Made by a program: the position numbers and the translations under genes. DNA of 64,000 nt, from assembly GCF_900177665.1 (NCBI RefSeq), contig NZ_FXAW01000001.1, positions 372,001 through 436,000 of the forward strand, read 5' to 3'. The DNA comes from Marivirga sericea (lineage in GTDB: Bacteria > Bacteroidota > Bacteroidia > Cytophagales > Cyclobacteriaceae). Below, in pieces: positions 1 through 64,000 of the stretch. Position 1 is the stretch's first letter. Each line of letters starts with the position of its first letter. The notes beneath the pieces are model-generated. The model did no database searches and was not told the origin of the DNA. It worked only from the letters and a program-made list of their open reading frames with translations.

Positions 1-699
1 TTGCGCCTCTAAGTTCTTTTCAATTACTGCCACTACATCAGCATCTTCAAAAGGCAAAATGCTGTCTCCTTTGTCAATCAAATAGACTTTAGTTTGCCCG
101 AAGCCTGAGAATATAGTGGCATACTCACAGCCAATCACACCAGCACCCACTATGACCATACTTTCAGGAAAATCCTCCATTTGTTCGATTCCGTCACTAG
201 TGAGGATGTATTTTTCATCGATTGGAATATTGGGTAAAAATCGAGGACGGCTTCCAGTGGCTATAATAATATAATCGGTCTCAAAGGCCAAGCGTTCGTC
301 TAGTGTTTCTATCTCCACAAGATGCTCGCTTATTATAGAAGCTTCACCTTCTATAAAATCAATATAAGTAGCATATTTTGGATTGTTTTGTAATTCTTGG
401 AGATGACTATCTAATAGATGCACTCTTTCCTGTACAGCATTTTGAACTTCTACTTGTATTTCTTTCCAAACTGCTTTCGGTGGCTCTAAGTGATACCTGT
501 CTAAGTTCTTTCGAAACGCCAACATATCTCTTGAAAGCTCCCACAGGGTTTTAGAAGATAAGGCCCCATTGGTAATGCCAGCACCCCCTAAAGTACTTTT
601 TTCGATTAGTAAGGTTTTCTTTTTTAAATCTATTGCCCGCATTGCAGCAGCGTATCCCGAAGGACCTGCTCCAATGATCACTAAATCATAATGCTTCAT
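1..699 (-). CDS. NAD(P)/FAD-dependent oxidoreductase, disulfide-reductase fold (3' end outside window)
   Basis: The gene runs off the left edge, so only the first 233 residues are seen. The N-terminus has a dinucleotide-binding loop (VIIGAGPSG), and a second one (VIVGAGVIGCEYA) lies about 170 residues later. This is the order found in dihydrolipoamide dehydrogenases and soluble transhydrogenases. ATATGSRP-type FAD contact is present as IIIATGSRPR. Where those enzymes carry the redox motif CxxxxC or its one-Cys remnant, this protein reads GGAGITNGALSSKTLWELS, with no cysteine. It therefore cannot do dithiol chemistry; a flavin-dependent NAD(P)H oxidation or transhydrogenation is a guess. Start chosen at the ATG at 699. 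Nothing in the sequence links it to the next gene. Confidence 0.85.
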   Translation of the reverse strand, partial: MKHYDLVIIGAGPSGYAAAMRAIDLKKKTLLIEKSTLGGAGITNGALSSKTLWELSRDMLAFRKNLDRYHLEPPKAVWKEIQVEVQNAVQERVHLLDSHLQELQNNPKYATYIDFIEGEASIISEHLVEIETLDERLAFETDYIIIATGSRPRFLPNIPIDEKYILTSDGIEQMEDFPESMVIVGAGVIGCEYATIFSGFGQTKVYLIDKGDSILPFEDADVVAVIEKNLEAQ

Positions 700-797
700 A
701 AGCGTGAATTAATTATAAAGCAATATAAAAATTTATTAAGATTAATAAGGATATAGGAGCGTTAAAGGTAGTACGAGGCGCCTCTTAAAAAGTAGCC

Positions 798-1448
798 TCA
801 TTCATATAGTTTGTGCAGCTTTTCCGTTTTATTAATCATTTCTTTACTTCCGACAAAAACCGCCCACATCGCCAATGATAAAATCCCTAATAAGATTGCC
901 GTCCAAATTGGACTCACTAACTCTAAATAGAGATATCGAAAGTTGAAGACAATGGAAGCCATTATTGGAATGATCCCATAAGACATTCTAAAGCTTAAAT
1001 ACGACTTCAGATATTTTTTTGACCTTTGCTCTCTAAAAGCATAAACCAAAGTGAAGACACAAAATCCGAGTATTCCACCAAGTATGATCCCATCAAAGTT
1101 GATAGGGAATTGTTTCGATAAAAGGTGTACAAGAACACCAATCAGTATCGGTATCAAAATCTTACGAGAAAGTAGAATCTCTTTAGCAGCTGCCCAATAG
1201 GAGCGCCAAAGTTCCTTATTGAGTCGGCTTGTAATGGCTTCCTCGACCTCAGCAAACCCATAAACCCCAAATGATCGATGCACTTCATTAAATGCCCCCT
1301 CTAAGCTTATTTTTGGTTTTTCCTCCATTTTATCTTCAATTGCAGAAGCTACATGATCGATTATTTCATATTGGACATCCGTATGGGTGAAACCTCTTTT
1401 GGAGATCCATGATTTTATTTGGGCTATTTGTTCGGATGATAATTTCAT
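798..1448 (-). CDS. PadR-associated membrane protein, paralogue 4 (divergent)
   Basis: This 216-residue protein starts with a soluble helical region of about 75 residues (motif YEIIDHVASAIEDK), followed by several predicted membrane segments (about 90-200). The soluble N-terminus resembles the acidic permease prefix found next to PadR regulators in other bacteria. Its start overlaps the stop of the upstream gene by ATGA, so the two are translationally coupled. It is the most diverged of four tandem paralogues and lacks their common C-terminal ending. No function is known. By context it is part of a membrane module controlled by the PadR protein at 3463-3804. Confidence 0.75.
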   Translation of the reverse strand: MKLSSEQIAQIKSWISKRGFTHTDVQYEIIDHVASAIEDKMEEKPKISLEGAFNEVHRSFGVYGFAEVEEAITSRLNKELWRSYWAAAKEILLSRKILIPILIGVLVHLLSKQFPINFDGIILGGILGFCVFTLVYAFREQRSKKYLKSYLSFRMSYGIIPIMASIVFNFRYLYLELVSPIWTAILLGILSLAMWAVFVGSKEMINKTEKLHKLYE

Positions 1449-2113
1449 AAGTATTGGATTCTGATTTTGCTTTTAAATACTTTAAGACCAATGTAGCCAA
1501 CTATGAGAAAAATCATCAAAAAGGCGAATGGTACTAATGGATAATTTTCATAAAAAACTACTCTTTCTTGGTAGGGTTCCAAAAAGAATACTGGTAGGAT
1601 CGTGCTCAAATTTAAAATTGAGGTTGGCAAAATAAGAAAATGTGTAGTTGCACTTAAATGAGCAGAATTAAGTCTTTTGCCTCCATATTTTTTCAATCTA
1701 GACAGCACATAACCATAAGTTGGTATTCCAATTGAAAAAAACGTAAGTGGGATTAGGATCCACCAAAAAATAATATCCATCGGAAGTGTCTCTATAAGTG
1801 TAAAGCCTAAAAAGATAATGGCTAGTGTGGAAATAATTTGTGGCCATCTCCAAAATTTTTTAAATTCTGAAACATAAATCTTATTCACCGACTTTATGGT
1901 TTTACCCACTAGGTTTCTATTAATACTGACAAGCTTGTAATAGTCAAATTCTTTATCTAAATCTTGTAAAGTTTGTTCGAAGCTTTTTTCTCCGTTCTCA
2001 TAGGCTAAAGCATAATGGTCATATAATTCATTGTAGAGTTCAATGTATTTGATAGGCTTTTTAGCAATGTGCTGAGCCAGCTCTTCATTTTGGTCTGTCG
2101 TTAAAGTTTTCAT
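1445..2113 (-). CDS. PadR-associated membrane protein, paralogue 3
   Basis: A 222-residue protein with a helical N-terminal region (IELYNELYDHYALAYENG, about residues 23-40) and five or so hydrophobic segments from about 90 to 215. The C-terminus ends in GLKVFKSKIRIQYL. It is clearly a duplicate of the next upstream gene: both share IAKKPI(K/D)YIELYNELYDHYA and the FKxFWRWPQI segment ahead of the first membrane helix. The start codon is separated from the upstream paralogue by 43 bases. No enzymatic motif is visible; a membrane sensor or transporter component is possible but unproven. Confidence 0.75.
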   Translation of the reverse strand: MKTLTTDQNEELAQHIAKKPIKYIELYNELYDHYALAYENGEKSFEQTLQDLDKEFDYYKLVSINRNLVGKTIKSVNKIYVSEFKKFWRWPQIISTLAIIFLGFTLIETLPMDIIFWWILIPLTFFSIGIPTYGYVLSRLKKYGGKRLNSAHLSATTHFLILPTSILNLSTILPVFFLEPYQERVVFYENYPLVPFAFLMIFLIVGYIGLKVFKSKIRIQYL

Positions 2114-2156
2114 AAACTTTATTTTTCAATAAACATTCTTTTTACACGTAATGATT

Positions 2157-2822
2157 TCATAGATATTGGATTTTGATTTTGCTTTTAAATACCTTGAGTC
2201 CAATTGTAGCAGAGCTTAAAAATAATGTCATCAAAATGAGTACTATTATTGGGTACTGCTCAAAGAAATGAATTCCTGGAGTGTTAGGACTCCCAGCCAT
2301 CAACGGTAAAATAACCGCTAAATTAAAAATACTAGTCGGGAATGTTAAATAGAATTGACTTGCATAGAGATGAGCAGATTTATACTTTTTTGAACCATAT
2401 TCATTTTTTCGCCCCAAGTACTGACCATACAGAAAAATTCCCGCATTAAAGATTAACATGGGAATAACCACTGACCACATTATTAATTTTATCGATACTA
2501 ATTGTAGTAAGGTGAAGCCCAATATTATAAGCCCTAAAGTAGTTACAATCTGAGGCCATCTCCAAAAGTTCTTAAACTCCGTCCAGTAGATGTCATTCAC
2601 TGACTTTTTAGTCTTTTTTAGTAAGCCAGCATTTATACTTTTAACTTTTTGATAATGGAAATGCTCATCTAGTTTTTCTAATGTTTCCTCAAATGTCCCC
2701 TCGCTATTTTCATAAGCAGAAGCGTAATGATCATATAGTTCATTATACAATTCTATATAATCGATCGGTTTTTTAGCTATGTGATTTGCTAGTAGATCCT
2801 GTTGTTCTTTCGTCAGCTTCAT
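2157..2822 (-). CDS. PadR-associated membrane protein, paralogue 2
   Basis: A 221-residue membrane protein, near-duplicate of the downstream neighbour. It has the same N-terminal signature (IELYNELYDHYASAYEN), the FWRWPQIVTTLGL entry into the membrane region, and the ending GLKVFKSKIKIQYL. Its start overlaps the stop of the upstream paralogue by ATGA. The duplication is recent enough that the two proteins align along their whole length without gaps that I can see. Function unknown; expression is probably driven from the PadR promoter. Confidence 0.75.
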   Translation of the reverse strand: MKLTKEQQDLLANHIAKKPIDYIELYNELYDHYASAYENSEGTFEETLEKLDEHFHYQKVKSINAGLLKKTKKSVNDIYWTEFKNFWRWPQIVTTLGLIILGFTLLQLVSIKLIMWSVVIPMLIFNAGIFLYGQYLGRKNEYGSKKYKSAHLYASQFYLTFPTSIFNLAVILPLMAGSPNTPGIHFFEQYPIIVLILMTLFLSSATIGLKVFKSKIKIQYL

Positions 2823-3466
2823 GCTATTTGGTATCTCATTTTCTGTTTAAAAACTTTGAGGGTAATAACAGCATAAGCAATCAGAACGCTTATTGAAAGT
2901 CCGAGAACAACCGCAGTTACCCAATGACTCCAATTATCAGCAAAGGAAGTAAAGAAAAGCGCACTATTGAAAACCAAGGAAAATAAAGATCCTATCTTAT
3001 TCATTGCTTGATAAGAGGCACTCTTTAAATTGCGAGGAACCAGTTTTCTGTGCTCTTGTATAAGAAAGTAAATAAACGGAACGATGGGGATAGCTATAGT
3101 AGGAAATAAAATATACCAAATTGAACTATAAAGTGGCAGAAGATAAACAACAGCTACGATAAGTGCCACGAATAAGACTGAAGTCACAATCTGTGGCCAT
3201 CTAAAAAATTTGTTAATTTCCTTTTTATACACTGATCGAATATTCTTAAATATCCTTTTACTGATTTGCTTCCTATGCTCATCAATGTACTCTTGTGTGA
3301 AAGTTTGATCTAGTCCATTGATGATATTTTCAAAATTGTCATTTCCTAGCTCATAGGCGCTAGCATAATGATCATAGATTTCATCATAAAGCTCTACATA
3401 TTCTATGAGTTTTTGTTTTAGGTGTATCTGCAACTCTTCCTTCTGATTGTCACTTAATTTTCTCAT
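2819..3466 (-). CDS. PadR-associated membrane protein, paralogue 1
   Basis: The first of four tandem paralogues after the regulator. Of its 215 residues, about the first 85 are soluble (motif VELYDEIYDHYASAYELG) and the rest contains roughly five hydrophobic segments. The ending TLKVFKQKMRYQIA matches the family ending LKVFKSKI. It overlaps both neighbours by ATGA (PadR upstream, paralogue 2 downstream), which indicates one transcript. PadR regulators often control a co-transcribed membrane protein or transporter with a prefix domain of this kind; the substrate cannot be read from the sequence. Confidence 0.75.
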   Translation of the reverse strand: MRKLSDNQKEELQIHLKQKLIEYVELYDEIYDHYASAYELGNDNFENIINGLDQTFTQEYIDEHRKQISKRIFKNIRSVYKKEINKFFRWPQIVTSVLFVALIVAVVYLLPLYSSIWYILFPTIAIPIVPFIYFLIQEHRKLVPRNLKSASYQAMNKIGSLFSLVFNSALFFTSFADNWSHWVTAVVLGLSISVLIAYAVITLKVFKQKMRYQIA

Positions 3467-3804
3467 GAGCTTAATTTTATATTAAGTCCTAGAACACGCT
3501 GCATATTCAATAAGAATGCCTCTAATTCCTCCATTCTTTCAGCTGTGGCTTTCTTTCCGTCTTCTGTTAGTCGATAGTACTTTCTCACTCTTCCATCTAC
3601 TTTCCTGCTTTCAGTAGTCAAAGTTCCTTCAGCTTCCAATTTGTGTAAAGTAGGATAGAGGGCGCCTTCTGTAAGCTTGATTTCATCGGAAGTAAGTTGT
3701 TTTACCTTCTGCGTGATTTCATAACCGTACATTTCTCCCGCGCTTTGTAATAAATGCAAAACTATAGTCGAGAGACTTCCTTTTATCAATTGCTGATTTG
3801 CCAT
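3463..3804 (-). CDS. PadR family transcriptional regulator
   Basis: A 113-residue winged-helix regulator. The signature MYGYEITQKV...LTEGALYPTLHKLEAEG is the classic PadR DNA-binding region, and KVDGRVRKYYRLTEDGK forms the wing. A longer reading frame begins at 3834, but that ATG lies in the middle of a 38-bp palindrome, so the ATG at 3804 (MANQQLIKG) is the better start. The stop overlaps the first membrane paralogue by ATGA. It most likely represses its own operon by binding the palindrome at 3813-3850; the ligand or signal is unknown. Confidence 0.9.
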   Translation of the reverse strand: MANQQLIKGSLSTIVLHLLQSAGEMYGYEITQKVKQLTSDEIKLTEGALYPTLHKLEAEGTLTTESRKVDGRVRKYYRLTEDGKKATAERMEELEAFLLNMQRVLGLNIKLSS

Positions 3805-3812
3805 ACTGCAAG

Positions 3813-3850
3813 TATACAAAATTATCTTATGCATAAGAAAATTATGTATA
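3813..3850. promoter_or_regulatory. 38-bp near-perfect palindrome, probable PadR operator
   Basis: A palindrome with 34 of 38 positions self-complementary, centred between 3831 and 3832 on TTATGCATAA and ending in TATAC and GTATA. It lies 8 bases upstream of the preferred PadR start codon. PadR proteins bind palindromes of this kind in their own promoters, so autoregulation of the five-gene operon is the likely role. Confidence 0.7.
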
Positions 3851-4177
3851 AAAAATATTTTAGGATGTTGATAGGTTGGAACTCTGAGTACTCTTTGGAT
3901 TAAGCCGATGCAGTAAATAATATCCTAAATGTAGTAGCGAAAATTAACAAGTAGGAATTTTGAGCTTTAGTCATTCCTCGAATGCTTCTGCCTGCTTGTT
4001 TGTCATTACTAAGTTAATTTGATTCTATGGAATCAATTCACTCTCAGGAACTAAGGATTTTTCTGTAATTTTTTATGATAAATCATCCAAAAAGCTTTGC
4101 ATTCAAAAACAAAAATTCTTTTCTTTGCACTCGCTTAAGGGAAAAGCGGTTAATTTTCCTACTTAAATATATAAATC
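3851..4177 (+). promoter_or_regulatory. Intergenic stretch with tRNA promoter
   Basis: No gene is seen here. A Bacteroidota housekeeping-type promoter stands near the end: a TTG at 4097-4099 and a TTTTCTTTG -7 region at 4119-4127, with a 19-base gap. It is placed to transcribe the tRNA remnant and tRNA-Arg that follow. The remainder is AT-rich and featureless to me. Confidence 0.5.
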
Positions 4178-4251
4178 AGCTGGTTAGTCCAGCTGGATAG
4201 AGCATCCCGACATTCAAATCGGGAAGGTTCCAGGTTGAATCCTTAGCCTGT
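4178..4251 (+). pseudogene. Decayed tRNA gene
   Basis: This stretch shares GTTAG and CAGCTGGATAGAGCA (the D arm) with the intact tRNA-Arg just downstream. It has an anticodon-like stem CCCGA/TCGGG, but the loop is 8 rather than 7 bases and lacks T at the expected place. The T arm has lost one base (GGTTGAATCC instead of GGTTCGAATCC), and the acceptor strands AGCTGGT and GCCTGTA do not pair. It looks like an old tRNA copy that can no longer fold. It sits between the promoter and tRNA-Arg, so it is probably still transcribed. Confidence 0.55.
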
Positions 4252-4271
4252 AAAATATAAGGATACTTTTT

Positions 4272-4345
4272 GGTCCGTTAGCTCAGCTGGATAGAGCAAC
4301 TGCCTTCTAAGCAGTAGGTCTCAGGTTCGAATCCTGAACGGATCA
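4272..4345 (+). tRNA. tRNA-Arg (anticodon UCU)
   Basis: A complete cloverleaf. The acceptor strands GGTCCGT/ACGGATC pair, and the D arm is GCTCAGCTGGATAGAGC. The anticodon stem is ACTGC/GCAGT with loop CTTCTAA giving anticodon TCT. The T arm is TCAGG-TTCGAAT-CCTGA, and the discriminator base is A. CCA is not encoded. The 3' part (from 4331) is also the left attachment core of the genomic island, so integration left the tRNA intact. A terminator follows at 4371-4402. Confidence 0.95.
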
Positions 4346-4346
4346 C
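4331..4346 (+). repeat. attL core, overlapping the tRNA-Arg 3' end
   Basis: The 16-bp sequence ATCCTGAACGGATCAC, identical to 28254-28269. It covers the 3' half of the T stem and the acceptor strand of tRNA-Arg, a classic target of tyrosine recombinases. Confidence 0.9.
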
Positions 4347-4370
4347 ACAGCTAATTCAATTAGCTTCAAA

Positions 4371-4402
4371 AAGCCTTAAATCTTATGATTTAGGGCTTTT
4401 TT
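4371..4402 (+). terminator. Rho-independent terminator after tRNA-Arg
   Basis: Stem AGCCTTAAATC/GATTTAGGGCT with a TTAT loop and a following T run. It lies inside the island, so it was brought in with the left end to replace the original tRNA terminator now found at 28275-28308. Confidence 0.75.
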
Positions 4403-4444
4403 GTTTTATTTGATTCATATAATACCAACGAATATCAAATAAAA

Positions 4445-4573
4445 TGTGCCCTATTTGTGCCCTAATCTATTATTACTAAATTGGGGCACAAAATCAGGTT
4501 AATGTGGTTTAACTATATTTTAACTCACTTTATCTGATACTTTATTAATTGTTGTCGTCATTTGTTGTGCCCC
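4445..4573. repeat. Arm-type integrase repeats, left end
   Basis: Copies of TTGTGCCC(C) or close variants occur at about 4445-4451, 4455-4462, 4565-4573 and, inverted, at 4483-4491. The 18-bp block TGTGCCCTATTTGTGCCC at 4445-4462 is repeated exactly at 28177-28194 near the right end. Short repeats shared by both ends and flanking the core sites are typical arm-binding sites for tyrosine integrases. Confidence 0.65.
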
Positions 4574-4618
4574 TTTTGTTGCTCAAAACTGTAATGTTTA
4601 AATCATTAATTAAATGTT

Positions 4619-5857
4619 ATGAGCAACTCATTCTCAGTACGGTTTATACTGAAAAAGTATAAAGCAAAAAACGGAAAAGCACCTATTTACATTAGGTTAA
4701 CTCACAATGGAAAACATTGTGACAGTTCATTAAAAAGAAAGATTCCAGTAGAAAAATGGAATACTAATCAGAGAGTTTCTGGAACTTCTATAGAAGTTCG
4801 AAAGCTTAACAGATATCTTGATCAGATCTATAATAAAGCTTTTGAAATCTTTGAGAATTTGCAGTTAAAAGATGAATTCATCTCAGCAGAAATCATCCGA
4901 AACAAACTATTCAACCTAGAGGAAGAACAGCAAATTACACTGCTCTCAGCTTCAAAGTATCACTATGACCAAAACATCAATAATTTTTCAACAGGAACCT
5001 TAAAGCACTATAAAGTGACAGAGCGCTACTTTGAAAGGTTCTTAAGCGCCAAAAAGAATCTTTCAGATATAGCCATCGAGAAAGTCGACTATAAGTTTCT
5101 ACTTGATTTCGAAGCATTTTTGAGAGCTTGGAAACCAAAAGACCATCAAAAACCAATAGGTCATAATGGGATAATGAAACACATGTGCAGGTTTAGAAAG
5201 GTGTTGAATTATGCTTACAAAATGGACTGGATAGCCGATACCCCTTTTAAGAAATACCATATCTCCTATGAAAAATCAACAAGAACCTATCTAACAGAAG
5301 AGGAATTGTCAGCAATTGAGGTAAAGGAATTGGATATTGCAAGACTAGAACAAATCAGGGATATATTTATTTTCAGCTGCTATACAGGGCTTTCTTATAT
5401 TGACCTATTCAATTTAAGCAAAGATCATATTGTAATTGGAATTAATGGAGAAAAATGGATCCAATATAAACGTCAGAAAACCTCCACCCCATTCTCTGTT
5501 CCTTTATTACCAAAAGCACTTGAATTGATTGAAAAATATGAAGATCATCCCAAGGCTCAAGAAAACCAATTATTGCCAGTGGTTTCCAATCAAAAAACAA
5601 ATGCATACTTAAAGGAAATAGCTGATATTTGCGGAATCAAAAAGCAGCTAACATTTCACATTGCAAGGCATACATTCGCTACCACAGTTACTTTAACTAA
5701 TGGTGTTCCAATGGAAACAGTCAGCAAAATGTTAGGCCATACCAAATTATCAACCACTCAAATCTACGCCAAGGTAGTAGAGAATAAAATCGGTACTGAC
5801 ATGGCAGCACTTCAGGAAAAGCTTTCAAATTCAGAACAGATGAGAAAGGCAGACTAA
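4619..5857 (+). CDS. Tyrosine-type site-specific integrase
   Basis: A 412-residue recombinase of the Bacteroidota phage-integrase type. Residues about 1-90 form the arm-binding domain, 110-210 the SAM-like core-binding domain, and 215-400 the catalytic domain. Visible catalytic residues are a Lys near RQKTSTPFSVPL, the box HIARHTFA (HxxRH), the His of LGHTKLSTT and the nucleophile Tyr in QIYAKV. The first catalytic Arg of the family is Ser here (TGLSYIDL), as in IntDOT of CTnDOT. It lies next to attL and reads into the island. It should catalyse integration and, with the HTH protein at 7915-8184, excision. Confidence 0.95.
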   Translation: MSNSFSVRFILKKYKAKNGKAPIYIRLTHNGKHCDSSLKRKIPVEKWNTNQRVSGTSIEVRKLNRYLDQIYNKAFEIFENLQLKDEFISAEIIRNKLFNLEEEQQITLLSASKYHYDQNINNFSTGTLKHYKVTERYFERFLSAKKNLSDIAIEKVDYKFLLDFEAFLRAWKPKDHQKPIGHNGIMKHMCRFRKVLNYAYKMDWIADTPFKKYHISYEKSTRTYLTEEELSAIEVKELDIARLEQIRDIFIFSCYTGLSYIDLFNLSKDHIVIGINGEKWIQYKRQKTSTPFSVPLLPKALELIEKYEDHPKAQENQLLPVVSNQKTNAYLKEIADICGIKKQLTFHIARHTFATTVTLTNGVPMETVSKMLGHTKLSTTQIYAKVVENKIGTDMAALQEKLSNSEQMRKAD

Positions 5858-6068
5858 TCTGCCTTTCTTTTACAATAAATCACCAAATCAAATCGTAATG
5901 ATAAGGCAAAATAGTTGTATTAATTTATTGTGATTTATCAACATTTGTATAATATTGCAGTCAAATAGTACTACTTATTATTGTTTAAAATCAATAATAT
6001 TTCAGCCAAATTGAACCACTACCCAAGACAATAAAAGTATATTCTAAAACTAAAACCTTTGGCTTAAA

Positions 6069-7280
6069 TTGAGATATGAACTACAGAAGTTTGATGACTT
6101 CGTCTCAAACTATTTATCTTCGGAAAACAACAAACAACTATCAACATCCGAGTTTCATCAGTGGAAACAAACTTTTATTAAAGAGCAAGAAAGAATCCAG
6201 AACGCTTTTATGGCCTTGGCTTTCAGTAATAATGATGACAAAATCATTGAACGCCAAATTCAGCTCTATCAAAACAAACTGATTCTACTTTCAAATGAGT
6301 TATCAAAGCACATCGGTTCTCAGGTAAATACTGAGGAAAATGTGGTTGCTGATAATGATCTACATTCTAGATTATTGATAGAACTTTTAAAATGCCTTAC
6401 GGCATTGTTAACCTTTATTGAAAAGCACTTTACAAAATACTTCTGTCAGGACAGCATCATTTCTGCATCTTATTTTGAAACATCAAAATCCATCCTCCTC
6501 AATAAACTAATAGGGATAAAAGAACAAAGCCTCAAAAAGAAATTAGACCCGAAACTTTTAAGAATCATTCACTATCACATGAAAAACTATATTGATTCGC
6601 CCAAAGGCTCATCATATAGAAAATTCATTTATTGTAAAACCTTTATTGCAGAAATACACAACATCGTATCTTCCAGCCTTTTAGGCTTAAAACTCGAAAA
6701 GCAATTGATTGTAAACCTGATATATCTGAACTTTAATGTTTATGCTTTCTACAGTTATCTTGGCAAACGGATAATCAAACACTATCAGTCAAAATCAACA
6801 TATCAAGAGCAATTAATTTGTCTCAAACGATTCAAAAAATTAATACAACAATCTCAAATTAAACCTGATTTTGAATTTAATCAAGGAGTTGAAAGTCTTA
6901 AAAATACTTTGTCCAAATGGATTGAAGAGGAAATTTCTTTCTTTAAAGAACGTAGGCAATTGGCCATACAGTTTAAAGAAAAATCCTCTCGAAAAAATCT
7001 ACCTGCAAAAAATACTGATAAAATCTATAGTAATTTGTCTGTAGCTCAGTTAACCTATTTAATGAAGTTGATGGCTAATGCCAAAATATTCACACCTGAG
7101 AGCTTATCTCATCTTGTGAATTTCATCTCCTATAACTTTTCAACGGCTGGTCAAAAGAGCTTATCCAGGAAGAGTGTCAGGAATAAAATGTATTCAATAG
7201 AAGCTAACACAATTGATAATATTCAACAATTGATGGAGGCATTAATTGAGCAGGCTGAAAGTGACAAAGAGTTGCTTTAG
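6069..7280 (+). CDS. RteC-like regulator
   Basis: A 403-residue protein that resembles RteC, which in CTnDOT-type elements activates excision genes. The recognisable part is about residues 105-245: LLKCLTALLTFIEKHF, then LRIIHYHMKNYI and a long helical stretch. No earlier in-frame start is possible, because a stop lies at 6051-6053, so translation must begin at the TTG at 6069 (LRYELQKF) or much later at codon 48. It is convergent with the small gene at 7277-7507 and overlaps it by 4 bases. A rare start codon suits low expression. The RteC assignment rests on pattern memory; a purely structural hypothetical protein is the alternative. Confidence 0.6.
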   Translation: MRYELQKFDDFVSNYLSSENNKQLSTSEFHQWKQTFIKEQERIQNAFMALAFSNNDDKIIERQIQLYQNKLILLSNELSKHIGSQVNTEENVVADNDLHSRLLIELLKCLTALLTFIEKHFTKYFCQDSIISASYFETSKSILLNKLIGIKEQSLKKKLDPKLLRIIHYHMKNYIDSPKGSSYRKFIYCKTFIAEIHNIVSSSLLGLKLEKQLIVNLIYLNFNVYAFYSYLGKRIIKHYQSKSTYQEQLICLKRFKKLIQQSQIKPDFEFNQGVESLKNTLSKWIEEEISFFKERRQLAIQFKEKSSRKNLPAKNTDKIYSNLSVAQLTYLMKLMANAKIFTPESLSHLVNFISYNFSTAGQKSLSRKSVRNKMYSIEANTIDNIQQLMEALIEQAESDKELL

Positions 7281-7507
7281 GCCTCCTCATCCATAAACCT
7301 TTCCAACCCGTGATCTTCCAAAAAATTCAAGTATTCCAACAACATCCTTTTGGTAAATCCCTCTGTTTGGTCCAGCTTTTTTGTGCCAACGATTATGAAA
7401 TCTGACACAGTGAGTAATCCTTCCATTTGAGCAAATTCCTTGATTTCCGAACTGAAGTTCAATTCGGAAATGGAGTGATTCATTATGTTCAAAGAGGTGT
7501 TTTTCAT
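7277..7507 (-). CDS. Small protein, possible RNA polymerase alpha-CTD-like fold
   Basis: A 76-residue protein conserved in style with Bacteroidota mobile elements. The pattern ISELNFSSEIKEFAQMEGL, TVSDFI and LLEYLNFLEDHGL resembles the helix-hairpin-helix of the RNA polymerase alpha C-terminal domain. That would suit DNA or transcription-factor binding, but the match is weak. Its upstream region is the large hairpin at 7553-7667, so that structure may act in its leader RNA. Confidence 0.5.
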   Translation of the reverse strand: MKNTSLNIMNHSISELNFSSEIKEFAQMEGLLTVSDFIIVGTKKLDQTEGFTKRMLLEYLNFLEDHGLERFMDEEA

Positions 7508-7552
7508 GATCTTTCACACCCCGCTAAAAGTAGCGTGGGTTAGCAGCCCCAG

Positions 7553-7667
7553 GCACCACGGGAACCGCCAAGCTCCCAAACGCACGCTGAAAACTGCGCC
7601 CACGCATAGCGTGAGCGAACAGCTTCTAGTCGTGCGTCTAAAATTGAAATTGGCGGTTTCGTGGTGC
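7553..7667. repeat. Nested three-tier inverted repeat (115 bp)
   Basis: Outer arms GCACCACGGGAACCGCCAA (7553-7571) and TTGGCGGTTTCGTGGTGC (7650-7667) pair with one bulge. Middle arms are CGCACG/CGTGCG (7581-7586, 7631-7636) and inner arms CACGC/GCGTG (7601-7605, 7609-7613). The block is far richer in GC than its surroundings. It could be a single-strand origin, a transfer site or a leader RNA of the gene at 7277-7507. No gene occupies 7508-7914. Confidence 0.7.
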
Positions 7668-7824
7668 ACTATCTAAGCTTTCGCTTCAATATTTTTTTAC
7701 TTCGATATTTTCTGATGCAAATATAGGTATTTAAAATCTTTTAACCCTCCCCTAAATTATCCCTCTAAAATTTTTTTACATTTTTTTTACTGCCAAAATC
7801 GCTGTTTCCAGTAAATTGAAGGGG

Positions 7825-7856
7825 GTTGCAAGGGGGTTGTGCAACCCCCTTGCAAC
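7825..7856. repeat. 32-bp hairpin, 15-bp perfect arms
   Basis: Arms GTTGCAAGGGGGTTG and CAACCCCCTTGCAAC are separated by only TG. It stands 59 bases before the HTH start codon and also contains a direct repeat of GGGGGTTG. It is probably an operator or cruciform controlling the replication module. Confidence 0.7.
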
Positions 7857-7914
7857 TGGTTTGATATTCCTCATTTTCCCAGCTTTGTCCCGACAACAAA
7901 AACAACTAAAATTT

Positions 7915-8184
7915 ATGGCAGCAGAAGTAATCACAACAGACGACTTGCACGAGTTCAAATTGGAACTTGTGGACGAATTCAGAAAGCTCCTTTCGGAGCA
8001 AAAAGGGGTTTCAACCAAAAAATGGTTGAAATCCGATGAGGTTAGAAAACTCCTGGGTATTAGTCCTGGTACGCTTCAAAACCTCAGGGTAAACGGCACC
8101 TTGCCATTCACCAAAATGGGCGGGGTTTTATACTACGATTCTCAGGACATTCACAGCATTTTGGAACAAAACAAAATAAGCTGA
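7915..8184 (+). CDS. Excisionase-like helix-turn-helix protein
   Basis: An 89-residue protein. A helical N-terminal segment (residues 1-30) is followed by a MerR/Xis-type HTH: WLKSDEVRKLLGISPGTLQNLRVNGTLPFTKMGGVLYY, which reads tool-box style DNA recognition plus wing. The frame is open further upstream to 7816, but that part would run through the hairpin at 7825-7856, so the ATG at 7915 is chosen. The stop and the next start share bases (TGATG), coupling it to the initiator. It is likely either the island's excision factor or a repressor of the replication operon. Confidence 0.8.
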   Translation: MAAEVITTDDLHEFKLELVDEFRKLLSEQKGVSTKKWLKSDEVRKLLGISPGTLQNLRVNGTLPFTKMGGVLYYDSQDIHSILEQNKIS

Positions 8185-9089
8185 TGGATACTCATGAAAA
8201 CTCAACACAGGAACCGGTGAATTTCATTCACCAGTTCCTATCAGCAATGGATAAAATTTCAGATACACCTGAAATGAATACCTCTCATGTCAGTCTCTAT
8301 ATTGGCTTGTTTACCATTTGGAATTATAGTCACTTCAAAAAGACTATCTCAATTAGTAGAAAAGATGTGATGAATATTTCAAGAATAGGCTCTAAGCACA
8401 CTTATTACAAATGTTTAAAAGACCTCCACCGAATGGGTTTTTTGAAATATTCCCCATCTCGCAATCCAATGATAGGTAGCTTAATAGAGATGACCACTTT
8501 CAGTACAAGTACTGAACAAGCAGTGAACAACCTTAGGGGCAATAATGAGACAAGTACTGCACTAGTTGGGGGCAAAAGTGGTACAAGTAGTGAACAAGTA
8601 CTGCACCAGCTTAGGGGCAAAAGTGGTACAAGCAGTGAACAAGTACTGCACCCTTACATAAACAATACAAACTATATAAACAATAAACAATATATATATG
8701 AAAAAAATAAAAATTCAGAAAAAGAAAAAACTAAAAGCAGCACAAATTCAAGAGCTTCAGCTCCAGTCTCGGATTCTGGCAAAAACGCATCACCAAAAGG
8801 TTCGCGTTTCACACCACCATCAAAAAAAGAGCTAAAAGCTTTTTTTGAACAGCAAACCGAAAAGTATTCTATTCCGGTTCGCTTAGCTCCCGTGGAGGCT
8901 GAAAAATTTTTCAATTATTATTCAGCAAAAGGCTGGAAAGTGGGCTCAAAATCGCCCATGAAAGATTGGAAAGCAGCAGTGCGAAACTGGCTCTTGAATT
9001 TTAAAAAATTCAATGGCTTTCAAAACGAGAAAAATGAAGCTGGCAAACTCCACAACAAAGAGGACAAAAGATATGACATACCGCTTTGA
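8184..9089 (+). CDS. Replication initiator-like protein with internal iterons
   Basis: A 301-residue protein. Residues about 30-100 look like a winged-helix replication-organizer domain (SLYIGLFTIWNYSHFKK, then SRKDVMNISRIGSKHTYYKCLKDLHRMGFL). Residues 105-160 are low-complexity, with a 15-residue repeat (GKSGTSSEQVLHQLR). The C-terminus (about 215-285) resembles the DnaD/phage replisome-organizer tail (FFNYYSAKGWKVGSK, DWKAAVRNWLLNF). The central repeat encodes four DNA iterons and is followed by an AT-rich stretch. The next gene is a DnaC-like ATPase, giving the initiator-loader order of lambda O-P and phage organizers. Origin melting and helicase loading for the excised island is the likely role. 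Confidence 0.65.
   Translation: MDTHENSTQEPVNFIHQFLSAMDKISDTPEMNTSHVSLYIGLFTIWNYSHFKKTISISRKDVMNISRIGSKHTYYKCLKDLHRMGFLKYSPSRNPMIGSLIEMTTFSTSTEQAVNNLRGNNETSTALVGGKSGTSSEQVLHQLRGKSGTSSEQVLHPYINNTNYINNKQYIYEKNKNSEKEKTKSSTNSRASAPVSDSGKNASPKGSRFTPPSKKELKAFFEQQTEKYSIPVRLAPVEAEKFFNYYSAKGWKVGSKSPMKDWKAAVRNWLLNFKKFNGFQNEKNEAGKLHNKEDKRYDIPL
8505..8745. other. Probable replication origin inside the initiator gene
   Basis: Four exact copies of ACAAGTACTG lie at 8505-8514, 8550-8559, 8594-8603 and 8639-8648, spaced 45, 44 and 45 bases. The first two copies are read in one codon frame (T-S-T) and the last two in another (Q-V-L), so the DNA sequence rather than the protein is conserved. From about 8655 to 8745 the sequence is almost pure A/T, which fits a DNA-unwinding element. 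Confidence 0.65.
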
Positions 9090-9108
9090 CATCCAAAGCA
9101 TCAACGCT

Positions 9109-9133
9109 GGAGGTCTCCGACCTCCACTTTTTT
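9109..9133 (+). terminator. Terminator or attenuator between initiator and loader genes
   Basis: Hairpin GGAGGTC-TCC-GACCTCC (9109-9125) followed by a T run. It lies 20 bases before the ATG of the AAA+ gene, so it may set the initiator-to-loader ratio by partial termination. Confidence 0.65.
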
Positions 9134-9152
9134 AATAAAAAACTCAAACCCA

Positions 9153-9791
9153 ATGCAACCAAAAAACTATTCTAGCAAGAAATTTCAATTCGAAAGATGC
9201 ATTGATTTCCTGCAAAAAGCAGGACAAACAGAATTTGGAAATCACTTTAAAGTTTACCGTGCTGACTATGAAATTATCTTCAAAATACTGGCGTATTTTT
9301 TCGAGGATGAAAAGCTCTGTGAGCAATACAAGCTTTCCATAAGAAAAGGACTTCTTTTGACTGGTCCCGTAGGCTGTGGCAAAACAACACTCATGATGCT
9401 CTTCCGCCACTTCCTCCACGCAGTCCACAAATACCCTGTTAAATCAACCAGAGAAATTTCTTACGAATTTCTAGACCATGGCTTTTCCATTATCAACAAA
9501 TATTCAAAAGCCCATTTCCAACGCTATCAAGACCAAATGGTACCTCGTACCCTTTGCCTCGATGACCTCGGCCTAGAATCCACTATCAAACATTTCGGAA
9601 ATGAAACTAACACAATAGCTGAAATACTTCTTAATCGCTATAGCCTTTTCACCTCCAGAGGAATGATTACCCATGCCACTACAAACTTAAATCCTGCTGA
9701 ATTAGAAAATCTCTATGGAAATAGAGTGAGGTCGAGAATGAGAGAAATGTTCAATTTGATTCCCTTTTCTTCAAATGACAAAAGGATTTAG
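9153..9791 (+). CDS. DnaC/IstB-like AAA+ ATPase, probable helicase loader
   Basis: A 212-residue ATPase. Walker A is GPVGCGKT (residues 71-78) and Walker B is LCLDDLGLE, typical of DnaC, DnaI and IstB proteins. A sensor-type stretch reads ITHATTNLNPAELENLYGNRVRSRMREM, with an arginine finger candidate in RVRSRM. It follows the initiator gene and probably loads the host replicative helicase at the island's origin. A broken second copy of its C-terminal third lies at 10811-10987. An IS21 IstB role is unlikely because no IstA transposase is adjacent. Confidence 0.8.
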   Translation: MQPKNYSSKKFQFERCIDFLQKAGQTEFGNHFKVYRADYEIIFKILAYFFEDEKLCEQYKLSIRKGLLLTGPVGCGKTTLMMLFRHFLHAVHKYPVKSTREISYEFLDHGFSIINKYSKAHFQRYQDQMVPRTLCLDDLGLESTIKHFGNETNTIAEILLNRYSLFTSRGMITHATTNLNPAELENLYGNRVRSRMREMFNLIPFSSNDKRI

Positions 9792-9897
9792 TTACGATTA
9801 ACGAAATCCTTTTAATTGTTAAGAAATTACAATAGTTTCATCTTAAAATTGTTGATGCAACTAAAAAACTTATGGCAATAGCAAAGGTTAGATGAAA

Positions 9898-10293
9898 TTA
9901 AGTGCTGAATAAGTGATTTTTATCCATTAAAAAATTTATCAGAACTATATATGCAATTATAAGTAGAACAATTTTTGCAACAAAAAAGAACCAAGTAGGA
10001 AAATTTAGTACTCTAGGATAATGAACATCATCTTCTGCCTGTTTAGCAGAGGTAATTCTCAGCAGAATCCCTATCATCACCGAGCCATAGATAAACTGCA
10101 TAAGATCAGATAGTAAAGCAAGACAAAAAATTAGCAAAGGTTTATACAAAATCTCGGGTAACTTAAACTCAGTCCCTTCATAAACTTTGAAGATCCAAAT
10201 TATTGCTATTCCAGCAAAACATAGCTGACGGCTAAGGTCACTTGCTTTGGTTGTAAAAACATCAAATGATTGACGTACATATTCTAATTTCAT
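9898..10293 (-). CDS. Four-helix membrane protein, unknown
   Basis: A 131-residue protein with hydrophobic segments at roughly 22-38, 45-75, and 100-122. No family recognised. It is transcribed towards the ATPase gene and starts exactly where the histone H1-like gene ends, so the two form an operon. Its role in the island is unknown; small membrane proteins encoded by islands are often toxins or superinfection factors, but nothing here shows that. Confidence 0.6.
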   Translation of the reverse strand: MKLEYVRQSFDVFTTKASDLSRQLCFAGIAIIWIFKVYEGTEFKLPEILYKPLLIFCLALLSDLMQFIYGSVMIGILLRITSAKQAEDDVHYPRVLNFPTWFFFVAKIVLLIIAYIVLINFLMDKNHLFST

Positions 10294-10496
10294 TAATACT
10301 TTTTTGGTCCTGTATTGTTACTATCATCCTCTTTTCGTGATTGAACTTCAATTCTGATTTCTTGTGCAAGATTTTTCAAATCTTGCATTCCTTTTCTTAT
10401 TCTAGTACCGGCAGCTTGATTTCCTTTATTATAGAACTTATCAAAGTCTTCTTCCAATGATAAAAGTAATTCTTTGATTGCTTCAAACCTTTTCAT
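10293..10496 (-). CDS. Histone H1-like (Hc1-type) DNA-binding protein
   Basis: A 67-residue basic protein. The pattern MKRFEAIKELLLSLEEDF, KFYNKGNQAAGTRIRKGM and QDLKNLAQEIRIEVQ is the Bacteroidota histone H1/Hc1-type family, normally 55-65 residues long. The family binds DNA and compacts the nucleoid. The tail (KEDDSNNTGPKKY) is less lysine-rich than usual. An island copy could act on island DNA or on silencing of the cargo. It shares its stop position with the start of the downstream membrane gene. Confidence 0.8.
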   Translation of the reverse strand: MKRFEAIKELLLSLEEDFDKFYNKGNQAAGTRIRKGMQDLKNLAQEIRIEVQSRKEDDSNNTGPKKY

Positions 10497-10810
10497 AATT
10501 TCTATTAATTTCTATTAAAATTAATAAATCCATCTAACAAATGCTAAAATGAATATGCATACATAGTTTTCTCCAAATTCTAGTTTTAGTATTATTCTAG
10601 CAAATGAGCTTCATATTCTTTTTTGCTGGGCATTAACTATGCCTTGTATCCATTCCCTTTTTTGTTTTATTTATTTCTTCCATCATTTTACTGTTTCCAA
10701 GTATTTTACAAATGCCTTGAAACCTACAAATCCTCTAAATTGGGAAAATAATAGAATTAAAACATTGCTATCACAGTCTCCTTCCCTTTTGGAGAAGGAT
10801 TAAGGATGGG
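10497..10810. other. Non-coding stretch with a Bacteroidota-type intergenic repeat
   Basis: No gene is seen. At about 10777-10810 there is a purine/pyrimidine palindromic block, CTCCTTCCCTTTTGGAGAAG followed by GATTAAGGATGGGG. Blocks of this style are scattered between genes in many Bacteroidota genomes. Here it abuts the truncated ATPase copy, so it may mark the break point. Confidence 0.5.
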
Positions 10811-10987
10811 GCTAATACCCTAGTCGAAATCATCCTCAATCGTTACAATCTTTGCATCAACAGAGGAATTATAACACAAACCACCATAAACTTGAACCCT
10901 GACCACCGAAAAAGCTTTAGAGTTAGATCAAGGATCAGAAAAATGATTAATTTAGTCCCATTTCAATCATCTGATAAAAGAACTTAA
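10811..10987 (+). pseudogene. Truncated DnaC-like ATPase (C-terminal third only)
   Basis: The conceptual translation ANTLVEIILNRYNL, then INRGIITQTTINLNP and RVRSRIRKMINLVPF, ends SSDKRT plus stop. It parallels the C-terminus of the intact ATPase at 9153-9791 (NTIAEILLNRYSL, SRGMITHATTNLNP, RVRSRMREMFNLIPF, SNDKRI). Walker A and B are missing, so it cannot work alone. It indicates that the island once held, or has absorbed part of, a second related replication module. Confidence 0.8.
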
Positions 10988-11130
10988 TGAGTCCAATCCT
11001 TATTGGTTTATCGCATTTTGTTGGAAACTCATCAAAAATTTTTATTAATATATATTATCCACTAATTTGACACTTTGAATATTAACAATGTTGATATTCA
11101 ATTTTAATTATTTCATCGTAGTTTGTAATT

Positions 11131-12168
11131 ATGTCAATTTTAAGTAAAAAGCGTGAAATTAATCGACTCATCAAATCTTTCGAAAGCGAAGCAGATCAGT
11201 ATCATGACATTGACTTTCATATTTATACTATAAACCAATCGCAAAGCACTATTAACAGGAAGTTTCGAAGACCAAATCATGGTATAATGTTATGGCAATA
11301 CATTGGCGAATTAGGCTCTGATAAGGCATTGACCGAATTTACTGAGAATCTACAAGACAGTGATCTCAAATGGGGTGTCAGAGGAGCAAAATTGACCAAA
11401 TACGGTATAATTGAAGGACAAGGCACAATTCAGTTTTTAAAAATGGCAAAACGTGCTGGTTCTTTATTTAGCGAGTCTGAAACAATGAAATTTAAATCAA
11501 GAGTGTTTCAAGAGATTCAGGACGATGAATTAAGAAAAAATCCAAAATCGAAACCAACCGTAGCTACAAATGACAATCCATTAGCCATTTGGCTGAATTA
11601 TCTGTTATACTTCATATCAAAGAATAATCCGTATCGACAATACTCAACAAAAATAGAACCAGATCTTTTTACTTTGTCTTTGCTAGCATTAGAAAAAATG
11701 GTAGAAGATGAAACACCTAACAAATCAGATAAATCATCAACGAAGTTAACTGATATTAATTTCAAAGTTGCTGTGTCATTTCCAGGAGAGAAAAGAAGGT
11801 ACGTTTCCAGTGTAGTTGATAACTTAAGAGCCCAATTAGGCAAAGACAAAATTTTCTATGATTTCGATTATCAAGCACAAATTGCACGTCCTAATGCTGA
11901 TGTTCTTTTACAAGATATCTATCATAAGCAATCAGAGTTGATTGTAGTCTTTCTATGTCAGGAGTACTCTCAAAAAGACTGGTGTGGTTTGGAATGGAGA
12001 GGCGTTCGTGACTTAATAAAAGCCAAAGAAGATGACAAAATTATGTTTGTGAGATTTGATAATGCAGAAATCGATGGTGCTTTTTCCATAGATGGCTATA
12101 TTGATGGAAATATATTCCAGCCTAAAGAAGTAGCAAGCTTCATTATTGAAAGAATTAACATTCTCTAA
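11131..12168 (+). CDS. TIR-domain protein, candidate antiphage effector
   Basis: A 345-residue cytoplasmic protein. The C-terminal domain (about 210-345) is TIR-like. It starts FKVAVSFPGEKRRYVSSVV, continues KIFYDFDYQAQ, VLLQDIYHKQSELIVVFLCQEY, and has the conserved QKDWCGLEW in which Glu288 is the expected NADase catalytic residue. The first 190 residues are a helical domain I do not recognise, with GVRGAKLTKYGIIEGQGTIQF. TIR proteins in bacterial islands usually degrade NAD+ or make cyclic ADP-ribose signals after phage detection. It has its own 340-base upstream region and is followed 257 bases later by an envelope protein, which may or may not be a partner. Confidence 0.8.
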   Translation: MSILSKKREINRLIKSFESEADQYHDIDFHIYTINQSQSTINRKFRRPNHGIMLWQYIGELGSDKALTEFTENLQDSDLKWGVRGAKLTKYGIIEGQGTIQFLKMAKRAGSLFSESETMKFKSRVFQEIQDDELRKNPKSKPTVATNDNPLAIWLNYLLYFISKNNPYRQYSTKIEPDLFTLSLLALEKMVEDETPNKSDKSSTKLTDINFKVAVSFPGEKRRYVSSVVDNLRAQLGKDKIFYDFDYQAQIARPNADVLLQDIYHKQSELIVVFLCQEYSQKDWCGLEWRGVRDLIKAKEDDKIMFVRFDNAEIDGAFSIDGYIDGNIFQPKEVASFIIERINIL

Positions 12169-12425
12169 TGAATGCTTAAAAATCTGTGTTAAAGTTCTTA
12201 AATGCTGCAATTTTCAATAAAGTAAACTGAGAAGTATTTAATTTAAGGACCATTCCAGTCTGATCTTAAAAATTAAAATTTTAATTACTTTTTATTAATA
12301 ACAAATTCTACTAACTTATTTATCAAAGACATGTGGCTAACTCTAAATACACTTCTTACCTATCAATAACGTGTAAATGATATATCAGTTAGAGCTAGTC
12401 GATAATTTAACCAAACCACCTGAAG

Positions 12426-14753
12426 ATGAAAAATCTTTCTTTATTAATAGTACTATTCATTTCATTTAAGACCTTTTCCCAAAGTCCAGTTTCACCAAAT
12501 CTTACTATCGGAGCTGGAAAAGTCCTTTTTGAAAAAGGACAACTGGACAGTGAACTAATAGCAGAAATAGTTTCTACAAAACAGGATGAGGTAAAAACCC
12601 AACTAACCAAAAACTTAATAAATAAATACTTAAGCAACAGTAATCTAGCGTTAAAAACCTTTGTTGCAAATAATCTTGATCTATTATTCAGTGAATCTTC
12701 AAAAGATATCAAAAAGAAAGAACTCCTTAAAAATTCAGCAGAATTGGCTGTCACAATGGGTTTTGCAGAATATTTTTTAGGAGATTTATCTAATAGGACA
12801 AATCAGTTTTTTAAAGAACAGAGAAATTATGATTTGAAGCTAGATAAAGACTTCAAAAGTGAAATAATAAAACGCGAAGAGCTAGAATTTCTTTTCGAAT
12901 ATATGCGAAATCTAAGTTTAGACTCAAGAGTAATTTTCTTTCATTACTTCTTTGGAAGCATGGACATCAAGATAGATAAATCTGGCAATTTGAACGATCA
13001 AAGATATGACCAGTTCATTTTATCGGTAGAAAATCACCAGAACGACCTTTCTAACATCACAGATTTAAAGGAATCGGTTAGGTTTAAAAAAGATAAAGAG
13101 TTTTACGATTCGCTTTCTTTAAGATCAAAAATATATTTCAGTTCGTCTTACTATTCAGTCAAAGGTTTTAGTAAATACGATCCAAGGCTTTTTACCCAAA
13201 ACCCTGAGAAGATTAAGAAAACTAACACTGAAAAAAATGCATTCAAATTTATAAGTTCACAAAGCTCTGACAATGATCAATACAAATATTTGATCAAGCC
13301 AAATTTACTCTCAATTTTTAAAAATGAACAAGACTTTGCATCTGAAAAATCAGGCGACTTCACTAGCCCTAACCATATTTATATTGATCTTGTATACGAA
13401 ACTCTCAGAAGTAATGAGAAAATAAAACAATTAGGTTTTTTTCAGAGAGAAAGAAACGAGTCCCATGCCAATTCTCGCTACATGTTTCTTAAAAGTGTCA
13501 AAAGCCATACTTTTAAAGAATATTTTGAGCCGCTTGAACAAATTATTTCTAACAAAATTGATGTCCTTATTATCTATTATGAATTGGCTCAAACTGTGCT
13601 TCATGAAGTCAAAACAAACCCTGACATAGTTAAAATGTATAAACAAGGTATCGAAAAAGATAAAACGCTGCAGCTAACGAAGGAATTAAATTTACTCAAA
13701 GAAAAAATAATAACAGCAAATTCTGATGTCCAAATTCCAGACCAAGAAAAAGCCTTCCTTAAAGAGCTAATGCAAAATCTTTCTCAAATTGAATATGAAA
13801 CATCTGTCCTAAATAACTATGTTAATTATTTCAGATCGGCTGTTATCCCCACTATTACTAGCTTTAGATTCAGCAACAATGCTTACCGAGAAATCTTGAT
13901 TCAAGCTGATAGCGTCTATACAGGTCTGCGGCAGGTTGGTATATCTAGGACATTTGAATTAGTTGGAATAAGTGATAATGATTTCTCCACTGAATACATT
14001 TCTAATGTTTGCAAAATAGATTCCGCGATGGAGTCTTTTAAACCGTACCTCACTCTACTCCAATATTTGGGTAGTTTAGATCAGGCCACAACTTATGATC
14101 GTATTTTCAAATTTATCGCTGACTTAGGTGATATAGCTAATAATCAAGAATCTCAAAAAATAATTAACACAATGGTTAATTATTTTGATAAGTATGCTTT
14201 GGTTAATGAGGAAAGTAATAGTATTCAAGTTGATTTAGAGGGCATTACTTCAGAATTATATAGTAGATATCAAGAAAATCTCAACAGTAGATTTTCTTTA
14301 ATGTTTACTGTTGGAATTAATACAGCTACACCTTGGGTCAAAGATTCTCAACTAAGTTTTTTAAAAGACAGTACAGGAATCTCTCCTTCAAGTGCCTCTT
14401 TTGTAAGTGAAAAAATAGGTTTTAGGTTTAATGTATTTGATTTTGCAAGAAAAAGCTCTACCAAGGGTGGAGCATATACACCTATACTAAATGACATTCA
14501 CATATTAGGTTACTTTTCTGGTCTCTTATATCAAATAGATGCTTTAAATAGTGTTAATGGTTTCGATAAAACTACTTTTGGTCTTGGAATCGGAACAACA
14601 TTTTTTAATGATCTATCATTTAACTTATCATATGCTGGGGCTGTTAGTTCTTGGAATAAAAGTAATTATATAAACATTGGGTTTGATATTCATATAACAG
14701 AGTATCTAAATCAATTAAATAAGCGTAGAAAAGAAAAAAAACTTGCAAAATAA
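12426..14753 (+). CDS. Large secreted protein with C-terminal barrel-like region, unknown
   Basis: A 775-residue protein with a signal peptide (residues 1-18, LLIVLFISFKTFSQS). Residues about 20-620 are mostly helical and charged. From about 630 on, the pattern changes to short beta strands (SRFSLMFTVGINTATP, FGLGIGTTFFNDLSFNLSY, NYINIGFDIHI), as in a small outer-membrane barrel or barrel fragment. It ends in a basic tail. I recognise no family. It stands alone between the TIR gene and a 630-base gap. A surface role, for example blocking phage adsorption, is speculation. Confidence 0.65.
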   Translation: MKNLSLLIVLFISFKTFSQSPVSPNLTIGAGKVLFEKGQLDSELIAEIVSTKQDEVKTQLTKNLINKYLSNSNLALKTFVANNLDLLFSESSKDIKKKELLKNSAELAVTMGFAEYFLGDLSNRTNQFFKEQRNYDLKLDKDFKSEIIKREELEFLFEYMRNLSLDSRVIFFHYFFGSMDIKIDKSGNLNDQRYDQFILSVENHQNDLSNITDLKESVRFKKDKEFYDSLSLRSKIYFSSSYYSVKGFSKYDPRLFTQNPEKIKKTNTEKNAFKFISSQSSDNDQYKYLIKPNLLSIFKNEQDFASEKSGDFTSPNHIYIDLVYETLRSNEKIKQLGFFQRERNESHANSRYMFLKSVKSHTFKEYFEPLEQIISNKIDVLIIYYELAQTVLHEVKTNPDIVKMYKQGIEKDKTLQLTKELNLLKEKIITANSDVQIPDQEKAFLKELMQNLSQIEYETSVLNNYVNYFRSAVIPTITSFRFSNNAYREILIQADSVYTGLRQVGISRTFELVGISDNDFSTEYISNVCKIDSAMESFKPYLTLLQYLGSLDQATTYDRIFKFIADLGDIANNQESQKIINTMVNYFDKYALVNEESNSIQVDLEGITSELYSRYQENLNSRFSLMFTVGINTATPWVKDSQLSFLKDSTGISPSSASFVSEKIGFRFNVFDFARKSSTKGGAYTPILNDIHILGYFSGLLYQIDALNSVNGFDKTTFGLGIGTTFFNDLSFNLSYAGAVSSWNKSNYINIGFDIHITEYLNQLNKRRKEKKLAK

Positions 14754-15317
14754 AGGCATCTAGCAACTTCCATACATAAATATTAACTTGTAGAATTCAA
14801 GGGAGAATAATTAATTCAAAATGTATTCAACAGTGCACAAAATACGGTTTCTTCAAATCTTTACACTAAGCCAATCAATCTGGTAAATCCCACCAAAATC
14901 AAAAAAACAATGGCTTATCTGGTACGGAACTTTTTACAGACGGCTCTCCGAAAAAAAATATTTATCTGAATTAGTACCATGTACGTGCTATGTAAGAATA
15001 TTGATTATTTCTCCAAGAATCATCTTTTCTAAATCATTTTCAATAGGTTTTTGCACCTAATTCTTCAAGTCACCATGAGAAGGCTTTATAATTGTACTCA
15101 AAATGGCAAAAAGAAATAGAATTAATATTGGTCTTAGCTTTAATTTTTTGAATTTCTAACTTTTTTTCGTGCCTTAGAATTTATCCATAGATTGAGGAAC
15201 CCTCACTTATAATCAAAGTAACATGTCTCTAGTCAGGACTTTTTCTTATTCTTACTTTAAAATAGTTAATCAGTAACTGTAATTTATTTTGTAATTATTT
15301 ACCAGTGATTTTTTACG
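14754..15317. other. Intergenic region without recognisable gene
   Basis: Very AT-rich; I see no ORF of convincing quality, RNA gene or repeat here. A promoter follows at its right end. Confidence 0.5.
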
Positions 15318-15350
15318 TTTTGTCTTTTCTTTTAAATAAAACTAATTTTG
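15318..15350 (+). promoter_or_regulatory. Promoter of the TPR/MazG/DUF2075 operon
   Basis: TTTTG at 15318-15322 and TAATTTTG at 15343-15350, with a 20-base gap. This fits the Bacteroidota consensus TTTG - about 19 bases - TAnnTTTG. It lies 32 bases before the ATG of the TPR gene. Confidence 0.6.
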
Positions 15351-15381
15351 TTTCACTAAATAAAATTAACTTTTCGCTTAC

Positions 15382-17358
15382 ATGACCATATATCATAAAA
15401 TTGACAACTTCATATTTTCATTATTCAATATCAAGTCCGAAGATGAAGGAAAGCTCATAGATGCTGCCAAGCAATTTTATTCCTTCCAAGGCATGGAACC
15501 AACGGTTTCAATTTCTGAAGGCTTACTCAAAATAGAGCTAAATGAAAAAGGATCAAATCAGGCTAATCAGGAGTTTCAGGAAGTATTGGATTTATGCAAT
15601 AGCCGTCAATTTGAAGAAGCAAAGCCGTTAATAGAGTCCATTATTAAAGAATCCCCTCAAGTTTCAGAATTCCATAGAGTCTATGGTCAAATCCTATCTG
15701 AATTGGGCGATCAAGAAGAAGCACAAAACGAACTCATTGACGCTTTAAAATGGGATCCAAATAATGAATGGGCATTACTCATGATGGGCAATATTTTAGT
15801 CAAAGAAAAAAATGACATTGATGCAGCCCTGAAATACTATGACCAAATTCTTGAAACCAATCCAGAGGAAAACATCACCCTTAATAATATTGGTGCAGTC
15901 CTCATGAACCAAGGCAGATTCTTAGAGGCTCAAAAATACTTTCAAAAATCAATAGAAATCCAGCCTGAGTTCCCTAACCCTTACTATGCATTGGGCAGAT
16001 GTCATTCAGCACTCAAGCAACATTCAAAAGCTTTTGAATTAGCAATTACCGCAGCTAAAAAGAATAATCAGCGAGATGAGATTTATACAAGCTCACTTCA
16101 ATTAGCTTTAGATTCTGCCACAGCCATTCGTGAAGATAGAGATGAATTCGAAACAGTGGAGTCTTACAAATTAGAGCTACAGGAAAGATCAGGTGTTGAA
16201 ATCACCATTGAGCCTGACCCTACTATCCAAACGGCTGCTAAGTTGGAAATCAATGAGAAATACAAAAGAGGTTATCATCTAGTTAAGTTCAACCCTAAGC
16301 ATTCCAATGTTGAGCATTTAATAATGCACGAACTAGTGCATTTAGAATTCATCTTGGATGCTCGGGATAATGGAGAGAACTTCCTTTTCACCTCATCAAA
16401 CCACCACAAGAGCAACTTCGAAAAGCCTCTTCAAAAATACAAGGTCAAACTAATCAAAAATGGAATTGAACCCAATAAGGCTGACAAACTAATCAACTCA
16501 CTTTTTGATGGCATTAATGGTCAAATTTATAATACACCAATCGATATCTTCATAGAAGATTTACTTTATAAAAAGCATGAAAACTTAAGACCAACCCAAT
16601 TCCTTTCAATATTCAATATTGTTAAGGATGGAATCAAAGCCACTACTTCAAAAGATATTGTCAATCTAACCCCTGCAAAAGTGGTTTCCGTTTCCAAAAT
16701 TTTAAACTTGGTCAATGCCTTACATTTTAAAGACCTATTTGGGGTAGATTTAATTCAACAGTTCAAGGCTACGCCTTTAGAGAAAAAACAAGGCGAAGAA
16801 TTTTTTGAAGAGTTTAGTGAATATAGGCAGGACAAACAACCAGGGGAAGAATATGAAATCATCCAACATTGGGCGGAAGATCTAGAAATTGATACTTACT
16901 TCGAATTAAAAGATGAAATGGAAGTTTATAAATCTCAATCAGCAAAAGTAAATTCTCCTGAAGATGTATTGGAATCAATTGAGAAAGATCCTTACGGATT
17001 AGATCAAGAGAATCCTGATAATGAAGCAGAGATGAAAACTTTCATCGAAACCCATTCTAAAGGAGATGTGAACATGGCGGTGGCCATGTACATGGTGGAG
17101 GCTTTAAAATACTTCTCCAATATGCCGCAGGAAGATATTAAAAAAATAGCTTTTGAAATTGCTCATATTGGCATTACTGGTATCAACCCATCAAGTAATT
17201 ATAAGGTAGGTTCCATTCCAGGCAAATCCTTTTCAGGTTATCACCTATTAGCTTATTATTATACAAGCTGGGCTCTGGCAGTTCCTGAAATGCTTTCGCA
17301 GCTCCAAATGCCATTCGATGAGGAATTCCGACTGGCTAACCTACTTAACGAAAATTGA
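15382..17358 (+). CDS. TPR protein with HExxH metalloprotease-like domain
   Basis: A 658-residue cytoplasmic protein. Residues about 65-260 carry tetratricopeptide repeats (for example EFHRVYGQILSELGDQEEAQ, ITLNNIGAVLMNQGRFLEAQ, PNPYYALGRCHSALKQHSKA). A zinc-protease motif HELVH follows at residues 316-320 in IMHELVHLEFI. The region up to about 400 may provide the third ligand. The C-terminal half is helical, with no family that I recognise. There is no signal peptide. It leads an operon with a MazG-like enzyme (3-base gap) and a helicase. A TPR sensor joined to a protease is a common plan in bacterial conflict systems, so proteolytic activation of a partner is a reasonable idea, not shown. 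Confidence 0.75.
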   Translation: MTIYHKIDNFIFSLFNIKSEDEGKLIDAAKQFYSFQGMEPTVSISEGLLKIELNEKGSNQANQEFQEVLDLCNSRQFEEAKPLIESIIKESPQVSEFHRVYGQILSELGDQEEAQNELIDALKWDPNNEWALLMMGNILVKEKNDIDAALKYYDQILETNPEENITLNNIGAVLMNQGRFLEAQKYFQKSIEIQPEFPNPYYALGRCHSALKQHSKAFELAITAAKKNNQRDEIYTSSLQLALDSATAIREDRDEFETVESYKLELQERSGVEITIEPDPTIQTAAKLEINEKYKRGYHLVKFNPKHSNVEHLIMHELVHLEFILDARDNGENFLFTSSNHHKSNFEKPLQKYKVKLIKNGIEPNKADKLINSLFDGINGQIYNTPIDIFIEDLLYKKHENLRPTQFLSIFNIVKDGIKATTSKDIVNLTPAKVVSVSKILNLVNALHFKDLFGVDLIQQFKATPLEKKQGEEFFEEFSEYRQDKQPGEEYEIIQHWAEDLEIDTYFELKDEMEVYKSQSAKVNSPEDVLESIEKDPYGLDQENPDNEAEMKTFIETHSKGDVNMAVAMYMVEALKYFSNMPQEDIKKIAFEIAHIGITGINPSSNYKVGSIPGKSFSGYHLLAYYYTSWALAVPEMLSQLQMPFDEEFRLANLLNEN

Positions 17359-17360
17359 TC

Positions 17361-17975
17361 ATGAAACTACCTCCTCTATTCAAATGCTTTCCCATTACAG
17401 AATCTTTGGCTGAACTTTATGGAGGTTGGTCAGAAGGTCCAATCTTCAAAGTCAGCTTTACAGCTGAAAGTTTTGAATTGGCCATCGAAAAAACCAATAT
17501 CTATTTAGCTAAGCATGGCTTCACCTACGAACTGAAAGTGGAGGACTTTGAGGAAGAAAAATCTATCGATTTTGCAGATTTAACATTTGCAAAAAACATC
17601 ACTGCAAAAAATCAAATACTTTTAGCCTACCACCAACCACTTGATAATAAACCTTTAGATAATATCTTGGCTTTCCTTAACAGCTTCAGAGAAGAAAGAG
17701 ATTGGAAGAAGTTCCACACTTCCAAAGACCTGTCCCTGGCCATCAATTCCGAAGCGGGCGAATTAGCAGATCTATTCCTTTGGGATCGGGCGGAAAGGGT
17801 CAATGAGGAAAAAGTAAAAGACGAGTTAGCGGATATAATAACTTATTGCATATATTTAGCAGGTAACTACAAAATAGATTTATTGGATGCCATAATATCC
17901 AAAACCATCTTAAATTCAGAAAAATACCCTGTGGCCAAAGCAAAAGGCTCTGCTAAAAAATATAACGACATATGA
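17361..17975 (+). CDS. MazG-like nucleotide pyrophosphohydrolase
   Basis: A 204-residue protein. The C-terminal half (about 100-200) is an all-alpha NTP pyrophosphohydrolase: LNSFREERDWKKFHTSKDLSLAI, then SEAGELADLF (ExxE) and KVKDELADIITYCIYLA (ExxD), the magnesium-binding residues of MazG/dCTPase enzymes. The first 95 residues are a separate domain with no recognised family. A TTG at 17355 could start it 2 codons earlier, but the ATG at 17361 is preferred. The stop overlaps the helicase gene by ATGA. It would convert dNTPs or NTPs to monophosphates; as part of a defence operon this could starve phage replication or remove modified nucleotides. Confidence 0.85.
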   Translation: MKLPPLFKCFPITESLAELYGGWSEGPIFKVSFTAESFELAIEKTNIYLAKHGFTYELKVEDFEEEKSIDFADLTFAKNITAKNQILLAYHQPLDNKPLDNILAFLNSFREERDWKKFHTSKDLSLAINSEAGELADLFLWDRAERVNEEKVKDELADIITYCIYLAGNYKIDLLDAIISKTILNSEKYPVAKAKGSAKKYNDI

Positions 17976-19831
17976 TTGTATACAAATCAACCAAAAAAGA
18001 TTTCCTAGTAGATGTTTATGATGCAGATATCCAAGACATTGTACGGGAAGCAGTTGAGAAAAAACTGTTTATAAAAGTTGGTGATAGCGAGCTAAATTCA
18101 TGGGGTAACTCAATTCCTCAAGTTGAATTAATTCTTAGGGATGAAGACATCCCTGATGATGCCTTAGTGGCTATTGAATACAACATTCCACGAACACAAA
18201 ACAGGATTGATTTTATCATAAGTGGCACTGGTGAAAATGGAGAAGATAATGTCATCCTGATCGAATTAAAGCAATGGTCTAAAGCCACACTTACAGAAAA
18301 AGATGCTATTGTATCTACTCGCTTCGCTCATGGCGAAAAAGAAACGGTTCATCCTAGCTATCAAGCTTGGTCATACTCCATGCTTCTCAAAGGGTATAAT
18401 GCTGCAGTCTATGAAGGAAAAATCAACCTTTTCCCATGTGCCTACCTCCACAATTATAATGATGATGGCATCATCTCAAATGAATTCTATAAAGATCATA
18501 TTACAAATGCTCCGCTTTTTTGTAAAGGTGATAAAAGGGATTTTAGGGAATTTGTCAAACGCTTTATAAAATATGGCGATAAAAAGGATTTGATCCTAAC
18601 CATTGAAAATGGCGAATTAAGGCCTTCAAAAAAGTTGGCCAACAGTTTATCCTCATTAATTAAAGGCAATAAAGAATTCACCCTAATTGATACTCAGAAG
18701 GAAGTATACGAAACAGCAAAATCAGGAGCGATTGCAGCAAAAAATGGCCATAAAAAAGTCTTGATTGTGGAGGGTGGTCCAGGAACTGGTAAATCAGTAA
18801 TAGCCATAAATTTATTGGTGGAACTTACCAAGAAAGGGCTTATCACGCAGTATGTAACTAAAAACTCAGCCCCTAGAAAAGTCTATGAATCAAAGCTGAC
18901 GGGTACAATCAAAAAAACGCAGTTCTCCAACCTATTTTCAGGTTCAGGCTCATTTCATAATGCAAAGCCAAGTTCATATGATGCCCTAATAGTGGATGAA
19001 GCGCACAGGTTAAACGAGAAATCAGGCCTATTCTCTAATTTAGGTGAAAATCAAATCAAAGAAATCATATCCTCCTCCGTTTTCTCCATCTTCTTTATCG
19101 ATGAGAAACAAAAAATTCATATAAAGGACATTGGCTCTATCGAAGAAATTAAAGTATGGGCAGAAACAGCTGGTGCAGAAGTAGAAATAATGCAACTAAC
19201 GTCCCAATTCAGGTGCGAAGGATCAGATGGTTATTTAGCATGGATAGACAATTCTCTTCAAATCAGACCCACAGCTAATAAAACACTAAATAAAAAAGAA
19301 TACGACTTCAGAGTGTACGATACGCCTACAGCATTAAGAGATGAAATTTACAAATTAAATGAAATAGACAACAGTGCCCGATTGCTTGCCGGTTATTGCT
19401 GGGATTGGAACAGCAAAAAAGACCCTGAACTTATGGATATCATTATACCGGAATACAATTTTGAAATGCAATGGAATTTGGGCAAAGATGGTATGCTATG
19501 GATCATCAAACCAGATTCAGTTTCAGAGATAGGCTGTATCCATACATCCCAAGGTTTAGAGTTAGATTATGTAGGCGTCATAATTGGCGATGATCTAGTA
19601 GTTCGTGATGGCGAGATTATTACCGATGCCTCCCAAAGGTCTCGAATGGATCAATCAATTAAGGGTTTTAAAAAACGCCATAAAGCCAACCCTGTTGAAA
19701 CCGATAAGCTGATGGATGAAATAATTAAAAATACCTACAGAACTTTGATGACCAGGGGCATGAAAGGATGTTTCCTATATTGCACTGATGAAGAAACTTC
19801 AGAGTACTTTAAAAATTTAATCAACTATTAA
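17972..19831 (+). CDS. PD-(D/E)XK nuclease-DUF2075 (Schlafen-type) helicase fusion
   Basis: A 619-residue protein. Residues about 40-180 hold a nuclease-like core: Asp80 in RIDFII and Glu98-x-Lys100 in VILIELKQW, with a GEKETVHPSYQAW helix afterwards. Residues 235-610 form a DUF2075/Schlafen group 3-like superfamily 1 ATPase. Walker A is GGPGTGKS (268-275), Walker B is ALIVDEAHR, and later motifs read QLTSQFRCEGSDG (motif IV/R finger region), HTSQGLELDYVGVIIG and YRTLMTRGMKG. It overlaps the MazG gene by ATGA and ends the operon. The family is recurrent in bacterial defence islands; cleavage or unwinding of foreign nucleic acid is likely, while the substrate (DNA or tRNA) is open. Confidence 0.85.
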   Translation: MIVYKSTKKDFLVDVYDADIQDIVREAVEKKLFIKVGDSELNSWGNSIPQVELILRDEDIPDDALVAIEYNIPRTQNRIDFIISGTGENGEDNVILIELKQWSKATLTEKDAIVSTRFAHGEKETVHPSYQAWSYSMLLKGYNAAVYEGKINLFPCAYLHNYNDDGIISNEFYKDHITNAPLFCKGDKRDFREFVKRFIKYGDKKDLILTIENGELRPSKKLANSLSSLIKGNKEFTLIDTQKEVYETAKSGAIAAKNGHKKVLIVEGGPGTGKSVIAINLLVELTKKGLITQYVTKNSAPRKVYESKLTGTIKKTQFSNLFSGSGSFHNAKPSSYDALIVDEAHRLNEKSGLFSNLGENQIKEIISSSVFSIFFIDEKQKIHIKDIGSIEEIKVWAETAGAEVEIMQLTSQFRCEGSDGYLAWIDNSLQIRPTANKTLNKKEYDFRVYDTPTALRDEIYKLNEIDNSARLLAGYCWDWNSKKDPELMDIIIPEYNFEMQWNLGKDGMLWIIKPDSVSEIGCIHTSQGLELDYVGVIIGDDLVVRDGEIITDASQRSRMDQSIKGFKKRHKANPVETDKLMDEIIKNTYRTLMTRGMKGCFLYCTDEETSEYFKNLINY

Positions 19832-19938
19832 ATCGTAAAATATTTATAATTATTAATAAAATCCCTATGCTGAACGATAAAAAATCAATATAGTTTAATC
19901 ATCTAAAATCTTTACAATTTTCAATCAACGATAGTTTT

Positions 19939-21513
19939 ATGTCAAAATATCCAAGTAAAATCACCTATTCCCTTTTACCTCTTCTTTCCGCTCTTTTATT
20001 AGCAATCTCATGGTTATACTATGATTTACTAGTTTTTATTGCACTACTACCACTGTTCTACTTTTTGAAAAAATGCGCGAATAAATCTGAAAAATCTATC
20101 GTGGTATTCTCAATGCTGTACTTAACTTACATACTTTTCAATGCGATAAGCAGCTTTTGGATAGTGAATGCTAACACTAATGGATTTTTAGGAATAGTTG
20201 TTTTGAATTCAGTTGTATTAGCCCTTCCCTGGATTATATATTGGTTCTATTTAAAAAGTCGTAATTCAAAGTATTCCTTCTTAGTTTTAATATTATCATG
20301 GCTGTCAGTAGAATTTTTACATAATAAATGGGATTTGGGTTTCCCAATGTATTCATTAGGAAATTTTCTCAATGACACTATCGAAATTATTCAATTTTAT
20401 GAATTTACAGGTCTAAGGGGTGGAACATTATTAATATTGATCACTAATTATGTTATATTCTTAGGACTAACTTCGTACAAACAGTATAAGGCATATATTA
20501 TTTCATTCACTTTGATTTTATTATCGCTGTTCTCATGGTCTATATATCGCTTTCAATCATATGAAGAAAAAGAAAACCCTATCTCAGTTGCCGTTTTACA
20601 TACCTTTGCTGATGTATATACATTTAAGTATAATTTGAGTGATACTCAACTTCTAAAGTTCTATTTAGAATCTCTAAAGAAAATGCCAGGCAATATTGAT
20701 CTATTTATTTTACCGGAAACAGCTTTTCCAAATATGAGATGGGTGGAAGATCTACACATTAATTCTACATTAAGCAATTTAAACAGCTGGTTGTTAGAAA
20801 ATGATATTGCCAGCGTCATCTCTGGTTCTATTTTAAATGAACTGTATTACGGTGAATCGTCTGATCCAGCTGGCACAAAATATATTGAAAACACAAATCA
20901 ATTTTACTACACGTACAATAGTTCCTTCTTATTGAATGCGAAAAACAATTTGCTTCGATATCGGCACAAAAAATACCTGGTCCCCTTCGAAGAGACTATT
21001 CCATTTTCATCTAAACTATCATTTCTTCAAGAACTAATACCATCCTTAGGTAATTTTAAATTTGCTTACAAAGAAACTAATTCTAACGTATTTGAATTTA
21101 AAAGTGGCAAATATATTGGGAATTTAATATGTTTTGAATCTTTGTTTTTTGATCTATACAGGGAAATGTCAAATAAGGGTGTTGGACTATTTTCAATTAT
21201 CTTAAATGAAGGTTGGTATTATAATACAAATTTAACTGGGGCAAAATCATTCCACAAAATAGCAAAAATCAAAGCTATAGAATTTAGGAAACCTATTTTA
21301 AGATCTTCAAATCAAGGTATATCAAGTACTATAAATCAGAGAGGGCAAGTTATAAATCTTACATCTACCAATAAAAATAATCTGCTTTTAGATAATGTCA
21401 ATTACAATACTAAAGCAACATTTTATTCAATATTTGGAGATTTTTTAGGATTAGTGTCATTAATTTTATTACCTTTAATATTAGTTAAAACCAAAAAAAT
21501 TAAAACCCTATGA
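19939..21513 (+). CDS. Apolipoprotein N-acyltransferase (Lnt) homologue, island-borne
   Basis: A 524-residue membrane enzyme. About six N-terminal helices (10-205) precede a periplasmic nitrilase-like domain (about 215-490) and a last helix (about 495-515), as in Lnt. The catalytic Glu is E260 (LPETAFP), the Lys lies in RHKKYLVPFEE (about 344), and the Cys is C398 (LICFES), so the triad is intact. Lnt acylates the N-terminal Cys of lipoproteins using phospholipid. The gene overlaps the next one (a secreted protein with Cys at the end of its signal) by ATGA. This suggests a dedicated enzyme-substrate pair rather than the housekeeping copy, but that is inference. Confidence 0.85.
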   Translation: MSKYPSKITYSLLPLLSALLLAISWLYYDLLVFIALLPLFYFLKKCANKSEKSIVVFSMLYLTYILFNAISSFWIVNANTNGFLGIVVLNSVVLALPWIIYWFYLKSRNSKYSFLVLILSWLSVEFLHNKWDLGFPMYSLGNFLNDTIEIIQFYEFTGLRGGTLLILITNYVIFLGLTSYKQYKAYIISFTLILLSLFSWSIYRFQSYEEKENPISVAVLHTFADVYTFKYNLSDTQLLKFYLESLKKMPGNIDLFILPETAFPNMRWVEDLHINSTLSNLNSWLLENDIASVISGSILNELYYGESSDPAGTKYIENTNQFYYTYNSSFLLNAKNNLLRYRHKKYLVPFEETIPFSSKLSFLQELIPSLGNFKFAYKETNSNVFEFKSGKYIGNLICFESLFFDLYREMSNKGVGLFSIILNEGWYYNTNLTGAKSFHKIAKIKAIEFRKPILRSSNQGISSTINQRGQVINLTSTNKNNLLLDNVNYNTKATFYSIFGDFLGLVSLILLPLILVKTKKIKTL

Positions 21514-22520
21514 AATTTTATTACAAAACATTAATTTCTCTTTCTCTATTATTTATTATCCGACAAGCTAACGTTTTAGCTTGCGGAGACATCCAAGACG
21601 CATTTATTTCAGGTCCGACAACAATTCCAATTCAAGAGAGCTCCCAATTTACAATGAACATGACGGAAGCCTATAAATATGAGTCCCCATTTTGTCCTGG
21701 GACAACAGAAGGTTATCAAAGTACAACATGGAGTGTTAGTTCTCAAAACAATTTTGCAACAGGTGAAACTGTTAATATTAATCCGACAGCTTTGGGGCTT
21801 CAATTAGGACAATATCAACTAACTGGCTTTAATGATTATGGTAATCCTCAATGTGATGCTACATATTCAAAGAATATTACTGTTGCAGCACCTGATTTAA
21901 CAATTGCTTCACCCTCTTTGTCTGGTAGTTCTCCAGTTTACAATTCAAATGCAACTTATACTATAAATGTTAGAGCTAGAAACAGGAATTCTGTAAGATC
22001 ATTACCGACATCAGCCAAGATTTATTTTAGTACCAATAGTTCATACTCTAGTAATGATTTTTTTGCTGGTGAGGTTAATATTCCGGCAATCTCAGCCAAT
22101 AGCGAGACTTCAAATATAAATGTTAATATTACAACTCCTTCTATAACTTTTTCTCCTTCGTATTTTTATATAATTATAGTTATTAATCAGAGCCAACAAA
22201 TTATTGAGTCAACTTATGCTAATAATTCAGACGATTATTCGGTTACGGTTCAGAATTCTGGAGGTCGATTTTTAACTAACGATATTTCTATATACCCTAA
22301 TCCTAGCAAGGATCGATTTAATATTGATTCAAACGGTAAAAATATCCAGAATATAATAGTTGTTGACGATAAAGGCAATGAGGTTTATAGACAAAATGTC
22401 AATTCAAATAAAAAGTTAATTGAAAATATAAATATATCATCTCTAAAACCAGGTAATTACATAATTAGATCTTATACTGATGACAATCAAGTTATCAATA
22501 AGAAGATAGTTGTGGAATAG
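21510..22520 (+). CDS. Secreted protein with CARDB-like domain and type IX sorting tail
   Basis: A 336-residue exported protein. The signal region ends LFIIRQANVLACGDI, where Cys25 could serve as a weak lipobox (VLAC). Residues about 30-125 are an unrecognised beta domain. About 128-250 resembles a CARDB cell-adhesion fold (PDLTIASPSLSGSSPVYNS, IIIVINQSQQIIESTYANN). The last 75 residues are a type A type IX secretion sorting domain (ISIYPNPSKDRFNI, VVDDKGNEVYRQNV, SLKPGNYIIRSY). A protein with both a lipobox-like Cys and a type IX tail would be unusual. It overlaps the Lnt homologue by ATGA and likely depends on it. Confidence 0.8.
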   Translation: MKFYYKTLISLSLLFIIRQANVLACGDIQDAFISGPTTIPIQESSQFTMNMTEAYKYESPFCPGTTEGYQSTTWSVSSQNNFATGETVNINPTALGLQLGQYQLTGFNDYGNPQCDATYSKNITVAAPDLTIASPSLSGSSPVYNSNATYTINVRARNRNSVRSLPTSAKIYFSTNSSYSSNDFFAGEVNIPAISANSETSNINVNITTPSITFSPSYFYIIIVINQSQQIIESTYANNSDDYSVTVQNSGGRFLTNDISIYPNPSKDRFNIDSNGKNIQNIIVVDDKGNEVYRQNVNSNKKLIENINISSLKPGNYIIRSYTDDNQVINKKIVVE

Positions 22521-22535
22521 ATTTTACCATAAGAA

Positions 22536-22593
22536 AATTGCTTGAGATTTAAATAGGTTTTAATAAGAAATTTATATAGTCTCAAGCAATTTC
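22536..22593. terminator. Inverted repeat after the sorting-domain gene
   Basis: 13-base arms AAATTGCTTGAGA and TCTCAAGCAATTT pair perfectly around a 32-base AT-rich loop. It lies between convergent genes and probably acts as a bidirectional terminator or mRNA 3' barrier. No long T run is present. Confidence 0.45.
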
Positions 22594-22630
22594 ATTCTAT
22601 TCACCAATTCATTTTCAATCAAAATCTCCA

Positions 22631-22987
22631 TTAATAAATAGCCCTAAATATAGCAGGTGAATTGTAAATCATTTCCCCATTATACATGATCAAATCCTTA
22701 TACTGCAATGCGCCATCTACTAACTGAAGTTTTTTCCCATGCGGGAAAAATGATATGGGTTTAGTCAATATGACCGCCTCAATTCTTTTTCCAGGAAAGT
22801 ATGGCCACAAATAATACTTATCCAAATCATCATGCTCATAGGGTTTAAACACGTAATCCACTGGTCTACGCTTGCGCTTTTCAATATCCACAAACTTCAA
22901 GCTTGGCACCTCTGAATACGCCTGATAAAACACTTGCTCTCTATTGGGTATAAACCCACCTCTAAGTAAACTTCCTAAACTTCTCAT
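22631..22987 (-). CDS. Hypothetical protein
   Basis: A 118-residue protein with no family that I recognise. It is rich in aromatic and charged residues (KYYLWPYFPGKRIEAVIL, ISFFPHGKK), has no signal peptide or membrane segment, and is balanced in composition like a folded protein. It is a single gene in reverse orientation. A fragment of a larger gene cannot be excluded. Confidence 0.45.
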   Translation of the reverse strand: MRSLGSLLRGGFIPNREQVFYQAYSEVPSLKFVDIEKRKRRPVDYVFKPYEHDDLDKYYLWPYFPGKRIEAVILTKPISFFPHGKKLQLVDGALQYKDLIMYNGEMIYNSPAIFRAIY

Positions 22988-23207
22988 GGTACTAAATATA
23001 TTAGTAATAGCTGAATTAATTAGTATTGGTAAGAAATGGAAATCAAAAGCTTACTTTTGATAATAAATTAAATTACCTAACTTCATGACTATATTTTAAA
23101 ATAAAAGAATGAAATATAAGAGGATACCCACTCAATCAATTTTCATAGATAAAATGAACCTAGAAATAGACGATATTAAACTATACCTCAACTAAAATTC
23201 AACCAAC

Positions 23208-24071
23208 ATGAAAACTCAACTAACCTTATTTTTATCATTACTAGTATTTTCACTTTCAGCTCAAATCCCCGAAGGCTATTATGAAACCACAGCTGGTCTA
23301 GATGGTGAAGAGTTAAAAGCAGAACTACACGAAATCATTAACGATCATGTAGTTTACACCTACACAAGCTCCAATACCGATACTTGGGACATCCTCAAAC
23401 AAACCGATAAAGACCCGGAAGACGGAAGCTATGTAATTGGCTTCTATTCAGGTTTCAAAATGGATGCATCTGAAGAATACAACAGTGGTAATGGCTGGAA
23501 CAGAGAGCATGTTTGGGCTAAAAGCCGTGGCAGTTTAGGCACAAACAGAGGTCCAGGAACTGACGTTCATAACCTACGAGCTGCAGACATTTCAACTAAC
23601 TCAGCTCGCAACAACCGCAATTTTGATGAAGCCACAGTTCAATACATAGATGAATCAGGTCAATACCAAGGAGAAACAGAAAGCTACACAAGCTCCTCAG
23701 ATTGGATATGGGAACCAAGAGACGAAGTAAAAGGAGATGTAGCAAGAATCCTTTTCTACATGGCCACTCGCTATGAAGGAACCAGCGGTGAACCTGATTT
23801 AGAATTAAGAGAAGAATTATTAAGTGATGATAGCAACGACCCCTACCACGCTCGACTTTCAGTCTTGCTCGAATGGCACGAAGCAGATCCAGTAGATGAA
23901 ATAGAAAGAGAAAGAAATGATGTCATCTATTCTTTTCAAGAAAACCGCAATCCCTTTATAGACCACCCAGAATTTGTAGGCCTAATCTGGGGAGGAGAAG
24001 AAGCAGACGATATGGTGTGCTGCACTTGGGCTGCGGCAAAGGGTCTCGCCAGCATTGGCTTCAGGCTTTAA
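23208..24071 (+). CDS. Secreted endonuclease I (EndA/NucM family)
   Basis: A 287-residue secreted nuclease. The signal peptide covers residues 1-19 (LTLFLSLLVFSLSAQ). The active-site segment NGWNREHVWAKSRG has the His of the beta-beta-alpha-metal fold, and the metal ligands lie in GPGTDVHNLRAADISTNSARNN. Helix FYMATRYEG is typical. These enzymes cut DNA without sequence preference outside the cytoplasm, for nutrient use or against incoming DNA. The family normally ends near HPEFVGLIWG. Here about 25 further residues (from EEADDMVCCTW) are encoded by the left arm of the first large hairpin of the structured tract, so the 3' end was probably rewritten by insertion of that tract. Confidence 0.9.
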   Translation: MKTQLTLFLSLLVFSLSAQIPEGYYETTAGLDGEELKAELHEIINDHVVYTYTSSNTDTWDILKQTDKDPEDGSYVIGFYSGFKMDASEEYNSGNGWNREHVWAKSRGSLGTNRGPGTDVHNLRAADISTNSARNNRNFDEATVQYIDESGQYQGETESYTSSSDWIWEPRDEVKGDVARILFYMATRYEGTSGEPDLELREELLSDDSNDPYHARLSVLLEWHEADPVDEIERERNDVIYSFQENRNPFIDHPEFVGLIWGGEEADDMVCCTWAAAKGLASIGFRL

Positions 24072-24730
24072 ATAAGTGTTGCTTTATAAGGTATTTAAAG
24101 CCAAAAGCCAACCCCTTCGGGGCAAGTGCTGTCATGCCCCTTGCAGCTTAGCCCAAGTGCATCACGGCAACCTACCTGGTCTGTTCCTTTAAAATTCCGT
24201 AAACTCCATTTAAAAGGAACAGCCCCCGGTTGCCAGAGTTAGGCTCGCCTGCGGGCGCCCCCGGGCTGCGGCTTGTCATGGTTTTTAAAAAAAAGCTGTT
24301 AGTATTTAATTGGAAAACGGTTACAGCTTTTTTTAACTAAAAACCACGCCAAGCCTTGTTCGCTCCGTTACTCTCCGCTCGTGGCTAGCCCCCGTTTCCT
24401 GCGGTCACTCTCGGTCTACCACCCGGGGTCGCACTCGCAGACGGCTCGACACACAGCGGATTGCAAACCATTCCGTAAACTCCATTATTTGCAACCGCTC
24501 TTCCTGCGTTCACCTTCCCACATCTTCCCGCATGGTGCCTTGATCAAACTGTAGTGCCAATACGATAGGACGGCATTCCACATCCATTCCCAACTTCCAC
24601 ACCACCCGTTTAAGGTGCGGCTTTAGACCACATTGAGTTTGCCCCAGGAATTTGGATAAACTTCGATTGGAATTTTGCAGGTAAATATTTCTTCAAAAAT
24701 TAAATAAAAGAGGAAAGCAAATTAGGGATC

Positions 24731-24831
24731 AATTGCTTTTTCGGCCGCAAGTCCAAGCCCGTTGGGTTTTTTGAAAAATCTCCACCGCAAGCGGTTGTAT
24801 TTTCCAAAAAAGACTTGCCCCCGAAGCAATT
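24731..24831. repeat. Long hairpin H6 with CCGCAAGCGG tip
   Basis: Stem AATTGCTT/AAGCAATT, then CAAGTC/GACTTG, then T6/A6 and AAAAT/ATTTT, topped by CCGCAAGCGG. The 28-bp apical block 24776-24803 is repeated exactly at 25200-25227 in the tip of H8. Confidence 0.7.
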
Positions 24832-24848
24832 CCCCCTGAAAGAAAAGC

Positions 24849-24879
24849 TTTCTCTTTTCTTTTTTTTTCTTTTCTCTTT
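24849..24879. repeat. 31-bp perfect homopyrimidine mirror repeat
   Basis: Only C and T occur, and the sequence reads the same in both directions on one strand: C at 24852, 24854 and 24859 mirrors C at 24876, 24874 and 24869 around a central run of nine T. Such mirror repeats can fold into intramolecular triplex (H-DNA). Confidence 0.85.
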
Positions 24880-25133
24880 TGAAAATATTTCCCTTGGGTC
24901 TGTGCGTTAGTGAGCGGTTGCATTTCATAGCTCAATTCAAATAAATAGGATTCCGCAAATAGTTCTTTTTAAGAAAATTGTGCGCTGAAATTATTATTAT
25001 AATCAGGATTTCTGATAAGAAATTGAAGCGAGATAAGGTAGTATTTCATAGCTAGATTTTGCAGTATAAGCACAATTTGCAAAAGGCTCTTTACCAGCTT
25101 TCCTGCGTCAGGACAGTAGAAAAATCAATCCAA

Positions 25134-25281
25134 ACATAGTGAAAATTACAGGCATGCGGATGAGAAAGATGCAAGAGTTCGCTTTGCCGGCTACAAAAAA
25201 AATCTCCACCGCAAGCGGTTGTATTTTTTTTGTGCCGCTCTTGCATCTATCTCACCGGTCCTGTGTGGATGCGCACTATGT
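25134..25281. repeat. Very long hairpin H8 (148 bp)
   Basis: Nested pairing: ACATAGTG/CACTATGT, ACAGG/CCTGT, a 17-base arm TGAGAAAGATGCAAGAG (25161-25177) against 25238-25254 with one mismatch, then ACAAAAAAAAT/ATTTTTTTTGT and the CCGCAAGCGG tip. Its outer right arm overlaps GATGCGCACT of the alternative hairpin 25268-25307, so the two folds exclude each other. Confidence 0.75.
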
Positions 25282-25449
25282 TTAAATTAATTTTTAGAGT
25301 GCGCATCGCCAGCCGGTGGTTGGTGGCGTACGTTCGTCTTCGTCCAGCGTTTAGTTTAACGCGGTTTAGTGTTCAGTCTGAAGGTTATTATTTCCTTCGG
25401 TTTTTGTGGTTTGAGATTAATTTCTCGCCATTGCCGTTTTAGTTTTATT

Positions 25450-25482
25450 GCCTGGTGGGTTTAGCCTGCCAGGCTTTTCTTT
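25450..25482 (+). terminator. Rho-independent terminator closing the structured tract
   Basis: Stem GCCTGG/CCAGGC with a 13-base loop, followed by TTTTCTTT on the + strand. Confidence 0.65.
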
Positions 25483-25600
25483 CATGATATCATTAAGAAC
25501 CTAAGGTAGTAGAACGAATTAGGGTATCAGTCCCAAATACCAACAGTCAAGGTTGGATATTAAGCCTTTACAGTTCTCAAAATTTTTCTTAAATTAAGGC

Positions 25601-26032
25601 ATGAAATACATTATATTTATTATTCTATCTCTAATAAGTACATCGATATTCTTTGGTGCTTTGGAATTATTATTTGAATTCCTTCAAGGTTTAGGTTTAA
25701 TATGGAAAATTGTTTCTCTTGTAATAATAGCACTTCTTTTCGCATGGAGAATTATGGTTTTAGTACCATCATTAATAAATGGATTTTTACTCTTACTAGT
25801 AAAAGATAAATCATTTGGTAAAGGGGTTTTAAATAGTTTTAATGTAATAGGAGCGATTAGTACATCAGTGATAATATGGCAGAAAAGTGACCTTAGTACT
25901 GCATCAATTATTAATAACTTAATTTTTACTGTTATACTTCTTATTTATATTAATGAAGTCTACAAAATATTGGCCATTTCAGCTAACACCCAAGAAGTAC
26001 TAGCTTCGGAAAATAGACAAAAAAAACCGTAG
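25601..26032 (+). CDS. Four-helix membrane protein, unknown
   Basis: A 143-residue protein, almost entirely membrane-embedded: hydrophobic segments at about 2-24, 35-60, 85-100 and 105-123. The C-terminus is cytoplasmic and charged (NTQEVLASENRQKKP). No family recognised. It lies between the structured tract and the convergent lysis-like cassette. It is AT-rich in codon use like the other island genes. Confidence 0.55.
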   Translation: MKYIIFIILSLISTSIFFGALELLFEFLQGLGLIWKIVSLVIIALLFAWRIMVLVPSLINGFLLLLVKDKSFGKGVLNSFNVIGAISTSVIIWQKSDLSTASIINNLIFTVILLIYINEVYKILAISANTQEVLASENRQKKP

Positions 26033-26045
26033 CTATAAACTACGG
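26027..26045 (-). terminator. Terminator of the minus-strand cassette
   Basis: Stem CCGTAG/CTACGG around CTATAAA. On the minus strand it is followed by a run of T (seen as A7 before 26027). It serves the DUF5675 operon and overlaps the last codons of both convergent genes. Confidence 0.65.
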
Positions 26046-26218
26046 CCTTTCTTATTGATTTTCTTGACCACCCATTTCATGGCCAAGGACATACAAAAAC
26101 TAACTAATGCTCCGACAGCTGCCAAAATGCAAGTCTTGATAATATCAGCACTTTGCAGATTGACCAGCACGGTGAGCAATGTTCCCCCAGCTGTGCCCGC
26201 CTTACCGTGGACTTGCAT
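26033..26218 (-). CDS. Small holin-like membrane protein
   Basis: A 61-residue protein with one clear membrane segment (TCILAAVGALVSFCMSLAM) and a lysine-rich end (KKINKKGRSL). Its start lies within the last codons of the DUF5675 gene (17-base overlap), so it is translationally linked. One membrane helix with a basic tail next to a peptidoglycan-related protein suggests a holin or anchor, as in Bacteroidota cassettes of this type; not proven. Confidence 0.55.
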   Translation of the reverse strand: MQVHGKAGTAGGTLLTVLVNLQSADIIKTCILAAVGALVSFCMSLAMKWVVKKINKKGRSL

Positions 26219-26864
26219 CTCCTTTGTTTTTTACCTCAGGCAGTGGAGGAATTTTGACCTCATCATCCACTGTCACCTGACTGACCGCAGTCAGGACACT
26301 GGCGCCAACGGTCAGATATCCTGCAACTGTGATTAAGCCAGCTGGCAAAGTGATGGGCGCTCCTAAAATAGCACCTCCTGCAGCTGCCAATATCAAACCG
26401 ACTGTCCGCAATTTTCTAAACAATTTTGGAGTGGGCTTTTTCACCCTTTCTAAAATATTCATAGTTGATTTCTCTTTAATAGTGATGTATATATGATTCT
26501 GTTCCTCTTGAGCCTCTTCAAAGACTTCTAAAAGCCTATCCATGGCTTCACCCGATCGGATTCCTTTTCCTATTCCTGTCAGCTCCGAGACTGGTGCAAT
26601 GCAGCCTTCTAGTTCTGTTCGCGCATCATTCGCAGGATGGATTAAAATCCAACTCCTTCCAGGAACGCTCTTCAATATCAGATGGAATCCCCTTTCATGG
26701 GTAATCCTCTTTTCCATTAGATATCTCCCCTCAGGGATACAACTAATAAAAGGCTGATTCTCTTTCCACGGAAGTTCAATGGTATGGCAGATTTTTTCAC
26801 TGCCATACCTTAAAATTCCATTTGTTCCGCCTGACCTATAATATCGAATAAGTTCAAAACTCAT
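26202..26864 (-). CDS. DUF5675 family protein with C-terminal membrane region
   Basis: A 220-residue protein. Residues 1-135 match the DUF5675 pattern: LRYGSEKICHTIELPWKENQPF, CIPEGRYLM, then ILIHPANDARTELEGCIAP, with His and Cys placed as in L,D-transpeptidase-like folds. Residues about 150-195 contain a hydrophobic stretch (LILAAAGGAILGAPITLPAG), and the tail is polar. It starts 9 bases after the upstream gene. The family is common in Bacteroidota prophage and mobile regions. A cell-wall role is inferred from the fold only. Confidence 0.75.
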   Translation of the reverse strand: MSFELIRYYRSGGTNGILRYGSEKICHTIELPWKENQPFISCIPEGRYLMEKRITHERGFHLILKSVPGRSWILIHPANDARTELEGCIAPVSELTGIGKGIRSGEAMDRLLEVFEEAQEEQNHIYITIKEKSTMNILERVKKPTPKLFRKLRTVGLILAAAGGAILGAPITLPAGLITVAGYLTVGASVLTAVSQVTVDDEVKIPPLPEVKNKGDASPR

Positions 26865-26873
26865 TACCCAATT

Positions 26874-27644
26874 CTATAAAGGTCCAGGAATGGTATTGTT
26901 AATCTCCACCAATGCAAGGGCATTGAATGCACCGTTTTTAAGCGGGTACATAGTCCCATTCACCTCCTGAAGGAATTCTACTCCAAAAAGCAAAAAGATA
27001 GGTTCTTTTCCACCAGAAGGAACTGTAGCTGTTAAAGTAATTGCAGCTTCAGTTTGAGGACCAATAGCAATTTCACTGCTTTCATCAGTGCCCAGACTGA
27101 ACGTTTCCTCTGCAAAATCCACTTTACTTGCGGCTGATACCAATCGCATATGCGATGCGCCTGATGGTGCTGCAAAAGTGTTCTGTGGAATAAATCCCGG
27201 AATATTTACCGTTGCTTCACCAGTTGCTCGATCAATAGCAGCCGAAAAAGGCGCATACATGGTCGCATTCAGTTTTCCGCTTTGATTGAACTCAAAGCCC
27301 TTCAGTATTTCAATATCACCGTCAGTAGCCATTCTTTCGCCTCTATCGTTGGATGTATCGCTTTTCACGACCTTCACCATTTCTCGAGTCATTCGGCTGG
27401 CCACTCGGCCATCAGCAGCTTTCAAAAGCAAAGGACGAACAGAAGTTCTCAAAAGCCGTCCAGCTTTTCCAGCTCTCCCAAATTCAGCGCCATTTTCTCG
27501 AGTCCTTTGGAAAGCTGGATCATTCTTCATCCGCTCTTTGTCAATGCCTCCTTTTTCCCTAGCCAGATAGCCATCTTTCGTTTTGTAAAAAGACAGATCC
27601 CCGATCTTGCCTTTCAGTTTGATTATTCCTTTTTGTCTTGCCAT
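26874..27644 (-). CDS. Conserved Bacteroidota hypothetical protein of mobile regions
   Basis: A 256-residue protein starting MARQKGIIKLKGKIGDLSFY, followed by KDGYLAREKGGI and NDPAFQRTRENGAEFGRAGKAG. I recall this pattern as a widespread Bacteroidota hypothetical, similar in style to DUF6266. The C-terminal part is beta-rich (TEAAITLTATVPSGGKEPIFLLF). The frame extends to 27674, but the ATG at 27644 matches the family start. It leads an operon with DUF5675 and the holin-like protein. Function unknown. Confidence 0.7.
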   Translation of the reverse strand: MARQKGIIKLKGKIGDLSFYKTKDGYLAREKGGIDKERMKNDPAFQRTRENGAEFGRAGKAGRLLRTSVRPLLLKAADGRVASRMTREMVKVVKSDTSNDRGERMATDGDIEILKGFEFNQSGKLNATMYAPFSAAIDRATGEATVNIPGFIPQNTFAAPSGASHMRLVSAASKVDFAEETFSLGTDESSEIAIGPQTEAAITLTATVPSGGKEPIFLLFGVEFLQEVNGTMYPLKNGAFNALALVEINNTIPGPL

Positions 27645-27825
27645 AATTGAAAAATATATTTGATGAGCAGGCAAAGTATTCTCTCAAATAGCGTTTGTCA
27701 AAAACTGACTTCCGTCAAAGGTCATGTTGTCTTAATTGGTAATTATTGTCGGTATAGCTTTCAAGAAATTGGCTATATTAGTGTATAGCATCCTTATGGA
27801 TACAGTATAGATAAAGTATGAAGTA

Positions 27826-28023
27826 ATGATATTAAAAAGAACCGTCATATACCCAAAGGATATTCAGCGCATAACAGGTAAGAGCGAACGCACCGGAAGA
27901 AGGTTATTAGAGAAGATTCGGGAGAAAAGAGGAAAAGAAAAACACCAGCTCATAACAGTTTCCGAGTTCGCAGATTACACTGGAATAGATGCTGAAACAG
28001 TCCAAGAATACCTCACAGATTAA
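27826..28023 (+). CDS. Small DNA-binding-like protein
   Basis: A 65-residue basic protein: VIYPKDIQRITGKSERTGRRLLEKIREKRG, then QLITVSEFADYTGIDAETVQEYL. The first helix pair looks like a helix-turn-helix and the second half like a short winged or coiled helix. Similar small proteins are common in Bacteroidota genomes. It lies 230 bases from attR, where a second excision factor might sit. The regulatory role is a guess. Confidence 0.6.
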   Translation: MILKRTVIYPKDIQRITGKSERTGRRLLEKIREKRGKEKHQLITVSEFADYTGIDAETVQEYLTD

Positions 28024-28176
28024 GCCAAATATTTAGGTTCTAATCCAGAAATTTCTCGCCTTTTATTCATAAAATTTGCCCTTTTTTGCGTATATTTAAT
28101 ATATCAAAGAAGAGTTCTTTGGCAGTTTTAGCTTCAAAAGTAGCCTACAAATGGCGGTTATTTCAAATAAATAATT

Positions 28177-28194
28177 TGTGCCCTATTTGTGCCC
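28177..28194 (+). repeat. Arm-type integrase repeat, right end
   Basis: TGTGCCCTATTTGTGCCC, identical to 4445-4462 near the left end, placed 59 bases before the right core site. It contains two TTTGTGCCC-type sites in the same orientation. Between 28024 and here I see nothing else. Confidence 0.65.
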
Positions 28195-28253
28195 CTTTTA
28201 AAAGGAACAAAAGCAACTTTCTATAAATCAGTAAGATACATAAATGGCATGTG

Positions 28254-28269
28254 ATCCTGAACGGATCAC
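28254..28269 (+). repeat. attR core
   Basis: ATCCTGAACGGATCAC, a copy of the tRNA-Arg 3' end with no tRNA body attached. It marks the right boundary of the island. Confidence 0.9.
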
Positions 28270-28274
28270 TATCC

Positions 28275-28308
28275 AAGCCTTGCAATCTGTTTTGCAAGGC
28301 TTTTTTTT
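28275..28308 (+). terminator. Original tRNA-Arg terminator, displaced by the island
   Basis: Perfect 11-bp stem AAGCCTTGCAA/TTGCAAGGCTT followed by eight T. Its place directly after attR shows that it used to end the tRNA-Arg transcript. Confidence 0.8.
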
Positions 28309-28402
28309 ATGTAAAAATTTTATCTGAATTCTAACGGAGTGCTATTTATAAATTCAGAAAAGTATAGGGCTTAAATTGATTTCAGGACGAGAAAAGAGTA
28401 TG

Positions 28403-28433
28403 AAAAAAGCCTATCCAAATTCATTGATAGGCC
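28403..28433 (-). terminator. mutS2 terminator
   Basis: On the minus strand, GCCTATC/GATAGGC pair around a 10-base loop and are followed by six T. It lies about 50 bases after the mutS2 stop codon. Confidence 0.75.
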
Positions 28434-28482
28434 TGTATTTTCATTTTGTAATTCTGTTTAGCAGATATTAGAATGTTAGATC

Positions 28483-30879
28483 TTAGCTGAGCCCAACCAA
28501 TGTAATTCCGTCTCCGCCTCTTTCTACATGCTCGTTTCTCAACGATTTAACATAATTATATTGTCTTAAATAGTCTCTTATAAACTTTCGCAAAATCCCA
28601 TCGCCTCTTCCGTGCAGTATGCTGACTTCACCATAGCCTAGCACCATGGCATCATCAACGAATCGGTCCACCGCTTGGATCGCCTCTTCTGCGCGCAGTC
28701 CTCTAACATCTATTTGATGTTTGAAATTCGTGCTTCGCTCTATCATTCCAGTAGATGATCCAGAGTAGGTTTTCTTCTTTTCTTTTTTGATCGCGGTATT
28801 GGACATCCGTTCTAATCGATTAAGCTTTATCTTGGATTTAAGCTCTCCTAGCATAATTTCAGCTTCTTTTTGTCCTAAAGCTAGCACCTCACCAATCGTA
28901 TCTTGATCTTTTATTTTTACAAAATCTCCCACTTTAATACTGCCTTCTGCAGGTTTGTAACTTGGTTTGCTAGGTTTGTTTTCTTTCTTTTCAGTAGAAA
29001 GCGCCATTTTTTCATCGTAATCACTAAGTTGTTTACGAGCTTTTTTAGTGCGTTCTTTTTCAGCTTGCGATTCTTTAATTTCTCTAATGGCTTGCTCCAC
29101 TCTTTTATTAGCTTCCTTAATAATAGATTTAGCTTCTTGCTTTGCTTCTATGATGATTTGCTTTTTTTGAGTTTTTAGAAATTCATTAAGCTCGTCATAG
29201 TCTTGGGCGCTTTTTTCAAGGTGGCCCTCTCTTTTTTGAATTTCTTTAATCTTATTCTCGAGCTCTCTTTTTTCTTTTCCTAACTGGTTGAGAAGTTTGT
29301 CATAATTGACCCGCTCTGTCCCAATTTTACTTTTAGCTTTATTCAAAATAGTAGGAGGGATGCCCATTTTTTCAGCTACTTCTATGGCAAATGAACTTCC
29401 TGGCTTGCCAATTTCTAATTCATATAGTGGCTCCAGGTTGCGTTCATCAAATTTCATAGCCCCATTGATGACATTCTGGTTTTTTACTGCAAAATTTTTG
29501 ATGTTGTCGTAATGTGTAGTGATGACTCCAAAAGCCTTTTGAGCGTACAATTCCTCTAATATTGATTCTGCTATTGCACCTCCAAATCTGGGCTCAGTGC
29601 CTGTTCCGAATTCGTCAATCAAAAACAAGGTTTGTTTATTAGAATTCAGAAGGAAATTTTTCATGTTTTGGAGATGAGAACTATACGTACTCAAATCATT
29701 TTCGATGCTTTGCTGATCTCCTATGTCGATAAATAGATTTGAAAATATGCCACACTTACTGTCTGGATGAACAGGAATGAGTAAGCCACATTGCAACATA
29801 AATTGCAAAAGCCCCACGGTTTTTAAAGCCACTGATTTACCCCCTGCATTAGGTCCTGAAATAATTAGAATTCTTTTATCCCCTTTCAACTGGATGGACA
29901 ATGGAATTACTTTCTTGTTGTTTTCAGCTAAACTCAATTTCAGTAATGGATGCTCAGCATTTCTATATTCAATTATTCTAGAATTTTCTAACTGAGGAAG
30001 CACAGCACCAATTTTTTGAGCAAATCTTGCTTTGGCCCTAATGAAATCTACTATGGCTAAAAACCGATAGGCTTTTTCCAGATTTTCTAGCTCAGGTTTT
30101 ACCAATGCGGTCAATTGGGTCAAGATTTTAACAATCTCCCTGCGTTCTGCGTACTGCAGTTCTCTTACTTCATTGTTTAGTTCTAAGGCTTCAGTAGGTT
30201 CAATATAAACCGTTTGACCAGTACCTGATTGATCGTGAATAAAGCCTTTTACTCTTCTTTTGTACTCAGCTAGGACAGGGATCACAATTCTTCCGTCACG
30301 GACGGTTATAGAAGCATCTTCAGGAGTGTATTTATTGGCAGAGGCTTGTTTATAGATTTTTTCGACTTGCCTTCGCAGCTGTGCTTGTGCTTTGAATATA
30401 TCGCTTCGAATTTGCTGCAGTGCTGGACTTGCATTATTTCTTAAACTACCTCTTTCATCGATTTTAGCATCAATGGCTTTGTATAAGGCTGGTTCAAGAT
30501 CTACTGCTTTTCTCAAACTAAAGAGATGGGGATACTCTTTTTCAAATTCATCAAAAAAAGAAATGCAATCTAATATCGTTTTTAGACTTAGTTTCAAATC
30601 AAAAAATTCTTCTTCTGTGAAGAAAGCGCCATTGACTTTAGCTCTTTTTATAAAATGGCTTACATCTATGAAGTTTCCTGAAGGAAAATATTCTCCTGAT
30701 TGAAAAATTTTCAGAAATTCGTTAGTTTGCAATAGGAGAGGTTCAAGCTTTTCAAATTTTCGGATGAAAGCCATTTTTTCCACTATAGCTTGACCTAAAT
30801 TACTGCTGCACTCAGCAGATATCAATTCTCTTATTTTATCAAAACCAATTCTTTGCTCAAAATCCAGGGGTAAAATCAT
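28483..30879 (-). CDS. mutS2: Endonuclease MutS2
   Basis: A 798-residue protein of usual MutS2 length. There is no mismatch-recognition domain I; it begins with the core/lever helices (DFEQRIGFDKIRELI). The ATPase holds Walker A SGPNAGGKS, then FLIDEFGTGTEP (Walker B) and the helix-turn-helix dimer region. A long coiled coil (about 510-620) is followed by a KOW-like segment and the C-terminal Smr domain (IDVRGLRAEEAIQAVDRF, ILHGRGDGILRKFI). MutS2 suppresses recombination and splits collided ribosomes in other bacteria. The gene stops 15 bases after a lipoprotein gene and probably shares its transcript. Confidence 0.95.
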   Translation of the reverse strand: MILPLDFEQRIGFDKIRELISAECSSNLGQAIVEKMAFIRKFEKLEPLLLQTNEFLKIFQSGEYFPSGNFIDVSHFIKRAKVNGAFFTEEEFFDLKLSLKTILDCISFFDEFEKEYPHLFSLRKAVDLEPALYKAIDAKIDERGSLRNNASPALQQIRSDIFKAQAQLRRQVEKIYKQASANKYTPEDASITVRDGRIVIPVLAEYKRRVKGFIHDQSGTGQTVYIEPTEALELNNEVRELQYAERREIVKILTQLTALVKPELENLEKAYRFLAIVDFIRAKARFAQKIGAVLPQLENSRIIEYRNAEHPLLKLSLAENNKKVIPLSIQLKGDKRILIISGPNAGGKSVALKTVGLLQFMLQCGLLIPVHPDSKCGIFSNLFIDIGDQQSIENDLSTYSSHLQNMKNFLLNSNKQTLFLIDEFGTGTEPRFGGAIAESILEELYAQKAFGVITTHYDNIKNFAVKNQNVINGAMKFDERNLEPLYELEIGKPGSSFAIEVAEKMGIPPTILNKAKSKIGTERVNYDKLLNQLGKEKRELENKIKEIQKREGHLEKSAQDYDELNEFLKTQKKQIIIEAKQEAKSIIKEANKRVEQAIREIKESQAEKERTKKARKQLSDYDEKMALSTEKKENKPSKPSYKPAEGSIKVGDFVKIKDQDTIGEVLALGQKEAEIMLGELKSKIKLNRLERMSNTAIKKEKKKTYSGSSTGMIERSTNFKHQIDVRGLRAEEAIQAVDRFVDDAMVLGYGEVSILHGRGDGILRKFIRDYLRQYNYVKSLRNEHVERGGDGITLVGLS

Positions 30880-30894
30880 AAACGTATTGAGGCT

Positions 30895-31248
30895 TTACTT
30901 GCTCTTCTTTTTTGCATTTTCTACTTGATCTCTAAGGCTTACCGTATCGATAACGATATCGTAAACAGCTTCTAATTTATCGGGATGATCGAGGTAATAT
31001 TTAAAACTTTCTTTATAAATAGAGTCAGTGGTATTGTGATCATCAAAAATTTTTAATTCGTAGTGTTTTAAAACTACTTTTGCCGAATCTAGGGTTAAAC
31101 CAATATTGGCTGCTTTATGTTCTGCTAAATAGATATCCGAAAGAATTAACGCCATTTTTTCAGGGGGTAATATACCTTTTGGCTGTTCTTCTTTTCCACT
31201 ACAGGAAACTATTGTTAATATTGCGATGATGTAGATAAGTTTTCTCAT
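30895..31248 (-). CDS. DUF4296 domain lipoprotein
   Basis: A 117-residue lipoprotein. The signal ends in LTIVSCSG, a lipobox with Cys17. The mature part PPEKMALILSDIYLAEHKAAN is the DUF4296 signature, found in Bacteroidota only. The frame opens at 31320, but the ATG at 31248 gives the proper signal peptide. It lies just upstream of mutS2 and is divergent from the DUF58 gene. Function unknown, located in the inner or outer membrane. Confidence 0.85.
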   Translation of the reverse strand: MRKLIYIIAILTIVSCSGKEEQPKGILPPEKMALILSDIYLAEHKAANIGLTLDSAKVVLKHYELKIFDDHNTTDSIYKESFKYYLDHPDKLEAVYDIVIDTVSLRDQVENAKKKSK

Positions 31249-31383
31249 TTTTATATTAATATTACAATTGGCTTCATCAAATTCGTTGCCAATTATATTT
31301 TTGTAAACTGATAATGACATTTATCGTTATCTTTTTCGTTTGCGTCTTATGGACTGCAAAATTAACAATTTAAAAGACCTATT

Positions 31384-32262
31384 ATGAGGGAGCTGTTTAA
31401 AAAGCTTCGAAAATATGAAATAAAAATCCGGAAAGCGGTTAATAATCAAATGCAGGGAGACTTTCATTCTGTGTTTAAGGGCTCCGGATTAGAGTTTGAT
31501 GATGTTCGTCCTTATCAATATGGGGATGATGTGCGAACTATTGACTGGAATGTTTCTGCAAAAGGACATGGTACATTTGTTAAAACCTTTAAGGAAGACA
31601 AAGAGCAAAGTGTTTACTTTCTGATTGATGTAAGTGCTTCGCAGGAGATTGGATTGGAGGGACAGCAAAAATCTGATATCGCCAAAGAGATAGCGGGAAT
31701 TCTGTGTATTTCAGCATTAAAAGAGGGTAGTCAAGTAGGTATGGTCGGTTATTCCGATGAACGAGAGTTATATGTTAAGCCTGGAAAAGGACAAAAGCAC
31801 GGATACTATGCAATCACTAGACTTTTTGATTTAAAGGCAAAATCTTTAAAAACCAGTCTAGATAAAGGGCTTTCTTATCTCTTAGGATTAGTGAAAAGAA
31901 GAAGTGTTATATTTCTTATTAGTGATTTTGTGGATGAAGGATATGAACATCATCTAAAAGCCTTGGCTCGCAAGCATGACTTAATAGTGATTCACATCAA
32001 AGATAAGTTGGAAACGGATTTACCAATGTTGGGTATAGTTCCGATCAAAGATAAAGAGACTGGCAAAACCAGGTGGGTGAATACTTCAAGTGCTACTTTT
32101 AAAAAGCATTTTCAGCAAAAAAACAAAGACTATTCAGCCGAATTACATGATATTTGTAAGCGTAATCAAGCAGATTATTTGCTTATTGATACGCAAGAAG
32201 ACTATACAGCAAAATTAATCAAACTATTTAAAATCAGGAATTTAAGCAAGAAAAAAGCATGA
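31384..32262 (+). CDS. DUF58 domain protein of the Bat operon
   Basis: A 292-residue cytoplasmic protein. FHSVFKGSGLEFDDVRPYQ and GDDVRTIDWNVSAKG form the DUF58 signature. After that comes a von Willebrand-like fold with VYFLIDVSASQEIG (metal site DxSxS). In the Bacteroides aerotolerance (Bat) and MoxR systems such proteins work with a MoxR chaperone and VWA proteins. No moxR lies directly upstream here. The stop overlaps the next gene by ATGA. Confidence 0.9.
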   Translation: MRELFKKLRKYEIKIRKAVNNQMQGDFHSVFKGSGLEFDDVRPYQYGDDVRTIDWNVSAKGHGTFVKTFKEDKEQSVYFLIDVSASQEIGLEGQQKSDIAKEIAGILCISALKEGSQVGMVGYSDERELYVKPGKGQKHGYYAITRLFDLKAKSLKTSLDKGLSYLLGLVKRRSVIFLISDFVDEGYEHHLKALARKHDLIVIHIKDKLETDLPMLGIVPIKDKETGKTRWVNTSSATFKKHFQQKNKDYSAELHDICKRNQADYLLIDTQEDYTAKLIKLFKIRNLSKKKA

Positions 32263-33149
32263 AGAAATACGGGTTGAGCTTAATTTTCAGTCTTGCAATT
32301 ATTACTAATTTATTCGGGCAACAAATTAAGCCTAAAGGACAATTTATTCAGGACAGTATGGCCATTGGTGAGCCAATACAGTATAGCTTGAGTGTGCGTT
32401 ATCCTGCTGAATTTCAAATATTAATGCCTGATTCATTATTTAATTATGCTCCATTCGAATACGCTACTAAGCAGTATTTTCCGACTAAATCGGATAGTAT
32501 TCAGAGCTTTGATAGTGTAATTTATACCTTGTCATCTTTTGAAATTGATAAGGTTCAAATGTTAAAGTTACCTATTTTCCTTATTCAGGGCGAAGACAGT
32601 ACTGCAATTTATGCTGATGAGGATTCTTTGTTCTTAGAAGAACAAATTCAAGTGGTAAGTGATAGCCTCAAAATGAAAACTGATGCCATCATTACAAAAC
32701 TCGATAAGGACTTTAATTATCCTTACTTAATAGCTTTTTTGATTGCAGTTGGTATTGTGCTTTTGCTGATATTCATTTTCTTTGGAAATAAACTAAGAAA
32801 AAAATGGCGAATTTGGAGGCTTAACAAACGCCATACGAAGTTCAGGATTTCATTTGAAGGTAAATTATCTACAGTAGGAGATATACCCGTGGAGAAAATT
32901 GAAAAGTTGCTCTATATGTGGAAGAAGCATGCAGAATTTGTGTCAGGCTCACCATACGCAAAACTGACTAGCAAAGAGATCAATCAGATGCAGGAGCATA
33001 AAGAATTGTATGAGAATTTGAAGTCTATTGACAAAACAATTTATTCTTCGAAAGGAAGAGAAAATGCTACGGAAGCTTTTCAATTCCTTTTGAATTATGC
33101 AGATGTTATTTTAGAAGAACGAATTAAAGCAATCGCAAATGGAAAGTAA
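32259..33149 (+). CDS. BatD-like membrane protein
   Basis: A 296-residue protein with a signal peptide (1-20), a periplasmic beta-rich region of about 130 residues, one membrane segment (YPYLIAFLIAVGIVLLLIFIFF) and a cytoplasmic helical domain (about 185-296). It fits the short oxygen-tolerance-type protein found between DUF58 and BatA genes. It is coupled to both: ATGA at its start, and an 11-base overlap with BatA. Confidence 0.75.
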   Translation: MKKYGLSLIFSLAIITNLFGQQIKPKGQFIQDSMAIGEPIQYSLSVRYPAEFQILMPDSLFNYAPFEYATKQYFPTKSDSIQSFDSVIYTLSSFEIDKVQMLKLPIFLIQGEDSTAIYADEDSLFLEEQIQVVSDSLKMKTDAIITKLDKDFNYPYLIAFLIAVGIVLLLIFIFFGNKLRKKWRIWRLNKRHTKFRISFEGKLSTVGDIPVEKIEKLLYMWKKHAEFVSGSPYAKLTSKEINQMQEHKELYENLKSIDKTIYSSKGRENATEAFQFLLNYADVILEERIKAIANGK

Positions 33150-34176
33150 TAACTGGTGGAGTTTCGATTGGTTTACTCCTGAAAGATTGAGAGCTTTTGA
33201 ATACGAATTCCCTTTAGCATTATATGCTATGATTGCCTTGCCTATCCTTTATGTAATAGTGGAGTGGTTGAAAAGTAGGTTTAGCCCAAAAGTACCAGTT
33301 GCTTTCCGTGGAGAAGGAATTGCTTTTCAAATGTCTTCTATTCTCCGGTTTATTCCTTTAATTCTTCTGCTGTTTTCTGCAATCTTAATGTTGTTAGCGC
33401 TGGCTAGGCCCCAGCAAACTAATGAGCGTGTTGAGCAATGGACAGAAGGGATTGACATTATGTTAGTGATGGACATATCTGAGTCCATGAAGATTCAGGA
33501 TTTCACACCCAATCGATTGGAAGCTGCAAAGCAAGTGGCTAATGATTTTATTGATGGCAGATTTCAAGATCGAATAGGATTGACCATCTTTAGCGGGGAA
33601 GCTTACTCTTTATCTCCTTTGACTACTGATTATAAGATGTTGAAGAACCAGATTTCTGATATTGATTTTAAAATGATGGAGGCATCAGGAACCGCAATAG
33701 GTAGTGCTTTAGCCGTTGGAACGAACAGAATGAGAGAATCAGATTCTAAATCGAAAGTGTTAATTCTACTTAGCGATGGGGATAGCAATGCAGGTAACAT
33801 TGATCCAGAAACTGCTGCGAAATTAGCCAATGCCTATGATATTAAAATTTATACCATTGCCATCGGGAAAGAAGGAAAAGTGCCTTATGGAAAAGACTTC
33901 TTTGGCAGAACCCGATATATTGAAAATTCAATGGATGTAACAGGATTAAAAAATATAGCAGAAATAGGGCAGGGTAAATTTTACAGAGCAACAGATAATC
34001 AAGCACTAGAAGAAGTGTTTAGTATTATCGATGAATACGAAAAAGCTGAAATCAAAGAAACTCGTTATAAGGACACCAAAGATTATTATGATGTCTATCT
34101 GAAATGGGCCATCGTTTTTTTTCTATTATGGATGCTGACCAAATCAACTTATATTTCCAACGTTTTGGTAGATTAG
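33139..34176 (+). CDS. batA: BatA-type VWA domain membrane protein
   Basis: A 345-residue protein. Two N-terminal membrane helices (about 25-45, 68-88) precede a VWA domain with an intact metal-ion site: LVMDISESM (DxSxS), a Thr in SGTAIG, and LLSDGDSNAG. One helix closes the protein (WAIVFFLLWMLT). BatA proteins are inner-membrane partners of MoxR ATPases and matter for stress resistance. Usually BatB and TPR proteins follow; here the operon ends after BatA. Confidence 0.88.
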   Translation: MESNNWWSFDWFTPERLRAFEYEFPLALYAMIALPILYVIVEWLKSRFSPKVPVAFRGEGIAFQMSSILRFIPLILLLFSAILMLLALARPQQTNERVEQWTEGIDIMLVMDISESMKIQDFTPNRLEAAKQVANDFIDGRFQDRIGLTIFSGEAYSLSPLTTDYKMLKNQISDIDFKMMEASGTAIGSALAVGTNRMRESDSKSKVLILLSDGDSNAGNIDPETAAKLANAYDIKIYTIAIGKEGKVPYGKDFFGRTRYIENSMDVTGLKNIAEIGQGKFYRATDNQALEEVFSIIDEYEKAEIKETRYKDTKDYYDVYLKWAIVFFLLWMLTKSTYISNVLVD

Positions 34177-34388
34177 CAAGTACAAATATCTGACATCCAA
34201 AGGCGTCCAGCACAATCGTTTTGTTGGTGCCTTTCTTGGATCTTGCTGGTTTTGTTCCTAGAGTCATCGTAACATTCTAATCGATCAGAAGGAAGGTTCA
34301 GATCTTTATTAAAATAGTTAAATCAGTCTAGTACCAGTACAAAAATTGCATATATTTTGTATCCGTCAGACCGAAATATTCAAATTTT

Positions 34389-35744
34389 TCAAGCTACCCA
34401 AACAGTCTTTTGATTAACAAATTCCTTGATTCCCATTTCGGACAGTTCTCGACCATAACCGCTCATTTTGACTCCTCCAAAAGGAACTGCGGGATGAGAG
34501 GCCATGAGTTTGTTGATGTAAACAGCTCCGCTTTCTACCTCTCTTACAAGCTTCTTGGCTTTTTCTATGTCTTTACTCCATAAAGAACCACCTAGTCCAA
34601 ACCTGGAGTCATTGGCTAACTCTATCGCATGTTTTTCATCATTGGCTATTAAAATCACAGCTACAGGGCCAAATAATTCTTCTTCATAAGCTGGCATTCC
34701 AGGTTTTACGTCAGTTAGGATGGTAGGGTCAAAAAATGCTTTGTTTCTATTTCCACCTATAAGAATTTTCGCCCCTTTTTCTACTGATCTCTCTACCTGA
34801 TCTTCTAATTCTTTTGCTAAGTCTTCTCTGGCCATTGCGCCATAATCAAAATTATCATCTGCCGGGTCTCCAATTTTGATATTTTCAAATTCGACTTTAA
34901 AATAACTCAGAAATTCATCTGCAATAGATTTTTCCAAGATAAAGCGTTTAGCAGCTATGCAGCTTTGGCCATTGTTGATCATTCTGGCCTTAGCACCTGT
35001 TTTAGCAGCTTCTTTGATATCAGCATCTTTTAGAACAATGAAAGGATCACTGCCGCCTAATTCTAAAACGGTCTTTTTCAGGTTTTTACTTGATCTCTCT
35101 GCTACTTTGCTTCCCGCTTCTTCGCTTCCCGTTAAAGTAGCTGCCTTCACTCGGTCATCATCTAAGATCATATTGACTTTAGAAGATGAAATTAAGAGCG
35201 TCTGAAAACAACCTTTGGGAAATCCAGCATCCAGTAGAACTTCTTGTATAGCCAATGCACATTGTGGTACATTGGAGGCATGCTTTAGTAATCCTACATT
35301 ACCTGCCATTAAATTTGGTGCCAGGAAGCGGAATACCTGCCAAAAAGGGAAATTCCAAGGCATCACAGCCAAAACAATTCCGATAGGATCGTGGGCAACA
35401 TAGGCTTCACCCTCGGGGACATCTAAGATTTTATTGGAGAGAAATTTTTCAGCATTACCTGCATAGTAACCACAGGCTAAGGCACATTTTTCAATTTCGG
35501 CAATAGCTTCTCTTTTTGCTTTGCCCATTTCGATTGTCATCAAGTTAGCATACTGTTCTTTTCGATCTCTGAGTAGAACAGCCGTTTTTAGCATTAATTC
35601 CTTTCGATGTGTAAAATTGGTTTTTTTCCAGTCCAAGTAAGTGTTTTGAGCTAAGTCAATCTTTTGTGATATTTGACTCTCAGTTTCTTCTTCAAAAGTT
35701 TTTACTACTTCGTTATTGAATGGATTTCTGCTTTCAATAGCCAT
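34389..35744 (-). CDS. NAD(P)-dependent succinate-semialdehyde dehydrogenase
   Basis: A 451-residue aldehyde dehydrogenase. The start IESRNPFNNEVVKTF and the catalytic segments LELGGSDPFIVLKDAD (Glu base) and NNGQSCIAAKRF (Cys nucleophile) are intact. The end SGYGRELSEMGIKEFVNQKTVW is typical of the short SSADH group (GabD/YneI-like). It oxidises succinate semialdehyde or a similar aldehyde to the acid in the cytoplasm. It is a single gene. Confidence 0.9.
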   Translation of the reverse strand: MAIESRNPFNNEVVKTFEEETESQISQKIDLAQNTYLDWKKTNFTHRKELMLKTAVLLRDRKEQYANLMTIEMGKAKREAIAEIEKCALACGYYAGNAEKFLSNKILDVPEGEAYVAHDPIGIVLAVMPWNFPFWQVFRFLAPNLMAGNVGLLKHASNVPQCALAIQEVLLDAGFPKGCFQTLLISSSKVNMILDDDRVKAATLTGSEEAGSKVAERSSKNLKKTVLELGGSDPFIVLKDADIKEAAKTGAKARMINNGQSCIAAKRFILEKSIADEFLSYFKVEFENIKIGDPADDNFDYGAMAREDLAKELEDQVERSVEKGAKILIGGNRNKAFFDPTILTDVKPGMPAYEEELFGPVAVILIANDEKHAIELANDSRFGLGGSLWSKDIEKAKKLVREVESGAVYINKLMASHPAVPFGGVKMSGYGRELSEMGIKEFVNQKTVWVA

Positions 35745-35771
35745 AATAGATTTTCGTTTAGTTCAAAAAAA

Positions 35772-36527
35772 TCATCTGATCACTTTATTTGCATGAATTC
35801 CTGCTGCTATGAGCGCAAAGGAAGGTGCAAATAAAACGCCAACAAATGGTATTAGTATAAACAGGTTTAAAGCCAAACCGTTACCTAAAACCAAACCTTT
35901 ATGTATAAAAATTTTTTGTAAGCTCGATTTCACACTTAATTGGAAATATTCATTTCTATAATCGAGCATGGAAGCTCCGAAGAAAAAACTTTCTGTTAGA
36001 AAAATCAAAACAAGGAAAGCGGGAGCAAGAAAGGGTATAGCAATACTTGCAAGGATCAAAACAATATAAATTATAATATTAAAAATGATTAGGACTATGC
36101 CCATTATCATTCCACGTCCTATTTCAGAAACTAATCGAATCAAGTTAATTGATTTCTTTTGTCGAAGTAGGATGTTTTGAGTCCGCTCTGAAAGGATGGC
36201 TAGAACAGGTGCAAAGATAAGTAGGATTATGTATTTGTAAAGATTTATATAAATTGAAACCAGAAGGAGCCTTATAAAAATAGAGGTAAGAATTTGGAGG
36301 ATATTACCCCATTCTTCCCAATCGCTCGGAAAATTGAATGTTGAGTAGATTAATTCTATTAATCTCCCTGTATAGATCCAAGCAAATACACCAACAAAAA
36401 TAAATGCAAAAAGATTGAAGAAAGCAGCACTCAAAACAAAGCCTTTCAGCTTGTGAATCTTCACAAATTGAAAGGCTTCATAATAAGCGAGGGTCGACTG
36501 GCTAAACTCCTGAAAAAATCTTTTCAT
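35772..36527 (-). CDS. EI24 domain membrane protein
   Basis: A 251-residue protein with about five membrane segments and a long re-entrant region, matching the EI24/CysZ-type family (LAYYEAFQFVKIHKLKGF, FFFGASMLDYRNEYF). CysZ imports sulfate in other bacteria, but the Bacteroidota members are uncharacterised. The ATG at 36527 overlaps the rhodanese stop by ATGA, so this start is preferred over the upstream ATG at 36557. Coupling to a sulfur-carrying rhodanese is suggestive. Confidence 0.8.
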   Translation of the reverse strand: MKRFFQEFSQSTLAYYEAFQFVKIHKLKGFVLSAAFFNLFAFIFVGVFAWIYTGRLIELIYSTFNFPSDWEEWGNILQILTSIFIRLLLVSIYINLYKYIILLIFAPVLAILSERTQNILLRQKKSINLIRLVSEIGRGMIMGIVLIIFNIIIYIVLILASIAIPFLAPAFLVLIFLTESFFFGASMLDYRNEYFQLSVKSSLQKIFIHKGLVLGNGLALNLFILIPFVGVLFAPSFALIAAGIHANKVIR

Positions 36528-36913
36528 TTTTCTACAGGAAAATTTGCCGCTTCCCAAGCTTGCATTCCTCCCGTAATATTTTTTACGTTTTTGAACCCAG
36601 CCTCTGTCATCAAATCGGCCGCTTTTTGACTTCTACTTCCTGATCGACAAATCACATAGTAGGTTTTTTCTTTATCTAGTTTTTCGATAGAAGTAGTGAA
36701 TAGATCTGTTTTCAAAACATCCAAATTTTGACTTCCGGAAATTTTACCTTCAGCATACTCTTGTGGAGTTCTGACATCTAAGACAAGCTGTTCGTTATCA
36801 TCCGTAAATTCAATCGCATGCAATTCGCCTACTGTCATATTCTTTTGCGCGTTGCTTTGAGAACAAGCTGCCATAAGGAATACTGATATTGTAATAGAGA
36901 TTAAGATTTTCAT
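36524..36913 (-). CDS. Rhodanese-like lipoprotein
   Basis: A 129-residue lipoprotein (lipobox FLMAAC, Cys17) with a single rhodanese domain. LVLDVRTPQEYAEGKI and the active-site loop CRSGSRS (Cys89) are intact, and the C-terminal NITGGMQAWEAANFPV is typical. It transfers sulfane sulfur or acts as a redox protein at the cell envelope. It is the first gene of a two-gene operon with EI24. Confidence 0.9.
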   Translation of the reverse strand: MKILISITISVFLMAACSQSNAQKNMTVGELHAIEFTDDNEQLVLDVRTPQEYAEGKISGSQNLDVLKTDLFTTSIEKLDKEKTYYVICRSGSRSQKAADLMTEAGFKNVKNITGGMQAWEAANFPVEK

Positions 36914-37045
36914 ATCATTGATTTTAATTCTAATTTACAAACGTAATACATTAAAAATATTTCACTGTATCAAAGGTTACTTACTAAATAGAGCGAAATT
37001 CAATATCTAATGTGAATTCCCGACTTCTAGTCTCTAAAAATTAAC

Positions 37046-38353
37046 TCAATCCACTCGTTCAATCTTAGCTCCTAAGGCATTTAATCTAGTATCAATATTC
37101 TGATATCCTCTGTCAATTTGTTCTACATTATGAATAGTACTTTCACCTTCAGCCGATAGAGCAGCTATTAATAAGGAAACTCCAGCTCTAATATCCGGTG
37201 ATGTCATAGATATACCCCTTAAATTAATTTGTCTATCGAGGCCGATGACTGTAGCTCTGTGCGGATCACACAAAATGATTTGAGCTCCCATATCGATTAA
37301 TTTATCCACGAAAAACAATCGGCTTTCAAACATTTTTTGATGTACTAAAACTGTTCCTTTCGCTTGTGTCGCTACAACTAGTACAATGCTTAACAAGTCA
37401 GGAGTAAAACCAGGCCAAATAGCATCGGCAATAGTCATGATAGAGCCATCAATAAAGGTCTCAATTTCGTAGTGCTGCTGAGATGGAATAAAAATATCGT
37501 CCCCTCTAAATTCCATTTTAATACCAAGCCTTCGGAAAGTTTCGGGAATGATCCCCAAATGTTCTATCCCAGCATTTTTGATGGTGATTTCAGATTGTGT
37601 CATAGCAGCCAAGCCAATGAAACTCCCGATTTCAATCATATCCGGGAGCATAGTATGCTCTGTTCCTTTTAATTCTTTTACTCCCTCAATATGAAGAAGA
37701 TTTGAACCTATGCCTTCAATTTTCGCTCCCATTCTCACCAGCATTTTACAAAGCTGCTGTAGATAGGGTTCACAGGCAGCGTTATAGATGGTAGTTTTAC
37801 CTTCTGCCATAGAAGCGGCCATTACTATATTAGCAGTACCAGTAACTGAAGCTTCATCTAGATGGATGTATGCACCTTTTAAACTGGAGGCATCTATGTG
37901 ATAGAAATTCTTTTCTGATTCAAAAAGAAATTTTGCTCCTAGTTTCTGAAATCCAATAAAATGGGTGTCGAGCCTCCTTCTGCCGATTTTATCTCCTCCC
38001 GGTTTAGGGATCATGGCTTTTCCAAATCTGGCAAGAAGAGGTCCTAGAAGCATTATCGAACCTCTTAAGGAAGCTGCTTTTTTCGTGTATTCAGCAGTCC
38101 CGAAGAAATCAAGATTGACGTTTTTTGCCGTAAATTCGTAACTTTCCTCTCCAATTTGTTTTACTTCAACTCCTAAGTCTTTCAATAAATCTATTAACTT
38201 ATTGACATCAACAATATTAGGAACTTTGTGAATAGTAACTTTTTCGGGAGTCAATAATACAGCGCAAAGAATTTGTAAAGCCTCATTTTTTGCGCCTTGA
38301 GGGTGAATTTCACCGGAGAGTTTTTGCCCTCCAGTAATTTTAAATGATGCCAT
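37046..38353 (-). CDS. murA: UDP-N-acetylglucosamine 1-carboxyvinyltransferase, fosfomycin-insensitive type
   Basis: A 435-residue MurA, normal in length, that makes UDP-GlcNAc-enolpyruvate, the first committed step of peptidoglycan synthesis. The N-terminal KNEALQILCAVLL and the UDP-GlcNAc contacts are present. The mobile active-site loop reads PGGDKIGRRRLDTH: Asp121 stands where most enzymes have the Cys attacked by fosfomycin. The same change makes the mycobacterial, chlamydial and Borrelia enzymes insensitive. It follows the DUF4290 gene by 3 bases and forms an operon with it. Confidence 0.95.
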   Translation of the reverse strand: MASFKITGGQKLSGEIHPQGAKNEALQILCAVLLTPEKVTIHKVPNIVDVNKLIDLLKDLGVEVKQIGEESYEFTAKNVNLDFFGTAEYTKKAASLRGSIMLLGPLLARFGKAMIPKPGGDKIGRRRLDTHFIGFQKLGAKFLFESEKNFYHIDASSLKGAYIHLDEASVTGTANIVMAASMAEGKTTIYNAACEPYLQQLCKMLVRMGAKIEGIGSNLLHIEGVKELKGTEHTMLPDMIEIGSFIGLAAMTQSEITIKNAGIEHLGIIPETFRRLGIKMEFRGDDIFIPSQQHYEIETFIDGSIMTIADAIWPGFTPDLLSIVLVVATQAKGTVLVHQKMFESRLFFVDKLIDMGAQIILCDPHRATVIGLDRQINLRGISMTSPDIRAGVSLLIAALSAEGESTIHNVEQIDRGYQNIDTRLNALGAKIERVD

Positions 38354-38356
38354 TGA

Positions 38357-38998
38357 TTAATTTCGTCTTCTTTTCGGGTTATTACCTTTGCTAGGTCTTT
38401 TTCCTTTATTATTATTATTTCTTGGCCGGTTATCCTTAAAGATGGCATCAAAACCATTAGTAGCTTTTACATGTTCAATATCAACAGATAATTTGCCATC
38501 CGACAATTGTTTGATGTTATCAGCTATCGCTTCTTCGGTTACATTATCTCTATTCCAAGTAGTGTAAAAAGTCTTCATTAAGCGGCCAATATAATATACT
38601 GCTGCTTGCTTTTCTTCTTCCTCTTCAATGCTTATGGCTTTTTCAACCAATAATTCTATATTTCTTCCATAATGCTTGAATTTTACTTCATCTGTAGCAT
38701 ATTTCACCGGTTGTGGCTTTTTTCCTAGAACCTCTTTTTCCGGCATCGGAAAAGGACTGTCAACATCCAAATTGAAATCTGACATGATATATAAGTCATC
38801 CCAGTATTTCTGCATATTGTCATTATTGTGGTCTTTTGGTCCGCTGCTCAACTGCTTTATCAAGTCTACAACCGTATAGGCCATTTTATTGCGCGTTTCT
38901 TTATCTTCAACAGTGCGCAAATGTTTGACCAACATTTGGACATTGCGTCCATATTCTTTTAATTTCATTTCCGGTCTTTGGGTATTATAATCTAACAT
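38357..38998 (-). CDS. DUF4290 domain protein
   Basis: A 213-residue protein of a Bacteroidota-specific family (LDYNTQRPEMKLKEYGRNVQ, then a second similar half with VKFKHYGRNIELLVEKA). It has a strongly basic, asparagine-rich tail (NNNNKGKRPSKGNNPKRRRN), possibly binding nucleic acid. The internal repeat of YGRN suggests a duplicated domain. It is upstream of and co-transcribed with murA, an order conserved in the phylum. Function unknown. Confidence 0.88.
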   Translation of the reverse strand: MLDYNTQRPEMKLKEYGRNVQMLVKHLRTVEDKETRNKMAYTVVDLIKQLSSGPKDHNNDNMQKYWDDLYIMSDFNLDVDSPFPMPEKEVLGKKPQPVKYATDEVKFKHYGRNIELLVEKAISIEEEEEKQAAVYYIGRLMKTFYTTWNRDNVTEEAIADNIKQLSDGKLSVDIEHVKATNGFDAIFKDNRPRNNNNKGKRPSKGNNPKRRRN

Positions 38999-39207
38999 AG
39001 TCTTAGCTTATTCTTTCACAAAGGTAGAAAATTAGAAATAAATAACAGGCATTACAATCTTAAGTAGAAAAATAAAGTCCTCAGCCTTGAAAAAAGCTTT
39101 ACAATCACTTTTCATCAGCCAAATCTTAAAGCTTATATAAAATTGATTGACATATTAAATAGAATTAACCATTTTTGAAATTCAAGTAAAACCAAAATAT
39201 AATCATT

Positions 39208-41073
39208 ATGAAGATAAATTTTTTAGGATTAATTATGGCCATGTTGATCAGTTCTACTGTTGCTTTTGGGCAAGTAAAAGATCGTTGGCAACAAGCTATT
39301 AATTATGAAATGGAAATCGATATGGATGTGGAAACACATCGATTTGAAGGGGAGCAAAAAGTGGAATACACCAATAACTCACCCGATCAATTGGATAAGG
39401 TATTTTATCATCTCTATTTCAATGCATTTCAGCCCAATAGTATGATGGATGTTCGTTCCAGAACGATTAAAGACCCGGATAGAAGAGTAGGCGACAGAAT
39501 AAGTAAGTTAGATGAAGAGGGAATAGGCTATCAAAAGATAAAAAGCTTAAAGCAGAACGGAAAAGCCGTTGATTTTGAAGTGGTAGGAACAATTCTTGAA
39601 GTGGACTTAAACCAACCGATCAAGTCAGGAGAGACGGTTACATTTGAAATGGAGTTTGAAGCACAAGTACCTGAGCAGATTAGAAGAACGGGTAGAGATA
39701 ATGAAGAAGGTATTAGTTACTCGATGGCGCAATGGTATCCTAAGATGTCTGAGTATGATTACCAAGGATGGCATTCTAATCCTTACATAGGAAGAGAATT
39801 TCATGGTATATGGGGAGATTTTGATGTAAAGATCACAATTGACAAGGATTATATTTTAGGTGGAACAGGTTATGTTCAAAACCCTGAAGAAGTAGGACAT
39901 GGATACCAAAAAGAAGGAACAGACGGAGGGAAAGGTAAAAAAGGAAAGTTAACCTGGCACTTTAAGGCTCCTCAAGTGATTGATTTCATGTGGGCTGCAG
40001 ATCCTGATTACAAACACGTGAAAGCCCAGGTTCCAAATGGACCTGAATTACATTTCCTTTATCAGGAAAATGATAAAACTAAAGAGAACTGGGAACAGCT
40101 ACCAGAATATACTATAAAAGCATTTGAGTATATGAATAAAACGTTTGGTGAATATCCTTACGAGCAGTATTCAGTTATTCAAGGAGGAGATGGAGGTATG
40201 GAATATCCAATGTCGACATTGATTACAGGGGAAAGAAGCTTAGGAAGTTTAGTAGGAGTCACTGTGCATGAAATGTTTCACAGTTGGTACCAAGGAGTTT
40301 TGGCTTCAAATGAATCATTGTACGAGTGGATGGATGAAGGTTTCACCTCTTTTGGTGCAGCTGAAACTATGAATGCGATTATGGAACAAGGTCAAGAAAA
40401 TCCTCAGTCAGGAAACTATAGAGGATATTTGGCACTAGCAGAAAGTGGTTATGAAGAACCAATGAGCACTCATGCTGACCATTATGTAACTAATTTTGCA
40501 TATGGAAGAGCAGCTTATTCAAAAGGTGCTACTTTTTTAGGCCAGTTAAGATATATTATTGGAGAAGATGTTTTCTATCCCGCTATGAGAACTTATTTCA
40601 ATGAGTGGAAATTCAAGCATCCAAATGACAATGATTTTATTAGGGTTATGGAAAAAGCTTCTGGTTTAGAGCTAGATTGGTTTAAAGAATATTGGGTTTA
40701 TTCTACCAAACAGATTGATTACGGAATTAAATCTGTAATAGAAAATGAAGATCAGACCTTCGTTACTCTAGAAAAAATAGGTAAGATGCCTATGCCTTTA
40801 GAAGTTTCTGTTACTTATAAAGATGGTAGCAGCGAATTGATTTATATTCCTTTAAGAATTATGAGAGGAGAAAAATCTTTTGATGATAATGCTAATATTA
40901 AAACGTTAGCAGACTGGCCTTGGGTTTTTCCAACTTATACTTTTGAGTTAGCTCAATCTGCTTCTAATATTGAAAGCATGATTATAGATGAAAAGCAGGG
41001 TATGGCAGATGTAGATAGAGAAAACAACTCTTTTGATTCAGAAAAGCATTTAAAGGCAACTTTCGATAAATAA
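39208..41073 (+). CDS. M1 family metallopeptidase
   Basis: A 621-residue exported aminopeptidase-like protein with a signal peptide (1-21, ending VAFGQ). The zinc site is HEMFH (354-358) plus Glu377 in YEWMDEGF, and the exopeptidase loop GGMEYP precedes it. The C-terminal part is shorter than in classical aminopeptidase N. It probably trims peptides in the periplasm or outside. A hairpin (41091-41155) follows. Confidence 0.9.
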   Translation: MKINFLGLIMAMLISSTVAFGQVKDRWQQAINYEMEIDMDVETHRFEGEQKVEYTNNSPDQLDKVFYHLYFNAFQPNSMMDVRSRTIKDPDRRVGDRISKLDEEGIGYQKIKSLKQNGKAVDFEVVGTILEVDLNQPIKSGETVTFEMEFEAQVPEQIRRTGRDNEEGISYSMAQWYPKMSEYDYQGWHSNPYIGREFHGIWGDFDVKITIDKDYILGGTGYVQNPEEVGHGYQKEGTDGGKGKKGKLTWHFKAPQVIDFMWAADPDYKHVKAQVPNGPELHFLYQENDKTKENWEQLPEYTIKAFEYMNKTFGEYPYEQYSVIQGGDGGMEYPMSTLITGERSLGSLVGVTVHEMFHSWYQGVLASNESLYEWMDEGFTSFGAAETMNAIMEQGQENPQSGNYRGYLALAESGYEEPMSTHADHYVTNFAYGRAAYSKGATFLGQLRYIIGEDVFYPAMRTYFNEWKFKHPNDNDFIRVMEKASGLELDWFKEYWVYSTKQIDYGIKSVIENEDQTFVTLEKIGKMPMPLEVSVTYKDGSSELIYIPLRIMRGEKSFDDNANIKTLADWPWVFPTYTFELAQSASNIESMIIDEKQGMADVDRENNSFDSEKHLKATFDK

Positions 41074-41090
41074 TTCAATTTCTTTGTAAA

Positions 41091-41158
41091 AAAGTCTTTA
41101 CAGTAAATCCAAAAAGCGATGAGCCTTCGTAAATTGGGAAAACTGTAAAGACTTTTTT
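41091..41158 (+). terminator. Perfect 13-bp inverted repeat with T run before the transporter gene
   Basis: Arms AAAGTCTTTACAG (41091-41103) and CTGTAAAGACTTT (41143-41155) are followed by further T. It can terminate the M1 peptidase transcript. It ends only 3 bases before the ATG of the next gene, so it may also block ribosome access there when read through. Confidence 0.65.
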
Positions 41159-41161
41159 ATT

Positions 41162-42259
41162 ATGGATAATCAAAACACAACTAATGCTGTCATCCAATGG
41201 AAGCAAATGTTCAGTTTACTAGCACTTTATGCTTCCGTTATCATCGGTTGGATTGCCTATCATAGATATCAGCCCGCATTACTTGATACTTTTAATATGA
41301 CAGAGTTTGAGCCAATGTTAATATGGGCACAAGCTATTATTTTGATCATTACACCCCCACTAGCAGGCTATTTAGGAGATAAATATCGTAACAGATTAGG
41401 CAATAGATTACGAATTATAACGCTGGGAGTGAGCTTTGCTGCTATGATATTTATGACGGTTGCTTTTACCCTAATAGTGAATCCCCCACAATCATTTGTC
41501 ATTTATGCGTTGCCTGTCTTAGTGATTCTTTGGCTTTTTGCTATGAGTCTATTTACAAGCCCAGCAATTTCAACTATCGAAATGTTTAGCCCTAGCACCA
41601 AATTACCTATTACAGTAGCGGCCTTAACAATTACTTCTGATTTACTCTATTCCTTAGAACCTGTGATCGTGGATATTATCGATTTTTTAGGAGGAGCAGC
41701 AACATTTGCAGTGGGAGGGATCATTGTTTCTGTTTCGGGCTATTTATTAAGAAAGTACTCACTCAAAGTGACAGTAGAAGGACAAGAAACTAGACCTGAT
41801 GATTTTAAACCGAAAACAAAAATGGGAAGAGTAATCATTTTAGGAGTTGGAATGGGATTGTTTTCTGGAATAATTATAGAAGTTTTCCCTGATTATTTAG
41901 ATAGATTAAAGTCGATCATGGGCATGAGTGGACAGTGGGTGTCTTCTCTAGTTTTGATTCTTACTGCCATTTTCTCGATTATAATCAGTAGAAAGGTAAC
42001 AAAGGATAATATTTTAAAACTCTTACTGATTGGTTTGGTGTTTGCTGGCGTCAGCACAGTTGGGATCTTTACCATCCCTAGTAATGTAATCATAATATTT
42101 GCTTTGGTTATTTTTGCAGTTTTTTATGCTATGGTTAACGTTACTGCCTTACCCTTAGCATTGCAGAATACAAGCGTTAAACAAAAAGTATTAGGCGTAG
42201 GAGTATTTTTCTGTGGATTTGAAATTCCGAATAGTGTGATTGACATTGTTTTACTATAG
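41162..42259 (+). CDS. MFS-like transporter
   Basis: A 365-residue protein with about eleven membrane segments. The loop GYLGDKYRNRLGNR after the second helix matches the major facilitator motif A (GxLaDrxGrR). Substrate unknown. It is somewhat shorter than the usual 400 residues and appears to end within the last helix pair (VFFCGFEIPNSVIDIVLL). It is expressed either from a promoter inside the hairpin loop or by read-through. Confidence 0.75.
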   Translation: MDNQNTTNAVIQWKQMFSLLALYASVIIGWIAYHRYQPALLDTFNMTEFEPMLIWAQAIILIITPPLAGYLGDKYRNRLGNRLRIITLGVSFAAMIFMTVAFTLIVNPPQSFVIYALPVLVILWLFAMSLFTSPAISTIEMFSPSTKLPITVAALTITSDLLYSLEPVIVDIIDFLGGAATFAVGGIIVSVSGYLLRKYSLKVTVEGQETRPDDFKPKTKMGRVIILGVGMGLFSGIIIEVFPDYLDRLKSIMGMSGQWVSSLVLILTAIFSIIISRKVTKDNILKLLLIGLVFAGVSTVGIFTIPSNVIIIFALVIFAVFYAMVNVTALPLALQNTSVKQKVLGVGVFFCGFEIPNSVIDIVLL

Positions 42260-42316
42260 TCCGGGAGAAATGCGCAAAAGCCAATTTTTAACACCTTGAA
42301 TAATCGATATGAACAT

Positions 42317-42352
42317 AAAAAAACCTGTCAAGATTTATTTTGACAGGTTTTT
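42317..42352. terminator. Bidirectional terminator between convergent genes
   Basis: AAACCTGTCA and TGACAGGTTT pair around a 10-base AT loop, with A and T runs on the two sides. Confidence 0.8.
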
Positions 42353-42374
42353 GCAATTAGAATGTTCTTCTCTA

Positions 42375-43070
42375 TTAAGAACTAGGTGAGTTAATATAAT
42401 CTAAAAATTCACGTCTAGTAGCTTCATCATTAAATTTTCCGCCAAAATATGATGTACCAGTTCTGCTGTTTGTATCACCTACACCTCTGGAAGAAACACA
42501 CATATGGTTCGCATCCATTACTACAGCCACGTCCTCTGTCTCCATCACTTTTCTTAGTTCTTCTGCAATCTGTACAGTCAAACGCTCTTGAACCTGAGGT
42601 CTTTTAGAAAAATATTGTACAATTCGGTTAATTTTTGAAAGACCAATTACTTTTCCACTTGAAATATATGCAACGTGTGCCTTTCCATAAATAGGTACAA
42701 AATGGTGTTCGCAATGTGAGTAGAAGGTAATATCTTTTTCTACTAACATTTGACTATACTTATATTTGTTTTCAAAAAGCTTAGGCTGAGGTTTATTTTT
42801 AGGATTTAAACCACTGAAAACTTCTTTCACATACATTTTAGCAACTCTATTGGGAGTTCCCTTCAAGCTATCATCACTTAAGTCCATTCCCAATATGTGC
42901 ATGATTTCTTTAAAATGTTTGGCAATCATCTCCATTTTAAGATCATCGTCCATTTCGAAGGCATCTGCTCTCAAGGGGGTCTCGAAGTTTGAGGCTACAT
43001 GGTCATCGCCCAATTCATCAAAATCATTCATATTATCTAAATCCTTATTTTTATGCGGGGTATTCAACAT
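42375..43070 (-). CDS. folE: GTP cyclohydrolase I
   Basis: A 231-residue enzyme that opens GTP to dihydroneopterin triphosphate, first step of folate and pterin synthesis. The zinc site Cys-His-His lies in YSHCEHHFVPIYGKAHV, with the second Cys in NHMCVSSRGV. The end TSYFGGKFNDEATRREFL is typical. The N-terminal 35 residues are acidic and variable; a later Met at codon 14 is an alternative start. It overlaps the pterin synthase gene by 20 bases, so the two are coupled. Confidence 0.95.
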   Translation of the reverse strand: MLNTPHKNKDLDNMNDFDELGDDHVASNFETPLRADAFEMDDDLKMEMIAKHFKEIMHILGMDLSDDSLKGTPNRVAKMYVKEVFSGLNPKNKPQPKLFENKYKYSQMLVEKDITFYSHCEHHFVPIYGKAHVAYISSGKVIGLSKINRIVQYFSKRPQVQERLTVQIAEELRKVMETEDVAVVMDANHMCVSSRGVGDTNSRTGTSYFGGKFNDEATRREFLDYINSPSS

Positions 43071-43458
43071 AGTTTCTTTCCGTTTCGTACAACTTAATTT
43101 TTAATTCCTTGTCAGGATCAATTTCACCCCTCAATAAATTAAAAATTACAACAGCAATGTTTTCAGCGGTCGGATTAAGATTAGAGAATTCTTTAGTATC
43201 CAAATTCAAATTTTTATGGTCAAATCTATCCAATACTCTTTCTTTGATCAAATCGCTGAGCACTTTCATATCCATCACATATCCTGTATCAGGGTCTGTT
43301 TCTCCTGTTACTTTAACGATAAGTTCATAATTATGACCGTGAAAATTGGGATTGTTACATTTTCCGAAAACCTCTCGGTTCTCCTCTTCCGTCCATTTCG
43401 GATTGTTTAACCTATGGGCGGCATTAAAATGTTCTTTCCTGAAAACTGCTACTTTCAT
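43051..43458 (-). CDS. 6-pyruvoyl-tetrahydropterin synthase / QueD family
   Basis: A 135-residue enzyme. Zinc ligands are His15 (FNAAHRLN) and the two His of FHGHNY, and the catalytic Cys is in FGKCNNPNFHGHNYEL. This last motif is closer to eukaryote-type PTPS (GKCNNPxxHGHNY) than to E. coli QueD. Paired with folE it could feed tetrahydrobiopterin or, like QueD, 7-deazaguanine synthesis. The neighbour supports a pterin route but does not decide it. Confidence 0.9.
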   Translation of the reverse strand: MKVAVFRKEHFNAAHRLNNPKWTEEENREVFGKCNNPNFHGHNYELIVKVTGETDPDTGYVMDMKVLSDLIKERVLDRFDHKNLNLDTKEFSNLNPTAENIAVVIFNLLRGEIDPDKELKIKLYETERNYVEYPA

Positions 43459-43609
43459 TAAAATTTATTTATCAAAGGTGAAATATACGGCAATAACACG
43501 GAAGAGTTTGAAGTGTTTAATAAAAATATAAAAAAGTTAAACGGAATTAGGTCAAGTTTTGCGCTTTCAATTTTTTGAGTCTGAATTCGAATCACTTTAT
43601 AAAATTAGC

Positions 43610-44479
43610 TTAATCCATTAGCTCTTTCACATTTAGCTCAATTTTATCGGATAACTCTTTAGTCGGTAAATCATTGACATCTCCTCCAAATGGTTCTTCT
43701 ATTTCTTCAGCTATTAATTCCACGCTTACCAAAATAAAGAATACAAATAGTACAATAGGAATCGTGATATAATGGAATTCAGTGATAAAGGCCAAAGGAA
43801 GCGTTACGGTGTAAGTAAAAACGAATTTCTTGATGAACATGCTGTAGGAATAGGGGATAGGGGTGTTTTTTATTCTTTCGCAACCGCCTAAAATATCTGA
43901 AAACTCTTTCATTTCTTTATCTAGCATCAAAAATTGATTAGGTGTTAAATTACCGGATTTTAACAACTGATTTAATTTTTTGTAAATTAAAGCTGTTAAA
44001 GCATTTGGAATGTGGTCTTTTTTCTCCAGATATATAACGATTGCTTTGTCTGTGATTTTTAGATTCTTGATTTCCACACCTTTTCTTAAGTGATCTTTCA
44101 ATGCAAAAGCGAAAGCAGGTATCATTTCCTCGAAAAATCTTCTATCGTCTTTGTTTTCTACAGAAAGCATTGCATTTAACTTTGAAGCCAAATTCCTTGA
44201 GTTGTTCAGTAATAAACCCCATAATTTTCTGCCTTCATACCATCGATCGTAAGCAGAGTTTACTCTAAACACCAAAAATAAACCCAGTACAATCCCTAGA
44301 AGTGAATGAACTACTGTGGTGCTGGTAAATTCTAATTGAAAATAATCTTCAATCAAAAAGGTAACAACAGCAGTGTAGATTGCCATTATAGTCAAAAATG
44401 GAAGTAGTGTTCTGACTACCTGACGACTATAGGAATGAAAAATAAGGCCGAACCAGTTTTTTGGATTATATTTAATCAT
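43610..44479 (-). CDS. Bestrophin family ion channel
   Basis: A 289-residue membrane protein. LVFRVNSAYDRWYEGRKLWG is the UPF0187/bestrophin signature, and IKNTPIPYSYSMFIKKFVF continues the pore-domain pattern. Four helices with a cytoplasmic helical domain are expected; bacterial members are pentameric cation or anion channels. It is a single gene, upstream of a divergent acylase. Confidence 0.9.
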   Translation of the reverse strand: MIKYNPKNWFGLIFHSYSRQVVRTLLPFLTIMAIYTAVVTFLIEDYFQLEFTSTTVVHSLLGIVLGLFLVFRVNSAYDRWYEGRKLWGLLLNNSRNLASKLNAMLSVENKDDRRFFEEMIPAFAFALKDHLRKGVEIKNLKITDKAIVIYLEKKDHIPNALTALIYKKLNQLLKSGNLTPNQFLMLDKEMKEFSDILGGCERIKNTPIPYSYSMFIKKFVFTYTVTLPLAFITEFHYITIPIVLFVFFILVSVELIAEEIEEPFGGDVNDLPTKELSDKIELNVKELMD

Positions 44480-44599
44480 GTTCTAAACAAATTGAGAGAA
44501 AAAGTGATATTATGAATGCAATAATATAGCAATTTGTACTCAGATTGAATTTTCCTTAATAAATTTATTGTTTTAACCTCTTCTATAGCTATTCATTAG

Positions 44600-46627
44600 A
44601 TGAAAAATCTACTTCTACTTTTATTTACTTTCCATTTCTCCTCCCTTTATTCTCAAATCTCACCTGAAAATATTGATATAGTGCGTGATCAGTGGGGAGT
44701 GGCGCATATTTATGCTGAAACTGATGCAGAAGTGGCCTATGGATTAGCATGGGCGCATGCTGAAGATGATTTTAAAACTATCCAATCTACATTGACTGCG
44801 GGAAAATTGATGGCGGGTCGACAATTCGGAAAAGATGGAGCAGGAATCGATTTCTTTACCCAGTTTATTGGTGCTCCTGAACTAGTGGAAGCAAAAAAAA
44901 ATGAACTGTCTACTGAATTTTTAGCTTTATTGGATGGCTACATTCAAGGAATAAATGCTTACGCATTAACCCATACAGAAGAAGTATTACACCGAAAACT
45001 GTTTCCTGTGAACCAGGATGACCTTTTGGTGGCCTTCGTTCTTTCTTTATCTGCCATGAATGGAGCTGATAAGGTTTTAGGCGATATTGTAGCTAATAAG
45101 TCATTTAATAATCCTTATGTAGGAATTGGCTCGAATGGTATTGCCATAAGCAAAAGCAAAACGACTAGCGGTGAAAGCTTTTTGGCTGTTAATTCCCATC
45201 AACCTTTTGAGGGACCTGCCAGCTGGTATGAGGTACATATGCATAGTGACGAAGGACTGAATATGCTTGGCTCATTGTTCCCAGGCAGCCCTACCATTTT
45301 TCATGGAGTGAATGAAAATTTAGGCTGGGCACATACAGTCAATCATCCCGATAAAATGGATATTTATCAGCTACGCATGCATCAAGATCATAAGAATCAC
45401 TATTATTTTGACGGGGAAGTTTTGCCTTTGGAGAAACGTAAAGCCAAATTGAAAGTTAAAATATGGGGTTTAACGATTCCTCTGTCTAAAACCTATTACA
45501 ATAGTGTTTATGGCCCCACTTTAAAGAATGAAAATGGATATTTTGCAGTAAGCTTTAGTGCTAATCGAAATTTGAAAGCTATTCAGCAGTGGTATGAAAT
45601 GACTAAAACCCAAAACCTAGATGAATTTCAATCTGTAATTTCTCGGTTGGCCTTACCTGACTTCAATGTGGTCTATGCTGATCGAGATCATCACATCTAC
45701 TATGTTAGTAACGCCAAACTACCTGTTCGTAATCCTCACTATGATTGGAAAAGTGTATTGCCTGGTGATACATCAACAACATTTTGGACTGAATATCATT
45801 CCTATGAAGATTTACCTAGTTATACCGATCCGCAGGCAGGCTATTTATTTAATATGAACAATTCGCCATTTAATGCCACAGGCAAGAAAGAAAACCTGAA
45901 TCCGGTAAAATTCCCATCAGAAATGGGCTTTTCATTAAAGGATAACAACAGAAGTATTCGTTTTCAAAACCTGATGAGTAAAGAACTGAAATTGAGTTAT
46001 AAAGATTTCAAGAGGATAAAATTTGATATTCAATACCCGGATGAATTTCAATTTGAAGAAGATGTCAATATCATATTTAAATTAAAGACTAGCGATTATC
46101 CTGAAATCGAGAAATACCTGACCTTATTACAAAATTGGGATAGAAGAGCAGAAAAAGAAAGTGTTGAAGCAGGATTAATGAAAGTATTGATTAATAATGC
46201 TAAGGGTCAAGAAATCGATAGTGCTACTGCTATTGAAATAGTAAAAACTTCGCAGGCTCAATTAATAGAGGAGTTTGGTACTATTCAAGTACCCTTAGCG
46301 AAATTACAAGTCCATAAAAGAGGAGATGTTGAAATAGCAATTGATGGATTGCCAGACGTGATTGCGCCCATGTATACTCAGAAAATGGGAGAGGGCTTGA
46401 AGGAAAAGACTTATGTAGGAGAATCTTATATTTTACTGGCTCAATTTGGTGAGGGGTTGCCAAAATTAGAATCCATCATGCCTTATGGAGCATCTTCTAA
46501 GCCTGAAAGTCCGCATTATACGGATCAAATGGAAATGTTTGTGAATAAAGAAATGAAACCAATGACTTTAGATAAAGAGGAGATTTATAAAAATGCAGCT
46601 AGGATATATCATCCTCAGGTTGAATGA
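44600..46627 (+). CDS. Penicillin acylase family protein (Ntn hydrolase)
   Basis: A 675-residue secreted enzyme with a signal peptide (1-18). The small-chain start IDIVRDQWGVAHIYAETDAE is typical. The spacer ends at GIGSNGIAIS, where Ser178 would be the new N-terminal nucleophile after self-cleavage. PGSPTIFHGVNENLGWAHTVN contains further active-site residues. Substrates of the family include acyl-homoserine lactones, aculeacin and beta-lactams; which applies here is unknown. Its end overlaps the convergent DUF1643 gene by 29 bases. Confidence 0.9.
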   Translation: MKNLLLLLFTFHFSSLYSQISPENIDIVRDQWGVAHIYAETDAEVAYGLAWAHAEDDFKTIQSTLTAGKLMAGRQFGKDGAGIDFFTQFIGAPELVEAKKNELSTEFLALLDGYIQGINAYALTHTEEVLHRKLFPVNQDDLLVAFVLSLSAMNGADKVLGDIVANKSFNNPYVGIGSNGIAISKSKTTSGESFLAVNSHQPFEGPASWYEVHMHSDEGLNMLGSLFPGSPTIFHGVNENLGWAHTVNHPDKMDIYQLRMHQDHKNHYYFDGEVLPLEKRKAKLKVKIWGLTIPLSKTYYNSVYGPTLKNENGYFAVSFSANRNLKAIQQWYEMTKTQNLDEFQSVISRLALPDFNVVYADRDHHIYYVSNAKLPVRNPHYDWKSVLPGDTSTTFWTEYHSYEDLPSYTDPQAGYLFNMNNSPFNATGKKENLNPVKFPSEMGFSLKDNNRSIRFQNLMSKELKLSYKDFKRIKFDIQYPDEFQFEEDVNIIFKLKTSDYPEIEKYLTLLQNWDRRAEKESVEAGLMKVLINNAKGQEIDSATAIEIVKTSQAQLIEEFGTIQVPLAKLQVHKRGDVEIAIDGLPDVIAPMYTQKMGEGLKEKTYVGESYILLAQFGEGLPKLESIMPYGASSKPESPHYTDQMEMFVNKEMKPMTLDKEEIYKNAARIYHPQVE

Positions 46628-47135
46628 CAGTTTCCATATAGTGTTCCATATCGAATTTAGATAAGACTGTAGTCTTTTTTAGGTACAAAGGATGCCTTGG
46701 GTGACCTGCTTTTAAGGGCTCTCCAGCAGATAACCATTGACAATCGTAAAATTGACTCATATTAAAAATATCTGATAGACAGTGCTTTAAAAAAGGTCTT
46801 GAATCAAAAAGATTTCCCCATGCTGCCCATATAAATACCTCATTCTCTTCAAGATAGGATTCAATGATCTCTAGATTCTCTTCATGGTATTTCTTTTCAA
46901 TTTTGTGATGAAGCAAATTTGGATCGGCACTTCTTTGAGGATAGAGGTTGAGCATAATCCAGCTATCAAAGTGATTATGGAAGGCAATTCTTTCCACTGA
47001 AGAGACTGTACCGTCATATTGTTCTGGACTAGCCTGACTAGGATTAACACCTATGCAGAGCAAGGTTTTTTCTCCTCTTTTACCTAAAGAATACCGGTAA
47101 TTTCCCGTTTTTTCTGTGTCATAAATCCAGTCCAT
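46599..47135 (-). CDS. DUF1643 family protein
   Basis: A 178-residue cytoplasmic protein. The start RYSLGKRGEKTLLCIGVNPSQA and the later FIWAAWGNLFDSRP and GEPLKAGHPRHPLYL are the DUF1643 pattern. Members are widespread and uncharacterised. It is convergent with, and overlaps, the acylase gene. Confidence 0.88.
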   Translation of the reverse strand: MDWIYDTEKTGNYRYSLGKRGEKTLLCIGVNPSQASPEQYDGTVSSVERIAFHNHFDSWIMLNLYPQRSADPNLLHHKIEKKYHEENLEIIESYLEENEVFIWAAWGNLFDSRPFLKHCLSDIFNMSQFYDCQWLSAGEPLKAGHPRHPLYLKKTTVLSKFDMEHYMETVIQPEDDIS

Positions 47136-47165
47136 AGTCTAATATAAGCAATATTTCAAAAGTAA

Positions 47166-47225
47166 TGTAAATAAAACTTGACATTTGTAGTTCTTTGGTT
47201 TTTCTTTGTGTAAATAAAACTTTAC
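47166..47225 (+). promoter_or_regulatory. Two direct repeats with inverted ends, probable XRE operator
   Basis: TGTAAATAAAACTTGAC (47166-47182) and TGTAAATAAAACTTTAC (47209-47225), 43 bases apart. Each unit also has inverted ends GTAAA/TTTAC. They lie in front of the membrane protein and XRE genes, so the small XRE protein may bind them. Confidence 0.6.
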
Positions 47226-47249
47226 TTTTAGACAATAGAACATTACATT

Positions 47250-47678
47250 ATGGTGACTAAACAACACATTATGGAGACAAGTAACTGGCAAGAGCAGAAA
47301 AAGAAAAACATCAAAAATTTAGCAATTTGGACAGTGGGATGGGTCCTAACGATGGCATTGGTTACCTTTGGCCCTAAATTCATTTGGGAAGGAAATCAGC
47401 TGCTGACCTATTTAGCCTTTTTTCTTAATTTAGGTCTCGGGGTCGGAATGATCTTCGCCAACCGAAATCATATAAATGGTTTAGATGAGCTAGATAAAAA
47501 AATCACTTTCGATGCCATGGCAATTGCACTTGGAGTAGGAGTGATTGGCGGATTAAGTTTTTCAGTGATGGATATTACCAATATGATAGGCTTTGATGCA
47601 GAGATATCATTTTTAGTAATACTTATTTCCATTACCTACTTAATAGCAATGGTGGTAGGAAAATTTCGATATAAATGA
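47250..47678 (+). CDS. Four-helix membrane protein paired with an XRE regulator
   Basis: A 142-residue protein with four membrane segments (about 24-42, 48-68, 86-108, 116-137). A second ATG at 47271 (METSNWQE) is an equally good start. It overlaps the following XRE regulator by ATGA. Membrane protein plus small YozG-type HTH pairs are common in bacteria, but their signal is unknown. Confidence 0.7.
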   Translation: MVTKQHIMETSNWQEQKKKNIKNLAIWTVGWVLTMALVTFGPKFIWEGNQLLTYLAFFLNLGLGVGMIFANRNHINGLDELDKKITFDAMAIALGVGVIGGLSFSVMDITNMIGFDAEISFLVILISITYLIAMVVGKFRYK

Positions 47679-47872
47679 AAAATCGCGTTAAAGTATTAAG
47701 AGCTGAGCATAATATAACGCAAGCTGATTTAGCCAATTCAGTGCAAGTATCGAGGCAAACCATCAATGCCATTGAAAAGGAGAAGTTTGATCCTAGTTTA
47801 GATTTGGCATTTAAACTGTCGAAGTTCTTTTCAAAGTCGATTGAAGAGATATTTGAATATCATAATAAGTAG
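47675..47872 (+). CDS. Small XRE family regulator (YozG-like)
   Basis: A 65-residue protein consisting only of an XRE helix-turn-helix: VKVLRAEHNITQADLANSVQ, then VSRQTINAIEKEKFDPSLDL. It lacks any sensor domain, so the co-encoded membrane protein may control it. It probably regulates its own operon through the repeats at 47166-47225. Confidence 0.9.
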   Translation: MKNRVKVLRAEHNITQADLANSVQVSRQTINAIEKEKFDPSLDLAFKLSKFFSKSIEEIFEYHNK

Positions 47873-47931
47873 TTTATTAAGAATACTTGAAATCATATAA
47901 ACAATTTAAATGCAAGTATTAGTTTTGCTTT

Positions 47932-48783
47932 ATGCTTTCAATATTTAAAAAGCCTCATCCATTTATATTCAATTCCGGGAGTATTCTCATCCCCGGAATT
48001 TTCACTTTTCTGCTGATTTTGCTTTTTAGACCACTGGGATTTAATAGTCTGCCGCTCAATTATGTTGTAGCTTTTGCATTAGGCTTTGGCTTGATTGCTT
48101 CAATATTGGTTTGGTTTACAGTCAGGCTTTTGCAATTTATCGTGCCTAAATCGATGGAGGAGGATAGCTGGACTTTAGGAAAAGAGGTTCTACTGATATT
48201 TACAGTGCTGGTTCTTATAGTATTAACTATCTTCATTATTTTTTTCAGTATCAATGTTACAGAGCATGGTCCCTGGGAGCTATTTAAAATGGTTTTCATC
48301 AAAACACTTTTATTTAGTGCTTTCCCTATTCTTTTTATGGTCTTATTTGAGCAGTACAATTATCAAAGGAAACAACTCAAGGAAGCTGAAAAGTTGAATC
48401 AAAAAGTAAAAGCAGAAAATGGAGATGTGGATGTTACTCATTCCATTACTGCTGAAAATGGCCAGATTGCTTTACAGTTAAAGACTATTGAAATTCTTTG
48501 GGCGCAGTCAGATGGTAATTACCTAGAATTATTTTATTTGAATGAAGCAAAGGAAATCAAGAAAGAGCTCATTCGAAATAGATTAAAAAACTTGGCCGAG
48601 CAACTTCCCAATGATACCTTTTTCCATTGTCATAAAAGTTTTCTCATTAATCTCCATCAGGTTCAGAAAGTTCAGGGTAATGCCAGAAACTTTGAAGTAG
48701 TGCTTAGATATGGCAGTAATCCCATACCTGTAGCAAGATCAAAATCTTCCGAATTAAAGGAAAAAATCAATCGTCCTGAATAG
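47932..48783 (+). CDS. Membrane-bound LytTR transcriptional regulator
   Basis: A 283-residue protein with four N-terminal membrane helices (about 15-140), a short linker coiled coil, and a C-terminal LytTR DNA-binding domain (about 175-280: ILWAQSDGNYLELFY, NLAEQLPNDTFFHCHKSFLINL, NPIPVARSKSSELKEKI). There is no receiver domain, so the membrane part must sense the signal directly. A single gene, likely regulating neighbours such as the barrel gene at 48899. Confidence 0.88.
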   Translation: MLSIFKKPHPFIFNSGSILIPGIFTFLLILLFRPLGFNSLPLNYVVAFALGFGLIASILVWFTVRLLQFIVPKSMEEDSWTLGKEVLLIFTVLVLIVLTIFIIFFSINVTEHGPWELFKMVFIKTLLFSAFPILFMVLFEQYNYQRKQLKEAEKLNQKVKAENGDVDVTHSITAENGQIALQLKTIEILWAQSDGNYLELFYLNEAKEIKKELIRNRLKNLAEQLPNDTFFHCHKSFLINLHQVQKVQGNARNFEVVLRYGSNPIPVARSKSSELKEKINRPE

Positions 48784-48898
48784 ATGCTTCCTTTTCATAC
48801 CTAATCGTTCCCCTTAATACCAAACAGCACTCAATTTGCTCAAATGCTGATTTGATCAATCATATTTGCTTCATCATTCACAAACACAAAAGTAAAAA

Positions 48899-50161
48899 AT
48901 GAAGCAGATTTTAATGGCATTGATTATGGTCTTCACCTCTAATTTCTTGCATGCACAAGTGTACTTGCAGGAGAAAAGCAAGCATAGATTTGCCCAAACC
49001 TATGTAGGATTTAATACGCAAATAGTACCAGCTCAGGGTAGTTTTATATCTGACGGATCAAGCAATAAATTTCCAACGCTTTTTTCTCCTAGGTTTAATA
49101 TAGGGGGCTTACATTTCTGGGGAAAATGGGATTTCAATGTTAACCTTCCTCTTGGTCATTTGGGGGATAAAAAAGTTGCGGAAGAAACCGAATACCTTTT
49201 CATACCAGGGGCAGATTTAAGTGCTCGATATTATCCATGGAGAATGGAATTCGGCAAATTAAGACCTTATGCTGGTGTTTCAGTTAACCAGATGGTTTTC
49301 AAGTTGGATCATGAAGAGCTAGGGAGCAGAGATGATTTATTTTTTACTGCATCGCCCTTAGCGGGGGTTTCCTATGCTTATAAGGGATGGCAACTGAATG
49401 CGGAACTCATGTGGGTACCTACGAACAAAAAAAAATTTTATACAAGCCGAAATCAGCGAGAGATATTTCATTTACCTCAAAATTACTTTTCAGTTGGGGT
49501 TGTAAAGTTTTTTGACACCACTCTAAAAAATGAGAAAGGCTATAAAAATGGATCTACCGAGAAAAAGGAAGACGAATTGAGAAGTAAAGGGAAATTAAAT
49601 AGCTTTTCTATTGGTATCGCACCGAGTGCAGCCTATTTCTTGCAGGCCCCACAATTCTCTAAAGGTGAGCAGCAGTCTTTACCACGGCATAAAGGCGTTT
49701 TCAATTGGGACTTTGGTCTTGGCTATTTATTCCATGATGCAGGGCTTCACCTTGGCTTTAGTTATAGAGATTACAGCTCAAACTCGAATAGCTATGGCCT
49801 TGAGCATGTAATTCGAAGAAATTCCTTAGCAGTTGAAGCGATAAAATTCTTCTGGGATTACAATGGATTTGTACCATTCATTGGACCAAGCATTAGCTAT
49901 GAAAGATGGGGTGCAGCGGAATTTGAGAATGATGTGATGACAAATGAAGTAGCCAGAACTAGCATGATTTCGCCAGGGATAATTTTTGGTTGGGACATAG
50001 TACCATCTCCATTGAAGACCTGGATCTTACGGACTAATCTTCGATATTATCCGTCACAAAAAATTACTAATCCTACCGGAAAGGTATCCAGAGTGGATCA
50101 ATTTGAATTCAATATAATTCAATTGGTTATTTATCCGAATAGAATCCTAAATACTCGTTAA
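48899..50161 (+). CDS. Outer-membrane beta-barrel protein, unknown
   Basis: A 420-residue protein with a signal peptide (1-19). Alternating hydrophobic strands run throughout (TYVGFNTQIVPAQGSF, ARYYPWRMEFGKLRPYAGVSV, HLGFSYRDYSSNSNSYGL), ending in a strand close to the C-terminus (FNIIQLVIYPN). The pattern is of a barrel of 14-16 strands. Substrate unknown. It lies 4 bases upstream of the next gene, forming an operon. Confidence 0.7.
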   Translation: MKQILMALIMVFTSNFLHAQVYLQEKSKHRFAQTYVGFNTQIVPAQGSFISDGSSNKFPTLFSPRFNIGGLHFWGKWDFNVNLPLGHLGDKKVAEETEYLFIPGADLSARYYPWRMEFGKLRPYAGVSVNQMVFKLDHEELGSRDDLFFTASPLAGVSYAYKGWQLNAELMWVPTNKKKFYTSRNQREIFHLPQNYFSVGVVKFFDTTLKNEKGYKNGSTEKKEDELRSKGKLNSFSIGIAPSAAYFLQAPQFSKGEQQSLPRHKGVFNWDFGLGYLFHDAGLHLGFSYRDYSSNSNSYGLEHVIRRNSLAVEAIKFFWDYNGFVPFIGPSISYERWGAAEFENDVMTNEVARTSMISPGIIFGWDIVPSPLKTWILRTNLRYYPSQKITNPTGKVSRVDQFEFNIIQLVIYPNRILNTR

Positions 50162-50165
50162 TCAG

Positions 50166-50837
50166 ATGAATTACATAGTTCAAAATATATTATACGTGCA
50201 TATTTGCGCAGGGGCAATTGCTTTATTGAGTGGCGCAGTGGCCATCAGTTCCACCAAAGGGAAGGGAACGCATCAAAAAGCTGGGAAAATATATGCATTG
50301 GCGATGTTAGTGGTCTTTATCACTGGAATCACAATAGCTTCTTATAAATTCAATAAGTTCTTATTTTTAATCGCTTTCATCAGCTACTACAGTGTTTTTG
50401 CTGGAGTACGCATATTAGAATTGAAAAAGCTTCACAAAGGCCAGAAAGCGAGATGGTTCGATTGGATGGCGGGATCAATAAATTTCATAGCCAACTTTTC
50501 ATTTGTTTGCATGGCCGTTTACTATGCGGTCACACCAGATGTAAATGTACCTGGCGTATTGCTTTCCGCAGGTTTCGGCCTAGGAGGCATGTACCTGAGC
50601 TATATCAATATGAAACCATTTATTTTGAAGCCTGAAAAAGGCTATCATTGGTACACTTATCATTTAGGAAATATGATGGGAGGCTACATAGCAACCTTCA
50701 CAGCCTTTTTTTCCACCATGGTAACACGATTTGAATTCATGAATCCATTTTTGGCTTTCGCTTTACCTTCCCTTATCGGAATTCCATTTATAATATATTG
50801 GACATATAAAACAGAATTAAAATTTAAGACAGAATGA
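50166..50837 (+). CDS. DUF2306-like membrane protein
   Basis: A 223-residue protein with about seven membrane helices. The first, LYVHICAGAIALLSGAVAIS, has the His expected in DUF2306, and KGKGTHQKAGKIYALAM follows with a second His. HWYTYHLGNMMGGY holds two more. The His pattern suggests heme binding, which is inferred. It overlaps the next gene by ATGA. Confidence 0.75.
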   Translation: MNYIVQNILYVHICAGAIALLSGAVAISSTKGKGTHQKAGKIYALAMLVVFITGITIASYKFNKFLFLIAFISYYSVFAGVRILELKKLHKGQKARWFDWMAGSINFIANFSFVCMAVYYAVTPDVNVPGVLLSAGFGLGGMYLSYINMKPFILKPEKGYHWYTYHLGNMMGGYIATFTAFFSTMVTRFEFMNPFLAFALPSLIGIPFIIYWTYKTELKFKTE

Positions 50838-51985
50838 AAAGTATTTTTTATTTATTAGTAATCGTCCTCTCTAGCACCTTGATAAGCTGCACATATCTAA
50901 AAAATGTTCAGCTCTTGAGTGGAGGAGAATTAAAGCGTCAGCAATTTGTAGAAGCTATTCCTTTTGAGATGAGAAAGGACTTGATTGTAGTAAAAGCCAC
51001 AGTGAATGCAGATAGCACAGAGCGAGAATTTATTTTTGATACAGGTGCTTTCAATAGCAAAATTGAAAAGGGATTGGCAGAGTCGCTTGGATTGAAAACC
51101 ATCACTACCAAATCCAATTCTACCGCAGCTGGAGTAAATAGAATAATTGAGGTCACTAGAATAGACTCTTTAGTTTTTGGAGAAACGGCATTTTATAATG
51201 TTGGTGCAGGAAAAGTAGAATATGATGAACAGTCTGCCAGTCCTTGCATAGCGCAGCATGGCATCATAGGAGCCAATATTATGAAGCTTGCCCACTGGAG
51301 AATTGATTATGAACATCAGATGATCTATTTTTCAGATCAACCCTTTGAAGTTAAAGAATCAGCTTACAATATTGAATTTGATAGCCCATTGCTTTCTGGA
51401 ACGCCACTGATTAGTATGAAAATAGGTGGAAAGGAAGCGCAGAACATCCTATTTGATGTAGGCTATAATGGTGGTTTAGTGCTGCCCATAGCCTTAGCCA
51501 AAGAATTTGAAGGCAGTAATAAACTATTTTTCGATCGATCTACTACGGGTATTTATGGTGCTAAAACCGATACGTTAATTGAAAAACAACTGGAAATTGA
51601 AATTGATGGCTTTAAAACTACACTCCCTGTTAATTTCTCTGCAAATGGTAAAGCCCTGTTAGGTAATGAATTTTTAAAGCATTTCGATGTAATCATCAAT
51701 TATGAAGAGGATTTAATAAGATTAGTTGAAAGAATGGCTGTAAGCATTCAGCCTAGTGTCCGATTTATTCCTGGTATTTTGAATGATAATCAGTGGGTGG
51801 TTAATAGAACAACAGAAGATTTGCCATTCGAATTGGGGGATACTTTAAGCACGGTAAATGGCAAAATACCAGCTGATCTATATGCTAATTATTGTGATTA
51901 TAGGATGCATGTTGGGGCCCTAATTAATACGGACAGCTTAAAGCTTGTGAAATTAAGTGGAAAAGAATTCATTATTAATAATTAA
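50834..51985 (+). CDS. Retropepsin-like aspartic protease lipoprotein
   Basis: A 383-residue lipoprotein (lipobox TLISC). Two aspartic-protease lobes are visible: IFDTGAFNSKIEKGLAESLGL (DTG motif) and NILFDVGYNGGLVLPIALAKE (DVG, a weakened second motif). The C-terminal part (about 300-383) resembles a small PDZ-like fold (LPFELGDTLSTVNGKI). It acts at the envelope on unknown substrates. It is the last intact gene of the operon beginning at 48899. Confidence 0.85.
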   Translation: MKSIFYLLVIVLSSTLISCTYLKNVQLLSGGELKRQQFVEAIPFEMRKDLIVVKATVNADSTEREFIFDTGAFNSKIEKGLAESLGLKTITTKSNSTAAGVNRIIEVTRIDSLVFGETAFYNVGAGKVEYDEQSASPCIAQHGIIGANIMKLAHWRIDYEHQMIYFSDQPFEVKESAYNIEFDSPLLSGTPLISMKIGGKEAQNILFDVGYNGGLVLPIALAKEFEGSNKLFFDRSTTGIYGAKTDTLIEKQLEIEIDGFKTTLPVNFSANGKALLGNEFLKHFDVIINYEEDLIRLVERMAVSIQPSVRFIPGILNDNQWVVNRTTEDLPFELGDTLSTVNGKIPADLYANYCDYRMHVGALINTDSLKLVKLSGKEFIINN

Positions 51986-51999
51986 TCTGTTTCGAAGTA

Positions 52000-52395
52000 A
52001 TGGTCAGAAGAATCACAGTATTAATTTCATATTTCTTATTGAGCTAGTCTTTGGTAGCACAAGAATATGATCACGCAATTGCCAAAGCGAGATTCCTCAT
52101 TCTGGAACATCAAAAGCAAACTAATATTCCTGGGCTGCAAGTTGCAGTAATGATTGATGGTGAAATGATTTGGAGTGAATCCATGGGCTATGTTGATCTG
52201 GAAAATGCTGTTCCAGTTACGAGCCAAACGCAGTTTAGAACGGGCAGTCTTACAAAACCATTGACCTCCATAGCCCTAGGAAAGATGCTGGAAGGGAATC
52301 TGATAAGTTTAGACAATACTGTTGAAGATTTCTTTCCTGATTATCCTGCTCCTGCGAAACAAATTACTGTAAGACACTGCTTAGGATTATTTTAG
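52000..52395 (+). pseudogene. Broken serine hydrolase (beta-lactamase class C-like)
   Basis: An ATG at 52000 opens a signal peptide, MVRRITVLISYFLLS, that is cut by an in-frame TAG at 52045-52047; the frame continues after it with SLVAQEYD. The remaining part keeps IPGLQVAVMIDGEMIWSESM and the SxxK motif in TGSLTKPL. The family's LLTHTSG region is replaced by HCLGLF and a stop after about 130 codons, where 350 or more are expected. Two lesions make function very unlikely. Confidence 0.85.
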
Positions 52396-52576
52396 AGCCA
52401 ATTAGAAAAAGATAATGGAAGGCTTTTTCACTTTTCTATTTTTTTGATTTTCCCTGTTGCTATGAGGATGTAGAATGTAATTGCCACACTTAATAATACG
52501 GACAATATCATCATGATTTTATTATTTTTGGTGAATAAGAATAGAGTGTGATTCGATATCACACTCTAGATTTCAA

Positions 52577-53458
52577 TTATTTTGAAGCTAAAAAACTGTC
52601 CACCTGATTAAAAAACCACTTAGGCTCATCGTAGAAAATAAAGTGGTAAGCTTCATCCGCTACCGCTACTTTTACATTCTCGATGTCCTTACACTGAGCT
52701 TCATAATTACTTTCAACTGCTTGTTTTGTACTTCCATATTGTTCATAAGCAGCCCATGCGCCCAATACTAAAACAGGTGTATTAACTTTACTCATTTCCG
52801 AACGGATATCGGTGGTGTACATTTCTCCATAAGCTTGAGTCGTAACGGTTCTACTGCTGTTAATTCCCATTTCAACTACTTGTTCTCTTTTGTCTGCAGT
52901 TGCAATCATTCCAGCGATAATCATTTTCTGCTGCTGTGCAAAAGCATCTTCACTCACATTTTTCATATTTGCTTGCATCTGTTTTGCCATGCTTTGTGCT
53001 CTTTCAGGAGTGAGCCCTGGCATTTGAATAGCAGGGAAGTAGGGAATTCCATCGACTGATATGATTTTGGAAAAAAGATCAGGAGCCTCTGAAGCTGCCC
53101 ATAACGATAGAAATCCTCCCATACTATGGCCCATTAATATGGTATTCTTTAATTGATTGGTTTTTACATAGTCAATTAACTCATTTCTAACCTCTTTCAG
53201 GAAATGCTCACTTTCTACGCTTTCTTTATTTCCAAATCCTTTTAAAGTAACCAGGTGAATTTGGTAATCATTTTTGTAGTATTCGGTTACTTCATTCCAT
53301 ACCTCAGCGGAACAAGACATTCCATGAATGAGAATCATAGGCTGTCCTTTTCCAACTATGGTGGTGCTGAGTATTTTTTCGGATTTTGCTTCTGTAGCCA
53401 TCATTAAAAGGGCAATGCTCAATAGTGCTGTTGGTAATTTTAAGAATAATTTTTTCAT
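52577..53458 (-). CDS. Secreted alpha/beta hydrolase
   Basis: A 293-residue protein with a signal peptide (start MKKLFLKLPTALLSIALLM). The oxyanion loop ILIHGMSCS and the nucleophile elbow MGHSMGGF show an alpha/beta hydrolase; the catalytic His is likely in ADEAYHFIFYDEP. The ATG at 53458 is preferred over 53491 because it gives the signal peptide. The substrate is unknown. It is divergent from a histidine kinase gene. Confidence 0.85.
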   Translation of the reverse strand: MKKLFLKLPTALLSIALLMMATEAKSEKILSTTIVGKGQPMILIHGMSCSAEVWNEVTEYYKNDYQIHLVTLKGFGNKESVESEHFLKEVRNELIDYVKTNQLKNTILMGHSMGGFLSLWAASEAPDLFSKIISVDGIPYFPAIQMPGLTPERAQSMAKQMQANMKNVSEDAFAQQQKMIIAGMIATADKREQVVEMGINSSRTVTTQAYGEMYTTDIRSEMSKVNTPVLVLGAWAAYEQYGSTKQAVESNYEAQCKDIENVKVAVADEAYHFIFYDEPKWFFNQVDSFLASK

Positions 53459-53669
53459 GACTTTTCTGTTTTGTTTGCTCAAATGAAGCACTGAATTTTG
53501 AGTTAATTAAATTTGATTGACCATTGGTTTGATTGTATTGACCAACTGCATTCCTGCACAAAACGCTAAGAGACTTATGAAATATTACTTCCAAATACCA
53601 TTCGTCAATTCATACAAGCAGTTCGTCAAGCCAAGTTGTGAATAGTATCTTCTTTAATATCTTTAGGGA

Positions 53670-54701
53670 ATGATTTTAAAAAGATTAACTCAGTACAAAA
53701 TTCATCATCTAATTGGATGGCTACTTTACTTTTCCATTGCAGCGGCTGGCTACAACCGTTTTTATGAAAATAAACTTGATTTACTGTTGGTCACTTCAGT
53801 CTATGTTTTTTCGCATGCGTTGATGTATTACATATCGCAATATGTATTGACAGCTTTCAGTTTTAAAAAGGGAAGACCATGGCTGTTCTTTATTGGATAT
53901 GTCCTACTCGCAATTTTCCTTTCGTTTGTGATGTATGGAGTAATCTATTTAATTTTAGGAGATCAAATGCCACTCTATTTCGGAAAAGAGTTTCTTACCG
54001 TATTCTCTGTATTTTTGATCTCTAATCTTTTTATGGGAGGAGTTTTGATTGGGATCAAATCTATGATAGACAAATCTCGTCAGCAAAAGTTTGAAAAGGA
54101 ACGAAAGCAAGAAAGTCTTTTATCTGAGCTTAGCTATTTGAAAGCCCAAGTCAATCCTCATTTTTTGTTTAATACTATCAATAGCGTATATGTTTTAATC
54201 AAAATGAATCCTGATAAAGCAGCTGATATGCTCATTAAGTTATCAGATTTGTTAAGGTCTCAATTATATGATTTCAGCAGTGATAAAATTACCATAGAAG
54301 AGGAAATTAACTATTTGGAGAACTATATTGAATTAGAAAAACTAAGAAGGGCACATCGATTGGAAGTCCATTTTGAAAAGGAGGGATTGCTACAAGGTTT
54401 TTCTTTGCCTCCTTTATTGATGATTCCCTTTTTAGAAAACTGCTTTAAGCATCTTTCTTCCGATACAGATAAGTCTAATATAGTGAGAATTAGAATGACT
54501 AGAAATTTTAGTAAATTAAGCGTAGAATTCTCTAATACTTTTGACAAGCAATCAGCACCACGAAAGGAGGGAGGAATTGGCTTACCTAATGTGAAAAGAA
54601 GACTTGCATTGCTTTTCCCTGATAAATACCAGCTGGAGATCAATAGAACAGATGAATTATTTAGAGTAAATCTTGAATTAGACCTATCTGATTATGAGTA
54701 A
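53670..54701 (+). CDS. LytS/YehU-type sensor histidine kinase
   Basis: A 343-residue kinase. Four membrane helices (about 12-130) are followed by a coiled coil and the His_kinase box SYLKAQVNPHFLFNTINSVY, whose His is phosphorylated. The ATPase region carries LPPLLMIPFLENCFKH and GGIGLPNVKRRL. There is no extracellular sensor domain. It overlaps the LytTR response regulator by 8 bases, forming a two-component system. Confidence 0.93.
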   Translation: MILKRLTQYKIHHLIGWLLYFSIAAAGYNRFYENKLDLLLVTSVYVFSHALMYYISQYVLTAFSFKKGRPWLFFIGYVLLAIFLSFVMYGVIYLILGDQMPLYFGKEFLTVFSVFLISNLFMGGVLIGIKSMIDKSRQQKFEKERKQESLLSELSYLKAQVNPHFLFNTINSVYVLIKMNPDKAADMLIKLSDLLRSQLYDFSSDKITIEEEINYLENYIELEKLRRAHRLEVHFEKEGLLQGFSLPPLLMIPFLENCFKHLSSDTDKSNIVRIRMTRNFSKLSVEFSNTFDKQSAPRKEGGIGLPNVKRRLALLFPDKYQLEINRTDELFRVNLELDLSDYE

Positions 54702-55407
54702 GAAATTGAAAGTTTTAATTGTTGAAGATGAACACCTCGCAGCCGAGGGCTTAAAATCATATGTTGCTGAGATTGAGTTTTTAGAGCTTATTGCCTATTG
54801 CGAAAATGCATTAGAAGCTAATAAACTCTTATCTGAACAATCAATCGATTTGATTTTCCTCGATATTCAAATGCCTAAAATCACTGGAATTGAATTTTTA
54901 AAATCACTTTCTAAGCCGCCAATGGTGATTTTTACCACAGCATACCCAAACTATGCTTTGCAAGGTTATGAATTGGATGTGATCGATTATCTAGTGAAGC
55001 CTTATCCTTTTGATCGCTTTTTAAAAGCAGTCAATAAAGCCAAAGATCGATTTGTTTTGGAGAATTCAAACAATCAGGAATCTGAAAAAAATAGGGAGAT
55101 AGATTACTTCTTTGTGAAATCAGAGCAAAAACTGGAGAAGGTGGTAATCAATGAAATATGTTATGTGGAGGCAATGGAGAATTATGTGATTATTCATACA
55201 GATTCACAGAAGACCATTTCTTTAATGACTATGAAAAGCATGGAAGAAAAATTGCCTCTAGATCAATTTATAAGATCCCATAAAAGCTATATAGTGAACA
55301 TTAGCAAGGTGGAATCAATAGAAGGCAACTGTCTGAATGTGAAATCCAAACAGTTGCCCATTTCAAGACAAAACAAGCAGGAAGTCTTGAATAGAATTCT
55401 AGGCTAA
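54694..55407 (+). CDS. LytTR family response regulator
   Basis: A 237-residue regulator. The receiver domain (1-120) has the acidic pocket VEDEH, the phospho-Asp in IFLDIQMP and the Lys of YLVKPYPFD. The C-terminal LytTR domain (about 135-235) includes ICYVEAMENYVIIHT and FIRSHKSYIVNI. It is the partner of the kinase just upstream. It ends directly against the convergent symporter gene, with no gap. Confidence 0.95.
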   Translation: MSKKLKVLIVEDEHLAAEGLKSYVAEIEFLELIAYCENALEANKLLSEQSIDLIFLDIQMPKITGIEFLKSLSKPPMVIFTTAYPNYALQGYELDVIDYLVKPYPFDRFLKAVNKAKDRFVLENSNNQESEKNREIDYFFVKSEQKLEKVVINEICYVEAMENYVIIHTDSQKTISLMTMKSMEEKLPLDQFIRSHKSYIVNISKVESIEGNCLNVKSKQLPISRQNKQEVLNRILG

Positions 55408-57543
55408 CTATTCGTCACCTTTTATTGCAGATACATCCGCCTTAAGATCATCGTCTGGTTGGCCTAACTTACCCGCATCCTTTTTCTTAAAGTAGTGCGC
55501 CAAGTCTTTTCTTACTTCACCCGACATGATGTAAAGTCCAATCATATTGGGAACTGACATGGCCAAAATCATCATATCCGAAAAGCTCAGAACGGCACCT
55601 AAACTTACTGATGCACCCACTACAACAAATACCAAGAAAGTGATTTTATATGCTAATTCTGATTTGTTGGTTTTTCCGAATAGATATGTCCATCCTCTCA
55701 TTCCGTAATATGACCATGAAATCATGGTGGAAAAAGCGAAAAGGAAAACTGCAATTGCCAATACATAAGGGAACCAACCAATCACAGAACCGAAGGCTTG
55801 CGCAGTTAATTTCACACCTGTGACATCAGGCACTTCGTGCATACCTGTAAAGATCAATACTAAGGCAGTTAGCGTACAAACCACAACCGTATCAATAAAT
55901 GGCTCCATTAATCCTACAAAACCTTCTGAGGGGGCGTTATGTGTCTTAGTGGCACTGTGTGCGATGGCTGCAGAACCCACACCTGCTTCATTTGAAAAGG
56001 CTGCTCTTTGGAATCCAATAATCAATACGCCTAAAAATCCACCTTTTAATGCACTTGAATTTAATGCCCCATTATAAATAGCCGAAAATGCAGGACCTAT
56101 ATTTTCATAATTAATTCCAATTATAACTAAGGCAGCAACAACATAAACTATAGCCATAATCGGCACTACTTTTTCTGTTACTTTGGCAATACTTTCGATA
56201 CCACCGATAATAACAATACCGACTAAAACAGCCAAACCGATTCCGAACCAAAATCCCCAACCTTCCAATACCGTAAATTGAGAAGCCATAATTTGGAAAG
56301 ATTGATTGGATTGGAACATATTACCAGCACCGAAGGAAGCCCCTATACAAAGGACAGCAAAGATCCCAGCTAAAACTTTTCCGACTCCTTTTATATTTCT
56401 TTTTTCAAGTCCGTACCGTAAATAATTCATTGGCCCACCAAATATTTTTCCGTCAGCCTTAATCTCTCTATACTTTACGCCTAATGTACATTCAACAAAT
56501 TTCGAAGACATGCCTAAGAAACCGGCTAAAATCATCCAAAAGGTTGCACCTGCGCCACCAATTGATACTGCCACAGCCACACCGGCAATATTTCCTAAAC
56601 CTACAGTTGCTGAAACTGCTGTTGCTAAAGCTTGAAAGTGCGTTACTTTACCTGGGGCATTTGGATCACTATGCTTTCCTCTTGCCAGATCAATAGAGTG
56701 TTTGAACCCTCTAATATTAATAAAGCCCATTCTTACTGTAAAGAAAGCCGCACCAGCAATAAGCCAGACCACTATAAATGGAATACTATTTTCCCTTATA
56801 TCTCCATTTGCGTAAAGCAAAGGTTGTTCTTCGTCAAATTTAATACTGGCGAAAAACTGCGCGCCTTGTTCTATCAGATCTCTTGTATTATCAGGGCTAA
56901 AAATAACTTTTCCTTCTGCTACATTAAAATTGATCTCTCCATCAGCTGTTGCTTTCACTGTATCAGCGTCTTTTTTATCAATAGAAACAATGGCGATAGG
57001 ATCACCTTCTTTGACTTGCTGACCGTCTTGCACTAATTTTTCCTTAAGAAGGAAAACTTTATCCGTTCGTGCATTCCAGTCAGGAGTTTTAATCATTTCC
57101 TTATCGGTCATGACTACGGGGTCGTATAGACCAATAGCAGCAAATGGATCCCAAAACAGTACGTTTCCCATTACCTCAACTGCTGGATCAAAAACAGCAT
57201 TGAAGTTTTCTGTAATGGACTCGGCTTCTATGGTGATTTTTTTGTCGATGACCTGATTGTTAGCATCGGAAATTTGAACTGTATATTCCTTGCCTTCAAT
57301 AAGTCCTGATGCTTTCGAGGCTGTTAAAGCAGTATTTTGATTAGACCATTTGTATTGATAGGGTTCTTCACCACCAGTCACTTTTAGTCTTATTTCTCCG
57401 TTATTGATAGTAGTAGAGGGATTGATTATTTCTACCTCTACTTGCAGAGAATCGTTAGTGCGCTGTGAATTGGCATGCAAAGTTGATTGGGATAAAAAAA
57501 GGAGAAGTAGTGGGATGAGTAATACTCTTAAAATTTTGTTCAT
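55408..57543 (-). CDS. Alanine/glycine:cation symporter with SprB-like and lipoyl-like N-terminal domains
   Basis: A 711-residue protein. Residues 1-24 are a signal peptide. About 35-115 resembles an SprB-type beta repeat (GGEEPYQYKWSNQNTALTAS). About 165-240 resembles a biotinyl/lipoyl barrel (EKLVQDGQQVKEGDPIAIVS, ATADGEINFNV) but without the modified Lys. From about 255 on it is a complete AGCS symporter: TAVSATVGLGNIAGVAVAVS, FLGMSSKFVECTLGVKYRE, FSNEAGVGSAAIAHSA. AGCS proteins normally have 440-550 residues, so the periplasmic part of about 250 residues is an addition. It probably imports alanine or glycine with sodium. Confidence 0.9.
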   Translation of the reverse strand: MNKILRVLLIPLLLLFLSQSTLHANSQRTNDSLQVEVEIINPSTTINNGEIRLKVTGGEEPYQYKWSNQNTALTASKASGLIEGKEYTVQISDANNQVIDKKITIEAESITENFNAVFDPAVEVMGNVLFWDPFAAIGLYDPVVMTDKEMIKTPDWNARTDKVFLLKEKLVQDGQQVKEGDPIAIVSIDKKDADTVKATADGEINFNVAEGKVIFSPDNTRDLIEQGAQFFASIKFDEEQPLLYANGDIRENSIPFIVVWLIAGAAFFTVRMGFINIRGFKHSIDLARGKHSDPNAPGKVTHFQALATAVSATVGLGNIAGVAVAVSIGGAGATFWMILAGFLGMSSKFVECTLGVKYREIKADGKIFGGPMNYLRYGLEKRNIKGVGKVLAGIFAVLCIGASFGAGNMFQSNQSFQIMASQFTVLEGWGFWFGIGLAVLVGIVIIGGIESIAKVTEKVVPIMAIVYVVAALVIIGINYENIGPAFSAIYNGALNSSALKGGFLGVLIIGFQRAAFSNEAGVGSAAIAHSATKTHNAPSEGFVGLMEPFIDTVVVCTLTALVLIFTGMHEVPDVTGVKLTAQAFGSVIGWFPYVLAIAVFLFAFSTMISWSYYGMRGWTYLFGKTNKSELAYKITFLVFVVVGASVSLGAVLSFSDMMILAMSVPNMIGLYIMSGEVRKDLAHYFKKKDAGKLGQPDDDLKADVSAIKGDE

Positions 57544-57781
57544 AGATAACTTGAGAGTTAATTAAAAACTGATTTTAGACTTTACTTATTTTGGATTTAC
57601 TATAGGATAACTAGCGTTATTACATACATTTTGTTACAAAATTAACAGTCGTCCTCTAATTTTGTTCAAAGCTAGGTATTATTTTATTGCTGACCAACCG
57701 CCACTAAATCAGTCCTTAATTCTTTACTGACAGAATTATGTTCTTTTTTTAAATGATCATTCGAAATAGACCATTATTCTA

Positions 57782-57841
57782 TTACTATAAAAATAGTAAA
57801 GTAATTTAATAAATAGTTGTATTACTATTTAAATAGTAATA
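57782..57841. promoter_or_regulatory. Two palindromic BlaI-type operators
   Basis: TTACTAT-AAAA-ATAGTAA at 57782-57799, and a perfect 22-bp palindrome at 57820-57841 built on TTACTAT/ATAGTAA. BlaI/MecI repressors bind TACTA/TAGTA boxes of this kind. The second palindrome ends 10 bases before the blaI-like start codon. Confidence 0.8.
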
Positions 57842-57851
57842 TACTTGAGCT

Positions 57852-58226
57852 ATGAAAGAATTGACAAAAGCAGAGGAGCAACTCATGAGACATCTTTGGA
57901 AGCTCAAAAAAGCATATCTAAAAGATATAGTAGATGAATATGATGAACCTAAACCAGCATATACTACTATCAGTACAGTTGTGAATGTTTTGGTAAAAAA
58001 GGGTATAATAGGTTTTGATTTACATGGAAAAGCTAAACATTATTATCCGCTGATCACCAAAGAGGATTATTCTAATCAATCCATAAAGGGATTGGTCAGT
58101 AATTTTTTCAATAACTCATACCAACAGTTTGCTTCCTTTTTTACTTCCAGAAAAGAATTATCAGTTAATGAATTAAAGGAAATTAGAAAAATGATTGATG
58201 ATGAAATTAAAAAGAAAGGCAAATGA
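57852..58226 (+). CDS. BlaI/MecI family repressor
   Basis: A 124-residue winged-helix repressor: KAEEQLMRHLWKLKKAYLKDIV, then PAYTTISTVVNVLVKKGII and AKHYYPLITKEDY. The family dimerises and is inactivated by proteolysis triggered by its membrane partner. The C-terminal helices hold the cleavage region. It overlaps the downstream M56 gene by ATGA and likely binds the palindromes just upstream. Confidence 0.93.
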   Translation: MKELTKAEEQLMRHLWKLKKAYLKDIVDEYDEPKPAYTTISTVVNVLVKKGIIGFDLHGKAKHYYPLITKEDYSNQSIKGLVSNFFNNSYQQFASFFTSRKELSVNELKEIRKMIDDEIKKKGK

Positions 58227-60184
58227 ATGTTCTATTGATATATTTTCTGAAGGTAATCACTATCCAGGCCATCTTGTATTTGATTTATATATTGATTTTT
58301 CATAAGAGTGGACGGCACAGCATTAATAGGTTTTATTTAATCTTTACGTTAGTTATTGGTTTCATAATTCCATTTATGTTGATTCCGAAATTTCAATCCT
58401 ATCAATCTTATCAGGAAGTTGAAAAGCCTATTTGGCATGAACTGGCCAACTTGACTGAATTTTCCGTTACAGAAGCCGAACTTCTACCAGTTGAAAGATT
58501 AAATCAATCAGATTTTACTACAGAATTGATTGTACTGGGAATTTCATTGATCAGTCTTTTATTTTTAATGAAGTTGATTTATAGTCATTTTCAACTCGTT
58601 AGGTTAAAAAGACAATCTAAAGAAATTAATAAAAATGGATATAGGATATATTGCAGTCCAGTTGAAAGCCCTTTCAGCTATTTTAAATCTATATTCATTC
58701 CGAAGAGCCTGCTAAATTCAGTGTCATTTAATACCATTATGGAGCATGAATTGGTTCATGTCAAGAAGATGCATTCTATTGATAGGGTATTGATGGAAAT
58801 CATACTATCCATATTTTGGTTCCATCCTTTGCTCTATTTATTCAGGAATAGATTAATTGAAACTCATGAATTTCAAGCTGATGCAGAAGTGATAGCCTTG
58901 CAGCAAGATCCAATCGGCTATCAAGAAATACTATTCCAACAAATTAATGCACATAAAGCAATTTCTTATGTTAACTATTTCAAATTGAACACTGTTAAAA
59001 CAAGAATTAAAATGATCAATAGAACTAAAAATCTTTCAAAGTGGCATTACTTATTGATTTTGCCTGTTTTAGCGCTCATGACATTTTCCTTTGCCAATAA
59101 AGAAAATGCGGAGTTCATAGCGCCTTTAAAGAGCGATGTTTCAGATGTTTTTGAATATGCAATAAATCCATCTGAGAATTATACGCCTTCTATTTTTCCT
59201 CTGCAGGATGCAGAAGGAGTAAAACTAACGGCAAGCTTTGGAAATCGAATCCATCCCATTTTAAAAGTGGAAAGATTTCATGAAGGTATCGACTTGAAAA
59301 CCTATAGAGGAAATCCTGTTTTAGCAACGGCAGATGGTATTGTGATTGAAGCTGGGATCAATAGTGAAGTTGCCTGGGGGAAAATTGTACGAATTAAGCA
59401 TGGTGATATGTATGAAACCGTCTACGCTCATTTGTCTGAAGTGGAGGTAAGTATAGGGGATAAAATTAAAAGAGGAGATATCATCGGAAAGGCAGGGACT
59501 ACCGGAAGATCTACGGGTTCACATTTACATTATGAAGTGAAAGATGCTGCTGATGGATTTCTAGATCCATTGAAGTATATTTTGGATATTGATTTTAAGT
59601 TGAGTAAAAATGGTGACCAGTCTGGTGAATTGAGCTTGCGCAAAACAGATCAAAAGTTAAGAGTAATACTTGATCCAGGGCATGGTGGAAAGGACAGTGG
59701 CATGAAGTCATCAGCGCTGAATGAAAAAGACATTGTATTAAAAGTGGCACAAAAAGTAGCAGAAAACTTCAAAGAATCAGAAGAGATAGAAATCATTCTT
59801 ACAAGAGATGTTGATAAAGTAGTGAGTTTGGAGGAAAGAGTTAGTAATTCAGAAAGCTCAGATTTGTTTATTTCGCTCCATATTGAAACGCATGAATATA
59901 AGGACGAAAACAGCATGCTTGCTATTTATAATGACCAGAATGATAATGCCTCCCACTCCAAATATTTTTCAGAATTACTGGCTCAAGAAATGAAGAATGA
60001 AAATAAAATTTTGAAAGTGGGTTATTCAAGTGGATATTATGTTTTGAAAAATGCAAAATGTCCTGCAGTAATATTCAGTATGGGCTATTTTTCAAATCCA
60101 GAATCTGAACAATATTTAAATTCAGAAAAAGGAATGAAAGAAATTGCTCAAGAATTGTCGGATGCAATAATGGCCGCAAAATAA
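58223..60184 (+). CDS. BlaR1-like M56 protease fused to M23 and amidase_3 domains
   Basis: A 653-residue membrane protein. Three helices (about 3-20, 35-53, 95-115) precede the M56 site HELVH (175-179), with ETHEFQADAEV giving the distal ligand; a last helix lies near 275-292. The outside part carries an M23 LytM-like domain (about 330-450; His353 and Asp357 in HEGIDLK, and HLH at 434-436) and an amidase_3 domain (about 480-650; His487, Glu501, His553). The fourth amidase residue, normally Glu in a VEtGF motif, is Ser619 here (IFSMGYFSN). BlaR1 has a penicillin-binding sensor in this place. The likely role is sensing or processing of peptidoglycan and relaying the signal to the BlaI-like repressor. 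Confidence 0.9.
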   Translation: MNVLLIYFLKVITIQAILYLIYILIFHKSGRHSINRFYLIFTLVIGFIIPFMLIPKFQSYQSYQEVEKPIWHELANLTEFSVTEAELLPVERLNQSDFTTELIVLGISLISLLFLMKLIYSHFQLVRLKRQSKEINKNGYRIYCSPVESPFSYFKSIFIPKSLLNSVSFNTIMEHELVHVKKMHSIDRVLMEIILSIFWFHPLLYLFRNRLIETHEFQADAEVIALQQDPIGYQEILFQQINAHKAISYVNYFKLNTVKTRIKMINRTKNLSKWHYLLILPVLALMTFSFANKENAEFIAPLKSDVSDVFEYAINPSENYTPSIFPLQDAEGVKLTASFGNRIHPILKVERFHEGIDLKTYRGNPVLATADGIVIEAGINSEVAWGKIVRIKHGDMYETVYAHLSEVEVSIGDKIKRGDIIGKAGTTGRSTGSHLHYEVKDAADGFLDPLKYILDIDFKLSKNGDQSGELSLRKTDQKLRVILDPGHGGKDSGMKSSALNEKDIVLKVAQKVAENFKESEEIEIILTRDVDKVVSLEERVSNSESSDLFISLHIETHEYKDENSMLAIYNDQNDNASHSKYFSELLAQEMKNENKILKVGYSSGYYVLKNAKCPAVIFSMGYFSNPESEQYLNSEKGMKEIAQELSDAIMAAK

Positions 60185-60209
60185 TAATATTTAGTTTCAT
60201 TCAAAGGCT

Positions 60210-60247
60210 GTATAAGTGTGTCAAATACACTTATACCGCTTTTTTTA
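60210..60247 (+). terminator. Terminator after the M56 fusion gene
   Basis: Stem GTATAAGTGT/ACACTTATAC followed by seven T. Confidence 0.85.
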
Positions 60248-60333
60248 AATCATTAATCGATAAAATTTACAAATTCATAGAAATAGTTTCAGAAAAAAGT
60301 TTCATATTTAACTAATAATAAGTGAGTTAAGTA

Positions 60334-62049
60334 ATGCAGCTAAAAGCTATAGTTAAATATAAACAAGATTTAATAATACTATTCGTAGCCTTGGGTTATT
60401 TCTTTTTTGCCCGATTAGGCTACTTTCTAGTATTTGAAGATATCTATATTTTGCCTACTTGGCCTCCATCAGGCTTAGCTTTAGCTTTTCTGATTCTGCT
60501 CGGGCGAAAAGCTTGGCCGGGCATCACCATTGGAGCACTTTTGGCTAATATTCTCGCTTATTGGAATACTGGCGATTTAGCCTCTGATTCCGTTATTTTA
60601 TTATCCTCAGTTATTGCAGCTGGTCATACCTTAGAAGCATTATTAGGTAATTACTTGATCGAGAAATGGATTCAGAAAGATCAATTATTCAATAAATCTA
60701 TTAACATATTTCGCTTCCTAGGAGTAGGGTTTATTATTGCATTGGTCAGTGCGGCAATCGGTACTGGTGCCCTTTATTATCAAGGATTATTTGGTGCTAA
60801 TGAGTTTCTTACACGCTTTGTTTCTTGGTGGGTGGGTAATTTAGTAGGGATTCTACTTTTTACACCTTTTATTTTATCCTTTAAAGAACCAATAGCCAAA
60901 AAACTGAATAGGGGGCATTTCATGGAAATTATATTTTTCAGCTTGGCCTTAGTCATTGTATTTGTCCTATTGAATCAAGAAAGTTTACGATATCCTGTAC
61001 AGCAATCTATACCTTTTCTCGTTTTGCCTTTATTGCTTTGGATGGCTTTTCGCTTTCATTTATCGGTTGCCATGACAGGAACAATAATAATTGGCTTAAT
61101 ATCAGTGTACATGACAACACAAGGTATTGGTCCCTTTGTTATGGAAACGCCAAGTAATGCCATGCTGATTTTACAGATTTTCTTAGGAGTGATTAGTGTT
61201 TCGACCATTATTCTTTCTGCAACTCAAAGAGAAAGGACAGAAGCACAAAATGAGCTAAAAAGTTTAAATAGCAATTTGGAGGAAATTGTGCAAACCAGAA
61301 CAAAAGAACTGGAAAGTGAAAATGCCACGCGCAAAAATGCAGAACAAGAATTAAAATCTTCCAATACAGAATTACGGAAAATTAACGCAGAACTAGATAA
61401 TTTCGTTTATCGAGTTTCGCATGATTTAAGAGCTCCAATTGCTAGCATGTTGGGTTTATTGAATTTGGCTAAATCTGACGAAAGTGAAGAAATGAAGTCG
61501 ATTTATTTGTCGAAAATTGAGCAAAGTGCACAATTACAAGATACTTTTATCACAGAAATACTAGATCAATCAAGAAACGCAAGACTTGAAGTTAGAAAGG
61601 AACCTATTGATTTCGAAAAAATAATAAAGGAATCCTTTGAGCAACTTCAGTATTCCAATACAAATGAAGATGTCGAAAAGACTTTAAATATTGATTTGAA
61701 GGATCCTTTTTATTCAGACCCGTGGAGATTGAAGGTGATTATCAATAATGTAATTTCCAATTCCATTCGCTACAGAAATGGAAAATCCCCTAAAATAGAT
61801 ATTGATATTTCTTCAGAAAATCACGAGGCTTTGATTAATATTAAAGATAATGGAAGAGGAATAGAACAGGAACATATCGACAAGGTTTTTAATATGTTCT
61901 ACAGAGCTACTGATGATAATGCAGGTTCAGGATTAGGTTTATACATTGTAAAAGAGACGGTTAGTAAGCTACAAGGCCGCGTGCAGATTCAATCAAAGCC
62001 TCGAGAAGGCACTACTATTAGCTTTGTTTTGCCTAATATGAAAAATTAG
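60334..62049 (+). CDS. MASE1-domain sensor histidine kinase
   Basis: A 571-residue kinase. The first 300 residues are a MASE1-type sensor with about eight helices (YILPTWPPSGLALAFLILLG). A coiled coil (about 305-355) joins it to the kinase core. The phospho-His lies in FVYRVSHDLRAPIASMLG, and the ATP site has NVISNSIRYRN, IKDNGRGIE and GSGLGLYIVKE. No response regulator is adjacent, so the partner is elsewhere. Confidence 0.92.
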   Translation: MQLKAIVKYKQDLIILFVALGYFFFARLGYFLVFEDIYILPTWPPSGLALAFLILLGRKAWPGITIGALLANILAYWNTGDLASDSVILLSSVIAAGHTLEALLGNYLIEKWIQKDQLFNKSINIFRFLGVGFIIALVSAAIGTGALYYQGLFGANEFLTRFVSWWVGNLVGILLFTPFILSFKEPIAKKLNRGHFMEIIFFSLALVIVFVLLNQESLRYPVQQSIPFLVLPLLLWMAFRFHLSVAMTGTIIIGLISVYMTTQGIGPFVMETPSNAMLILQIFLGVISVSTIILSATQRERTEAQNELKSLNSNLEEIVQTRTKELESENATRKNAEQELKSSNTELRKINAELDNFVYRVSHDLRAPIASMLGLLNLAKSDESEEMKSIYLSKIEQSAQLQDTFITEILDQSRNARLEVRKEPIDFEKIIKESFEQLQYSNTNEDVEKTLNIDLKDPFYSDPWRLKVIINNVISNSIRYRNGKSPKIDIDISSENHEALINIKDNGRGIEQEHIDKVFNMFYRATDDNAGSGLGLYIVKETVSKLQGRVQIQSKPREGTTISFVLPNMKN

Positions 62050-62597
62050 TTCAAGTTTCCTGATTAATAGAGCTACCGTTCCCAAAGAATTGGAAAGTGT
62101 ATACTGGCAAATTAAGACTTAATTTCTTAAAAAGTCTTAATTTATCCTGTTTGTGCCGATCTATCGGTATATCTCCTTCAAATTAGGGCTTTCTTGATAA
62201 ATACTACAAAGCTTTCAAGCCAAATAAAATTTGCTCATAGAGAGCGGGTTGGGGGTCAAAAATGCGGGCCAGACGAGGGTGTGGGTTGTAGCATATTTTT
62301 GTCTTGAATTTTTGTTTCTTTTTGTTCAAGCAAAAAGAAAAGATATAAAGCACAAAATTTAATTTGGAATACACATATGTCTATAATTTCTTAAACTTCA
62401 GATGATACCCAAAATCACTAATTTTGAGATCTTAAACATAATTATATTTCAAAAATGATGCTTTAATTTTCGTTTAAAAATATATTAAAGATACTTTATA
62501 TTTTTCAAGAGAACCCAAATTACCATCTTATGATTTAAAGAGTAAAATCAAATTTCAGTTTCTTTATACCGTTAATTAGCAAGTTAAACCACTTTCT
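62050..62597. other. Intergenic region with one hairpin
   Basis: No gene is seen. A hairpin TTTCTTTTTG/CAAAAAGAAA (62315-62340, loop TTCAAG) stands in the middle; similar A/T hairpins recur in Bacteroidota genomes and may be relics of a repeat family. A short G-rich stretch (about 62244-62290) precedes it. Confidence 0.5.
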
Positions 62598-63731
62598 ATG
62601 AAGAATTTATTGATATTAGCTTTTTTTAGTACTATCCTCTGGTCTTGTGAATCAGCAAATAGAAAAGAAACCACATCAGCTTATTTTAATTTTGAATTGG
62701 AAATTGATACAGTTCAGCTAGATTCTAGAAATGAAATAATAATGGCAGGAGCCTATATGGACAACCCAGCGGTCTCCTTCGATAAAACTAAGTTTTATAA
62801 TTTTGATAATGAAAATTACGTGCTTGAAGTATTTGACATTGAAAATTATAAGCTTGACAAAAAAGTAAATTTTCAAAAAGATGGACCAAATGGATTAGGT
62901 TCAAACCAGGTGAGGAGTTTAAAAATTTTTCCAAATGGTAATATTGGAATTGAGGATTTTGAGTCTTTTAAGGTTTTTGATTTGCAGGGAAACCAGGTGA
63001 AAAATGTGAATTTTAACAAAGATTGGATAAAGGGAGATTTTACTGCCTCCGAAAGCTTTGAATTTGCTTCAGTTAATAAAGACGGTTCACTCATTGCAGG
63101 CATGCATTTTGGTACTGATAATTTTAAACCACTTATGTTTCTACTTGATATTGAAGAAAAGAAAGCGAAACGGATATTGCTATCCCAATTTGATAAGTTG
63201 AAAAGGTATAAAATTGTTTTTCGAAGAAATGGGGGATACCTAACAGATCATCATGAGCGAGTTCAATTCGGTTTTAAAGGAGATAGTATTATTATTTCAA
63301 ATTCTGCCTATAACGATCTGTATATCTATAATGAAAAAACCAATGAATTGGAATATAGAACATTTGCTCATAAGTTAATACCAGAAAGAAAGGAAAAAGA
63401 GTATAAAAACAGCTCTGAATCTCGAGAAGAAGTAGTTGAAATAATCTATTCGATAAGCGAAGAAGTAAGATTTACAGAGTTTTTTTGGGATGAGGATACC
63501 AGAAAATTTTACAGATTTACAAATCAGACCATTTATGATGATAAGCGAGAAAACTCTACCTATAAAGTTTCAATGCTGGTATATGATGAATATCTGCAGT
63601 TAATCGGTGAAAAAGAATTGATGAAGTTTAAAGATTATGCCGAACCTCTTTTTGTAAAAGACGGAAAAGTCCATTTCCATTTAAATATGGAAGATGAATT
63701 AGGTTTTATACGAATAGGATTGAAAAACTAA
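62598..63731 (+). CDS. Beta-propeller lipoprotein (DUF4221/BF3164-like)
   Basis: A 377-residue lipoprotein (lipobox in ILWSC, Cys17). Repeated blade-like units (DIENYKLDKKVNFQKDGPNG, LKIFPNGNIGIEDFESFKVF, LYIYNEKTNELEYRTF) indicate a six-bladed propeller typical of Bacteroidota surface or periplasmic lipoproteins. Function unknown; the assignment to one of the two families is uncertain. Confidence 0.75.
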   Translation: MKNLLILAFFSTILWSCESANRKETTSAYFNFELEIDTVQLDSRNEIIMAGAYMDNPAVSFDKTKFYNFDNENYVLEVFDIENYKLDKKVNFQKDGPNGLGSNQVRSLKIFPNGNIGIEDFESFKVFDLQGNQVKNVNFNKDWIKGDFTASESFEFASVNKDGSLIAGMHFGTDNFKPLMFLLDIEEKKAKRILLSQFDKLKRYKIVFRRNGGYLTDHHERVQFGFKGDSIIISNSAYNDLYIYNEKTNELEYRTFAHKLIPERKEKEYKNSSESREEVVEIIYSISEEVRFTEFFWDEDTRKFYRFTNQTIYDDKRENSTYKVSMLVYDEYLQLIGEKELMKFKDYAEPLFVKDGKVHFHLNMEDELGFIRIGLKN

Positions 63732-63852
63732 CAACCTCAACACTTACAAACTTAATCACCTCAACACTTGCAGACTTGCAAGTCCAAACATTTAATTTCA
63801 ATTTTGCTTGTTCATTTTGGAACTATAATCATATCAGTCAGTTTTAATCATT

Positions 63853-64000
63853 ATGGCAGAAACATCTCATTGGACAGGATCCGAAAAATATTTATGCGAC
63901 CCAGCTTTAGCGCAGGCATTTCACATGGCAAGAACTTTAGGAATGCCTCTTCTAATAGAGGGGGAACCTGGAACGGGAAAGACCGAATTACCTATTCATT
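63853..64000 (+). CDS. MoxR-type AAA+ ATPase (3' end outside window)
   Basis: Only 49 residues are seen: MAETSHWTGSEKYLCDPALA, then MARTLGMPLLIEGEPGTGKTELP. Walker A is GEPGTGKT. The pattern matches the MoxR group associated with VWA-domain partners (CoxD-like). It is not next to the DUF58/BatA operon at 31384-34176, so it may serve another VWA protein beyond the window. Confidence 0.8.
   Translation, partial: MAETSHWTGSEKYLCDPALAQAFHMARTLGMPLLIEGEPGTGKTELPIH

Follow-up and report, generated by a model that had tools for sequence, protein, structure and literature searches.

What is the hairpin-dense tract into which an endonuclease I ORF of Marivirga sericea runs (stop at 24071)? Positions here refer to the window, the whole 64,000-nucleotide stretch of DNA that was analysed. 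The original prediction described about 1.45 kb of strong hairpins with a shifted base composition, no credible gene and a terminator at the end, and offered two explanations, either that it is a large structured RNA of a new kind or that it is an element of single-stranded DNA. We find that the tract forms the conserved hairpin portion of a probably mobile module of Bacteroidota that carries cargo, and we lean toward a reading, drawn from sequence comparisons, in which two of its hairpins, R1 and R1b, work on single-stranded DNA as promoters of that module.

A composite tract in a multicopy element

Much of the initial description holds, and the hairpin-dense tract spans 24011-25482. RNA folding z is -7.54 at 24011-24960 (0 of 20 shuffles equally good) and -6.79 at 25090-25482 (0 of 100), compared with -0.2/-0.3 and -2.9/-1.6 for the two strands of two control stretches in neighbouring genes. 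G+C is 0.52 at 24000-24499 versus about 0.30 upstream, and a terminator-like hairpin lies at the tract end; terminator-like sites number 11 within 23900-26100 versus 2.0 in shuffles, and a sigma-70-type promoter scan of the tract region gave 7 sites versus 4.9. An Rfam 15 scan of the window (4227 models), proposed with the original prediction, returned no family at gathering score in the tract and a single tRNA elsewhere; a permissive scan of the tract gave 15 matches, all sub-threshold, 10 of them to miRNA models. Six R1 loci likewise had zero Rfam 15 families above the gathering cut-off, and ARAGORN found no tmRNA within the window.

The tract is composite, consisting in order of a hairpin array (T1), R1, a near-empty cargo slot, R1b, a small ORF and the terminator (Table 1). 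The claim that it holds no credible gene must be given up, as the 54-aa ORF has a constant length; its substitution pattern is only mildly constrained (best omega-like value, 0.44), and R1b overlaps its start. Nor does the left edge of the tract coincide with that of the element, since full-length T1 copies elsewhere start about 276 nt further left than the T1 of the window.

Table 1. Coordinates of the tract and of the element around it.
Feature	Position	Strand	Remarks
T1, GC-rich hairpin array	24011-24690	-	Common to 2 other places in the genome and to relatives; in other genera, fragments precede R1
R1 hairpin	24704-24885	-	164.5 bits with a covariance model that has the window sequence among its own rows
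-7-like box TAATTTGC, TAnnTTGY kind	24717-24724	-	At the R1 hairpin base
Polypyrimidine mirror repeat	24847-24885	+	3' side of R1; pairs with purine strand 24706-24718
Slot A, near-empty cargo slot	24886-25075		Direct repeat ATTTCATAGCT in 24916-24937 and 25037-25058
R1b, second R1-family hairpin	25131-25301	-	66.9 bits, E 3.9e-9, with model R2, of which one row (L057:8144-8314) is itself such a second hairpin
54-aa ORF, MFKLIFRVRI...NFSPLPF	25278-25442	+	Length constant in 16 of 17 copies (17 3' arms, one from another genus; the exception, L057, lacks the ATG motif)
Terminator-like intrinsic hairpin, then T-rich tail	25450-25474	+
Slot B cargo	25483-26016		In the window, a 143-aa ORF (25601-26032, +)
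DUF5675 gene	26202-26864	-	PF18925, E 1e-26
P250, about 256 aa	26874-27644	-	Occupies the DUF6266 place of some related loci
Right end of the shared element	27645-28126		Several copies run on into double GTGTCC/GTGCCC-like repeats

The tract belongs to a multicopy element found at three places in the M. sericea genome, with variable cargo slots followed by the DUF5675 gene. In other copies, slot A ranges from empty up to about 8.7 kb and slot B from empty up to about 6.5 kb, and several copies have short repeats, TTTCATAGCT and AGCTATGAA, at the two slots. The 143-aa ORF that fills slot B in the window has no family match. The C-terminal tail of the DUF5675 gene matches a small-protein HMM; other genera carry it on its own, as a small gene. 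P250 had no Pfam, NCBIfam or PHROGs match, no match in phages and no informative match in a Foldseek search with its model. Coding in T1 was also considered, on the strength of low omega-like windows; we do not claim it because several copies, read from sequence, have no start codon in that frame.

R1 is a conserved structure

R1 was found in 39 of 395 Bacteroidia genomes, and homologs of the tract are present in many genera. The structure of R1 is clearly conserved with compensatory change, which occurs in 36 of its 43 pairs; both of these results could have gone against the original prediction, which had named a lack of homologs and of compensatory stem changes, along with that of a transcript, as grounds for its refutation. 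The covariation score, with 48 distinct rows fitted to the structure, is 0.366, compared with 0.129 (sd 0.006) when shuffled and at most 0.127 when slid (of the 49 rows, 4 are antisense matches and 1 is a second-hairpin match).

The polypyrimidine mirror repeat makes a triple helix at the base of R1 possible. Among callable rows, 16 of the 17 with G in the purine strand have CTC in the third strand, and 15 of the 17 with A have TTC there (Fisher p 2e-6, kinship ignored); 7 of 43 rows have no callable third strand, and 2 have another purine letter or a gap. A kinship-aware version of this test had no power, with 2 independent pairs on well-supported branches and 6 on all branches of a poorly resolved tree.

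R1 is also commonly followed by an ORF. Of 51 matches, 39 have a sense ORF (100 aa or longer) whose start is no more than 350 nt from R1, versus 6 of 51 on the control side, and the median distance is 48 nt; three of the 39 are doubtful, as the ORFs of L060 and L062 run through the second hairpin and that of R1b, the slot B gene, is 300 nt off. The R1 of the window has no ORF of at least 50 aa starting within that 350-nt range. DUF6943 lies 3' of R1 in 15 of 20 loci, and the top PDB matches of its model are mostly type I restriction specificity/methylase complexes, at weak scores (best E 1.8e-3, TM 0.33).

Which strand folds?

It was tempting to read R1 as part of an RNA in the sense of the genes that follow it. 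A single RNA spanning the tract was dropped because, in other genera, cargo lies between T1 and R1 and the genes after R1 vary. The wobble pairs then speak to the strand. In a strand-neutral realignment of 49 sequences, using pairs common to the folds of both strands and at least 60% Watson-Crick, R1 has 63 A-C and 21 G-U wobble cells. RNase P RNA from 30 genomes, run through the same pipeline, has 25 A-C and 154 G-U, the right strand for a known RNA. By this polarity, an indirect measure, the R1 stem-loop would lie on the template strand, as in the Frpo/ssi promoters, and R1 lacks the sense-strand G-U preference that a cis-regulatory leader RNA would have. P values on such counts are too small because wobble cells share ancestry.

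An earlier count on the model-fitted alignment had the opposite sign (G-U 110, A-C 31), with pairs picked by plus-strand energies, including three that are commonest as G-U; it is biased toward the plus strand. R1 in the 13 Marivirga copies alone has no asymmetry (3 vs 3 positions). T1 in its 13 full copies has 0 G-U versus 14 A-C positions (1 versus 8 in the part present in the window), which suggests that its folded strand, too, is the minus strand.

Promoter-like boxes on the strand proposed to fold

The minus strand of R1 carries a recurrent promoter-like box. TANNTTTG stands at a single minus-strand alignment column in 25 of 43 R1 rows and TANNTTGY in 9 more, so that one or the other is there in 34 of 43 rows, versus 0.06 expected. 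Anywhere in R1, TANNTTTG occurs in 27 of 43 rows on the minus strand (5.1 when shuffled) and in 1 of 43 on the plus strand (4.7). For Flavobacterium psychrophilum, the portion of PMC9723704 that we cite gives the two boxes as its sigma-A consensus and its "SM5" motif. In the fitted R1 structure the box falls mostly between helices. Images of it, each a 7/8 match, occur at 24234 in T1 and at 25141 in R1b.

The -33 element is weak and irregular. A TTG is in the same R1 arm in 40 of 43 rows, with a TTG-to-box spacing of 20-22 nt in 20 of 43 and of 30-38 nt in 23 of 43; among the 25 exact-box rows, any TTG that lies 17-23 nt away along the sequence is confined to 9. In the R1 of the window, a TTG read by eye at 24748-24750 (minus) is 23 nt upstream of TAATTTGC. 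Window-type Marivirga copies have exact TAnnTTTG in 0 of 9, TAnnTTGY in 6 of 9 and neither in 3 of 9; both other copies of the M. sericea genome (L010 and L011) are among the last.

Together, the wobble polarity and the minus-strand -7 box favor single-stranded template DNA over one large sense RNA. As for the two explanations first offered, the conserved structure stands and the large sense RNA is disfavored. How might such a promoter work? When the minus (template) strand is single-stranded, e.g., during conjugative entry, it would fold at R1, and its 3' arm would present the -7 box (TAnnTTTG/TAnnTTGY) and the -33-like TTG, both directed at the base of the hairpin. This would let the RNA polymerase of the host transcribe the single strand on the 5' side, where the gene right of R1 lies. 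In double-stranded DNA, the same boxes would be directed away from that gene, and early expression is therefore proposed to stop. A triplex at the base of R1 may set this on/off change at second-strand synthesis. In window-type Marivirga copies, the led gene would have been replaced by slot A, nearly empty in the window.

Probable mobility and the genes that R1 may lead

Conjugation genes (TraM, DUF4138 and TraG) occur on G110:C28, where two R1 copies share one orientation, one preceding a DUF932 gene and the other a RadC gene, and G239:C30 has three co-oriented copies; of two R1 contigs examined for transfer functions, one has tra genes. Among plasmids, R1 DNA was found in one Marivirga record only, and a search with the DUF6943 protein gave no match. 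A clean empty site was sought at the endonuclease I-mutS2 locus and at two other upstream flanks, all of which are variable islands; for this reason, we infer the mobility of the element as a unit. Integration directed by tRNAs, an idea raised by tRNA-like 3' ends, was set aside, since an ARAGORN scan of 40 loci turned up tRNAs in two, both from other genera, and in none of the Marivirga loci.

That the DNA is single-stranded, that polymerase binds it, that expression comes early and that the led genes act against defence are likewise what we would expect rather than what we observed. It is a broader step to propose that Bacteroidota have their own single-strand promoter family, repeated on conjugative/defence-carrying elements, in which the template strand of a hairpin rebuilds a TTG/TAnnTTTG promoter and switches on DUF6943, DUF932, RadC and other early genes, probably with anti-restriction roles, before the element becomes double-stranded; we regard this as plausible, though falling a little short of probable. 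If so, an incoming element could switch on genes at once. A Bacteroidota counterpart, at 39 of the 395 genomes sampled, would give a sequence handle on the first-needed genes of mobile elements, and DUF6943, DUF6266 and DUF5675 would become candidate establishment or anti-defence genes.

Alternative explanations

Could R1 be a cis-acting 5' leader RNA instead, with a pyrimidine-motif triple helix (a 5' purine strand and two polypyrimidine strands) that controls translation or mRNA stability of the downstream gene? We favored this reading until the strand-neutral wobble test, checked with RNase P, spoke against it. The position of R1 in sense orientation before ORFs, the compensatory changes, the third-strand matching and the model-fitted wobble count all suit it. 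However, the strand-neutral wobble is the reverse of what a sense RNA should show, whereas the RNase P control comes out as it should, and the third-strand matching has behind it a kinship-aware test without power and rows that could not be called, so that we now hold the leader to be quite unlikely. Transcription of the minus strand into one or more structured antisense RNAs, with T1 and R1 as parts, would account for the minus-strand wobble of both and for a raw folding energy that is lower on the minus strand, though z is alike on the two strands. Yet the -7 box stands at the left end of R1, the far one, and is directed outward, so that a transcript started there on double-stranded DNA would omit R1; moreover, sense cargo lies between T1 and R1 in other genera. 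We consider antisense RNAs unlikely.

T1 and R1 might also be structured, attC-like recombination sites that bound interchangeable gene cassettes. Cargo varies on both sides, several copies have the short repeats at slots A and B, folding would be on the bottom strand, and in at least 15 locus pairs homology starts no more than about 10 nt from the 5' end of R1. But a functional edge alone could also start homology at R1, and other pairs start inside R1 or extend further upstream (the L159/L161/L162/L164 group). Most loci have one R1 per element, not per cassette, R1 is mostly followed on its 3' side by the same gene (DUF6943, as above), and tyrosine recombinases are in only 4 of 20 R1 loci. 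Such sites seem to us very unlikely, and the single-strand promoter remains our preferred reading.

Comparison with known systems

Several known elements share parts of this picture. The intrastrand triplex DNA motifs of bacteria, in the sections of PMC4666352 available to us, are like R1 in being purine/pyrimidine units that can fold as single strands and are repeated in genomes; unlike R1, the motif there is G/C-rich, about 37 nt and intergenic, and it did not turn up together with mobile elements. The words "Bacteroidetes" and "Flavobacter" are absent from that available text. ENE triple-helix RNA elements, one of them from a plant retrotransposon (excerpts of PMC12501189), similarly combine pyrimidine-rich strands with a purine strand able to form a triplex, on mobile elements. 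According to those excerpts, that ENE acts with the RNA poly(A) tail, whereas the strands of R1 are all internal and 5' of the gene, and the wobble polarity of R1 is unfit for a sense RNA.

The closest likeness is to Frpo/ssi, the single-strand promoters described for F, ColIb-P9 and other conjugative plasmids of their kind. R1 differs in its phylum, in its consensus (TAnnTTTG/TAnnTTGY, not TATAAT/TTGACA) and in the polypyrimidine mirror repeat at its base, and most of the R1 loci seen are outside contigs shown to be conjugative. Words that start with "Bacteroid" are absent from the main text of PMC11541004. In the parts of PMC11541004 and PMC9849209 used here, F-type plasmids are described as expressing genes early from single-stranded DNA, and Frpo/ssi stem-loops lie upstream of early, establishment or anti-defence genes, as we propose for R1. 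F has two copies of Frpo about 5 kb apart, by the same partial account, and R1 is also multiple on G110:C28. In Frpo/ssi, as described there, the promoter boxes are rebuilt in the stem and the gene is transcribed from the single strand, and R1 may work in the same way.

Folding, copies and architecture of the element

The tract had been predicted to be dense in hairpins and to close with a terminator, and both features are borne out. It folds far above its own shuffles (z −7.54 for 24011-24960 and −6.79 for 25090-25482; control values for two nearby gene stretches, two strands each, were −0.2/−0.3 and −2.9/−1.6), and a terminator-like hairpin stands at its end. An Rfam scan of the whole window gave only one tRNA above cut-off, located elsewhere than the tract. 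The original prediction that the tract holds no credible gene does not stand, since an ORF of 54 amino acids is constant in length in 16 of the 17 copies examined (the diverged L058 and L067, which is from another genus, among them); the seventeenth, L057, lacks its ATG motif. The substitution pattern of this ORF is only mildly constrained.

Features of the Marivirga sericea element (positions in the window)
Feature	Position	Strand	Remark
Hairpin-dense tract	24011-25482		
T1, GC-rich hairpin array	24011-24690		
R1, core hairpin	24704-24885		
Slot A, variable cargo position	24886-25075		
R1b, 3' hairpin of the R1 family	25131-25301		found by model R2, E 3.9e-9
54-aa ORF	25278-25442		
Terminator-like hairpin	25450-25474		
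Slot B, variable cargo position	25483-26016		
P250, ~256-aa protein gene	26874-27644	−	

The tract is present at three places in its own genome, one window-like and two split by ~8.8 kb and ~0.95 kb, and it has matches in 12 of the 59 genomes searched (its own included), in 4 of 49 genera. Aligned copies share one order: a 5' arm (T1, R1), slot A, a 3' arm (second hairpin, 54-aa ORF and terminator), slot B, a DUF5675 gene and P250 (250-266 aa), the last two on the minus strand. Either slot may be empty; the largest contents are ~8.7 kb for slot A and ~6.5 kb for slot B. A TTTCATAGCT-like repeat marks the slot A border of several copies, and AGCTATGAA, within a terminator-like hairpin, the slot B border. 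Double GTGTCC/GTGCCC-like repeats continue several right ends. Beyond the right end on the L061 contig lie tyrosine recombinase pieces, an HTH gene and a 243-aa gene. The window's copy sits in the interval between endonuclease I and mutS2, which is variable in other species.

Where slot A cargo adjoins R1, its genes read in the sense direction in L052, L053, L057 and L058; this is not so in L010 and L011, the other two copies in the window's genome. What we take by eye to be sigma factor, FecR-like and TonB-linked receptor genes fill slot A of L010 (4700-13400), and also stand just before the 3' arm in another species (L056, reverse complement, 2400-9800). A gene set that we take to be mercury-resistance-like lies upstream of the hairpins in several genera (L066, L069, L153, L155 and L010, L052, L055, L062). 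One five-gene run occupies slot B at two loci of two species, L053 (6900-13400) and L055 (7000-12200), suggesting that slots of different copies of the element exchange cargo. A 25320-bp contig deposited as a plasmid (NZ_CP129969.1, G005:C2) carries a chromosomal Marivirga region in near-identical form, with many of its ORFs broken, and may be an artefact of assembly.

Distribution and covariation of the R1 family

From 24704-24885 and its relatives, thirteen sequences in all, 43 pairs were obtained, of which 12 show changes on both sides. The covariance model R1 has matches in 39 of 395 Bacteroidia genomes and 31 of 197 genera, its own genome included. Model R2, built from 49 rows (44 R1, 43 of them distinct, plus 4 antisense matches and 1 second-hairpin match), has matches in 27 of 395 genomes of the phylum, again counting its own, and also matches the R1 antisense, more weakly than the sense. 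Among the 48 distinct R2 rows, 36 of 43 R1 pairs show compensatory change. Their covariation score reaches 0.366, where shuffles give 0.129 (sd 0.006) and slid structures no more than 0.127. Both results come from an alignment fitted to the structure. Among the papers that searches on structured RNA, triplex, H-DNA and single-strand promoters brought up, none reports the family in its title or the opening of its abstract.

The 3' side of R1 has two mirror-related pyrimidine strands, one of which pairs with the 5' purine strand. With G at the variable purine position, the third strand reads CTC in 16 of 17 callable rows (L157 departs from this, by eye through a pattern miss); with A there, it reads TTC in 15 of 17. 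The table leaves out 9 of the 43 rows. A kinship-aware test finds 2 independent pairs on supported branches and has no power. A triplex at this repeat is possible.

Which strand folds

The tract had been proposed to be either a structured RNA or a single-stranded DNA element, and wobble pairs bear on this choice: a selected sense RNA should tolerate G-U on the plus strand. In 13 copies of full-length T1, A-C occurs at 14 positions and G-U at 0 (8 and 1 in the portion present in the window). An initial R1 count, made on the alignment fitted to the model, favoured G-U (110, against 31 A-C), but it is biased, as the structure was picked by plus-strand energies and G-U is the commonest form of three pairs; restricted to pairs in both strands' folds, it becomes G-U 5 and A-C 14. 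A strand-neutral MAFFT realignment of 49 R1 sequences, taking pairs common to the folds of both strands and at least 60% Watson-Crick, gave A-C 63 and G-U 21, or 52 and 22 without the nine window-type copies (Marivirga R1 resembling the window's). The same pipeline applied to RNase P RNA of 30 genomes (the 30 loci returned from 45 genomes searched) gave G-U 154 and A-C 25, so the method reads a known RNA correctly. With R1 opposite to this control, its sequences read as folding on the minus strand. The wobble cells share ancestry, so p values are only indicative, and the R1 part is without preference when the 13 Marivirga copies are taken by themselves (3 versus 3 positions).

A promoter-like box on the minus strand

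The box TANNTTTG occurs on the R1 minus strand in 27 of 43 sequences (5.1 in shuffles) and on the plus strand in one. In 25 it starts at a single alignment column, at the hairpin base, while its two N positions vary; TANNTTGY takes the same column in 9 more, the window included, which makes 34 of 43 with either box there (shuffling expects 0.06). The remaining 9 have neither. All 25 exact boxes fall outside the nine window-type copies. Two of the other 34 sequences, L065 and L066, belong to the window's genus as well; the exact box is present in L066. Excerpts of PMC9723704 give TAnnTTTG as the sigma-A −7 consensus and TAnnTTGY as the 'SM5' motif of Flavobacterium psychrophilum; those of PMC7366714 assign a −33 TTTG to Bacteroides and state that none could be detected in Flavobacterium johnsoniae. 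The box's arm retains a TTG in 40 of 43 R1; its distance from the box is 20-22 nt in 20 sequences and 30-38 nt in 23. Counted linearly, a TTG of any kind lies 17-23 nt upstream in only 9 of the 25 rows with the exact box. The boxes read towards the hairpin base.

Genes around R1

Of 51 R1 matches (which contain one duplicate, L141 = L172), 39 are followed within 350 nt by the start of a sense ORF of at least 100 aa; on the mirror-image control side the count is 6. Three of the 39 ORFs are open to doubt: those of L060 and L062 cross the second hairpin, and R1b of the window is paired with the slot B gene 300 nt off. The median distance, for ORFs of at least 50 aa, is 48 nt.

Around 20 R1 stretches drawn from the better-scoring model R1 matches in Bacteroidia, HMMs built from the same loci place a DUF6943-like gene 3' of R1 in 15, DUF6266 or P250 in 16, a small gene in 12 and a tyrosine recombinase in 4. 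All 3 DUF6943 proteins tested and the one DUF6266 protein tested were confirmed by Pfam (PF22105 and PF19781), which gave no match for P250; R1 matches occur in 6 of 20 loci seeded by P250. Full-text search found no papers naming DUF6266 or DUF6943 and two naming DUF5675. The AlphaFold model of DUF6943 (pLDDT 87.5) has type I restriction specificity or methylase complexes as top PDB matches (7eew, 7vs4, 1ydx), the best at E 1.8e-3 and TM 0.33 and none at E 0.001 or below; the model is suggestive of an anti-restriction role, no more.

Ten cargo proteins from R1 loci were compared with PADLOC; 6 matched (prokaryotic Argonaute, Old nuclease, CBASS E1-E2 and JAB, PDC-S73, capP-like protein) and 4 did not. 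Ten further proteins gave three matches, all in one G002 element (a methyltransferase and two weak matches, one restriction-like and one HNH), and the seven unmatched include the window's slot B ORF.

At L160 (G105:C1:47500-67000), two R1-DUF6943-P250 modules lie ~5 kb apart, inverted and face to face. In L158, L165, L166 and L167, a short protein, with what we take to be an HU-like stretch (KLTKADAGR or similar), is encoded beside a small membrane-like gene ~0.5-2.7 kb 3' of R1, where others have DUF5675.

Comparison with single-strand promoters

In the double-stranded state, the R1 boxes would point away from the downstream gene. If the minus strand were single and folded, polymerase would proceed into the 5' flank, the template of that gene. 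No ORF lies behind the window's R1, and both other R1 copies in its genome are without either box; the hairpin of this lineage may therefore be in decay or reused for slot A.

Two contigs bear on a link with conjugative elements. On G110:C28, TraM, DUF4138 and TraG genes share one strand and, divergent from them, two R1 stand before a DUF932 gene and a RadC gene. On G239:C30, three co-oriented R1 precede, in turn, genes for DUF932 and RadC and a 191-aa ORF that has no family; an N6-methylase/helicase protein and genes of E2 and ThiF type lie in between. There was no tra gene among the five proteins of this contig tested. DUF932 and RadC genes are usual in leading regions. Their names are absent from the main text of PMC11541004. 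In the parts of PMC9849209 and PMC11541004 that treat it, Frpo, the single-strand promoter of F-type plasmids, consists of stem-loops that rebuild −10 and −35 upstream of early genes, and the proposed layout of R1, with boxes in a hairpin that would read into the template strand of the downstream gene, resembles the one described there.
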